Assembly: GCA_030710605.1 (NCBI GenBank) | Contig: CP092863.1 | Span: forward strand, 112,126,841 to 112,190,840 | DNA from: Cordylochernes scorpioides | Taxonomy: Eukaryota; Arthropoda; Arachnida; Pseudoscorpiones; Chernetidae | Direction: 5' to 3' | DNA length: 64,000 nucleotides | Notes under the pieces: model-generated | What the model saw: only the letters and a program-made list of their open reading frames with translations | Database searches by the model: none | Told to the model about the DNA's origin: nothing | Program-made: the position numbers and the translations under genes | Shown: positions 1 through 64,000 of the stretch, one piece after another | How the letters are laid out: every line of letters begins with the position of its first letter | Numbering within the stretch: position 1 is the stretch's first letter

Positions 1-337
1 GAAAAGATGAGTTAGTTATTTACATGTGATCGTTCATTTACATATGGCTCTCTTTTCTCAATGTTTCTTCTCTTGCGCAGAGCCCTGTAAAACAGGGGAT
101 AAGTCAGATAAGTTGATACGATCATCAGGAATGTGATGGAAGACGTCTATGAGAAGATTGGAAAGAGAGGAGTATGTGTGACCTATTGAAATAAAGGGCC
201 TTTAGAGGAAAAAGATGGAAGGAATGGATGGATCATCTATTCAAGAGGATATATATCGATGATGAAATTCCTGAAGGGAGAGTAAAAATGAATGAGAATG
301 GTTTGAAGAGGAATTGATGAAATGATAAGCTATGTTT
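1..337. other. Intronic, no recognised feature
   Basis: AT-rich sequence with short purine-rich runs. I see no exon, RNA gene or known repeat. It is presumed ULK intron because the upstream exons lie to the left. Confidence 0.5.
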
Positions 338-565
338 GTGTCCAATGAAGAGCCTCAGATGTCTCCATACATCTCTATCACAGCAATGTTCTCTATCTTG
401 GGTGTGTAAAGCTGCTGCTCTGGGTCTATGCCAATGTTCTGCAAGGCTGAGGCCATTGCTGGGTATGAGAATATGTGGGTAGGTGTTAGTTCCACACCAG
501 GACAGTTGTTACATGTCCTATAGGTTCTTGTGTCATTTGGATGTAATGTCATTCCTTTATAGTGT
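338..565 (-). pseudogene. LINE (non-LTR retrotransposon) 3'-end fragment
   Basis: The minus strand reads HPNDTRTYRTCNNCPGVEL, then TPTHIFSYPAM and a tail ending in EMYGDI. CxxC...HxxxxY/C is the zinc-binding motif near the C-terminus of several non-LTR retrotransposons, with the last Cys changed to Tyr here. A sister copy lies on the + strand at 17100-17415. Only ~65 codons remain and no RT domain is present. Confidence 0.6.
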
Positions 566-2185
566 TTTGTTCTGAGTCTTATTATTGTTTTGTAATTCTT
601 CTCTCAGAGTTTATTTTGCATATATATTCGAATTGATGAGTTATGAAGAATATAAAGAACTCAATATATAGAAAAACCTGGCGTAACCTGTTCAGTGAAG
701 ATGAAACTGTTCACATTTGCCATTTCCTCTCAGTTTAAACGTATGTTGTTAAAGAAAAAAGAAATTTTACATAAGCATATGACTTTACAAAGAGCTTCTC
801 TACCTATCTTAGTGGGCTTTCAATGGTCAACAGACTAAAACGAATATATCTCAAGAAAAAAAAAAAAGTATCTCCTTATCATGCAACCGATCGGAATAAA
901 TATCAACTATTCGTTGATTTTTTAAAATTATTCCAGAATTGGTCAAATATCCATTTTTGATTAATCAATGAAAAGCTAACCACTTACGCGAATATATCTC
1001 AGGTTTAGTTTTTCATAATTTATTAGATGAAAAAGTTTTTTTTTTTGGCGATATCATTCTGCATGAAATGAAATGTAGTTGATATATTTATTCTGATAAA
1101 TAGAATTTATGATCATAAAAAACAGAAGAAATTCTCAACGCAGATGTTACCATACAAGCGACCCTAAGAATACCATGGTCCCATCTTACAGTACTTATCC
1201 TAATGGTATTATATTACCCCAGCCCATGTACATAATACCTCTTTAAATGATCTTCCTGTATTCCATTTGAAGCGAAGGTAAAGCAGAGAGAGAGGGAAAA
1301 GAATCAACTTAATGCCGCCCAAATTGCTCCCACAGCCAATTTCTTTCACCGTAAATAACCTTCTTCCCTTGTTGTTTTTATGTTGGCCGCTTTTTTTTTT
1401 TTTTTGTATTCTCTCTTTCTCCTCGTCTCCTATTGGACGATCTCCTTTTCTTCCGGAATGGCTACTTGATGTTATAGCAGTTTCGTGCCCCGGACCTCAA
1501 TATTGTTGTTTCTTTCTTTATTGGATGTGCCGGTAAATTCTTATTTGGTTGTGGTGGTGTTATTTCGGTTTGAAATATTTAATTTGGTTTTGGTTTCGTT
1601 TTTTCCCCGCGCTTTTTCTTCCCCTCCAACCCGTACTTTTCGTCTGTTCTATTGTTTCCATTGTTTTGGTTTTAGATTAGTAGGCGGTGTACTGTTGAAT
1701 TACAGTGTTGCGTATACCCTGGTAATATCTTTCACCCCGTGAGTGAAATAATAATTATTATCATTATTCTTTTATTCGAATTTTATGACAGGAGATCGGC
1801 GCGGGGGTAGAGTTTTCGCCAGACATGACCTCATATGCAAATAGAAAAGAAATTGCATACTATTCGACCTTTTTAATTGGAGGAAAGTTATGTTGATTTG
1901 AAATGCAGGGATCTTTGACCTTCTGTCGCAAATTCTCTCTCTCGTGAAGGTTTGTCATTCGATATGCAAATTTGAATGTTTTTGTCATTTTGTTGTCGCA
2001 TTTTAGGGAAGTGTTTTTTTTTTTTTTTCTCTTCCATAAAAATAAGTTTTCATTATTTGAATACACCGCGCTATATGCCGTTCCGATTGATAAAGAGGGA
2101 GCAATCTTTCGAAATATTTTGAGAAAAAATTGTTTTTATTTATTTATTATTATTATTTTTTAAATTATGTTACATCATTGACTCT
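566..2185. other. Intronic AT-rich DNA with one MITE fragment
   Basis: Mostly unassigned. At about 880-995 there is a diverged piece of the palindromic MITE seen at 38061-38521 (shared 'caactattcgttgatt' and 'gaaaagctaaccac' type segments). 1312-1742 has overlapping short frames with T-rich, hydrophobic, low-complexity translations that I do not consider genes. Confidence 0.5.
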
Positions 2186-2495
2186 CAATTTAGGAGGTCG
2201 GTGGAAGGATGGTCTAAACCGTTGGTTTTCGATCGCTACGACCCGGGTTCGATTTCCGCATTGGGCACTTTTTTTCTGATCAAAAAATGCTCCAATGGCC
2301 CCCGATTCTTGCAAAAGTCCATCCCCACCAGCGAGTGCAAGTAACCAAACGGGGCTCTGACACATTTGTAAGTGCAAAGTCGAACTGCTTTTCACATGTG
2401 TAGACATGTGGTGCACTTACAGTAAAAGCAGTCGCCTACTTCTACCCACCATGATTATCATGGCCTGTACCACGTGTACTAGGGATAACAATAAT
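2186..2495 (+). mobile_element. tRNA-derived SINE, family 1
   Basis: The head is tRNA-like: an A-box-like 'tggtctaaaccgt' and a B box 'gggttcgatttcc', then a body ending 'catgattatcatggcctg', 'tacc' and 'acgtgtactagggata' followed by an (AAT)n tail. The family occurs about 15 times in the window, in both orientations. It encodes no protein and would need a LINE partner. Confidence 0.85.
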
Positions 2496-2864
2496 AATAA
2501 TAAAAATATAGAATGTGCGAAAATCTAAAACGTAAATTTACATCTCCATTTTTATTTTTTTCAATAAATATCAATTTTCAACGTACAAATTTCAACGTAC
2601 TGAAAAAGAAAATCACAATTAAATCGTTGAATTTTCGCTTTTCCAATCCTATAATTGATGATCATTTCTCAAATTTCTAATTAATTCGTGGTACAACGTG
2701 TATTAGGAATAAGCAAAAAAAAAAAAAGACTCTCAACGAGTTAAGAAAGAATAATAAAGAAAATTTAAACACACACAAATAAATATAAAATATGAAATGA
2801 GATGTACAATCGCAAAAATATGTTGTTTTTTTTTTTTTGCCTTTTCTTTGTCTTTGTAAAACCT

Positions 2865-2943
2865 TTGAGTTTATAAATACAACAACAACAAAAACCTTTA
2901 TTAAGACACTATTGTCTTACAAGGGGATTCCCCTAAAAGGTTA
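2865..2943. repeat. SINE/LINE-type 3' tail with (CAA)n
   Basis: An (AAC)n run precedes 'aaaacctttattaagac', a motif recurring at 12700-13260, 49795, 50755 and 53145. It looks like the reverse complement of a '...aataaaggc(TTG)n' retroelement tail as seen at 16890 and 20800. Confidence 0.5.
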
Positions 2944-3340
2944 TTCTATATACAGTTACGAGCGTCATGCGTGGCCTCTGTCACGGTTTGCTTTTTTTTT
3001 TTTTTTTTTGGAATGGCGCCCTCCTATTGGTCGGCTACGATCACGCCACCATTGCCCCCCCCCCCCCCCCCCCATTTCTGTAACTATTGTGTTGGAGCGC
3101 ATATATGTGCATGGAGTGCATATATTAGTTAATAACCAAATGGAATCCTCTCTTTCTTTTTCCCAGTAAGAGACGCCTACGGAAGCCAACAGTACATAGA
3201 CAGATAAAGCACATAGGCTATAGTTATTAACTAAAATATGCATTTATTTAAGGCGCCAATTTATAATATTGTAACAAATAGTATTTGAATCAAAACATCC
3301 AATCGGGTAAAACACGGGCGTTGCCCGGGTCATTCGGCTA
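2943..3340 (+). mobile_element. Helitron-like non-autonomous element, copy 1
   Basis: It begins 'ttctatatacagttacgag' and ends in a GC hairpin 'cgggcgttgcccg' 9-12 nt before a terminal CTAG, followed by host T. This is the classic Helitron 3' end. It contains a C19 tract (~3054) and a ~29-bp internal inverted repeat around 'gcatatattagttaataac'. No Rep/helicase is encoded. Confidence 0.8.
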
Positions 3341-3512
3341 GTATATGTACATGAGTGAGGAGGAAAAGCAATTTAGAGGGGAGGGGGAGCAATCAGCCGT
3401 TGTCTGTGGAGTTGAGCACTTCTTCCCTCATTTTGTTTATAAATACCCCAGTCATCAACCCAACACGCGAAATTACCCGTTTAAATCATTTTGAGTTCTT
3501 CTGGTGTAAAAC

Positions 3513-3729
3513 ATGGGGTATGTATATAAAATGACAACTTTATATTATGCAAACAGAACAAATGGTTATCCCAATCAAGGAACTGGCAATGATAAGCCTA
3601 ACGCCTATGATAATAGAAGAAATCACTTTGAAGGAAGAAAATGCTCCTTTTCAAGGACGAGGAAGCATGGGCAACCAGCAGAATGGGTATGGACAATATC
3701 AGCCTGACAGCAACCTTCCAGTGTCATAG
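3513..3729 (+). pseudogene. Possible degenerate coding remnant, Asn/Gly/Gln-rich
   Basis: Two overlapping frames share one composition. The first gives NRTNGYPNQGTGNDKPNAYD. After a one-base shift near 3640 the next gives QGRGSMGNQQNGYGQY and a stop. That pattern suggests a frameshifted remnant of a low-complexity (perhaps RNA-binding) protein gene or retrocopy. I do not recognise the parent, and it does not fit the ULK N-terminus. Confidence 0.3.
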
Positions 3730-4295
3730 TCCTCCACTTCCATCTTGGACTCGAGTTTCCCATATCTGGAACATGGCTTTATGTACAATATTTCATATTG
3801 AAGTGAATTTAGTAAAGGAAAATTGTTGAATGCAATTATGCAAGCTTTTAAACGGAGCATACAAGTGCCTCCTACCTTTCTAAAATCAAATTTGAAATGA
3901 TTTGAAAATGTCTAAGGCTTTGGTGGTAAAACATATCTCCCCACATTGCTGATTGTTGGCAGTTGTACAATTTAATCCTTAGTTTTGACTATGTTAATTT
4001 AGGTTAGCACAACCTAAAGAAGCCATAAAACATTACTGCAAACATTCAAATTACACTTAAAAAAGAGTAGAAACCAACTTAGTATTGCTCACTTAACACC
4101 AAAGTGGATACTAAGCATCAACCAGCATGTTCTTTGGTAAAAATTTTGGTGAAATATATTCATTCCCCAATGGCCAATGGCTATCACTAAAATATTATGC
4201 AAATAGAGAAAGAAATGTTTGCCAAAATATGTTTAATAACATGACTAATTGTGTGTTTTTTTGGTTGTTCTAATTTATTTATTTTTTTTTTTCAG
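3730..4295. other. Intron, no recognised feature
   Basis: AT-rich, without visible repeats, ending in the pyrimidine tract of ULK exon A. Confidence 0.5.
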
Positions 4296-4346
4296 GAACT
4301 TTCAAAATTAAAACACGAAAATGTGGTGGGGCTTCTCGACTTTAAG
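4296..4346 (+). CDS. ULK1: ULK exon A: end of kinase helix C and beta-4
   Basis: Seventeen codons in phase 0 read [17 protein letters not shown], matching the KELKHENIVALYDFQ stretch of vertebrate ULK1 that follows the conserved helix-C glutamate. The acceptor is a T-rich tract ending in cag at 4293-4295 and the donor is gtaagt at 4347. The preceding exon, which should hold the glycine loop and VAVK lysine, was not found in 1-4295. Confidence 0.93.
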
Positions 4347-7300
4347 GTAAGTTGATTTTTTAAATGTTTTTTTTTTTGTTGTTGTTGTTGTTTTTATCTA
4401 ATGAGCATTAATTGTACTCGTAGACAAAACTTAAGGAAGTTGTACCTTTTAGCATGTATATCGGGATTGAGACAATAACTCTGAAAGATACACTCATGGA
4501 CAAAACTTAAGGAAGTTGTACCTTTTAGCATGTATATCGGGATTCAGACAATAACTCTGAAAGATACACTCATGGACAAAACTTAAGGAAGTTGTACCTT
4601 TTAGCATGTATATCGGGATTGAGACAATAACTCTGAAAGATACACTCATGGACAACACTTAAGGAAGTTGTACCTTTTAGCATGTATATCGGGATTCAGA
4701 CAATAACTCTGAAAGATACACTCATGGACAACACTTAAGGAAGTTGTACTTTTTAGCATGTATATCGGGATTGAGACAATAACTCTGAAAGATACACTCA
4801 TGGACAACACTTAAGGAAGTTGTACCTTTTAACACGTATATCGGGATTCAGACAATAACTCTGAAAGATACACTCATGGACAACACTTAAGGAAGTTGTA
4901 CCTTTTAGCATGTATATCGGGATTGAGACAATAACTCTGAAAGATACACTCATGGACAACACTTAAGGAAGTTGTACCTTTTAACACGTATATCGGGATT
5001 CAGACAATAACTCTGAAAGATACACTCATGGACAACACTTAAGGAAGTTGTACCTTTTAACACGTATATCGGGATTCAGACAATAACTCTGAAAGATACA
5101 CTCATGGACAACACTTAAGGAAGTTGTACCTTTTAGCATGTATATCGGGATTGAGACAATAACTCTGAAAGATACACTCATGGACAACACTTAAGGAAGT
5201 TGTACCTTTTAACACGTATATCGGGATTCAGACAATAACTCTGAAAGATACACTCATGGACAACACTTAAGGAAGTTGTACCTTTTAGCATGTATATCGG
5301 GATTGAGACAATAACTCTGAAAGATACACTCATGGACAACACTTAAGGAAGTTGTACCTTTTAACACGTATATCGGGATTCAGATAATAACTCTGAAAGA
5401 TACACTCATGGACAACACTTAAGGAATTTGTATCTTTTAGTATGTATATCGGGATTGAGACAATAACTCTGAAAGATACACTCATGGACAAAACTTAAGG
5501 AAGTTGTACCTTTTAGCATGTATATCGGGATTGAGACAATAACTCTGAAAGATATTACAGTGACCTTTATTGAAGATACACGAGATAGCACCAAGTGTGA
5601 ACAGCCTCTGTGTCTCCTTCAAATAAACAGACGACCATCGACATCAAAGACTTTCCACTTAAGTTTTGTGTATGAGTGTATTTAATGATTTTTGAGCCCC
5701 GATGAATGCATAAATGGAATAAATACAAAGCGCTATATACATTGTACTGTTGGAGGGGGATGGGTGGCCAGGGAATCATCGCCGGGTGAGGCCAGGAGAG
5801 CCGGGATGTAGAGGAGGGGGGGGGGGGGGGGGGGGGGGCAGGGTGGTGATCCGCGGAGATCAGAGGGAGACGGGTCCAATAGTATTGAGCCCAAGGATGA
5901 CCGTGGACAGACCGCAACGCTCAGTGTTCCAGGGTACAGTGCCACGACAGCGTCAGAGGTGGTCGCATATGCAGGGCCGGTCGGTAAAACCGTTAAGCCA
6001 GTGAGTTCCTGTTCCAAAACTTTATTAGGTACCGCTCAACAAGAACAACCTAGTTTTTGATCATTACAACAATGAATGTGAAGGTTATTCACATATTAAA
6101 TGTTAACGTGGGATTCAATCCTGGTTCATGACTGTCGGGAATCGAGGGTGTTACCCACTAGTCCACCGACGTTTTTTTATATGAAATCAGTGAGTTCCAG
6201 TTCCAAATAACTTCATTAGGTGCCGCTCAAAGTCAGTGAGTTCCTTTTAACTTATATATATATACACGATTTTATAACATATATAAAAGCGTCACATGTA
6301 TTTTTTTTTATTATAAAATCCTGTACTTATATAAGTTGAAGGTAGAATTGAGAAATAAGCATTCCCTTGAGGAGATTGACTGAGAATCACTAAAACATCG
6401 AGAATTAAATAAACAATTAGTTAAGGTAGCTGTATATTTTCCAAACTAACTTCCAATCAACAAATGATATTCAAAAATGTATTTCATTTGCGTTTTTATC
6501 AATTTGCGATCGCTTATATTGTCGCGCGCTGCCCCTCTGGTTCAACGCGACAACGCCGCTTCTTCCTTTCTTATAGGAAATGAAATCATTTAAACACGAA
6601 TATTTCTTTTATATACAAACTTCTACTGTCCTTACTGAGATTGAAAATTATATTTATACGATTATACACACGCGCACAAAGACGTTATTAAGACACACAG
6701 ATATCTCATTACAACGATATCCTCACAATGATCAATCATCTTCTTCTTCTTTCTTATCTCAAAGCCATGATAATCATGGTGGGTAGTTAGCGACTGCTCT
6801 TATACTGTAAGTGCACCACATGTCTACACATGTGAAAAGCAGTTCGACTTTGCACTTACAAATATGCCAGAGCCCCGTTTGGTTACTTGCACTCGCTGGT
6901 GGGGATGGACTTTTGCAAGAATCGGGGGCCATTGGAGCATTTTTTTAAACAGAAAATAGTGTCCAATGCGGGAATCGAACCCGGGTCGTAGTGGTCGAAA
7001 ACCAAACGGTTTAACCAGCCTTCCACCGACCCCCAATGATCAATCATGTAGTGAAGGACTTATATAGGGACAGAGCAACCACTCGATATATATTTATAGA
7101 TTATAAATAAATGGTTTGTTGGCTTTTAATATAAAGCGCTAAAGGAGTAACTCAGATGTTGTTACATAGAGTGGAGGAAATAAGGAAAGGCGAGGAGAGT
7201 AGGATGACATGGCAATTTTGATTCAAACCACTACATCTTATTTACATATAAATTGAGATAGGAAAAAGCACGAAAGCTGATTTTTTTTTTTTCAAATATA

Positions 7301-10300
7301 AAATGTGATTTTTTTAATTCTCGGGATATTTGCGTTAATACAGTGTTATTCATTGCAATTACACTCATAGACAAAACTTGAGAAAGTTGTACCTGTTAGT
7401 ATTGTATATTGGGATTCAGACAATAACTCTGAAAGATATTACAGTGACCTTTATTTGAAAACAAAGTGTGAACAGCCTCTGTCTCCTAAAAAAAAAACAC
7501 GATCGTCGATATCATAGACTTTCCAACTTCCTTAAGTTTTATCCATGAGTGTATATTTTAGAACCAAAGTATATTGATAATATTTATAATTAAAAATGAT
7601 TAATATAAATACTGTCAAACCTCCCTAATTCGGGTTTAGAGATTGGATGCTTTGGAGAATTAAGATAAAATTAACTTGATAATTAATTAAACTTAATATA
7701 ATTAACTTAATTTCGCGCGAGCGCGAAAAGTCAAAATACGAGAGAGAAACATTGTGTGTGTTATAAGTATAATTTTATATTGCTAACTATTTGCATACGG
7801 CTTGTTGCCCGTTTGTAATTCGCCTAGATTGGGCAATATATATACACACACACCTATATGCTGTTTTGGATAACGCCTCGTTACTCTTGTAGATACGCCT
7901 TTTGGTAGATGACTTAGACACTTTTTGGTAGATGTCTCTCCGTACTTAATGACACCGCTAAGTATTGTGGTTGTGTTACAGGATACGCCTACACACGTCT
8001 ACCTAGTCATGGAGGTAAGTTGTGTGACCATATTTATCTTTTTACAGTGAAACACAGTAAGCAATGTGCCCATCTATTTATATCTCACTGTATAGAAACT
8101 TACACTTTTGAACACTTTCGCCACTATTCACTACACCTCATGCTAGTTATCTCTATTTACCAAAAATCTAAATATCTCCCACGCTTGTGAACGTTTGTTC
8201 GGCTGTACAACTACTAAAATAGGAAGGATACAGAGAAGATTAGCATGGTCGTTGTGATACCAGTTCGGCGGTACAACTACTACAATAGGAAGGATACAGA
8301 GAAGATTAGCATGGCCCCTGTGATACCAGTTCGGCGGTACAACTACTACAATAGGAAGGATACAGAGAAGATTAGCATGGCCCCTGTGATACCAGTTCGG
8401 CGGTACAACTACTACAATAGGGAGGATACAGAGAAGATTAGCATGGTCCCTATGATACCAGTTCGGCGGTACAACTACTACAATAGGAAGGATACAGAGA
8501 AGATTAGCATGGTCCCTGTGATACCAGTTCGGCGGTACAACTACTACAATAGGAAGGATACAGAGAAGATTAACATGGTCCCTGTGATACCAGTTCGGCG
8601 GTACAACTACTACAATAGGAAGGATACAGAGAAGATTAGCATGGTCCCTGTGATACCAGTTCGGCGGTACAACTACTACAATAGGAACGATACAGAGAAG
8701 ATTAACATGGTCCCTGTGATACCAGTTCGGCGGTACAACTACTACAATATGAAGGATACAGAGAAGATTAGCATGGTCCCTGTGATACCAGTTCGGCGGT
8801 ACAACTACTACAATATGAAGGATACAAAGAAGATTAGCATGCCCCTTGTGATACCAGTTCGGCGGTACAACTACTGCAATAGGAAGGATACAGAGAAGAT
8901 TAACATGGCCCCTGTGATACCAGTTCGGCGGTACAACTACTACAATATGAAGGATACAAAGAAGATTAGCATGCCCCCTGTGATACCAGTTCGGCGGTAC
9001 AACTACTACAATAGGAAGGATACAGAGAAGATTAGCATGGCCCCTATAATACCAGTTCGGCGGTACAACTACTACAATATGAAGGATACAAAGAAGATTA
9101 GCATGCCCCCTGTGATACCAGTTCGGCGGTACAACTACTACAATAGGAAGGATACAGAGAAGATTAACATGGCCCCTGTGATACCAGTTCGGCGGTACAA
9201 CTACTACAATAGGAAGGATACAGAGAAGATTAGCATGGCCCCTGTGATATCAGTTCGGCGGTACAACTACCACAATAGGAAGGATACAGAGAAGATTAGA
9301 ATGGCCCCTGCGCAAGGATGGCACGCAAAATCGTGAAGCGTTCTAAATATCTCCCCTATTTTTTGTGTAACTGGAGTGTGTGGAAACAATAAAGTTGACG
9401 ATTCGAGAAATAAACGTGGCAGTTTGGTTCCATATCAATTTACAGAGCACGGGGGTATGAAAAGTTCGACCTTTGACCTCATAGGGGACACCCCGCCTGG
9501 GGAAGAGACTGGGAGCTTATTTAAAGAGAGTACAGGTATCAGAGAGTATCATCGTACTGGGTGCAATCTCATTGCTTGGACGGGTCATCACGTAGCTTCC
9601 ATTTTGCACCCATTGCCTGCCTTCACATTTCCCTCAACGAGTCATTCACCAATCCCGACATTGTCGATTTTTGCTGCTCTGCTGTTGAAATGAAAGAGGA
9701 GTAAATTGTAAGGCTTTGTCACGAGTCATCAGTGAACAATATATATAGAACTTATCATAATCACAAAAAAGGGACGAAGAAGAAAAAAAAAAGACAACAA
9801 AGAACAGAAACAAAAGGAAAAGAGCTTTTTTTTTGTTGTTGTTGTTGTTTTTTAAAAAATAAAGATTTTTTTTATTAAAATAGTAATAATCTTGTGTTAT
9901 AATAAGCTATATGTAAATAAAAATATGATGATTAAGTTTATTAAGTAAGTTTTGATATTTTTAATTACATAAGACACAGTAGAACATAAACGATGAGTGG
10001 AACTAAGGAATGCTCTTTTTTGGCTTGTTTGAATTTTAAAGTGTTTTTCTCCCAATGTTCTCCGGCTTTAGTTGATACCGGCGATTTTGGTACATCTAAT
10101 TCGTCATTTATATAAGAAATGAATCATTTCAAAAGAATGATTCAAGCTTGGACAGATGACTCTTTGCAACATAAGGTGAGTGGAACTAAGAAATGCTCCT
10201 TTTGTCGTTGCGGCTTAATTGATACAGACGATTTTGGTACATCAAATTCGTCATTTATATAAGAAATGAATCATCTTAAAAGAATGATTCAATCTTGAAC

Positions 10301-13300
10301 AGAGGACTCTTTGCAACATAAACGATGAGTGGAACGCGCTCGGCTCAGAAGTGTGGGGGTACGCAGCGAGGACTTCCATATTTAGAGACAGCAGTTCCGA
10401 CGAAGATCCCAAAATACCATCATCCTCCTGGATGAGAGAGACAGAGTTACTTCCATATCTTCTGCTGCCATTCTTTCACTTCCGGGATCGTCTGCCTTCT
10501 TTCGTCTTCTTCTCTCACATTTCAACTCTTTCTCTCTTCATTTCGGGGAGTTCCCTGGGAGTCAGTTGAGTAGTGATCTAAACCGTTGGTTTTTTACCGC
10601 TACGACCCGGGATCGAATCCCTCATTGGGTACTTTTTTTTTCGATAAGGTTCCAAAAATTTCGTGTTTTCTTTTATTATTATTTTTATTACTTGGCGAAT
10701 TATATTGTAGCGTAGAAATCAAGTCTTGGAATATCTCAAGATGTAAAAGTATTTATTGATGAAGTCAGTACGACCAGTCGACAATTATCAACCCAACTAT
10801 CTACAGCTAGAGAATATCGAGCAAGCAAGCTAGGTAACTAAATGATGATTTTAGTAAATGTAAAATTTTAAATCTGTTTCCAAATATTTTCGTTGAATAA
10901 TTAAATTAAATAATAAATTATTTCTTCTCCACAATATTATTACGGCGAATACATAATACTACATAATACAATTAATGTATACATAATACAAAGATATTAT
11001 ACATAACGGCGAATAATAATATTGGTATTTCAATTTTTTTGCAAGTGTTTATGAACTTTTGGGAAAAACTTGTAATAATAATTTTTAAAAATGCTCCAAT
11101 GGCCCCTCCCGATTCTTGAAAAAGTCCATCCCCACCAGCGAGTGCAAGTAACCAAACGGGGGCTCTGACACACTTGTAAATGTAAAAGGTCGAACTTCTT
11201 TCTACATGTGTAGACATGTGGTACACTTACAGTAAAAGTAGTTGCTAACTACCGACCATGATTATTATGAATGTTGACCCAGTCCAAGCAATGAGATTGC
11301 ACCCAGTACGATGATACTCTCTGATACCTGTACTCTCTTTAAACAAGCTCCCAGTCTCTTCCCCAGGCGGGGTGTTCCTAATGGAATCAAAGGTCGAACT
11401 TTTCATGTCTTCCCGTGCTCTGTAAATTGATATGGAACCAAACTGCCTATTTCTCGAATCGTCAACTTTATTTTATTGTTTCACACACTCCAGTTACACA
11501 AAAAATAGGAGAGATATTTAAAACACTTCACGATTTTGCGTGTCATCCTTTGCGTAGGGACCATGCTAATCTTCTCTGTATCCTTCCTATTGTAGTAGTT
11601 GTACCACCGAACTGGTATCACAGGGACCATGCTAATCTTCTCTGTATCCTTCCTATTGTAGTAGTTGTACCACCGAACTGGTATCACAGGGACCATGCTA
11701 ATCTTCTCTGTATCCTTCCTATTGTAGTAGTTGTACCGCCGAACTGGTATCACAGGGACCATGCTAATCTTCTCTGTATCCTTCCTATTGTAGTAGTTGT
11801 ACCGCCGAACAAGCGTACACAAGCGTGGGAGATAGATTTTTATACCACGTTTTATCTCTAGAGCAGAAATGGCGAGGTATATATTTATATAGAGAGACAT
11901 TAACTAAGGTTAATTGCGAATTTGTCCATTCGTTTATTGGGGGCTGAACAGTAATACAAGGTAATAAGACCAAATCCAAATAAATTAATAGTGTGTGATG
12001 TTTCGGTAACAGCGTTGTTGCCATCATCAGACAAAAGTACTGAATGCATTTAAGTATTGAAAGTACTGAATGTAACTACACTTCCACAGTTTATTCTTTT
12101 GTCTGATGATGATAACAACGCTGTTACCGAAACGTCACACACTATAATCGGTATTTATCGGTAACAGCGTTGTTACCATCATCAGACAAAAGTACTGTGG
12201 AAGTGTAGTTACATTCAGTACTTTCAATACTTATGTAGATTCAGTATACTTTTGTCTGAAGATGGTAACAACTCTGTTACCGAAACGTCTTACACTATTT
12301 ATTCGGATTTGGTATTGTTATCTTGGTGTTTTAATCGATAATCCAAATTGTACCTTATCATTTTATAAGTAGCAAATGAAAACATTAAAACGCGAATGTT
12401 TCCTTCACACATAAATCCAACTTCTACTGTCCTTACTGCAATGAAAAAATATATTAGAAGGGCTTGACAGCCGTTTCACCAATCTAATCTACCAGACCGC
12501 ATCTTTAGAGCTCTAATACTGAATTGGATCATTCTGCTTTGATATGCTATACTGTAGGCTGGAATCTTAGAAATGGTATTTAAGCAAACAACAAAAATAT
12601 TTATTAAGACCTTTCAGTCTTATACAGATTCTCCAAGTAGAAATGTAGGATACATACAGGAATAACAGTAATAGTACCAGTAATAAGCAATGTACAACAA
12701 AAATATTTATTAAGACATTTTAGTCTTATACAGATTCTCCAAGTAGAAATGTAGGATACATACAGGAATAACAGTAATAGTACCAGTAATAAGCAATGTA
12801 CAACAAAAATATTTATTAAGACATTTTAGTCTTATACAGATTCTCCAAGTAGAAATGTAGGATACATACAGGAATAACAGTAATAGTACCAGTAATAAGC
12901 AATGTACAACAAAAATATTTATTAAGACATTTTAGTCTTATACAGATTCTCCAAGTAGAAATGTAGGATACATACAGGAATAACAGTAATAGTACCAGTA
13001 ATAAGCAATGTACAACAACAACAAGCTTTATTAAGACCTTTCAGTCTTATACAGATTCTCAAAATAGAAATGTAGGGTACATGTAGGAATAACAGTAATA
13101 GTACCAGTAATAAGCAATGTACAACAACAACAAGCTTTATTAAGACCTTCCAGTCTTATACAGATTCTCCAAGTACACAGAAATGTAGGGTACATACAGG
13201 AATAACAGTAATAGTACCAGTAATAAGCAATGTACAACAACAACAAGCTTTATTAAGACATTTTAGTCTTATACAGATTCTCCAAGTACACAGAAATGTA

Positions 13301-16300
13301 GGGTACATGTAGGAATAACAGTAATAGTACCAGTAATAGACATTGTTATTATTATTCTTTTTAAAGCTAATCACAATCAATGGTATTTAAAAATAAGGCT
13401 TAATTCGGATTGTAATAAGATTATTTATTAATCCAATATTTCTATGGACCAATCGTCCATCTTTTACGATGTTTTTGTTATGAAGCACACAGCAGGTCGC
13501 GTGCTTTAGGTGAGCCACGGACGTCTTACAAGCTTATTGGGCGATAAACCATCTAATGCAATAAGCTCTATTTTTTAAATATATATATTATGGATTGCTC
13601 TATAGTCAGAATATATTTAATGGTGATATGAAATTTATATATAGGAAAACGTAATTAAGATAATCGAGCTAATAAATTGATTAGTTTGGGGAAATTGGAG
13701 GAAAATTATAGAAGTAAACTATGGGAATAAGTCATGTGATAAAAAAAAAAAGATTGAATCGATTTTATTTATTTATTTTTTAATTATCCCTAGTACACGT
13801 GGTACAGGCCATGATAATCATGATGGGTAGTTAGCGACTTCTTTTACTGTAAGTGTACCACATGTCTACATACGTGAAAAGCAGTTCGAATTTGCACTTA
13901 CAAATGTACCAGAGCCCCGTTTGGTTACTTGTACTCGCTGGTGGGGTTTGGACTTTTGCAAGAATCGGGGGCCATTGAAGCATTTTTTTTTTTATCAGGA
14001 AAAAGTGTCCAATGCGGGAATCGAACCCTGGTCGTAGTGGTCGAAAACCAAACGGTTTAACCAGCCTTCCACCGAACCCCTGATTTTTTCTTTTTTTATA
14101 TATATAATAAAAAATAGTTTTTAATGGTAAAAAAGAGATAGATTTAAAACAAAAGTAAACATGAAGTTTCCACAATGATAATATAAAATGGTGTAAACAC
14201 ATCCACAGTCAATGTTCTCCATCCCCACATTGCTGTGTTGTCTCAACTCCCGCTCCCAATAATCTAATTATTTAAAAAATAAATAAAAAAACAAGCTCTC
14301 GGCTAAAAAAAAAAAAATAAGAAACTGATATGATGGACACACTGGTGCCTTCAAAACATATTTGTTGTTATTGATGGGAAAACTTTTCCTTAATTAAAAC
14401 TAAAAAGTGACGGTATAAAAAAAAAAGTTAAAAGTTTGTTCTTATATTTTGCTAATATCGTTAATGGATAGATATAGACTTTTATAAATATATGAAAAAA
14501 TGTTCAGTTGTACGATCAGAAAATGTCTTTTTCTTAATTTATCCACCTTATACCAGTACAATTTCATATGGGGGTCGGTGGAAGGCTGGTTAAACCGTCT
14601 GGTTTTCGACCACTACGACCCGGGTTCGATTCCCGCATTGGACCCTTTTTTATGTTAAAAAAAAAATGCTCCAATGGCCCCGATTCTTGCAAAAGTCCAA
14701 CCCCACCAGCGAGTGCAAGTAACCAAACAGGGCTTTGGCACATTTGTAAGTACAAAAGTCGAACTGCTTTTCACATGTTGTAGACATGTGGTGCACTTGC
14801 AGTAAAAGCAGTCGCTAACTACCATGAAGAAGAAGACAATTTCATATTTGTACTATTTTTCACATTTTTTCGTGTTTTCACGCACTTCTGGCCTTGATTA
14901 CCCGTTTCATGATTTTTCAAGATGCCTGATTGACCGTTTTTTTTTTTTTTTTTGGTCGTTGAGGTACAGCTTCTTGCATCATGCTGACTAGGGCCAACAG
15001 CCCGAAAAGCGTACGTGGTTAGCTTTTTCTTGATTTATCAAGAATGGGTGTTTGACACAAATTCTGAAATAATTAAAAAAAAATCAACGAATAGTTTATA
15101 TTTATTCCGACAGATGGCGCAAGCCATCAGCAACTTTCAGTTGAACGATAAAGAGATACCTTTTTAAATAAAAACACTAGAGATACCTTTTTCTCAATTT
15201 ACATATCTATATAGCTTCAGTCGACTCTTGATATAGGACGGCTGAATTAGTGTATTATATGTATACAGTAAATGAAAACAAAGCACGAATGTTTCTCTCT
15301 CTTTTATACATAAATCGAACTTATACTATTCTTACTGCCATGAAAAATTATTGGGAGGAGCCTGGCTCATCAGTGGTGAACTCTCCCAGCGGTTTCGCCA
15401 ATTTAATCTACCAGAACGCTTTATAAATTGGCGAAACCTCTGGGAGGGTTCATCACTGATGAAGCCAAGCCCTCTCATTAATATTTTCATCGCAGTTAGG
15501 AGAGTAGAAATTCGTTTTTTTTTTTAATGTATAAAAGAAACTTTCGTGCTTTAATCTTTTCATTTACTATATATAGTTGGCGTGTTATAGCTTTATATTG
15601 ATAATTCTATATACAGTTACGAGCGTCTTTCCTAATCAGTCGTCTCTCTCTGTCACCGTTTGCTTTTTTTTTTTTTTTGGAATGTCGCCCTCCTATTGGT
15701 TGGCTACGGTCACGCCACCTTTGCCCCCCCCCCCCCCCCCCCATCATGCCTCCCCCACTCGCTCTTTCGTTTTTGTAACTATCGTTTTGGAGCGGGTCGC
15801 TCTTTAAATAAATGCATATATTAGTTAATAACTAAATGGAATCCTCTCTTTCCTTTTCCCAGTATGAGACGCCTACGGAAGCCAACAGTACATAGACAGA
15901 TAAAGCACATAGGATATAGTTATTAACTAATATATGCATTTATTTAAGGCGCCAATTTATAATTGTAACAAATAGTATTTGAATAAAAACATTCAATCGG
16001 GTAAAACACGGGCGTTGCCCGGGCCATTCGGCTAGTATGTATATATGGATTATTTGCATATGCGAGTATGTAAAGTGGGACAGGTTTGCGGTGTGTGTGT
16101 AACAAGAAACTCACTTAGTCTCAAGTACCTGGCGGCAACTTTCTTATTACTACGCTCTGTGTTCTCTATGTGCGGGCTGTTGATGGTGTTTCTTGGAACG
16201 CTTCTTAAGATCAACGTTCCAGAATACCATTAGTTCTTGTTAAGAAGCTCAGCTAATTACTTTTTTGTTGCTTCATGTTGTGTTCCCAAACTACTCTCTA

Positions 16301-19300
16301 TATACGGGCTGCTTATGTACACGTGATATATACACTCATTGACAAAGCATAAGGAAATGGAAAGTCTTTGATGTCGCCGGTCGTCTTTTTATATTGTTGA
16401 AGGAGATAGAGGCAATTTTTTTTTATCACGCTTGGTTATCTCGTGTGTCTTCAATAAAGGTCACTGTGTATCAAATATTTTTCAGAGTTATTGTCTGAAT
16501 TCTTATATAAAAGGTATAACTTCCTTAAGTTTTATCTATAAAGTTCACCTCTCCCGTCAAAATAGACGTCAAAACATAGACCGTCACCGCAAATTAACGC
16601 CCTCGGGTCGGTGACAAAGCCACAACACCAGTTTTGGCAAACTGAGAAGCGTCCACCTAAAGACCATGGTTTCAGGCTAATGGCTCTCGTCAATCCAGGG
16701 CGGACTTTATTTTCGTGAGATCCACACGAGATCTAATGGAATCTTCACAATCTTCCAAAGAGGTGTTTAGCTGCTGGCAAAGTGACTAGGCCAAATTTAT
16801 GGCCAGCTTTCGAACGTTACAGCTTCATCAATCCTTTATGAATCAGTAAATGTCCTACCGGGAGAATCCTGTATGGCACGTGTACCCAATAAAGGCTATT
16901 GTTGTTGTATGAATCAGTAAATCAAGACAATACTAAAGTGTTTTTATTTCAATTCTTGCAACTAGTCCAATCCCCCAAACCATACACACAAAAATGATTG
17001 CAAATAGGGCCCAAAGAGGCTCTGACAACACCTGTAGAAGTAACCTTTTTTCAAACTGCTTTTACCTATGTAAACACAATACTCAGATCGAGGCATTATA
17101 AAGGAATAACAATACATTCAAATGGAACAAGAACCTACAGGACAATTGTCCTGGTGTGGAACTAACACCTACCCACATATTCTCATGCCCAGAAATGGTT
17201 GCAGCCTTGCAGAAAATTGACATGGATCTATAGCAGTAGCTTTACACACCCAATATAGTGGACATTGCTGTGATAGAGATGTATGGAGACATCTGAGGCT
17301 TTTCATTGGACACGACAACAACAACAATACAGTATACACACCCAAGATAGAGAACATTGCTGTGATAGAGATGTACGGAGACATCTGAGGCTCTTCATTG
17401 AACACGACAACAACTTATGTAGACCTGCGGTATATTTAAAAGTACAAGGAGCCGTTATCTATCATGATAATCATGGCCATTGGTGATAACACGGCCCTCA
17501 GCGCCCACACACAATAAAGATATGAGGTGCTGCTGTTGGCGAGAGACCAATTACGATTGCTAATTTCCCCTCCTTGCACCATACTAACGCCGGCGACCTT
17601 GGACTTACAATGCCCTTGTTTCACCAACACCTGCCTGGATCGATGTCCAGTTAATTCTCCGAGTTCATTGGAACTTCGACCCATTCTTATAAATATATAA
17701 CTCTTTCTTTCTTTTATTCCATCACCCCCTTTTTTTTACCTTCCCTCCCGTAAAACATTCTTTTTATACGTGGTCGTAACGACAGCCAATCATGGAAGAT
17801 CTCTTTTTTTTTATAGGTGATCAAATCGATCCTCCTGTGTTTTTGGGGCTTTTTATTTCTGTCCCCATTTCGTGATATAGATTCTTGTTGTATTTTTTTT
17901 TTATCCTTTATTGGCCTATTTATAGTCTTAAGATTAATATTGCTGCTCTTTTCTTTCTCATATAGCTCAGTCTATTTAATTATAGTCTAAGATTCAAAAT
18001 ATATATTTGTAAATATTAATTAATCCGCTGGGCTGCCATTCTATTTCTTGGGAGATTCTCTAGGGATGCTGGACTATGGTTCAGTTTTTTGTTTTTGTTT
18101 ATGAATGCAACACAGAATAGGTTGATTAAAAAAAAAAAACATACGTCGTCTATAGATCTATAGGATTTTAGAGTGGTTATTGCTCATATTGATGTCCTTT
18201 CTTCCTTGAAAGTAGGAATGGCCGGGTTAGGAAGAGAAGAATTCAGTGGAGATTTAGTATTTATTTACATATTGCCCTTAGATACATATTTATATATAGC
18301 CAGCCCATCGATACATATTTACATATAACCCTTCAATACATATTTACATATAGCCCTTAAATACATATTTACATATAGCCTTTCGATACATATTTACATA
18401 TAGCCCTTAGATACATATTTACATATAGCCCTTCAATATATATTCACATATAGCCCTTCGCTACATATTTACATATAACCCTTAAATACATATTTACATT
18501 TAGACCTTCGCTACATATTTACATATAACCCTTTTAAATACATATTTACATAAAGACCTTTTCAATACATATTTACATATAGACCTTCGATACATATTTA
18601 CATATAACCCTTAAATACATATATACATATAACCCTTAAATACATATTTACATATAACCCTTAAATACATATTTACATATAGATTCCCCCCCCCACTGAA
18701 CGTGATGTCGTTCATCCTACTCTGGTTTTAACTAGGATTTCTTTGCACGCACTTCCCCTCTCTCTTTTTTGTTCGATTTTTTAGAGGGAAGGGGGGGGGG
18801 GGGGGGGGGGGGTAGGAAGTACGGCTCGTCCCCCATACGTATGCACACGTGCGTGGTGGCGCACGTTTGGCGTGCGTGCGGCCTTAATGATAAGCAGGGC
18901 TACTCATTATAGTGATACGTGCCGGATAAACTTCTTTTTTTTTTTTTAACAGTTTTCCCTCACTCTGATATACACCACCGTTTCATCACCTTAATGGTGT
19001 CCTGAAAATTTATATTTTTTAACAACGCTCCCCCTTTTTTTTTTAACTAAACAAAGACACAATCCTTCTATTAAGAAAATATTTCAATGAACTTGTCGTT
19101 AAATCTTATTTCTGTATTAACAATAAAGTCGGTGGACGAGTGGGTAACACCCTCGGTTCCCGACAGTCATGAACCGGGATTGAATCCGGCGTTAAAAATT
19201 GTTTAATATGTGAATAACCTTCACATATTATTCATTGTTCAATTATCATAAACTAGGTTGCTCTTGCTGAGCGGTACCTATTTATGTGAATTTGAACCAG

Positions 19301-19342
19301 TTAGTTCTGTATTCTTCGTTTTTTAAATAATAACATTTTTCT

Positions 19343-19374
<32 letters not shown>

Positions 19375-22300
19375 CTTTAAGTAAGGATAAACTCTTTTTT
19401 TTATTCAAACCTTTATAAAGTCTATCTTATTCTTTTTTCAAAATTTATTTTGGGGTTGAATGCAGCCCCTAAAAATGAATTCTATTCCTACAAAATTGGG
19501 TAGTAATATTTCACTCATCTTTTGTTATTATTATTTTAAATATATAAATGTGTTTGAATGGATATAGATATATCCTAATTAGAAACAACCATCATCACGT
19601 GTTCCCTTCCTTCCTTGTTATCTTCTATTTGTTCTATCTGTGCAACACGTGTTGCGACAAGAAATGCCGGAAGCTGTCATCAGATAACACGAGGAGCCAT
19701 CGTTTTCTTTTCCCCTAAAAAAAAAAAAGATAGAAAACAAATCAACGGCTCAATCGAACAAGTTCTTCTTCCTTTGTTCGATTTTTATAAAAATATTGAA
19801 TGCTTAATTACGATTTAAAAATATATATATAGTTGATACACTCATAGACAAAAGTAAAGGAAGTGAAAGTCTTTGATGTCGTCAGTCGTTTGTCTTTTTC
19901 TTTGAAAGAGACAGAGGCTGTTCACACTTGGTTATCTCGTGCTGTCTTCAATAAAGGTCACTGTAATATCTTTCAGAGTTATTGTCTCAATCCCGATATA
20001 CATGCTTAAAGGTACAACTTCCTTAAGTTTTGTCCATGAGTGTAATTGTTACACGAGAACTAATAACTCCTTTTTTATATCTCTCCAATTAATCATAACC
20101 CTTAAATGGTTATTCCCCCCCACAATTAAGACGATTACTTTATTTTTAATTTCGATTAAAAACAAATCTAGGCGAGCTTTCAAACCAAAAAAAGGCTTTT
20201 CCTCATGACCCTAAGACGATGTATTAATGTATTATTATTACCCCTATGTTACACACGTGGAACAGGATATGATAATCATGGTGGGTAGTTAGCGACAGCT
20301 TTTATTGCGAGTGCATCACATGTTTACACGCGTAGAGAGCAATTCGACTGTTACACTTACAAGTGCAAGTGAATATGTAATATATGTAAACGCGTATTAT
20401 AGGGCTGTATGAAGAAGAGCCTTTTTGGGGCTTGAAAGCTCGGCCAGGTATTTATCGAAATAAAAAAAAAAAAAAAAAAAAAATCGATATAGGTTTAGTA
20501 ACGGCTTTTTAGGTAAATGTAGCATACGATGTTTTGTTTATCTTCCAAAGGTTTTTTTTTTTTTTTTTTAACAACCGTCTCCCACAAGACTTGAATTCTC
20601 TACCCCACTGCTACTCTTTTTGTGTTGATTTCTTGCTTCCCTCTTTCTTATTATTATTTTTTTTTTTTCCTTTTCTTGTTTTTTTTTTTTTTTTTTTCTT
20701 TCTCTTTTTACTCTGTATATATCGCTATTTCCGTTGTCTCACTGCTTTGTTCTTATGCATACCTCTGGTGAATCCTGTATAGGGTCAGTGACCCTAAATA
20801 AAGGCTTTTTTGTTGTTGTTGTTGTTGAATTCTCTACCCCCACGACCCAACCTTCCATAACGGGTCACACATCAAATAATAAAAAAAAAAACGGTCACTT
20901 CGTGAAGACCATCCCTCAATGTCAAGTTAAGGGGCAAGCGATGACCTTCAACACAAGGTTATCCGCTCCATACGTTACCCGGAAAGGTCACCCCTTTACT
21001 TACATCCCTCCCCCCCCCCCCCCCCCCCCCCCACCTCATCTTTATCTCAACTAGGAAGTCGCTAGGTTGTTGTTTGTTGATGACCGGCCCTATCTGCCAT
21101 TGGGGATGTTATACTCACGTCTCTCTTTGTTTTCCTTTTTTTTTTTTTTTGAAGCGTGTTCTCTTCACTCTGTGTGTATAGAGATCATTTTTGATGCTTT
21201 TTCCAGAGGTCTTGTTTAGTTTGAGGCGATGATTAAAAAGAGACGGAGTTAATTGTTGTTGTTGTTACTTATTCCTCAAGTTGTTTAAACGATCTCCATT
21301 AGGTTCCATTGTCTCAGCTTTTCTATTATAGTCCTGGGGTTTTCCTAGAGGTCTTTTTGACGGAGACAATTAGAACAGTGTAGCATATATTTTTAATCCT
21401 AGTAAAGACAGTATGAGTATATTTTATGCTTAAAAGAAACTTGAATGCTTAAAAGTTTTCCTTTCTTATAAATTTGAACATTCTATATACACACAGTTAC
21501 GAGCGTCATGCGTTCTTAATAATTTTTCATCTCTGTCACCGTTTGCTTTTTTTTTTTTTTGGAATGGCGCTCTCCTATTGGTTGGCTACGATCACGCCAC
21601 CTTTGCCCCCCATCATGCCCCCCCCCCCCACTCGCTTCTTCGTTTTTGTAACTATTGTGTTGGAGCGGGTCGCTACTTAAATAAATGCATATATTAGTTA
21701 ATAACTAAATGGAATCCTCTCTTTATTTTTCCCAGTAAGAGACGCCTACGGAAGCCAACAGTACATAGACAGATAAAGCACATAGGCTATAGTTATTAAC
21801 TAACATATGCATTTATTTAAGGCGCCAATTTATAATTGTAACAAATAGTATTTGAATCAAAACATTCAATCGGGTAAAACACGGGCGTTGCCCGGGTCAT
21901 TCGGCTAGTCGTTACATAAGTTGGAAAATCATCTGGAGCAGTAAAGTATCAAAAGTACAAAATCGTGAGTCAAACAGAGTTTCTTGTAAATGCAAATTTT
22001 GTCCTTAAATGCATATATTTTAATATATGTAAATATGTAGATATGTATATATAAAGAATTTATCTTATATGTTCTCATTTAACTCTTGTAGAAGGGCAGA
22101 AAATGCTCGAAAGCTTTTTTTTTTTTTTACAAACTATCCTCCGCCATTTTGTACTTTGAATAGATTATCGTAATATCGGGGTATTAAAAAACCCTCCCAA
22201 GCATCGTCTGCTCTATCTAAGAAACGTAGGTACGGGCGTCGTTCTGGACGTATGCTAATAAGTACGCATGCGCCTTAGTCTCCTTATGTAATTAATGTCT

Positions 22301-23471
22301 TTTGGTTCTTTTTTGCGCGGTTATCCCATTCTTCTATTTCTAACCTCGGTTTTCTCTCATTTTTATATTGTATGGTCTTTTGTAAAGGTGTCTCTTTTAT
22401 AAAGTAATGTTTCAAACTGCTGCCAACTTTTTGTATTATTACAGATATCTTTATCAAATATTATTTTTTAAAGTTCTATTTTATTTAGTTTACATATCGG
22501 ACGCGATATACCAGCCTATAAAATTCGGGATTCGAACACGGGTCTTAGCGATCAAAAACGAACGGTTTGTACCACCCTTCCACCGACCCCTAAATAAACA
22601 TTAGAAATTATACATAAAAATAGGGGCATTAACCATGATGCAACAATACATATATAGAGGGGGGTCATTGGGAAAAGATGCATATAAAAAAGGTTGCTAA
22701 AAACAGAGAGACAAAGAAGGATGGAGCAATCCACCAGCCAGCCAACGAGGTTTGATGTAAATTGCAATAGGGAGGGCAGTTGCGTCACGTCAGCCCGCTG
22801 TTACTACGGAAGCAAGCGCCGTCAAGGTTACCTAGGCTAGACAGCGAGGCGCCGTCGTTCTTTCTCTCTGTCCCTTTCATCCTATTGTCCGTTTTTCTTT
22901 CTCAAACTTCACTCATACCTCTAACATTTTCTTACGTACGTTCTCAAACTGGACTTTACCCTGAATGTAGCGTACCAATCTTATCATCTCACTTATGTAA
23001 CCGCAATCACGTAATTTCGGCCTGAGGTGGACTCTAATCTTTTACGAATGGCGTCGCAATTTTGTTTATAAACTTGGTGTGTAGACGATTGGCGTCTACT
23101 GTGATATTGGCGTGGTACCATCGTCTACAAGCCGAGATACTTTGTGTGCGTAGAATTGGCGCGTTGTTGTTTTTTTTGTCGATGTTATATAAGTTTGAAG
23201 GTTGTTTTTCTTTTTATTGGGGTCTGTCGACGTCTGTATAGCCTTTTTTTTTTTTTTTTTAAAGAAACGTTCTCTTTAAAAAACAATGGTAAAAATATCT
23301 TGTTTTTAGCTCGGTGTACTTACACGATTGAAAACATGTTGAATAATGGTGTTTTGAGTTACTCCTAAAATATGCAAATATGGTTTGATAGACCTTATAC
23401 GACATGTTTATGTTATCCCTATGTAAATTCACGAATAGCTGTTCCTTCTATCTACAGCCATTTTGTTTATC

Positions 23472-23503
<32 letters not shown>

Positions 23504-26500
23504 GAAAGTAAAAAAAATTGAGACTTTTAACATGTTTAGAGTTTAGATAGCCTTGGATTTATCTGTCGTATATATGCAACAGGGGCTAATGTTCTATTTA
23601 CATATACATTCCACTGTATATGAAGGGACAGCTCTATACTAACTCTCCGAAAATGAATTTAACTTAAATACAATCATTACCAAAACTTAAGGAAGTTGTA
23701 CCTTTTAACATGTATATCGGTATTGAGACAATAACTCTGAAAGATACACTCATGGATAACACTTAAGGAAGTTGTACCTTTTACCATGTATATCGGTATT
23801 GAGACAATAACTCTGAAAGATACACTCATGGATAACACTTAAGGAAGTTGTACCTTTTACCATGTATTTCAGGATTGAGACAATAACTCTGAAAGATACA
23901 CTCATGGATAACACTTAAGGAAGTTGTACCTTTTACCATGTATATCAGTATTGAGACAATAACTCTGAAAGATACACTCATGGATAACACTTAAGGAAGT
24001 TGTACCTTTTACCATGTTTTTCAGGATTGAGACAATAACTCTGAAAGATACTCATGGACAAAACTTAAGGAAGTTGTACCTTTTAGCATGTATATCGGGA
24101 TTCAGACAATAACTCTGAAAGATACACTCATGGACAAAACTTAAGGAAGTTGTACCTTTTAGCATGTATATCGGGATTGAGACAATAACTCTGAAAGATA
24201 TTACAGTGACCTTTATTGAAAACACACGAGATAACCAAAATTGCCTCTGTCTCAAAGACTTTCCACTTCTTTTGTCCATGAGTGTATATCATAGCTTTCA
24301 GAATGTTGTCATCTAGTGCCTGGCATTCAAGGAATAGAGAGAGGAAAAAAGTTGTTGAATGTGTGTTTTTTAAACTCATTTGTATATATGAATCTGAATA
24401 CATTGCAGTAAGGTCTGTGTAGATATAATATTTGATGATATTATTGAAAAGAAACACATTGCCAGTAAATTTATTTGTTACAAATTTTATCGATATATGA
24501 ATCTATTTGTGAGAAGTTTGCGTTTCAACCTTATAATGAAAATAAACTTTTTTCGATAAGGTACAATTTGGATTATAGATTATAAACACAAGGTAAATAA
24601 ATAGTGTGTGATGTGAAGATGGTAACAACACTGTTACCGAAACATCACACACTATTTATTTGGATTTGGTGTTATTTACCTTGTGTTTATAAACTTTTTT
24701 CCTTCACCCCCTTGTACTTTCTATTATATTTATGTGAGTTAGGTTATTTTTTAATCATTTTTTATAGATCTTGAGAAGTTCTCCACTGATTCCCTGCTTT
24801 TCTATCTTGAAGATGGTATCCCCATGTACCAAGATAGGCACCTCTCCCTTTAAAAATGCATTAAAATAATGTATTTTGTTTATCACTTCAGTATAAAATG
24901 TAATAATGGGATAGAGATTTAGCCAGTGTTTTGTCAAATTCAGATTAAAAAGTAAACAACATCAAGGTAATAAGACCAAATCCAAATATATAGTGTGTGA
25001 CGTTTCGGTAACAGCGTTGTTACCATCTTCAGACAAAAGTACTGAATGAGAATAGAAGTACGAAATGTCACACACTATTTATTTATTTATTTGGATTTGG
25101 TCTTATTACCTTGTGTTTATAATCTATAATCCAAATTGTCCCTTATCATGGATGTGGTCTTGTTACCTTGTGTTTATAATCTATAATCCAAATTGTACCT
25201 TATCATGGATGTGGTCTTGTTACCTTGTGTTTATAATCTACTAGCCGAATGACCCGGGCAATGCCCGTGTTTTACCCGATTGAATGTTTTTATTCAAATA
25301 CTATTTGTTACAATTATAAATTGGCGCCTTAAATAAATGCATATATTAGTTAATAACTATAGCCTATGTGCTTTATTTGTCTATGTACTGTTGGCTTCCA
25401 TAGGCGTCTCATACTGGGAAAAGGAAAGAGAGGATTCCATTTAGTTATTAACTAATATATGCATTTATTTAAGGAGCGACCCGCTCCAAACCAATAGTTA
25501 CAAAAACCAAAAAGCGAGTGGGGGGGGGGGGGGGCAAAGTCAAAAACAAAGTGTCTCGCGTAGTGGCGGCGCCATCGTAGCTACGTGATCGTAGCCAACC
25601 AATAGGAGAGGCCATTCAAAAAAAAAAAGCAAACGGTGACAGAGATGATGACGCTCGTAACTGTATATAGAATAATCCAAATTGTGCCTTATCAAGTAAA
25701 CATCCATAGTTTGGTGCTATGGCCCTCATCAGTAAACTATTCACTTTCCCAACTTCCCTAACAAACTGTGGGTGTGTTCCAGTATTGCAATGGAGGAGAT
25801 TTAGCAGAGTATTTGCTCGGTAAGTAGACACTCTCTACTGTGAATACATAATTGATAATAGAAATACAGTTAAACCTGTCTATAGCGCCCCCTCTAAATA
25901 GCGCCTCCATCTCTATAGCGCCTGATTTTAAATACGTAGTACGATGCAATTTACATTAAAAGTGACCTGTCTATAACACTCCCTCTCTATAGCACCCTAT
26001 TTTGGTGAGTCCCAAGAGGGGGCGTTATAGATAGGTTTAACTGTATATGTTAATATACGAAGCAATAACACGCCATCTATACATAAACCAATGAAAACAA
26101 GACGCGAATGTTTCTTTTCACAAATAAATCAAACTTCTACTGTCCTTACTGTGATGAAAAAATATTGGGAGGTCTTGGCTAATCATTGGTAAAGCCCTCC
26201 CAATATTTTTTCATCGCAGTAAGGCCAGTAGAAGTTTGATTTATTTGTGAAACATTCACATCTTAATGTCTTCACTATATCACGATAGAGAAGACAAGTA
26301 TTGCAAAATGTGTCAATTGATTTTTCAAGTGGCAATTTACAAGCATGGTAAGGGGTGATGACTATGCAAATATTTATGTGATGATAAACAACAGAGTATT
26401 CAAAAATAATTATTCAGTGACAATATATATATGTGGTAATATATTTCAATATATATACACTATATTTACATATATATATATAACATAATTATAGTGTAAC

Positions 26501-29500
26501 AGTCCCAAAATATAGTGTCAAATCAAAGTCGCCAGTTTGGCCATCATGTAATACAGGATAATAAAGTTTGATTGAGAGTCCGCCGCACCCAAGACAAGAC
26601 AAAGGGTCTCTGATTACAGAAGTCGTTAGTTTGTTTTTAGTTGCATAATCAGGATATGCCTTTTTTTTTTTTTAACTTATATCCATATTTCCGGAATTAA
26701 AAAAATAAACAAATAAAATCTCACAAGACTTCTGAAGCTTGGAAACTAATGCCTTAATACTTAGAAATTCCAGTGTGAATTGATGGATTGATTTGGATTT
26801 TGTCTTTATTACCTTGTAGTGTAGATTGATGTTATATATATAATAATGTGGTATGTGCAGCAAAAAAGACCCTCTCAGAAGACACAATCAGGTTGTTCCT
26901 AGGACAGATAGGTAAGTTTCCATCTTATGTTTTTATTTTTTTATGTAGCCAGCGACACGTCACAATGTGTTATCATCCGACTCACGTGGTGTTAGCTCAT
27001 TACGTAGTCTTATCTTGACAACATTTGACTCTGCCCAGTGATAAGATTCCTGTAGAAAACAAATTGTTGCAGTTTTTTATGTTATCGTTTCACCTTGTGG
27101 GGACTTCTTCCCTTTACACTTCCCTAATGTTATATACAGTACCTCCCTGTAAAGGACACCGCCTAGTTACAGAGCCAAAGTGTTCTTTAGAGAGACAGGT
27201 GTCCTCTTACTGGAGAGTTGCTAAATAGTAAAAATGGAAATTGTGGCAATAAAAACTGTCCTTTGCAGAGAGGTGTCCTCTCATGGAGTAGGTTCAACTG
27301 TAGAGAGGTGTCCTCTCATGGAGTATGTTCTACTGTAGAGAGCTGTCCTCTCATGGAGTATGTTCTACTGTAGAGAGGTGTCCTCTCATGGAGTATGTTC
27401 TACTGCAGAGAGGTGTCCTCTGATGGAGTATGTTCTACTGTAGAGAGCTGTCCTCTGATGGAGTATGTTCTACTGTAGAGAGCTGTCCTCTCATGGAGTA
27501 TGTTCTACTGTAGAGAGGTGTCCTCTCATGGAGTATGTTCTACTGTAGAGAGGTGTCCTCTGATGGAGTATGTTCTACTGTAGAGAGGTGTCCTCTCATG
27601 GAGTATGTTCTACTGTAGAGAGGTGTCCTCTCATGGAGTATGTTCTACTGTAGAGAGGTGTCCTCTCATGGAGTATGTTCTACTGCAGAGAGGTGTCCTC
27701 TCATGGAGTATGTTCTACCTTAGAGAGGTGTCCTCTAGCGGGAGTGTCCTCTCATGGAGTAGGTTCTACCTTAGAGAGGTGTCCTCTAGCGTTTGTGTCC
27801 TCTCATGGAGGTTTTACTTTACTTCCATCCTCTTTGGTTCAGTGGGATCTTTTGCTGTGAAATAAGAGAATAAAATAACTTTGATGTTTTAATATTACAG
27901 TAGAACATATTCCATGAGAGTAAACTTCTTGCTAGAGAAACACCTCTCATAAAAAAAAAAAGATAGTTTTCATTGCCCAAATCACCATTATTTTACTATT
28001 TAGTAACTTTTCAGTAAGAGGATACCTCTCTTGAAAGGAGACTTTGATACTGCAACTAGATGTTGACCTTTACAGAGAGCTAGTTCTACTGTGGTTAAGT
28101 ACAATTTCGATTATAGATTGAAAACACAAGTTAAAAAGAACAAATAAATAGCGTGTGATGTTTCAGTAACAGTATTGTTACCATCATCAGACATAAGTAC
28201 TGAATGAGAAAACATATCCCAGCATGTTTTGAAATAGTTAGAACTATTTAAAAACATACTGTTATATATTTTCTTATTCAGTACTTTAGTTTGCTAGGGT
28301 AACAGCGCTGCTACCAAAACGTCGCACACTATTTTATTTGGATTTAGTCTAATTACCTTGAGAGAGGTTCTACTGTAAAATAATTTTATTATGTTGCAAT
28401 TTTCAACACTCTTGGTGTATATTTGGAACTATGTTGTGCGTTGTGTTGCGTAGCAAATGCCATGTCAGCCATCAATGCCAAGGGCATTGTACACAGAGAT
28501 TTGAAACCTCAGAACATCCTCATGTGCCACGCACCAGAGTTGGAGAACCCTCTTCCTCGCGACATCACCCTGAAGATAGCGGACTTTGGCTTCGCTCGCT
28601 TCCTGCACGACGGGGTGATGGCGGGGACTCTGTGTGGCTCCCCTATGTACATGGTGAGTGGCTCCATCTACCCCCCCTATACAGATTCTAATGGTCACAC
28701 GGGTGTTTCCACTGGAACAACAGATTGATGAGACAAAGGCGCCTTACCCAGAATATCCACCATGTGATGAGACAAAGGCGGGGATGAGATGCTCAGAAGG
28801 TTTATTTGGTGCAGTGTTGGACTCGTGGTCCGGTCCAGGAAGGTCATGATGTTCGGGGTCTCACCGTTGTAGGAGGGGATGGAGCTGTAGCTAAGGCAGG
28901 ACATGTTAAACAATTCTGTCACGGTGTATTGCCGCAAAATGGTGGTCAATGGTCAAATACAATTTAAGCCCTTCCTCTCTGTGGTGCCGTTTCTCTGATA
29001 AATAATTAATTTAAAAAAAATAATAATAATAAAATAATTTGTACTGCTCCCGTGTACCATCGTCGGCTACTTATTGACACACAACAATATCTTCTTCTTT
29101 CTTATCTCCACTCAATCATATTAAGGTATCAAGCTTGTAAAGCTTGTTGATGGTGTCTGCCGGGGAAGAGTAGAGCTCATCAATGGATGAGTCAATACAG
29201 TCAATAATAAGTATTGGGGTTGTAGGTTGACACTTAGTACATAGTGGGAAAACCTTGCAACCATTCTGGAAAGTCATTGTCCATAGATGACCAGACTTAA
29301 GTCTGGAAATTAAAGACTGTTGTTCTCTTGGGAGGACAGAACTTGTTCCTCCTGCTCTGTACCAGTCATGTGCAGCATCAGATTTCCATTCATGCAGGCA
29401 TGGAACAACTTATAAGTTGTGCCAGTTAGGTTAAAATTCACTCACTGGTGGGGTTGGACTTTTGCAAAAATCATTTGGGCCTCCCAGCAGTTGTATGATA

Positions 29501-32500
29501 GATAAAACTGGCGAAATCACCGCTGGAAGGGTTCATTACTGATGAGCCACAGGCCCTCCCATTAATTTATCATTAAAGAAAGAGCAGTATGATAAAGCAA
29601 AATTTGGATTAGAGATTATAGCTACAAGAAAATAAAACCTTATCCAAATAGTTGTGTGTGAACATATCGGTAATAGCATTGTCACCATCATCAGACAAAA
29701 GAATAAATGTATATAAAAGAATAAATCATTTATTATTTTGTCTGATGATGGTAACAACACTGTTACCGAAATGTCCCACACTATTAATTTTATTTGGATC
29801 AGGTCTTATTTTCTTGTAGAAAGAGCAGTAGAAAGTTGTTTCACCGTTTAAAAAGAATCATACACTTCTAAAATAGTTTCTATCCTCATAATCTTATCTC
29901 AACCACAATCAAGCTTGCTTCTATCATTAAACAAGCCATTTATGAAGATTCTGAGATGGATTTTCTGGGAGCATCTAATAGAACCATCCTCTGATAACCT
30001 CTCTTGGGTACATGACCTTTGAGTCGTCTACTTTCCTCTCAGCAGAGTGGAGTTGCCATTGTGTCTGCTGCGAGTGTTAAGTGCCGCCATTGTGTCTGCC
30101 AGGAATAGAGATGACGACATTGTCGGCCAAGCTGGTGCTAATATCTCTCAATCTTTCCTTTAATATTGCCTAACTACCCTCCATGTTATGACACTTCCAC
30201 ACAGAGCACCACCTGCCTTGGTACAACCACATGTTCTTCTGATTCATCACCACATCGTTTCGATGCAATCTTGATTAATATGGAAATTTTGCCTTGAAGA
30301 AAATTGAGGTCCGCCTTTGCCGGTCCCAAGCCTGGATGAAAAAAGGAGGAGGGGGAGCAGTAACAAGCTCACTAAAAAAACCTGGGCTCAGCTGGCCCGG
30401 CTGATAGTACCCTGTAAGGGCTCCAGGGATACAGGATGAGTCTGTACTCCATGTTAGGAGCAGCTGCACATGGCGTCTGTTCCTCATGTCAGAGGCGGCC
30501 ATTTCTTTTGGAGCTAAGTCGGCCTGCCACTAAGTAGTGCTCACAGTCTTAATGACAAAGGCAGATGCATTCTACTTCACCCAGTGTGGAGATAAGAAAG
30601 AAGAAGATGCTATAAAGGTCACCTCTCCAGTCAAAATTGATGCTAAAAACGAATCACCATCTATTGACCGTATCCGCAAACTAGCGGACTCAGGTCGGTG
30701 ATAAAGCCATAACACCAGGTTAGCAAATTGAGTAGAGTCCACCTGGAGACCATGGTTTCAAACAAATGGCTTTATCAGCCTAGGGCGTACTTTATTTCTT
30801 TTTTTTTTTTTGCTTATCCCTAGTACACTTGGTACAGACCATGATAATCATGGTGGGTAGAGGTTGACGATAATGGTCAAATATCATCATTTTACAACGC
30901 CCATTTTACTGGATACTACACCGAATATATAGAGGATATAAGAAATTCAGTCTAATATATATACAATAGTAGGGTGGTCTGGAGATTATACTGATGAAAC
31001 ACCATTCTGGGAGTATTCACTACTGATGAGTCAGGTCCTCTCTCTCTTTCAATTTTTATTCATTGCAGGTCTGTAGAAATACCTTTTCAGTTATACACTC
31101 TCATGGACAAAACTTAAGGAAGTTGTACCTTTTAGCATGTATATCGGGATTCAGACAATAACTCTGAAAGATACACTCATGGACAAAACTTAAGGAAGTT
31201 GTACCTTTTAGTATGTATATCGGGATTGAGACAATAACTCTGAAAGATACACTCATGGACAAAACTTAAGGAAGTTGTACCTTTTAGCATGTATATCAGG
31301 ATTCAGACAATAACTCTAAAGATATTACAGTGACCTTTATTGAAGACACACGAGATAACCAAGTGTGTGAACAGCCTCTGTCTCCTTAAAAGAAAATATA
31401 GATGACTGGGAACATCAAAGACTTTCCACTTTCTTAAGTTTTGTCCATGAGTGTATATAAATCACTAATGGGATTGTTGGACCTTTATTTTTTGTGGAAG
31501 AATCAGAAGTCATTGAAATGATTTATTATTGTTAGAGGATTGTGTTAACCTCTCACTTATTAGTACTCTAATTGAAAATAATTAACAATGGAACGAATTA
31601 AGTCTTCTTCTTGACAAACATCATCTTCTTCTTTCTTATCTCCACTCAATCATATTAGGGTGTAAAGCTTGTCAAGTTTGAAATTGACAACCATCGTGAT
31701 TGGGTGAAGTAGAATGTGTCTACCTTTGTCATTAAGACTGGAAGCCCTACTGAGTGGCAGGCCGACTTAGTTCCAAAAGAAATGGCCGCCTCTGACATGA
31801 GGAATAGACGCCATGTACAGCCGCTCCTAACATGGAGTACAGACTCATCCTGTATCCCTGGATTAGGAGCCCTTACAGGGTACTATCAGCCGGGCCAGTT
31901 GAGCTCAGGTCTTTTAGTGAGCTTGTTACTGCTCCCCTTCCTCCTTTTTCATCCGGGCTTTGGACTGGAAAAAAATGGAGTTAATGAATAAAGTAATTTT
32001 AACTAATATCAAAAAATATAAAAAAATGAAAGAAAACATGCAGGTATCACACATATAGGTAAACAACTAAACTAAACAAAGAGGAAGATACACAAGGTAA
32101 CCCAAGTGTGAACAAAATTACCTCTGTCTCCTTCAAAAAAATAGATGATCGGCAACAACAAAGGCTTTCCACTTCCCTAAGTTTTGTCTCCATGAGTGTA
32201 CACCAAGTTACTACAAAGCCTCATTCATAGTGGTACTAATGGACAGAACTTAAGGAAGTGGAAAGTCTTTGATGTTGACTGTAGTTTTTTTTTTTTTGGA
32301 AGCAGAAGCAATTTTGTTCACACTTGGTTACCTCGTGTGTCTTCAATAAAGGTCACTGTAATATCTTTCAGAGTTCACAAGGTAATAAGGCCAAATCCAA
32401 ATAAATAAATTGTGTGTGACATTTTGGTTACAACGCTGTCACTGAAATGTCATACACTATTTATTTATTTGGATTTAGGGTCTTATTACCTTGTGTTTGT

Positions 32501-35500
32501 AATCATAAATCCAAATTGTGCCTTACAATCTTTCAGAGTTATTGTCTCAATCCCGATATACATGCTAAAAAGGTACAACTTCCTTAAGTTTTGTCCATGA
32601 GTGTATCTTTCAGAGTTATTGTCTCAATCCCGATATACATGCTAAAAAGGTACAACTTCCTTAAGTTTTGTCCATGAGTGTATCTTTCAGAGTTATTGTC
32701 TCAATCCCGATATACATGCTAAAAAGGTACAACTTCCTTAAGTTTTGTCCATGAGTGTATCTTTCAGAGTTATTGTCTCAATCCCGATATACATGCTAAA
32801 AAGGTACAACTTCCTTAAGTTTTGTCCATGAGTGTATCTTTCGGAGTTATTGTCTCAATCCCGATATACATGCTAAAAAGGTACAACTTCCTTAAGTTTT
32901 GTCTCCTTGAGTGTACATCACAAGTTACTACAAGGCCTCATTCATATTTAGATGTCTGTTGTTGTTCCATGGAAACAAAAATTAGAATGAAATCTCTCAT
33001 TGTGCCATGGGAACATGTGTTTGACAGGTGGGTAGGGGTGAATGTGCCATGTGCCACGTGCAGCACATTTTGATAATTGATGTGGTTGTCATCCAGTCAC
33101 CCTCTCTCTCTAGCAAGTGTTCCTCCACATTTAAATAGAGTTCCAGAAATCACTGTCACTACATTTTACTTCTCAATAGAAACTTGGGATCTCTGTGTGT
33201 TTGTGGCTTTGAGGTAGGTGATTATGATTTTAAAAAGGCTTAACTAGATATGTGGAAGAAGAAAAATATTATTTTTCTAAATGTTTCAAAGGATTTTTTT
33301 TTTCATCAATTTGCTGTTCAAAAATTTTAATACAGTAGAACCTCCATGAGAAGACACTTGTGCTAGAGGACACCTCTCTACAGAGGACAGTTTTCATTTG
33401 CAAAATTATCTTTTTTTTTTTTTTAACTATTTATCAACTCTCTGGTAAGAAGACACCTCTCTCCCTAAAGGACACTTTGGCTTTGTAATTAGGTGTTCTT
33501 TACAGGGAGGTTCTACTGTAGTAATTTCTTCTTGTAGATTGTGTGCAAACAACTTTATAATTGGTCAAAATTCAATATGGTTGAAATATATTCAAAGGAT
33601 CTTCACTCATGTACATAACTTAAGGTAGTTTACCGTTCAGAATGTATATCAGGATTAAGACAATTACTATGAAAGATACACTCATGGACAAAACTTGAGG
33701 AAGTTGTACCTTTTAGCATGTATATCGGGATTCAGACAATAACTCTGAAAGATATTACAATGGCCTTTATTGAAGACACACGAGATAACCAAGTGTATAC
33801 AGCTTCTGTCTCCTTCAAAAACAAATCGACGACCAGCGACATCAAAGTTTTGTCAATAAGGGTACTTATATACAATATGATTGTTCCCATACTTGATGTG
33901 AAAAATAGCAAGAGCTGATTTAAAAATACCTATTTTTATTACTTAATCCAAGTACATATGGTACAGACCATGATAATCATGTGTATAGTTAACAACTGCT
34001 ATTACTGTAAGGGACTTACATGTCTACACATTTTGTTCCAGGCCCCTGAAGTAATCATGTCTCTGAAGTACGATGCCAAGGCAGACCTGTGGAGCATCGG
34101 CACCATTGTCTTTCAATGTCTGACGGGGAAGGCACCTTTCCACGTAAGTGTACATCCCCTCCCTGCTGTAGCTTCCACTTACAACTGTGTCATGTCCACA
34201 GGCCAACACACCTCAAGCTCTTAAATCCTTCTACGAGCAAAACCCTAAGCTGAAACCAAAGTAAGTACCATCCTTATCCCTAGTACATGTGGTACAGGCC
34301 ATGATAATCATAGTTGGTAGAAGTAGGCAACTTCTTTTACCCTAAGTGCACCACATGTCTACACATGTGAAAAGCAGTTCGACTTTTGCACTTACAAATG
34401 TGTCAGAGCCCTGTTTGATTACTTGCACTTGCTGGTAGGGTTGGACTTTGGGGGCCATTGGAGCATTTTTTTTTTTTAATCAGAAAAAAGTGCTCAATGT
34501 GGGAATCGAACCCAGGTCGTAGTGGTTGAAAGGCAACAGTTTACAGCTGCTAGTTGTGACTTTACCTAACAGCAACAACAACTTTCCCAATAGAGAGATA
34601 GTTCTATATAGATAGTGTTTACCTAGGCCACCAAAATTATGAATTAGATTTGGTCTCTCCTAGTTTACAGCTGTTAGTTGACAACTTTAACAACAGCTCA
34701 CACAATAACAGCAACAACAACTTTCCCAATAGAGAGATAGTTCTATATAGATAGTGTTTACCTAGGCCACCAAAATTATGAATTAGATTTGGTCTCTCCT
34801 AGTTTACAGCTGTTAGTTGACAACTTTAACAACAGCTCACACAATAACAGCAACAACAACTTTCCCAATAGAGAGATAGTTCTATATAGATAGTGTTTAC
34901 ATAGGCCACCAAAATTATGAATTAGATTTGGTCTCTCCTAGTTTACAGCTGTTAGTTGACAACTTTAACAACAGCTCACACAATAACAGCAACAACAACT
35001 TTCCCAATAGAGAGATAGTTCTATATAGATAGTGTTTACATAGGCCACCAAAATTATGAATTAGATTTGGTCTCTCCTAGTTTACAGCTGTTAGTTGACA
35101 ACTTTAACAACAGCTCACACAATAACAGCAACAACAACTTTCCCAATAGAGAGATAGTTCTATATAGATAGTGTTTACATAGGCCACCAAAATTATGAAT
35201 TAGATTTGGTCTCTCCTAGTCTACAGCTGTTAGTTGACAACTTTAACAACAGCTCACACAATAACAGCAACAACAACTTTCCCAATAGAGAGATAGTTCT
35301 ATATAGATAGTGTTTACATAGGCCACCAAAATTATGAATTAGATTTGGTCTCTCCTAGTTTACAGCTGTTAGTTGACAACTTTAACAACAGCTCACACAA
35401 TAACAGCAACAACAACTTTCCCAATAGAGAGATAGTTCTATATAGATAGTGTTTACATAGGCCACCAAAATTATGAATTAGATTTGGTCTCTCCTAGTTT

Positions 35501-38500
35501 ACAGCTGTTAGTTGACAACTTTAACAACAGCTCACACAATAACAGCAACAACAACTTTCCCAATAGAGAGATAGTTCTATATAGATAGTGTTTACATAGG
35601 CCACCAAAATTATGAATTAGATTTGGTCTCTCCTAGTTTACAGCTGTTAGTTGACAACTTTAACAACTGCTCACACAATAACAGCAACAACAACTTTCCC
35701 AATAGAGAGATAGTTCTATATAGATAGTGTTTACATAGGCCACCAAAATTATGAATTAGATTTGGTCTCTCCTAGTTTACAGCTGTTAGTTGACAACTTT
35801 AACAACAGCTCACACAATAACAGCAACAACAACTTTCCCAATAGAGAGATAGTTCTATATAGATAGTGTTTACATAGGCCACCAAAATTATGAATTATAT
35901 TTGGTCTCTCCTAGTTTACAGCTGTTAGTTGACAACTTTAACAACAGCTCACACAATAACAGCAACAACAACTTTCCCAATAGAGAGATAGTTCTATATA
36001 GATAGTGTTTACATAGGCCACCAAAATTATGAATTAGATTTGGTCTCTCCTAGTTTACAGCTGTTAGTTGACAAATTTAACAACAGCTCACACAATAACA
36101 GCAACAACAACTTTCCCAATAGAGAGATAGTTCTATATAGATAGTGTTTACATAGGCCACCAAAATTATGAATTAGATTTGGTCTCTCCTAGTTTACAGC
36201 TGTTAGTTGACAACTTTAACAACAGCTCACACAATAATAGCAACAACAACTTTCTCGATAAATAGATAGTTCACCAGTGTGGGCCACCAAAGGGTATCAA
36301 TTAGAATGGGTTCTGTCAGCATATCAAACATATCCTAGTTTCCAACAGCTAGTACAACATTAACCTAACAAGAACTAACAACTTTCTCAATAGAGAGATA
36401 GCTCTCTCCAGTGTTTACCTAGGCCACCAAAGCTACCAAAAATTATGAATTAGATTTGGTTTTCTGTCAACTAATCAAAAACATCCTAGTTTCCAGCAGC
36501 TAGTTGTAACAACATTAACCTAACACAATAACATCAACAACAAATTTCTCAATAGAGAGATAGCTCTCTCCAGTGTTTACCTAGGCCAACAAAGGGTATC
36601 AATTATATGTGTGGTTTTCTGTCAAAACTAATCAAAAACATTCTGGTTTACAACATTAACCTAACAACAGCCAACACAATAACAGCAACTTTCCCAATAG
36701 AGAGATTCAAGTGTTTATACCTGGTCACTGAAGCCACCAATCAAAACTATCTTAGTTCACAGCAGCTAGTTAACAACAGTCAACACAATAACAGCAACAG
36801 CAACTTTCCCAATAGAGAGATAGCCCTCTCCAGTATTTACCTAGGTCACCAAAATAACACGTGCCATCATCTGCTCAGCCAATGGGCTTCAGTCCAAATT
36901 GGCAGCACCATCCTCCGACATTACAGCTGACTTATCCGACATTCAGGCTTGACTTATCCCATACTCCAGGTTAGCTTGCCTACACTTAGTTAACTTGGCT
37001 ACTAACACTTAGCTAGTATATATATTTACATACCTCCCTAGTTATCTCCTACTGTTTCTCCTTTGTTTGTTTACTTTTCTCTTGTATGTTGTAACATATC
37101 CCATATACATAGATACACACTTACGTAATATAACTACCATTTTTAGATGTTCTCTAATGGGAGAACTTTAATGGCTTGTGAACACCAAGTTCAATCTCTT
37201 TAGTGACAAACACTTTGTTAGACAGAGATAGGTCTGGATTTAAATAACTATTTTGGCACAAAACACACAACACAACAAACACACAACACAAAATACAACA
37301 CATAACATAAAATACAACACACAAAACACACAACACAAAATACAACACAAAACACAACAAAAAACATGCAACACAAAACACATTAACACAAAACGCACAC
37401 CACAAAACACAACACAACACAAAATACAACACAAAACACACAACCCAAAACACAACACAAAATACGCAACACAAAATACAACACAAAACACAACACACAA
37501 TTTGTGTTTACTTTTTAAAATAACTTCTTGATAAACACAAGGTAATAAGACCAAATCCAAATAAATAAATAAATAGTGTGTGATGTTTCGGTAAATTAAT
37601 TTATTTGGATTTGGTCTTATTACCTTGTGTTTATAATCTATAATCCAAATTGTACCTTATAACTTCATGATAAAGCACAATTTGGATTATAGCTACAAGG
37701 TAATAAGACCAAATCCAAATAAATTAATAGTGTGTGACATTTTGGTAACAGTAATGTTACGATCATCGGACAAAAGAATAAAAATATAAAGAATAAAATA
37801 GCATCTTATTGACTTTCTATATTTATTATCAAATATTATCTCTATAGACCTTGCTGCATAATGATAAAAATTATTTAAAATGTTCTTATTATCCCTAGTA
37901 CACACAGTATGGGCCATGATTATCATTAAAAGCAGTTGCTAATTGCTACCTTAAGTCGAACTGCTGTCTACACACATGTAGAAAGAAGTTTAACTTTCAC
38001 ACTTTCGAATGTGCCAGAACTCTGTTTGGCTATTTATATTTTGTATATATATATATATATATTAAAAAACGAAAGAAAAAAATAAAAGATAAAAAGATCA
38101 GGTGTTGAAATCAATATTAAAAATGGCATATCCTGACCAGGAGCACATGTGCTTTTCAGAAGGCAGAGCGCCATCTGGTGGAACAGAAATCAACTATTCA
38201 TTGATTTAGCCTGTTCCCTGATATTTGGCCAACCCAATTTCTTGATAAATCAAGAAAAGCCATCCACGAACGCGTTTCCACGCTGACGAGCGCCAAAAAG
38301 CGCGAAACGCGTTCGTGGATGGCTTTTCTTGATTTATCAAGAAATTGGGTTGGCCAAATATCAGGGAACAGGCTAAATCAATGAATAGTTGATTTCTTTT
38401 CCACCAGATGGCGCTCTGCCTTCTGAAAAGCACATGTGCTCCTGGTCAGGATATGCCATTTTTAATATTGATTTCAACACCTGATCTTTTTATCTTTTAT

Positions 38501-41500
38501 TTTTTTCTTTCGTTTTTTAATGTGCTAAGCGTATTTACGCAAGTTTGGCCTTAAATACCCATTTCTTGGTTTTTCAGGAAGCCATTGGGATCAAAAATTA
38601 TTTTTTGGTCGCAATGGTTCAGCCTACTCCACGCTGACGAGCGCCAAAAAGCGCGAAACGCGTTCGTGGATGGCTTTTCTTGATTTATCAAGAAATTGGG
38701 TTGGCCAAATATCAGGGAACAGGCTAAATCAATGAATAGTTGATTTCTGTTCCACCAGATGGCGCTCTGCCTTCTGAAAAGCACATGTGCTCCTGGTCAG
38801 GATATGCCATTTTTAATATATATATATATATATATATTATTGGGGTTTAAAGCAACTGGGTCGGAACCAGCATCTCTACCAATTTAATATAATACACTGC
38901 GGCCTGTGATTGTAAAACGACACTTGAAGTTACACCGCATGAGTTTCTTTTCAACGAAAAATAAAATTTTTATTTCAAGGTGAAATATCGACTATTTCTA
39001 ACCTTTTTGGATGAGGTATGAAAGGATGAATTATGAAGAGTAATGATGAACTGAAAAATACTTACTCATTACTCTTCATAATTCATCCTTTCATGCCTCA
39101 TCCAAAAAGGTTAGAAATAGTCGATATTTCACCTTGAAATAAAAATTTTATTTTTCGTTGAAAAGAAACTCATGCGGTGTAACTTCAAGTGTCATTTTAC
39201 AATCACAGGCCGCAGTGTATTATATTGTATTATAAGTTACTTTATGTATCATTTACGAACGGAAAAATACGTCCAGGGTAGCCTAGTGGACACGGCATCT
39301 GCCCGGTAAGCGGAACATTGTGGGTTCGATTCCCATCCCTGGACACTTTTATTTTTCCGTTCATCATTACTCTTCATAATTCATCCTTTCATACCTCATC
39401 CAAAAAGGTTAGAAATAGTCGATATTTCATCTTGAAATAAAAATTTGATTTTTCGTTGAAAAGAAACTCATGCGGTGTAACTTCAAGTGTCGTTTTACAA
39501 TCACAGGCCGCAGTGTATTATATTGTATAATAAATAATATTTGTTAAAGCATTATACATTGGGCAAATATTCACTTAGGGAGAACCAAGGTTGATGCCAA
39601 GTATCATTTGATTTTAAAAAAAGCCTTTCAAGACACTCGGGTAATACCCGGTGTTACCCGCGGGTCATGGTACCTCTCCCTTTCTTTTTCCTCTTCTTTC
39701 TTATCTCCACACTGGGTGAAGTAGAATGCGTCTGCCTTTGTCATTAAGACTTGGAGCACTACTCAGTAGCAGGCCATTGACTTAGCTCCAAAATAAATGG
39801 CCGCCTCTGACATGAGGAACAGACGCCATGTGCAGCCGCTCCTAATGGATTAAATAGTTGAAATATAGGTCCTGTCTGAGGCTTCCATAAATTCCAAGAG
39901 GTGGTCTGGTGAGGTCTCTTTGGTCCTCTAGATGGTACATTGTGGGAAGACACCATCCTGGTAGAGGAGCAGTCTTGTATGGCTGCCAGTTTTAAGCCTG
40001 GAAATACAGGTTTCTGCTTGTCTCCCACATTCCAGAATATATCCAGGATTTTGGTTTAGGTACCAATTGTATCATAATAATGCTGTGCAATACGACATAT
40101 TGGTTGCTGGTACTGGGCACATTGAGCAAAAGAGGGCCAAAGTCTGACTGTCATGTGGTGGATAGCCAACCAACAACAGCAGCTCCCTCTCATGGAGACT
40201 TATGGACATTGAGCAAAACTTGCAACTGAGAGGTCTTGCTGGCTAATTCTTTGTTCTTTCTAATCTAATATCTCAAATATATTTTCTATTATTTTTATAA
40301 ATATTTAAACAAAAGGTAATAAGAGCAAATAAATAAATAATGTATGTTGGGTTTGGTCTTATTACCTTGTTGTGTTTCTATAATCCAAATTGTGTCTTAT
40401 CATGATAAATATTTGAGTTATCTTGCTATCTCTAAGTTCATTGCATCTATTTATAAGAAAGGTTATCAGACTTCTACTGGATAAGGTTGGGATGTAAGAA
40501 TCCTCCTCCTGTTATTTAAATATTTGCTGACTTGTTCTCCAGTGTGTGACCCTCTTGACTGTGGTACAAGTGGATTTTGGTCCAGTTCTTTCATCAGTGA
40601 TGAATGTGTGGGAGAGATTTGCAAGGTAGATTCAAAAATGTCTTCTTCTTCTTATAAACAACAAGCTCTCCTCTATCTCAAGAAGTTGAGAAAGCACAGC
40701 ATTCTTATGACCTTGTATACAATTTTGACACTTATCAAATTTGTTGTAAACCTATCTCTCTTAGCTGATACATGTATCCAGTATTAAGGTGACAATGTGT
40801 GTGCGGACTTCCCCAGGATACCAGAGGGAACATCCAAGGAACTGGTGGACCTTCTCCAGAGATTGCTCAGGAGAAATGCCGTGGACAGAATGGACTTTGA
40901 GCATTTCTTCAACCACCCTTTCCTGAAACCTCAGCCTAGGCCTAGTAAGTCCTCTTATCTCTATTGAGGCCATGCTCCTCAAGCTGTTTATAGACGGTGT
41001 TGTTGTTGTTTCTTATCCCCTTGTGTAAAGATTACACAAATTCCATGAGTCCATGCTCCTCAAGCTGTTTATAGATGGTGTTTTTGTTGTTTCTTATCCC
41101 CTTGTGTAAAGATTACACGAATTCCATGAGTCCATGCTCCTCAAGCTGTTTATAGACAGTGTTGTTGTTGTTTCTTATCCCCTTGTGTAAAGATTACACC
41201 AATTCCATGACTCCATGCTCCTCAAGCTGTTTATAGACGGTGTTGTTGTTATTTCTTATCCCCTTGTGTAAAGATTATACAAATTCCATGAGTCCATGCT
41301 CCTCAAGCTGTTTATAGATGGTGTTTTTGTCGTTTCTTATCCCCTTGTGTAAAGATTACACGAATTCCATGAATCCATGCTCCTCAAGTTGTTTATAGAC
41401 AGTGTTGTTGTTGTTTCTTATCCCCTTGTGTAAAGATTACACCAATTCCATGACTCCATGCTCCTCAAGCTGTTTATAGACGGTGTTGTTGTTGTTTCTT

Positions 41501-44500
41501 ATCCCCTTGTGTAAAGATTACACCAATTCCATGACTCCATGCTCCTCAAGCTGTTTATAGGTTGTGTTGTTGTTGTTTCTTATCCCCTTGTGTAAAGATT
41601 ACACAAATTCCATAAGTCCATGCTTCTCAAGCTGTTTATAGGTGGTGTTGTTGTTGTTTCTTATCCCCTTGTGTAAAGATTACACCAATTCCATGACTCC
41701 ATGCTCCTCAAGCTGTTTATAGGTTGTGTTGTTGTTGTTTCTTATCCCCTTGTGTAAAGATTACACCAATTCCATGACTCCATGCTCCTCAAGCTGTTTA
41801 TAGGTTGTGTTGTTGTTGTTTCTTATCCCCTTGTGTAAAGATTACACAAATTCCATGACTCCATGCTCCTCAAGCTGTTTATAGGTTGTGTTGTTGTTGT
41901 TTCTTATCCCCTTGTGTAAAGATTACACCAATTCCATGACTCCATGCTCCTCAAGCTGTTTATAGGTTGTGTTGTTGTTGTTTCTTATCCCCTTGTGTAA
42001 AGATTACACCAATTCCATGACTCCATGCTCCTCAAGCTGTTTATAGGTTGTGTTGTTGTTGTTTCTTATCCCCTTGTGTAAAGATTACACCAATTCCATG
42101 ACTCCATGCTCCTCAAGCTGTTTATAGGTTGTGTTGTTGTTGTTTCTTATCCCCTTGTGTAAAGATTACACCAATTCCATGACTCCATGCTCCTCAAGCT
42201 GTTTATAGACGGTGTTGTTGTTGTTTCTTATCCCCTTGTGTAAAGATTACACCAATTCCATAAGTCCACGCTTCTCAAGCTGTTTATAGGTGGTGTTGTT
42301 GTTTCGTATCCCCTTGTACAAAGATTACACAAATTCCATAAGTTCATGCTCCTCAAGCTGTTTTATGATAAGCAGTGGCCTCTCCCAAAGGTCTTGTTTA
42401 GTTCATCTAATGCAAGCCAAAATGTTGTTCTAGAGCTGCAGGTGCCAAGCTACATTTTGGACAAGTGGGATAGATTGTTATTTTCTATCTTCAATGGCTT
42501 GAGATGGCCTGTTCTAAATCTTGTTAGTGCTGTTTGATGCTGTCTGAGGTTTAGACCTCCTCCTGGGTCTACTCCACTTTGAGTTTTCTTACTTTATTCA
42601 AATGTTTTCTCAAGTTTTCAGGTACTGTAAACCCTTCTACAGGAGCATACAACGGAATCATTTCATGAACTCATGAATTATGTTCTACTGTAGAGAGGTG
42701 TCCTCTAGTGGAGTATGTTCTACTGTAGAGAGGTGTCCTCTCACGGAGTATGTTCTACTGTAGAGAGGTGTCCTCTAGTGGAGTATGTTCTACTGTAGAG
42801 AGGTGTCCTCTTGTGGAGTATGTTCTACTGTAGACCATGACAATTAAATTAATTTTATTGACATCTTGTCAATACATGCAAAAGTACACACTCTGCACTA
42901 TTTAAAAAAAGATAATTATATATATGCATCTTACTATGTACAATGTACATGGCGCCTCTGCCAGCGTTGCAGAGTTTGGTAGAGAATCACCAGCAGGTCT
43001 CCAGTGACACCACACATATCTACGAAGAATACGTAGACCGCGTACTTCGCTGCTGAGGAGATGGTGTGGTCCTTGAGACCAACTGTTCTACTGTAGAGAG
43101 GTGTCCTCTAGTGGAGCATGTTCTACTGTAGAGAGGTGTTCTCTAGTGGGGTATGTTCTACTGTAGACCATGACAATTAAATTAATTTTATTGACATCTT
43201 GTCAATACATGCAAAAGTACACTCTCTGCACTATTTAAAAAAAGATAATTATATATATGCATCTTACTATGTACAATGTACATGGCGCCTCTGCCACCGC
43301 TGCAGAGTTTGGTGGAGAATCACTAGCGGGTCTCCAGCGACACCACACATTTCGACATCTACAAAGAATACGTAGATCGTGTACTTCGCCGCTGAGGAGA
43401 TGGTGTGGTCCTTGAGACCAACTGTTCTACTGTAGAGAGGTGTCCTCTAGTGGAGTATGTTCTACTGTAATCATTTCCCCATCCCCCACATAGCTGTTGT
43501 CTCCATTACCAATAGAAATGTCAGTTTTACATAAGTCTGAATGAAGAGTTTCTGCGCAGGTTCCCCAGTCCCAGTTCCCAAGGCTGCAGCTCCCTACGCA
43601 GCCATCTGGGAGGAAGAAAGGTGTTTGGAGGACCAGCAAAGGCTTGAGGTACGCAAATTAATTAAATAGTAAACAGTAAAATTGAAGCAGCTAAGACGCA
43701 ACTGTTGAGTTTCCCTCATTCAGTAGTTCTATAGCATTACCCTTTCATCCACTTCTCTAGACCTCTTTATCTCTCTTTGTAAGATCAAAAAACTTGCGCA
43801 CAAAATTAAATCCAAAAGACAAAAACCTCTCGCAATCAGTATCTTTTATTATTACAAATAACGGACGCTAGCTTTCGAACAATTAGTTCTTCAACGGGCG
43901 TTTTTACAAAACGAAATCAGATTCTTATTAATATATAGAGGTAATAGAAAAAATATATACAAATATTCGCTCAAAGATATGCTAAAAAGGTAAATTAGAG
44001 AATTGAAAAATAATCAGATATGCAAAAACTTCTTTAAAACTAAATTAAGTTTAAAACTAAGTGGGGAAGGGGGGACATAGCAGAATTCGTTCTTCAAATT
44101 CTTTTAAAAAAGACAGCGGAACTGTTCTGGGACATCTATTCTTCTGTTTATGCTGTCTTTACAACCAGAAACCAAGGATTCCAAAATTAATCTTTCCCCT
44201 TTGTATCTGATGTTGTTGTAATGGCAGATGGGGTTATCCAGATCAAAACTATGTCCTGTGTTTAACGTGTGTTGGTACAGAAGGGATCTGGGGTCTTTTG
44301 AGCTGATATTGTATTTGTGTTCTTTGATTCGGTTTTCGATTTTTCTGCCTGTTTCTCCTACATAAACGGATTCACAATCATTGCAGGCAACCGAATAGAT
44401 CGCGTTGCTTTTATGTTGAACATCATGTTTAACTCCTGGTTTGGTAATGGGGTTCCTCAGTATATGTCCTATTGTGCTTGTGCTGCGATAGGTGAACTGA

Positions 44501-47500
44501 ATTCCATATTTCCTCAAATCATGGACTATTCGCTGATTGGTAGGGGAGAAATCTATAAAACCCCTGGTTCTGTTGACTGTAAGGGTAGCCTTTTTGAACG
44601 GGATGAATGTATGTTTTCTTATAAAGTCTGGTGGGTATCCAAATGTCCGTAGATTATTGTAAATATTCTCTTTTTCTTTTTCTTTTAAAGCTCGAAGGGA
44701 ACAATGGGTATGGAGCCTCTTAGTTAGGGTTTTGACAACTGATATTTTGTAAGAGACTGGACTGTAGGAGTTAAACGGGATATATGATGGTTTGGCGGTA
44801 TCTTTGTAATAGACAGTTGTTTGGAAACTGTTCCTATTTCTAAAAATGAGGGCATCCAGATATGGTAAGGTGTGGTTTTCTTCTCTTTCTATTGTAAACT
44901 TAATTTCTGGGTGGTAACTGTTAAGAGTGTCAAGGATGGCTTGGTCCGCTCCTAGGTGATATTCACAATATATATCATCAATATATCGTCGCCATATCTT
45001 AATCCCCAGATTCTCTCGACTGTTAATCCAGCCATCTATTGTCAGTAGAACAATTTCTGCTACTGTAAGGAAAGGGGGCTACCCATGGGTGACCCCTTAA
45101 TCTGCCTGTAAATCTGGTTCTGATATGTAAAATTATTAATGGAGAGGCAAGCCTTGACCATGGTACAAATTGTATCAATATCGTCGAGTTCTGCCTTCAC
45201 AAGTATATCCCGTAGGTTGCTGATTATAAGATCATGAGGGAGGCAGAGGAAGAGGGATTTCACATCGAAGGAACAAATCCTACTGTTAGGGTCGGGTATA
45301 GATCTTCTGATATCACCTATAAAATCTGCTATGTTGTTAATTGAATAGATGTTCCGTGAACGGACATGGGGCGACAAAAGCGAAGACAAAAAACGAGATA
45401 CCACTATAGCCGGCGAAAGGTGGTATGCGACTATTGGTCTTAATGGGATATCTTCCTTGTGCAACTTCGGAAGGCCATATATGTAAGGAATATCTGTGTT
45501 ATTGTTTATGAATGACTTGTATTGTTCATCAGTGATCTTTATGTTCTTCCTGAGAGATGCTAACGTTTTCTTAAAAAGAGCTATGGATTTAGAATTTTCG
45601 GCTTTAGATATGGGTTCAAAAATCTCTTTGTCTTCCAATGTTGTCTCCATCTTATTCTGGTAATCCAATCTGTTCATAATGACCGTACTACCTCCCTTGT
45701 CTGCTCTGCAAACCACCAATTCCTTATTGTTTTTTATGTTTTTAATCGCTTGGAAGAATTGTTTCTTAGGTTTTATATCAAAAGTACCCCTTCTGTTAAT
45801 TTTAGCGGCGACTATCAGTTTCGGTCGGTATTCTGTTTTTTAGGCCATTTCGTAGTAAATTGTCTTCGCTTTTGTCGCCCCATGTCCGTTCACGGAACAT
45901 CTATTCAATTAACAACATAGCAGATTTTATAGGTGATATCAGAAGATCTATACCCGACCCTAACAGTAGGATTTGTTCCTTCGATGTGAAATCCCTCTTC
46001 CTCTCCTCCCTCATGATCTTATAATCAGCAACCTACGGGATATACTTGTGAAGGCAGAACTCGACGATATTGATACAATTTGTACCATGGTCAAGGCTTG
46101 CCTCTCCATTAATAATTTTACATATCAGAACCAGATTTACAGGCAGATTAAGGGGTCACCCATGGGTAGCCCCCTTTCCCTTACAGTAGCAGAAATTGTT
46201 CTACTGACAATAGATGGCTGGATTAACAGTCGAGAGAATCTGGGGATTAAGATATGGCGACGATATATTGATGATATATATTGTGAATATCACCTAGGAG
46301 CGGACCAAGCCATCCTTGACACTCTTAACAGTTACCACCCAGAAATTAAGTTTACAATAGAAAGAGAAGAAAACCACACCTTACCATATCTGGATGCCCT
46401 CATTTTTAGAAATAGGAACAGTTTCCAAACAACTGTCTATTACAAAGATACCGCCAAACCATCATATATCCCGTTTAACTCCTACAGTCCAGTCTCTTAC
46501 AAAATATCAGTTGTCAAAACCCTAACTAAGAGGCTCCATACCCATTGTTCCCTTCGAGCTTTAAAAGAAAAAGAAAAAGAGAATATTTACAATAATCTAC
46601 GGACATTTGGATACCCACCAGACTTTATAAGAAAACATACATTCATCCCGTTCAAAAAGGCTACCCTTACAGTCAACAGAACCAGGGGTTTTATAGATTT
46701 CTCCCCTACCAATCAGCGAATAGTCCATGATTTGAGGAAATATGGAATTCAGTTCACCTATCGCAGCACAAGCACAATAGGACATATACTGAGGAACCCC
46801 ATTACCAAACCAGGAGTTAAACATGATGTTCAACATAAAAGCAACGCGATCTATTCGGTTGCCTGCAATGATTGTGAATCCGTTTATGTAGGAGAAACAG
46901 GCAGAAAAATCGAAAACCGAATCAAAGAACACAAATACAATATCAGCTCAAAAGACCCCAGATCCCTTCTGTACCAACACACGTTAAACACAGGACATAG
47001 TTTTGATCTGGATAACCCCATCTGCCATTACAACAACATCAGATACAAAGGGGAAAGATTAATTTTGGAATCCTTGGTTTCTGGTTGTAAAGACAGCATA
47101 AACAGAAGAATAGATGTCCCAGAACAGTTCCGCTGTCTTTTTTAAAAGAATTTGAAGAACGAATTCTGCTATGTCCCCCCTTCCCCACTTAGTTTTAAAC
47201 TTAATTTAGTTTTAAAGAAGTTTTTGCATATCTGATTATTTTTCAATTCTCTAATTTACCTTTTTAGCATATCTTTGAGCGAATATTTGTATATATTTTT
47301 TCTATTACCTCTATATATTAATAAGAATCTGATTTCGTTTTGTAAAAACGCCCGTTGAAGAACTAATTGTTCGAAAGCTAGCGTCCGTTATTTGTAATAA
47401 TAAAAGATACTGATTGCGAGAGGTTTTTGTCTTTTGGATTTAATCTCTCTTTGTAAATACACACACAGTAGAACTACCTCTCTGTAAAGGTCAAAATCTA

Positions 47501-50500
47501 GTTTCAGAGCCAAATTATCCTTTAAGGAGAGGTGTCCTCTTATTGTAGAGTTGCTAACTACACACACAGTAGAACTACCTCTCTGTAAAGGTCAAAATCT
47601 AGTTTCAGAGCCAAATTATCCTTTAAGGAGAGGTGTCCTCTTATTGTAGAGTTGCTAAATACACACACAGTAGAACTACCTCTCTGTAAAGGACAACATC
47701 TAGTTTCAGAGCCAAAGTGTCCTTTAAGGAGAGGTGTCCTCTTATTGTAGAGTTGCTAAATACACACACAGTAGAACTACCTCTCAGTAAAGGACAACAT
47801 CTAGTTTCAGAGCCAAAGTGTCCTTTAAGGAGAGGTGTCCTCTTATTGTAGAGCTGCTAAATACACACAGTAGAACTACCTCTCTGTAAAGGACAACATC
47901 TAGTTTCAGAGCCAAAGTGTCCTTTAAGGAGAGGTGTCCTCTTATTGTAGAGCTGCTAAATACACACAGTAGAACTACCTCTCTGTAAAGGACAACATCT
48001 AGTTTCAGAGCCAAAGTGTCCTTTAAGGAGAGGTGTCCTCTTATTGTAGAGCTGCTAAATACACACAGTAGAACTACCTCTCAGTAAAGGACAACATCTA
48101 GTTTCAGAGCCAAAGTGTCCTTTAAGGAGAGGTGTCCTCTTATTGGGGAGTTGCTAAATACACACACAGTAGAACTACCTCTCTGTAAAGGACAACATCT
48201 AGTTTCAGAGCCAAAGTGTTCTTTAAGGAGGTGTCCTCTTATTGGGGAGTTGCTAAATACACACAGTAGAACTACCTCTCTTTAAAGGACAACATCTAGT
48301 TTCAGAGCCAAAGTGTTCTTTAAGGAGAGGTGTCCTCTTATTGGGGAGCTGCTAAATACACACACGGTAGAACTACCTCTCTGTAAAGGACAACATCTAG
48401 TTTCAGAGCCAAAGTGTTCTTTAAGGAGGGGTGTCCTCTTACTGGAGAGTTGCTAAATACAGTAGAACTACCTCTCTGTAAAGGACAAAATCTAGTTTCA
48501 GAACCAAAGTGTCCTTTAAGGAGGGGTGTCCTCTTACTGAAGAGTTACTAAATAGTAAAAAATGACCATTTACCTAACACCCAAGTGACCTCCCACAGTA
48601 GAACATACTCCATGAAAGGACACTCACACTAGAAGACACTTCTCTATAAATAACACAAAAGGTAACAAGACCTAATCCAAATTATTCGAATATTTGTGAC
48701 ATTTTGGATTTTTGGCCTTGTTACCTTTTATTTTCATTAAGGATAATTGTTAAAAGTATCAAAATTAATTAAAAATGTAACAATATGCATCTTTTATATA
48801 TATATATATGACATAATAAAAATATGATTTTTATTATTCATAAAATAATTAAAATTCTATAATCACAGAGTTAAATTTTAAAATGAAAAGGAATCCTTAA
48901 CAAAAGGAATATAACCAATTTTTTTTTTTTTTTTTTGTAAATAGATAATAACATTGTTAGTTGTATGATGCAAAAAACTGTTTGCTTTAAAAAATAATCA
49001 AAATAATAAATATTTTTTGGGACAAAAGTTATCATTCATTTTTACCATCCACGACTGCATGAATTGGTAACGTAACTAGAATATACGTCTTTTTTTATGA
49101 CATACTAGACGAATGGCCCGGGCAACGCCCGGGTTTTACCCGAGTGCGAATATATTTTAAAAACGTTTTAATCTTATCTACACCTTGCTTCCTAGGGTTG
49201 TCGGCGCCCGTTGACTCCCGGCGAGCAAGCGACTGCTCCCGTCGGCAGCCGGCGTGCGAGTGGCTTCCCGGCGCATGCGTGCGCACAGGGAAGCCACGTG
49301 TCGCAGGCGGCCAATGGGCGGGCCCCGCCATCAGTTCCACCACGTTCTAGATGAGCTATTTAGAATAATTTGAATATATAGTTTTAATAATTGATTTATA
49401 TATTTTTTAAAATAGCCTATCGTCATCCTCGTTATTTTTTACCTATGTATTGAAATTTTGGTTTGAATTAGTGAACTACTGCGAATTTGTATACCGGACA
49501 TACAGACCAACCAACAAACATACAAACATTCATTTTTATATATATAGATATATTTTTTTTTTATTAGAAAAAGCAAGCTTTCAAGCCATGAAGCTCTTCT
49601 ACTGCCTTAACAATGTCAAGTGGAGAAATATAAAATTTTTGTTGAAATAAATGTTTACCTGCACAAGTGCGGGTGTGCATAGCGATATCAAAACTTTCAA
49701 TTTTTTTTCAAACCGTTTTAAGTGCTAAAATGACAATTTTTACCTATAAGTAACTACATTTTTACCTATAGGACACCTATCACACACACACACACACACA
49801 CAAAAACCTTTATTAAGAGACACAGGTCTTACAGAGGATTCTCCTTGGGGTTACAAGACGGAGAAACCTATGAAAGTGGGAAATATACAAAGGGGTAAAA
49901 ATGGAGAAAGATTATATACACATGGTAAATATATACAGATTATTATTTGGATAATTATAGGACACCTATCTCTATTGTTGTTGTTGCCGTCTATTTCCAT
50001 ACACCTCTCTATAAAAGACACTTTATCTCTGCAATTAGACGTTGTCCTTTACAGAGTGTGTTCAACTATAGCAAGATTTCACAATCCCCAAATCCTTTGT
50101 CGTTTCCAACATCCGTTGGTGTGGTTGTTAGGAAGCCATGTTTGCGTCTTCCAACCTCCGCAACGTCTCAGCTCAGCAAATGGAAGCACCTGATGAGTTT
50201 TCAGTAAGTTTTGTAGCCACAAATCCATCTCACTTACCTAGAACACACGTATACATGTATAAACCAAACAACAACATAAGGCTTCTTCTTCTTCTTCTTC
50301 TTTCTTATCTCCACTCAATCATATTAGGGTATCAAGCTTGTTTGACAACCATCATGATTGGGTGAAGTAGAATGCGTCTGCCTTTGTCATTGAGACTGGG
50401 AGCACTACTCAGTGGCAGGCCGACTTAGCTCCAAAATAAATGGCCGCCTCTGACATGAGGAACAGACGCCATGTGCAGCTGCTCCTAACATGGAGTACAA

Positions 50501-53500
50501 ACGCTGCTCATCCTGTATCCCTGGATTAGGAGCCCTTACAGGGTACTATCAGCCGGGCCAGCTCAACCCAGGTTTTTTAGCGAGCTTGTTACTGCTCCCC
50601 CTCCTCCTTTTTCATCCGGGCTTGGGACCGGCAAAGGCGGAGTTACATAAGGCTTTATTGAGACAAATGAAGAAATATAATCTTTCTGAAAATTGAACAT
50701 TGAATCACATGTTCAATATGTACTGCTTTCATAAAAGACAAAAAAAAAACATAAGGCTTTATTAAGACCTTTTGGCATTGTACAGATTCTGTAAATAGAA
50801 CAAACTATAAACAGGAATAACACACAGTAATAGTAACAATAATCAGCATTGTTATTTACAATGTATCAAATAAGGGGAAAGAAGAAAAAAGGGCTTGGTA
50901 TAAATTTATATACAAGTAAATAAGACAAGCAGTTTCTTTTTCTTAAAGAACAATATTTAGTCGTATTGACAGAAATATAGATTGGTACAAGTGAAGAAGG
51001 AATATACAACAATGTCATAATTACCAGACATCTATACAGCAGTTTTATACATGGATGGATCAAGGGTGGTCTATAGTCAGGATATAAAATATTACTTAAT
51101 TGGTCCATTCACCCAGTTGTTCAGTAGAAGTCACAAGTACAAGTGAAGAAGGAATATACAACAATGTCATAATTACCAGACATCTATACAGCAGTTTTAT
51201 ACATGGATGGATCAAGGGTGGTCTATAGTCAGGATATAAAATCTTAGAGGCTACTCAATTAGTTCATATACCCAGTCCAACAATAAAAAATTTTAAAAAT
51301 CTTATAAAAAAATAACCCTTGTCTTAAACATGGCATGCATTTTTTACCTTCTAATTGCATTATTTTTTTACTATATACAGTAAAACATGTCTATAGCACC
51401 CTCTCTAAATAGCACTTCCCTCTCTATAGCACCCGATTTTAAATGCGTAATACGATGCGATTTACATTAAAAGTGACCTGTCTATAGCACCCTATTTGGG
51501 TGAGTCCCAAGAGCTATAGACAGGTTTAACTGTATATTGTGTTTAAAATTTATATATTTTACAAATATATTGTATGTAGTCAAAAAAAATATATAAAAAT
51601 AATTGATCTGTATAAGATATGTTTTATTGTGTGTCGTGGAAGTTTGGGAGATTAGAATTCTCTTCTCCAAATGAACTCCAATAAGAAAATATGAATAAAC
51701 TCTTTTTTTTTTTTCTTATACAGTAGAACCTCCCTTTAGAGGACACCCTGCTAGCGGACACCTCTCTACAAAGGACAGTTTTCATTTGCAAAATTATCAT
51801 TTTTTACAATTAACTCATCCATTGATGAGCTCTACTCTTCCCCGGCAGACACCATCAAAAGTCTCAAGCTTTACAAGCTTGATACCCTAATATGATTGAG
51901 TGGATATAAGAAAGAAGAAGAAGAAAATTTAGCAATTCTCCGGTAAAAGGACACCTCTCCCTAAAGGACACTTTAGCTCTGCAATTAGAAGTTGTCCTTT
52001 ACAGGGAGGTTCTACTGTATTATAAATAAGATATACAATATATGGACTTGAGATAATTTTATAAGGTGACCTAAACAATTGCACCAATCCCCTTGAAGAT
52101 TTTCATAAACTGCAGGATATCTCAACTTTAATGTCGCATAACCTTTCCTAACCTAACCGTACCTTCAGAGATTAAATCACATCCACCCATGCTGAGTTCT
52201 TTATTAGAATTCTCTTTAAAACGCTTTTGTCGATATAGATACCAAGTTTTATTTTCCTATGGAATCTCTTCAATTAAGAAGGGTTAACTTTTCAATTTTA
52301 AGAATTCCAAGGAGTTGATGACAAGAAACACCAAGGATATTTCAATGTTTTCAAGTTATGCTCCGTTAGGTTCAGTTTGCATTTATATTTGACTATAGAG
52401 AGAACTTTTAATATATTTTTTTTTAATTATCCTTAGTACACATGGTACAGTCCATGATAATCATGGTGAGTAGTGGTTGGCAACTGCTTTTACTGTAAGT
52501 GCACCACATGTCTACACATGTGAAAAGCAGTTTAACTTTTGCACTGATAAACGTGCCAGAGCCCTGTTTGGTTACTTGCACTTGCTAGTATGGTTGGACC
52601 CAAGTTTTGTTTTCCTATGGAATCTCTCCAACTAAGAAATGTTAACTGTAGGCATGTTTTCACCACCTCCAAGAAACACCAGGGATATATCAATGTTTTA
52701 AAGATATAATCTCTCATTGGGTATTCTTATGGAATCTCTCTAATTAAGAAGTTCCATTAAAAGAGAAAATTGCTATAGAGTATAAATATAAAAAACATAA
52801 ACGGTACCAATACCTATCTTTATTGGTGAAAAATTGTAAGATTTCGGATCTTGACAATACTTCCACAGGCATAGAGAGAGAACTTACAGTATGGCTACAC
52901 ACTACACTTGCACTGGTATAAAAATAGCCCATGTGTTATAAGCATGGTGCCCCAGCTAATATTGACTTGGTTATCTCTTGTGTACAGGACTATGTGATGG
53001 TGCCGTCTGTTATCAGCGAAGAATCGATAAGTAAGTGGAGTGTCTTTCTTCTCTTCTTTCTTCATTAGGTTGTATTGTGTTCAGGATGTGTTATTGTATG
53101 ATGTTAGTGTATTGTATGAGGCTCTTGTATTCACACACACAAGCCTTTATTAAGACATTCCGTCTTATACAGACTCCTGTTAGAAATGAATCTAAAAAGA
53201 AATGAGAAGCAGGGGAAGAAACTGAATACTTGCTCAGAAAAGAGAAGAAAAGGAAAGAATATCTATGTACAAAAGACTATATACATCGTTTTTCATGCAT
53301 AGAACACAGTGAAGAAGTAGACTGTTGAGTAAATGATGCTCTTGTATTCATTGGGTACTGTTCTTGTATTGTGTTCAGGATTAATTGTAAATTGTGAATA
53401 TACTCTTGTATTCATGACATATTGTACGATGCTATTATATTCATTGGGTTCTGTAATTGTATTGTATGATGATGGTGTATTCATTAGGGGCTCCTCTTGT

Positions 53501-56500
53501 ATTCATGACATATTGTACGATGCTAGTATATTCATTGGGTTCTGTTATTGTATTGTATGATGATAGTGTATTCATTAGGGGCTCCTCTTGTATTCATGAC
53601 ATATTGTACGATGCTAGTATATTCATTGGGTTCTGTAATTGTATTGTATGATGATAGTGTATTCATTAGGGGCTCCATTTGTATTCATGACATATTGTAC
53701 GATGCTAGTATATTCATTGGGTTCTGTAATTGTATTGTATGATGATAGTGTATTCATTAGGGGCTCCTCTTGTATTCATGACATATTGTACGATGCTAGT
53801 ATATTCATTGGGTTCAGTTATTGTATTGTATGATGATAGTGTATTCATTAGGGGCTCCTCTTGTATTCATGACATATTGTACGATGCTAGTATATTCATT
53901 GGGTTCTGTTATTGTATTGTATGATGATAGTGTATTCATTAGGGGCTCCTCTTGTATTCATGACATATTGTACGATGCTAGTATATTCATTGGGTTCTGT
54001 TATTGTATTGTATGATGATAGTGTATTCATTAGGGGCTCCTCTTGTATTCATGACATATTGTACGATGCTAGTATATTCATTGGGTTCTGTTATTGTATT
54101 GTATGATGATAGTGTATTCATTAGGGGCTCCTCTTGTATTCATGACATATTGTACGATGCTAGTATATTCATTGGGTTCTGTAATTGTATTGTATGATGA
54201 TAGTGTATTCATTAGGGGCTCCTCTTGTATTCATGACATATTGTACGATGCTAGTATATTCATTGGGTTCTGTTATTGTATTCAGGATGTATTGTATGAT
54301 TCATTATGTATTGTATTATGCCTTGTAAAATGCAGCTAATGTTGTTGTTGTTTCTTATCCCCTTGTGTAAAGATTACACAAATTCCATGAGTGATGAGCA
54401 GCGGCCTCTCCCAAAGGACCTGGACGATGTAAAACCTCTCTAATGGACAACACCTAGTTTCAGAGAGCCAAAGTATCCTTTAGAATGTGGTGTCCTCTCA
54501 CTGGAGAATTGACAATCAGCTGGGCAGTGATGGGCAGACCAGACATAGACTCATGGAGAATTTGTGTAATCTTTGCACAGGGGGATAAGAAACAACAACA
54601 CAACACCTTGTTTTTCTAATCTTTAATCCAAATTGTATCTTATCATTCTACTCTATTATATAAAGAGATTGAAATAGCTACAAGAAAATAAGACCTAATC
54701 CAAATAAATTAATAGTTTGTGACTTTTCGGCAACAATGGCGTTACCATCATCAAACAAAACTCAATTATTTTTTCTGATGATGGTAACAATTTTTTTTCT
54801 GAAAGGTCACAAACTATTAATTTATTTGGATTAAGTCTTATTTTCTTGTAGCTACTATAATCCAAATTGTGCTTTATCACAAGAGATAGAAATGTTTGAA
54901 AAATTTTTTTTTTTTTTTATATTCTCAAGTTGGTGTGTGACTGCAGCGGAGGACAAGTGGTCGTCAGGAGGATCTGCCAAAGCTGGGGTCAGTGTAGGCT
55001 CCTTGCAGAGGTCCCCACCCACCAACTCCCGGCCCATCCCTGTGCCCACGCAGCGCCACACCTTCGAGCACATGGAGAGGAGCAGCATGCCTAAGGCGCG
55101 GCGTGACTCCAGCGGCAGTGAGCGAGGCCTGGCCCTGGACATTTCCAATATGTCTCCCCCCACAGTACAGTTCAGTATCGGCACCCCACCACCTAGCAGG
55201 TGTCGTCGCCGTAGTCTGAGCGGAGGTTCACCTCCTCCCTGGCAGCAGTTGGTGTTCCGCACATCTAGCTCCGGTGGCTCCCTCTCCAGCTCCCCCCTCA
55301 GACAGCCTCTCTCCCCTATCCTGGCTTCTCCAGCCCCCGACTCCTCAGAGGCCCCCCGTTCCCGCCACAACTCCTCCCCTTTCAGGCTGGCCCTCCCTCC
55401 AGCCACCAGTCGTGCAGTCACCCTACCTGAGATCCACGCCTCCTCCGGGGCCATAGCAGACTCAGGGGTACTGCACCGTTCAGGCAGCGCGGGTCACTTG
55501 GTTCCCTTCCGTACTCCACCACCGCCCCTGTTCCCCCTGGGCAGCTCTCCGCCCCCCACGTCGGACCACCAGATGATGTTCCTGGCCCCGGAGCTGTCCG
55601 AGGAGACCCTCCAGGAGAAAGTCCACTCCCAGAACCTGGTGAAACTGAACTATGTCAACTCTGTGGTGGAGTGTATCATGGAGATGGCGGCGGCCAAGTC
55701 CAGCCCCCTCACTGCCCTCTCTCAGTCCCTGCTCCACAGGGAGGTGAGTCAGACTACTGTTGTACAAGGTTGTCACAAAAGTTCGTAAACACTTGCAAAA
55801 AAATTGAAATTCAGTAGAACCTCCCTGTAAAGGATACCTAATTGCAGAGCCAAAGTGTCCTTTAAGAAGAGGTGTTCTCTTACCGGAAAGTTGTTAAATA
55901 GTAAAAAATGGTAATTTTAAAAATGAAAACTGTCCTTTGTAGAGAGGTGTCCTCTAACACGAGCGTCCTCTCATGGAGGTTCTACTGTACCAATATTTTT
56001 CGCCGTTATGTATTATATCTATTATTATGTATTAAGCCCTAATAATATTATTTGCCAAGTAAAAAGAAAAACAACATTTTAGTACACGTAGCACAAGCCA
56101 TGATAATCATGGTGGGTAGAAGTTGGCGACTGCTTTTACTGTAAGCGCACCACGTGTCTACACATGTTAAAGAAATTTGACTTTTGCACTTACAAGTGTG
56201 CCAGAGCCCCATTCGAGTATTTGCACTCGCTGAATAGCAAGAGGATGATGTTATCTCACTCTTTGAGGACATTATTTATTTATTATTTGGTCTTTTTTAC
56301 CTGGTGTTTTCAAGCTATAAATCCATGATTCAGTAACTTTTGTTTGAAGATGCTAACAACACTGTTACCAAAATGTCACACACTATGTCTATGGTGTTAT
56401 TACCTAGTGTTTGTAATCCTAATTGTCACATTAGAAGAGAAGTACTGTAGAAAAAAAGGACAATTTGTATCACCCAACACCAGATGCTATAATAACCGGC

Positions 56501-59500
56501 ATTATTTATTTATTTGTTCTTGTTTACCTGGTGTTTTCAAGCTATAATCCATGATTCAGTGACTTTTTTTTTTGAAGATGCTAACAACACTGTTACCAAA
56601 ATGTTACACACTATTGATTGATTTGGTCTTATTACCTTGTGTTTGTAATCCTAATTGGCACATTAGAAGTACTGTAGATAGAAAGGACAATGTGTGACGG
56701 TATACTAACTGGCATTATTTATATATTTAGTCTTGTTTACCTGGAGTTTTCAAGCTATAATCCATGATTCAGTAACTTTTGTTTGAGGAACATCTACTAC
56801 TACTGAAGTTATCTACTGAAACATCACACACTATGTCTTTAGTCCTAGTGTACCAAAATGTCACACCCTATTGATTGATTTAGTCTTATTACCTAGCGTT
56901 TCTAATCCTTTTTTTTTGCTTATCCCTAGTACACATAGTACAGGCCATGATAATCATGGTGGGTAGAAGTAGGTGACTGCTTTTACTGTAAGTACACCAC
57001 ATGTCTACACATGTGAAAAGAAGTTCGACTTTACACTTACAAATGTACCAGAGCCTCGTTTGGTTACAAGCACTCGCTGGTGGGGTTGTACTTTGGCAAG
57101 AATCGGAGGCCATTGGAGAAATTATTTTTTTAATCAGAAAAAATTGCCCAAAGCAGGAATTGAACCTGGGTCGTAGCGGTCGAAAACCAACGGTTTAGAC
57201 CATCCTTCCATCGACCCCCGTTTCTAATCCTAATTGTCACATTAGAAGAGAAGTACTGTAGATAGAAAGGACAATGTGTATCACCCAACACCACTAACCA
57301 TGTGGTGGCAGGCGGAAGGTGCGGAGAAGAGCTGCCCATTCGGCAGCGAGGGCCAGCGCAGGGCTGAACAGCTGGTACTGTACACACGGGCCCTGACCAT
57401 CCTCTCTTCTGCTCTCAGCTACTCCAAGCAAGAGATTGAGGCCGGCAGGCTGCATCCCAGCTCCCGGGTCAAATCAGGTGAGGAACTCGCTGATCTCTAT
57501 ATATCCATGACTTTCCAGAATGGTTGCCAGGTTTTCCCCACTATGTACTAAGAGTCAACCTACAACCCCAAACCACATTATTGACTGTATTGACTCATCC
57601 ATTGATGAGCTCTACTCATCCCCAGAACAGACACCATCAACAAGCTCTACAAAGTTGATACCCTGATATGATTATTGGGGGGAAATAAGAAAGAAGAGAA
57701 GAGTATATATTCATACATATCCACTCGTGGATGAAACTTAAGGACAACTCTACAAGCTTGATATCCTCTTCTTCTTCCTTCTTATCTCTACTCAATCATA
57801 ATAGGGTGTCAAGCTTGTAAGGCTTGAGACTTTTGATGGTGTTTGGGTGAAGTAGAATGCATCTGCCTTTGTCATTAAGACTGGGAGTACTACTCAGTAG
57901 CAGGCCGACTTAACTTCAAAAGAAATGGCCGCCTCTGACATGAGGAACAGACGCCATGTGCAGCTGCTCCTTACATGGAGTACAAACGCTGCTCATCCTG
58001 TATCCCTGGATCCTTAAAGGGCACCATCAGCTGGGCCAGCTGAACCCAGGTTTTTTAGTGAGCTTGTTACTGCTCCCCCTCCTCCTTTTTCATCCGGGCT
58101 TGGGACCGGCAAAGGCGGAGTTACAAAGGCTTGATATCCTAAAATGAATGAGTGGAGATAAGAAAGAAGATTTGAGGAAGTATGATAAAGCACAATTTGG
58201 ATTATAAATACAAGAAAATAACACCTAATCCAAATAAATAAATAAATAGTGTGTGACGTTTCGGTAACAGTGTTGTCACCATCTTCAGACAAAAGTACTG
58301 AAAAGTACTGAAGATGATAACAACGCTGTTACTGAAACGTCAAACACTATTTATTTGGATTAGGTCTTATTACCTTGTGTTTGTAATCTATAATCCAAAT
58401 TTTTTTTTTTTCTTATTCCTATTACATGTGGTACAGGCAATGATAATCATGGTGTGTAGAAGTAGGCGACTGCTTTTACTGTAAGTATACCACATGTCTA
58501 CATATGTGATCCCAAATTGTGCCTTATTGTACATTTCAGATTGAAATACACATTTGTTCTTGTTATCCAATCCCCTCTATAGAAATAACTAAATTCCGAT
58601 ATTGTTTCTTGTTAAAATAAAAAAGGAAGAAATCAATAGTGTTATCTCAGTTGTGTGTGGGGGGACAGTTCTGAAGACCATGCACAGTCACTTCCGCAAT
58701 TGTCTGAAGATCTGCAAAAGCCTGGACTCCCCGTCTATCCTGCACACGGCCGGGATAGATCCCAACTCCAGCGGCATCACTGCTGACAAGCTCATCTATG
58801 CTCATGCTATTGATATGGTGAGTCCCCTTGTTTCTTATCTTCTTGTCCAAAGATAATATGGATTCCATGAGTCCATGCTCCTCGAACTGTTTATAGACAG
58901 TGTTTTTCTTATCCCCTTGTCCAAACATTAAGCAAATTCCATGAGTCCATGCTCCTTGAACTGTTTATAGACAGTGTTGTTGTTTCTTATCCCCCTGTGC
59001 AAGGATTACACAAATTCCATGAGTCCATGCTCCTTGAACTGTTTATAGACAGTGTTGTTGTTGTTTCTTATCCCCTTGTGCAAGGATTACACAAATCTCA
59101 TGAGTCCATGCTCCTCGAGCTGTTAATAGACAGTGTTGTTGTTTCTTATCCCCTTGTGCAAGGATTACACAAATTCCATGGGTCCATGCTCCTCCAGCTG
59201 TTAATAGACAGTGTTGTTGTTGTTTCTTATCCCCTTGTACAAAGATTACACCAATTCCATGAGTCCATGCTCCTCCAGCTGTTTATAGACAGTGTTGTTG
59301 TTGTTTCTTATCCCCTTGTACAAAGATTACACCAATTCCATGAGTCCATACTCCTCCAGCTGTTTATAGACAGTGTTGTTGTTGTTTCTTATCCCCTTGT
59401 CCAAACATTACAAAAATTCCATGAGTCCATGCTCCTCCAGCTGTTTATAGACAGTGTTGTTGTTGTTTCTTATCCCCTTGTCCAAACATTACAAAAATTC

Positions 59501-61864: not shown

Positions 61865-61959
61865 GTAAGTACTACTTGTTTCATCTTTGTGTGTTCATTC
61901 TCTTGTGGGTGATTTAAAATACTTGCTATCTCTTTCTCTTGTGCTATTCTCATCTATAA

Positions 61960-62470
61960 AAACATAAGGTAACAAAACCAAATCTATTGTGTTTGTTAAG
62001 GCACAATTTAGATTATAAACACAAGGTGATAAGACCAAATCCAAATAAATTGTGTGTGGTTTCGGTAATAGTGTTGTTACCATCTTCAGACAAAAGTACT
62101 GAATGGCTCTAGAAAGATTCAGAACTTTTGTCTGAAGATGGTAACAACGCTGTTACCGAAATATCACACACTATATATTTATTTATTTGGATTTGGTCTT
62201 ATTACCTTGTGTTTATATTGTGTTTGATGTTTTCAGTAAGAGTGTTTTTACCATCATTAGATAGAAAGTACTGAATGTGTAGCTACAAGGTAATAAGACC
62301 TAATCCAAATAAATAGTGTGTGACGTTTCAGTAACAGCGTTGTTACCATCATTTCTTTTTAATTTATTATCTTGGCTGATGATAGTAACAATGCTGTTAC
62401 CGAAACATCACACACTATTTATTTGAATTTGGTCTTATTACCTTGTAGTTCTAATCTATAATCCATATTG
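61960..62470. mobile_element. FB-A copies
   Basis: 61985-62220 complete hairpin and 62280-62462 second copy; a short partial at 62225-62280. Confidence 0.72.
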
Positions 62471-62703
62471 AATGTAGAGCGACATTTGACAATTATCCCA
62501 CATGTGTTTCTTTTGAACAAAAATCAAAATTTATTTTAAGGAGAAATAATAATTATTTCTATCCTTTGGGATGAGAGAGAGGTATGAAAAGGATGAATTG
62601 TGAAGAGTAATGTTAAATGGAAAATAAAGTGTCCATGGATGGGAATCAAACCCACAGTGTTCCGCTAACTGGGCAGATGCTATGTCCACTAGGCTACCCT
62701 GGA
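62470..62703 (-). mobile_element. SINE family 3, minus-strand copy
   Basis: tRNA-Thr-like head at 62631-62703 (anticodon loop CCAGTTA, anticodon AGT, again with C33) followed leftwards by the body 'ttactcttcacaattcatcc'. Acceptor pairing is slightly degraded (CCATGG). Confidence 0.75.
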
Positions 62704-63050
62704 CATATTTTTCCATTGGTAAATATCATATAAAATAATTTATAATACAATATAATGTGCGGCTTATATGATTGTAGAACAACATTTGAAAATTATCCCG
62801 CATGTGTTTCTTTTGAAACACAATCATAAGCTGCATTATATTGTATTATAAAATATTGAATGTGTAGTTACATTCAGTACTTCTTCAGACTATTCAGTAC
62901 TGTCTGTCTGATGATGGTAACAACACTGTTGTCGAAACGTCACACACTATTTATTCAGATTTGGTCTTGTTACCTTATATTTCTAGTCTACAATTCAAAT
63001 TGTACCTTATATCATTTTTATGCAACTTAAATCTATTAAACTTGGTTCAG
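62704..63050. repeat. SINE 3-related fragments and FB-A
   Basis: 62740-62830 has 'ataatacaatataatgtgcg' fragments; 62855-63015 is an FB-A copy ('aacactgttgtcgaaacgtc'). Confidence 0.6.
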
Positions 63051-63264
63051 GCCATGATTTTTTTATTATTATTATTATCCCTAGTACATATGTAATCGGA
63101 AAGTCTAGAGTACAATATCAGTACAGAAACTTGGAGTTAAAGTGTTTGTTTATTTGGTTTATTCAAGTCCACAGATTGGCTAGAACATTATTTATGTGCC
63201 ATTCCTTCCTGAGCAATGGAATCCTGTTGTTGCATAAACACGTATCATACTTACATAATTCCCT

Positions 63265-63505
63265 ATGGTGTCGGTGGAAGGGTGGTCTAAACCATTGGTT
63301 TGCGACTGCTACGACCCAGGATCAAATCTAGCATTGGGCACTTTTTTCTAATGAAAAAAAAAATGCACTGATGGCCCTCGATTCTTGCAAAAGTCAAACT
63401 GCTTTCACATGTGTAGACATGTGGCGAACTTACAGTAAAAGCAGTTGCCAACCTCTACCCACCATGATTATCATGGTCTGTACCACGTGTACTAGGGATA
63501 TAAAA
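63265..63505 (+). mobile_element. SINE family 1, plus-strand copy with internal deletion
   Basis: 'ggtgtcggtggaagggtggt' head, then the middle ('ccagcgagtgcaag') is missing, then the tail to 'cgtgtactagggatat'. Confidence 0.8.
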
Positions 63506-63689
63506 AAAAAGGTTGTCTTTGTAATAATACATTGTTTATATGAGAAAAAGACGTTTCTCTATAAAGAATACATTGAAAACTGGTAGTTTTTTTATCGATC
63601 TTTTCTGTACAAGGCGAAAATGTAATAATATCATAAAAAGAATAGCTTATCATTTCTTTTCTAGCGTATATATATTTGAAATAAAAAAA

Positions 63690-63845
63690 TGAACCTCTAC
63701 TCACCATGATTATCATGGCCTGTATCACGTGTACTAGGAATAATAATACAATTAAACCTGTCTATATCGCCCCCTCTAAATAGCGCCTTCCTCACTATAG
63801 CGTCCGATTTTAAATACAATTTTAAGTACGATGCGATTTACAAGG
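63690..63845. repeat. SINE family 1 tail and truncated P2
   Basis: 63690-63745: 'caccatgattatcatggcct'. 63748-63845: 'aattaaacctgtctatatcg' then P2 interior, cut by the mariner at ~63850. Confidence 0.7.
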
Positions 63846-63852
63846 GTGAGTA

Positions 63853-64000
63853 GAAAAGTAAGGTCTCCTATTTTTTTTCATAGAAAAACACATTTAATCA
63901 CAACTTTTTATACATCATTGGAAAGGTTGGACACTTTGCTATTTTTCTACATAGTCGCCTTGATGCTCAATCACTTTTTCATCCTGTCAACCAACTTTGT
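63853..64000 (-). pseudogene. mariner-like transposase 3' end, continues past the window
   Basis: The minus strand ends in EKVIEHQGDYVEK and a stop, matching the CIELxGDYVEK C-terminus typical of mariner transposases. It is followed by 3' UTR and a terminal-repeat-like 'ggagaccttacttttct'. The few codons visible contain one in-frame stop, so it is probably inactive. DDE catalytic residues lie outside. Confidence 0.6.

Follow-up and report, generated by a model that had tools for sequence, protein, structure and literature searches.

The 66-bp arrays described here are not one odd locus; most probably they constitute a family retroposed from U6, in which the U6 5′ half forms an internal VNTR. 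Counted by their junctions, they form a dispersed minisatellite of about 15,000 units, which would amount to about 1 Mb if each unit were 66 bp long.

Structure of the U6 arrays in the window

The window, the whole stretch of 64,000 nucleotides that was analysed (G000:C1:112126841–112190840), belongs to a genome of 2.62 Gb in 24 contigs. Its first array (8191–9343, + strand; locus L021) contains 17 cores with all 16 spacings equal to 66 bp, and Tandem Repeats Finder detected a period of 66 bp with 16.9 copies and 95% matches at 8197–9310. Comparison with the Rfam U6 covariance model (105 positions; gathering score, 44 bits) revealed that 11 of the 16 partial units on the + strand reached the gathering score on their own (44.0–50.2 bits; E, 1.2e-9 to 9.2e-8) and that five fell below it. 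The partial units align to model positions 1–62 or 1–65, and only the 17th unit extends into the U6 3′ half (9247–9352; positions 1–105; 87.4 bits; E, 6.3e-21). Both programs therefore bear out the initial annotation, which had described head-to-tail copies of the U6 5′ half closed by a near full-length U6. The junction that it called constant, cctgtgataccagttcgg, indeed keeps the same register throughout, with scattered substitutions, and the array end that it placed at 9343 stands as the position where U6 stops, with the 14-nt duplication at 9342–9355 overlapping there (Table 1). A chance likeness to U6 was rejected because the Rfam scores of the units are far above chance, and an unrelated satellite because the repeated sequence is that of U6 and some arrays (e.g., L001) contain canonical U6 units.

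The initial annotation lacked a second array, located at 11818–11512 on the − strand, which consists of four units with the junction of the first array and a full U6 at its end; in the two window arrays, full-length matches to the U6 model were confined to the last copy of each (87.4 and 88.6 bits). The 3′ flanks of the two arrays match each other in inverted orientation with 324 bits and 90% identity, compared with 92 bits and 71% for the second-highest score, and thus the two arrays are one insertion duplicated in inverted orientation, whose duplicates now hold 17 and 4 units. A large transposon with the arrays as terminal repeats was rejected, since the inverted copy is the sole close match of the 3′ flank, the 27 others being weak.

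Table 1 Features of the two U6 arrays and their flanks in the window
Feature	Position	Strand	Remark
Left target-site duplication TCTAAATATCTCCC	8167..8180	+	14/14 identity to 9342–9355; none of 21 mismatched partners scores as well
First unit, with a diverged U6-like 5′ end replacing the internal junction	8181..8256	+	Exact first base uncertain
15 internal 66-bp units, U6 positions 1–65 joined at CCTGTGATACCAGTTCGG	8257..9246	+	
Last unit, running on into the U6 3′ half	9247..9343	+	Rfam; last bases inside the duplication
Right target-site duplication TCTAAATATCTCCC	9342..9355	+	
3′ flank of the first array	9353..9590	+	Inverted copy at 11272–11509
3′ flank of the second array	11272..11509	−	Inverted copy of 9353–9590
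Full-length U6 copy closing the second array	11512..11618	−	Rfam U6 1–105, 88.6 bits
Three 5′-half units of the second array	11619..11818	−	Rfam U6, 47.7–48.4 bits each

Other tandem repeats are also present in the window. A unit of 76–77 bp occurs in both orientations at 4416–5554, 23685–24200, 31100–31324, 32528–32903 and 33604–33754, and a unit of 81 bp at 40970–42363 and 58901–59677; the junction of the 76-bp unit has 33,234 exact copies genome-wide. The U6 family may be one instance of a wider tendency of this genome to form arrays. Apart from these repeats, the reading frames at 44104–45839 (−) and 45970–47145 (+) resemble, by their motifs, a Penelope-like element in two orientations; Pfam detected GIY-YIG in the − strand frame at 44104–45078 (1.6e-5) and gave no match in that at 45060–45839.

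Size and composition of the family

A genome-wide count of the junction, which the initial annotation had proposed, yielded 9,381 exact copies of a 24-nt sequence, and none for the reversed-pattern control. When a 62-nt stretch spanning the junction was searched with up to 3 mismatches, the number of unit junctions was 14,648 (control, 0). The start of the first unit (≤1 mismatch) was found at 513 places, with single-unit copies and repeated whole copies counted in, and the variant-type U6 3′ end (≤3 mismatches) at 504 places, among which canonical copies may be included since canonical U6 differs from this pattern by exactly 3 mismatches. Family members lie on at least 21 of the 24 contigs among the matches listed and, together with the 513 starts, this shows the high-copy, dispersed character of a SINE. 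The sequence directly 3′ of U6, however, differs between arrays, so that the common or LINE-related 3′ tail of SINEs is missing.

Among 20 sampled starts, 8 belonged to single-unit copies, which carry the same variant sequence as the arrays, and 12 to arrays (10 of them independent). The number of truncated U6 units per array reaches more than 40 in the family, and some arrays (e.g., L034 and L042) lack the U6 3′ end. Partial units in tandem followed by a longer terminal unit, the arrangement of SINE-derived satellites, are a feature of the family. The arrays were sampled from the best matches of a genome-wide search, the first listed junction places, and selected start and 3′-end places; L081–L090 were picked for a close start and 3′ end or for clustered starts, and L091–L110 were taken in listed order from the starts on C1 and C2 outside the loci already sampled. 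This sample is biased to young copies and low-numbered contigs.

Target-site duplications and 5′ starts

Analysis of the edges of 22 arrays revealed target-site duplications with a score of at least 8.5 in 13 of them, compared with 10 of 462 mismatched pairs, and no permutation out of 100,000 reached the observed mean score; the other nine arrays have no duplication of score 8.5. This cut was picked from four, of which 7.5 gave 13/22 against 24/462 and 9 gave 12/22 against 4/462. The best duplications were found in L082 (18/18), the window (14/14), L033 (13/13), and L030 and L097 (11/11 each). Overlapping views of one array, the inverted copy in the window and arrays for which both edges had not been fetched were excluded, and L082, inside which a second copy lies, was counted by its outer edges; the 3′ anchor of L099 is misplaced, and the alignment of L085 is gapped and weak. 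A looser test on 55 rows, which also comprised real U6 genes and tandems of whole U6, yielded scores of at least 7.5 in 10 of 21 arrays versus 13% of other pairs (1 of 20,000 permutations, for the arrays). For single-unit copies, all eight rows scored at least 8 and none of 40,320 permutations did as well; one row is a U4–U6 chimera, L096 was omitted, and one of the near-identical L083 and L084 was used, L083 being weak evidence because it sits in a CT repeat.

The exact U6 5′ start (GTACNCGCTTGTTCGG) is present in 9 of the 22 arrays and, with one difference, in 4 more; the start of the window’s array has 3 differences, and no recognisable U6 5′ start was found in 4 of the 22. Thus, as in U6 retropseudogenes, target-site duplications flank many of the copies and part of the arrays start at the RNA 5′ end, which is broadly the pattern that insertion of RNA copies gives.

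Array turnover and unit variation

As in VNTR retroposons, unit number changes at the DNA level: besides the window pair with 17 and 4 units, two further pairs of duplicated arrays, each from one insertion, hold 17 and 13 units (L091/L092) and at least 22 and 10 units (L093/L094). Comparison of 822 of the 848 units from 44 loci, after 26 units with more than 14 differences had been dropped, revealed 2.84 differences over 54 sites within loci (3.07 when loci were equally weighted) and 3.52 between loci. Sites 39 and 62 were polymorphic within 17 and 21 of 40 loci, respectively, and three or more unit haplotypes, defined by three sites, were found in 11 of 39 loci. Two explanations are compatible with this diversity within loci: the arrays may have been diverse when they were inserted, or loci may have exchanged units.

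The idea that long blocks of units are inherited in order was rejected, as only three shared pairs were counted between independent loci, with a shuffled mean of 2.19 and 176 of 500 shuffles reaching this number; because unit order is not shared beyond chance, the inheritance that can be followed is that of the junction. Some arrays contain both canonical and variant units. Inspection by eye indicated that the units at either end mostly match the internal ones in type, on which ground an invasion of canonical monomers was rejected, with L001, L026, L036, L053 and L093 as exceptions.

U4–U6 chimeras and other array types

A U4 5′ part lies directly upstream of the 7-unit U6 array of L001 (1998–2072, − strand; 47.5 bits; gathering score, 46), and in L107 a U4 5′ half (56–139; 77.5 bits) immediately precedes a single U6, this chimera being flanked by the duplication TCAACATGTTTAA / TCAACATTTTTAA. 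In a search for the U4–U6 junction of L107, 3 of 40 scored matches spanned both U4 and U6; two of them, 39 kb apart on C2, are perhaps duplicates, and one is located at G000:C22:39600155–39600256. These chimeras suggest template switching by reverse transcriptase as the source of the fusions between a 5′ half and a full-length copy. A reverse transcriptase that reached the U6 5′ end and jumped inside another RNA would generate both the U4–U6 chimeras and a U6 dimer.

Arrays of other types were also found. L095 has 75-bp units joined at ACACGC, a 6-nt microhomology that occurs twice in U6, and L105 is a U6 array of 59-bp units with another junction. L086–L090 and L011 consist of whole U6 copies head to tail, most with adjoining flank bases, at periods of about 99–156 bp. 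Other small-RNA sequences neighbor some copies: 5S rRNA (L096:1–94; 51.4 bits) is located just upstream of a U6 copy into which, as judged by eye, a repeat with a tRNA-like end intrudes, and an antisense U6 lies upstream of U6 in L013.

Core conservation, promoters and folding

Variability in the ACAGAGA box was 0.020 per site against a background of 0.017, ranking 15th among 35 seven-nt windows, and that in the AGC triad was 0.039, above background. Selection on the catalytic core was rejected on these values. A TATA at −29 to −31 was absent from all 27 arrays, whereas 9 of 18 canonical U6 loci have one at −29 or −30, and the arrays thus lack the TATA box near −30 of a U6 gene. The TATA word occurs elsewhere within −45 in 6 of the 27 arrays, including L099 at −32 and the second array of the window, which has TATAAA at −25. 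The promoter of the L012 type was found at 10 loci, of which L012 and L014 have a single unit, as do the other eight judging by their length, with part of each reading N; another type of U6 promoter was found at 37 places, the downstream sequence of which was viewed for part. A master array with a U6 promoter was not found among the 27 arrays and the 10 L012-type loci. Clusters of U6 loci with a common upstream sequence, some with TATA at −30, are located at G000:C20:27.70–27.90 Mb and 65.7–66.1 Mb and at C6:1.6–10.2 Mb. In folding analysis, the unit at 9181–9246 was less stable than every one of 200 shuffles; for the last two units folded together, this was true of 198 of 200.

Discussion

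The arrays are probably dispersed U6 retropseudogenes whose internal 5′-half VNTR came about through a template switch, insertion and turnover at the DNA level. While copying a U6 RNA that it had entered at the 3′ end, a reverse transcriptase would have reached the U6 5′ end and switched to another U6 RNA near position 61, producing a dimer of a 5′ half and a full-length copy with the 66-bp junction. U6-derived RNA, presumably either single-unit or already carrying the junction, would have been inserted at many sites by a mechanism of the non-LTR retrotransposon type, which the target-site duplications support, and unit number was altered at the DNA level after insertion, as the window pair demonstrates, whose two copies of a single insertion hold 17 and 4 units. 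A more elaborate reading, possible but rather doubtful, is a self-lengthening U6 retroposon, in which multi-unit U6 RNAs, begun at the U6 transcription start of a putative master array, would be retroposed and the dimer and the U4–U6 fusions would derive from reverse-transcriptase jumps within the U4/U6 particle. If true, it would represent a mobile family with a spliceosomal particle as its template.

Alternatively, single-unit U6 retropseudogenes may have come first, with the array then spreading by gene conversion, ectopic recombination or circle re-insertion and with no multi-unit RNA involved. This order of events would accord with the 8 of 20 sampled starts that are single-unit and of the same variant sequence, the fast change of unit number in duplicates, the mixture of canonical and variant units in some arrays, the unit order unshared between loci, and the lack of a promoter-bearing array among those examined. 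We nevertheless consider it unlikely: spread of this kind would have to act at many sites, given members on at least 21 of the 24 contigs among the matches listed, and the end units are mostly of the internal type, as insertion of whole elements predicts, although the type is also represented among single-unit copies. The 11 of 39 loci with three or more haplotypes are compatible with either reading. Independent local growth of each array from its own U6 pseudogene, by the minisatellite growth that the initial annotation had offered as the plain alternative, is improbable, despite the independent array types (75-bp units in L095, 59-bp units in L105 and whole-U6 copies in L086–L090) and the richness of the genome in dispersed tandem arrays. 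The main junction contains bases that U6 lacks at the corresponding position and recurs unchanged thousands of times, whereas independent growth would give differing junctions; for the 66-bp type, local growth only is ruled out by this shared junction. Growth from one U6 pseudogene is an incomplete account, as the junction is present in thousands of copies and at arrays with target-site duplications of their own.

The initial annotation had further envisaged a transcript offering many ACAGAGA/AGC modules to the splicing machinery. A functional gene of this kind could draw on the exact U6 5′ end in 9 of 22 arrays and on the tandem consensus, whose longest T run is two, so that a Pol III terminator would not stop the transcript inside the array. 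The U6 3′ half is needed for full pairing with U4, however, and the units stop before the U6 3′ stem-loop; moreover, the RNA of the unit that was folded has lower stability than its shuffles. Since ACAGAGA is conserved no better than its surroundings, AGC is worse, and a TATA at −29 to −31 is found in 0 of 27 arrays, function in splicing is unsupported and such a gene is very improbable; the arrays are most likely without function in splicing. Assembly readily collapses or duplicates tandem arrays, and exact unit numbers may be wrong, but an assembly artefact is the least credible origin of all, because many loci have different flanks and duplications of their own.

The U6 5′-half array family is a variant of snRNA retropseudogenes, SINE-derived satellites and VNTR retroposons. 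SINEU elements, another comparison, reportedly have U1/U2 heads. The family resembles SINEU (Kojima 2015, as presented in PMC8010984) in being a mobile family from a spliceosomal RNA; the U6 arrays have no common tail after U6. In the parts of PMC4476161 considered here, U6 retropseudogenes are reported together with U6 chimeras from LINE template switching that is not restricted to one LINE clade, and LINE-1 chimeras with U1–U6 are cited in a portion of PMC13174262. U6-derived copies, target-site duplications and template-switch chimeras are shared with the former; however, the chimeras described there join U6 to LINE or SINE, whereas the present family repeats a truncated U6 and has U4 or U6 upstream of U6, and the words ‘tandem’ and ‘dimer’ are absent from the main text of PMC4476161. 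The squamate SINE-derived satellites, as far as described in the sections of PMC10702118 used here, likewise repeat part of a small-RNA retroposon with a longer terminal unit to the element end, but the source here is U6 itself and not a SINE, and 13 of 22 arrays have a duplication of their own. SVA/LAVA elements, according to the relevant passages of PMC4432496, share internal variable tandem repeats, remodelling at the DNA level and duplicates that differ in unit number; SVA has a non-random unit order across insertions, whereas shared order was undetected in the U6 arrays. U snRNA genes, U6 included, form tandem multigene families in grasshoppers (PMC7754599, in part). Among the titles and abstract openings of the open-licence papers that our searches listed, we found no U6-derived tandem repeat, satellite or SINE like the 5′-half arrays.

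The family joins two kinds of repeats that are usually separate, in that a small-RNA retropseudogene has turned into a dispersed minisatellite. With duplications of their own, three pairs of duplicated arrays and the U4–U6 chimeras, the arrays make template switching at the U6 5′ end and turnover at the DNA level testable in one genome. They could also mislead the annotation of U6 in this species, as well as small-RNA studies that use U6 for normalisation.
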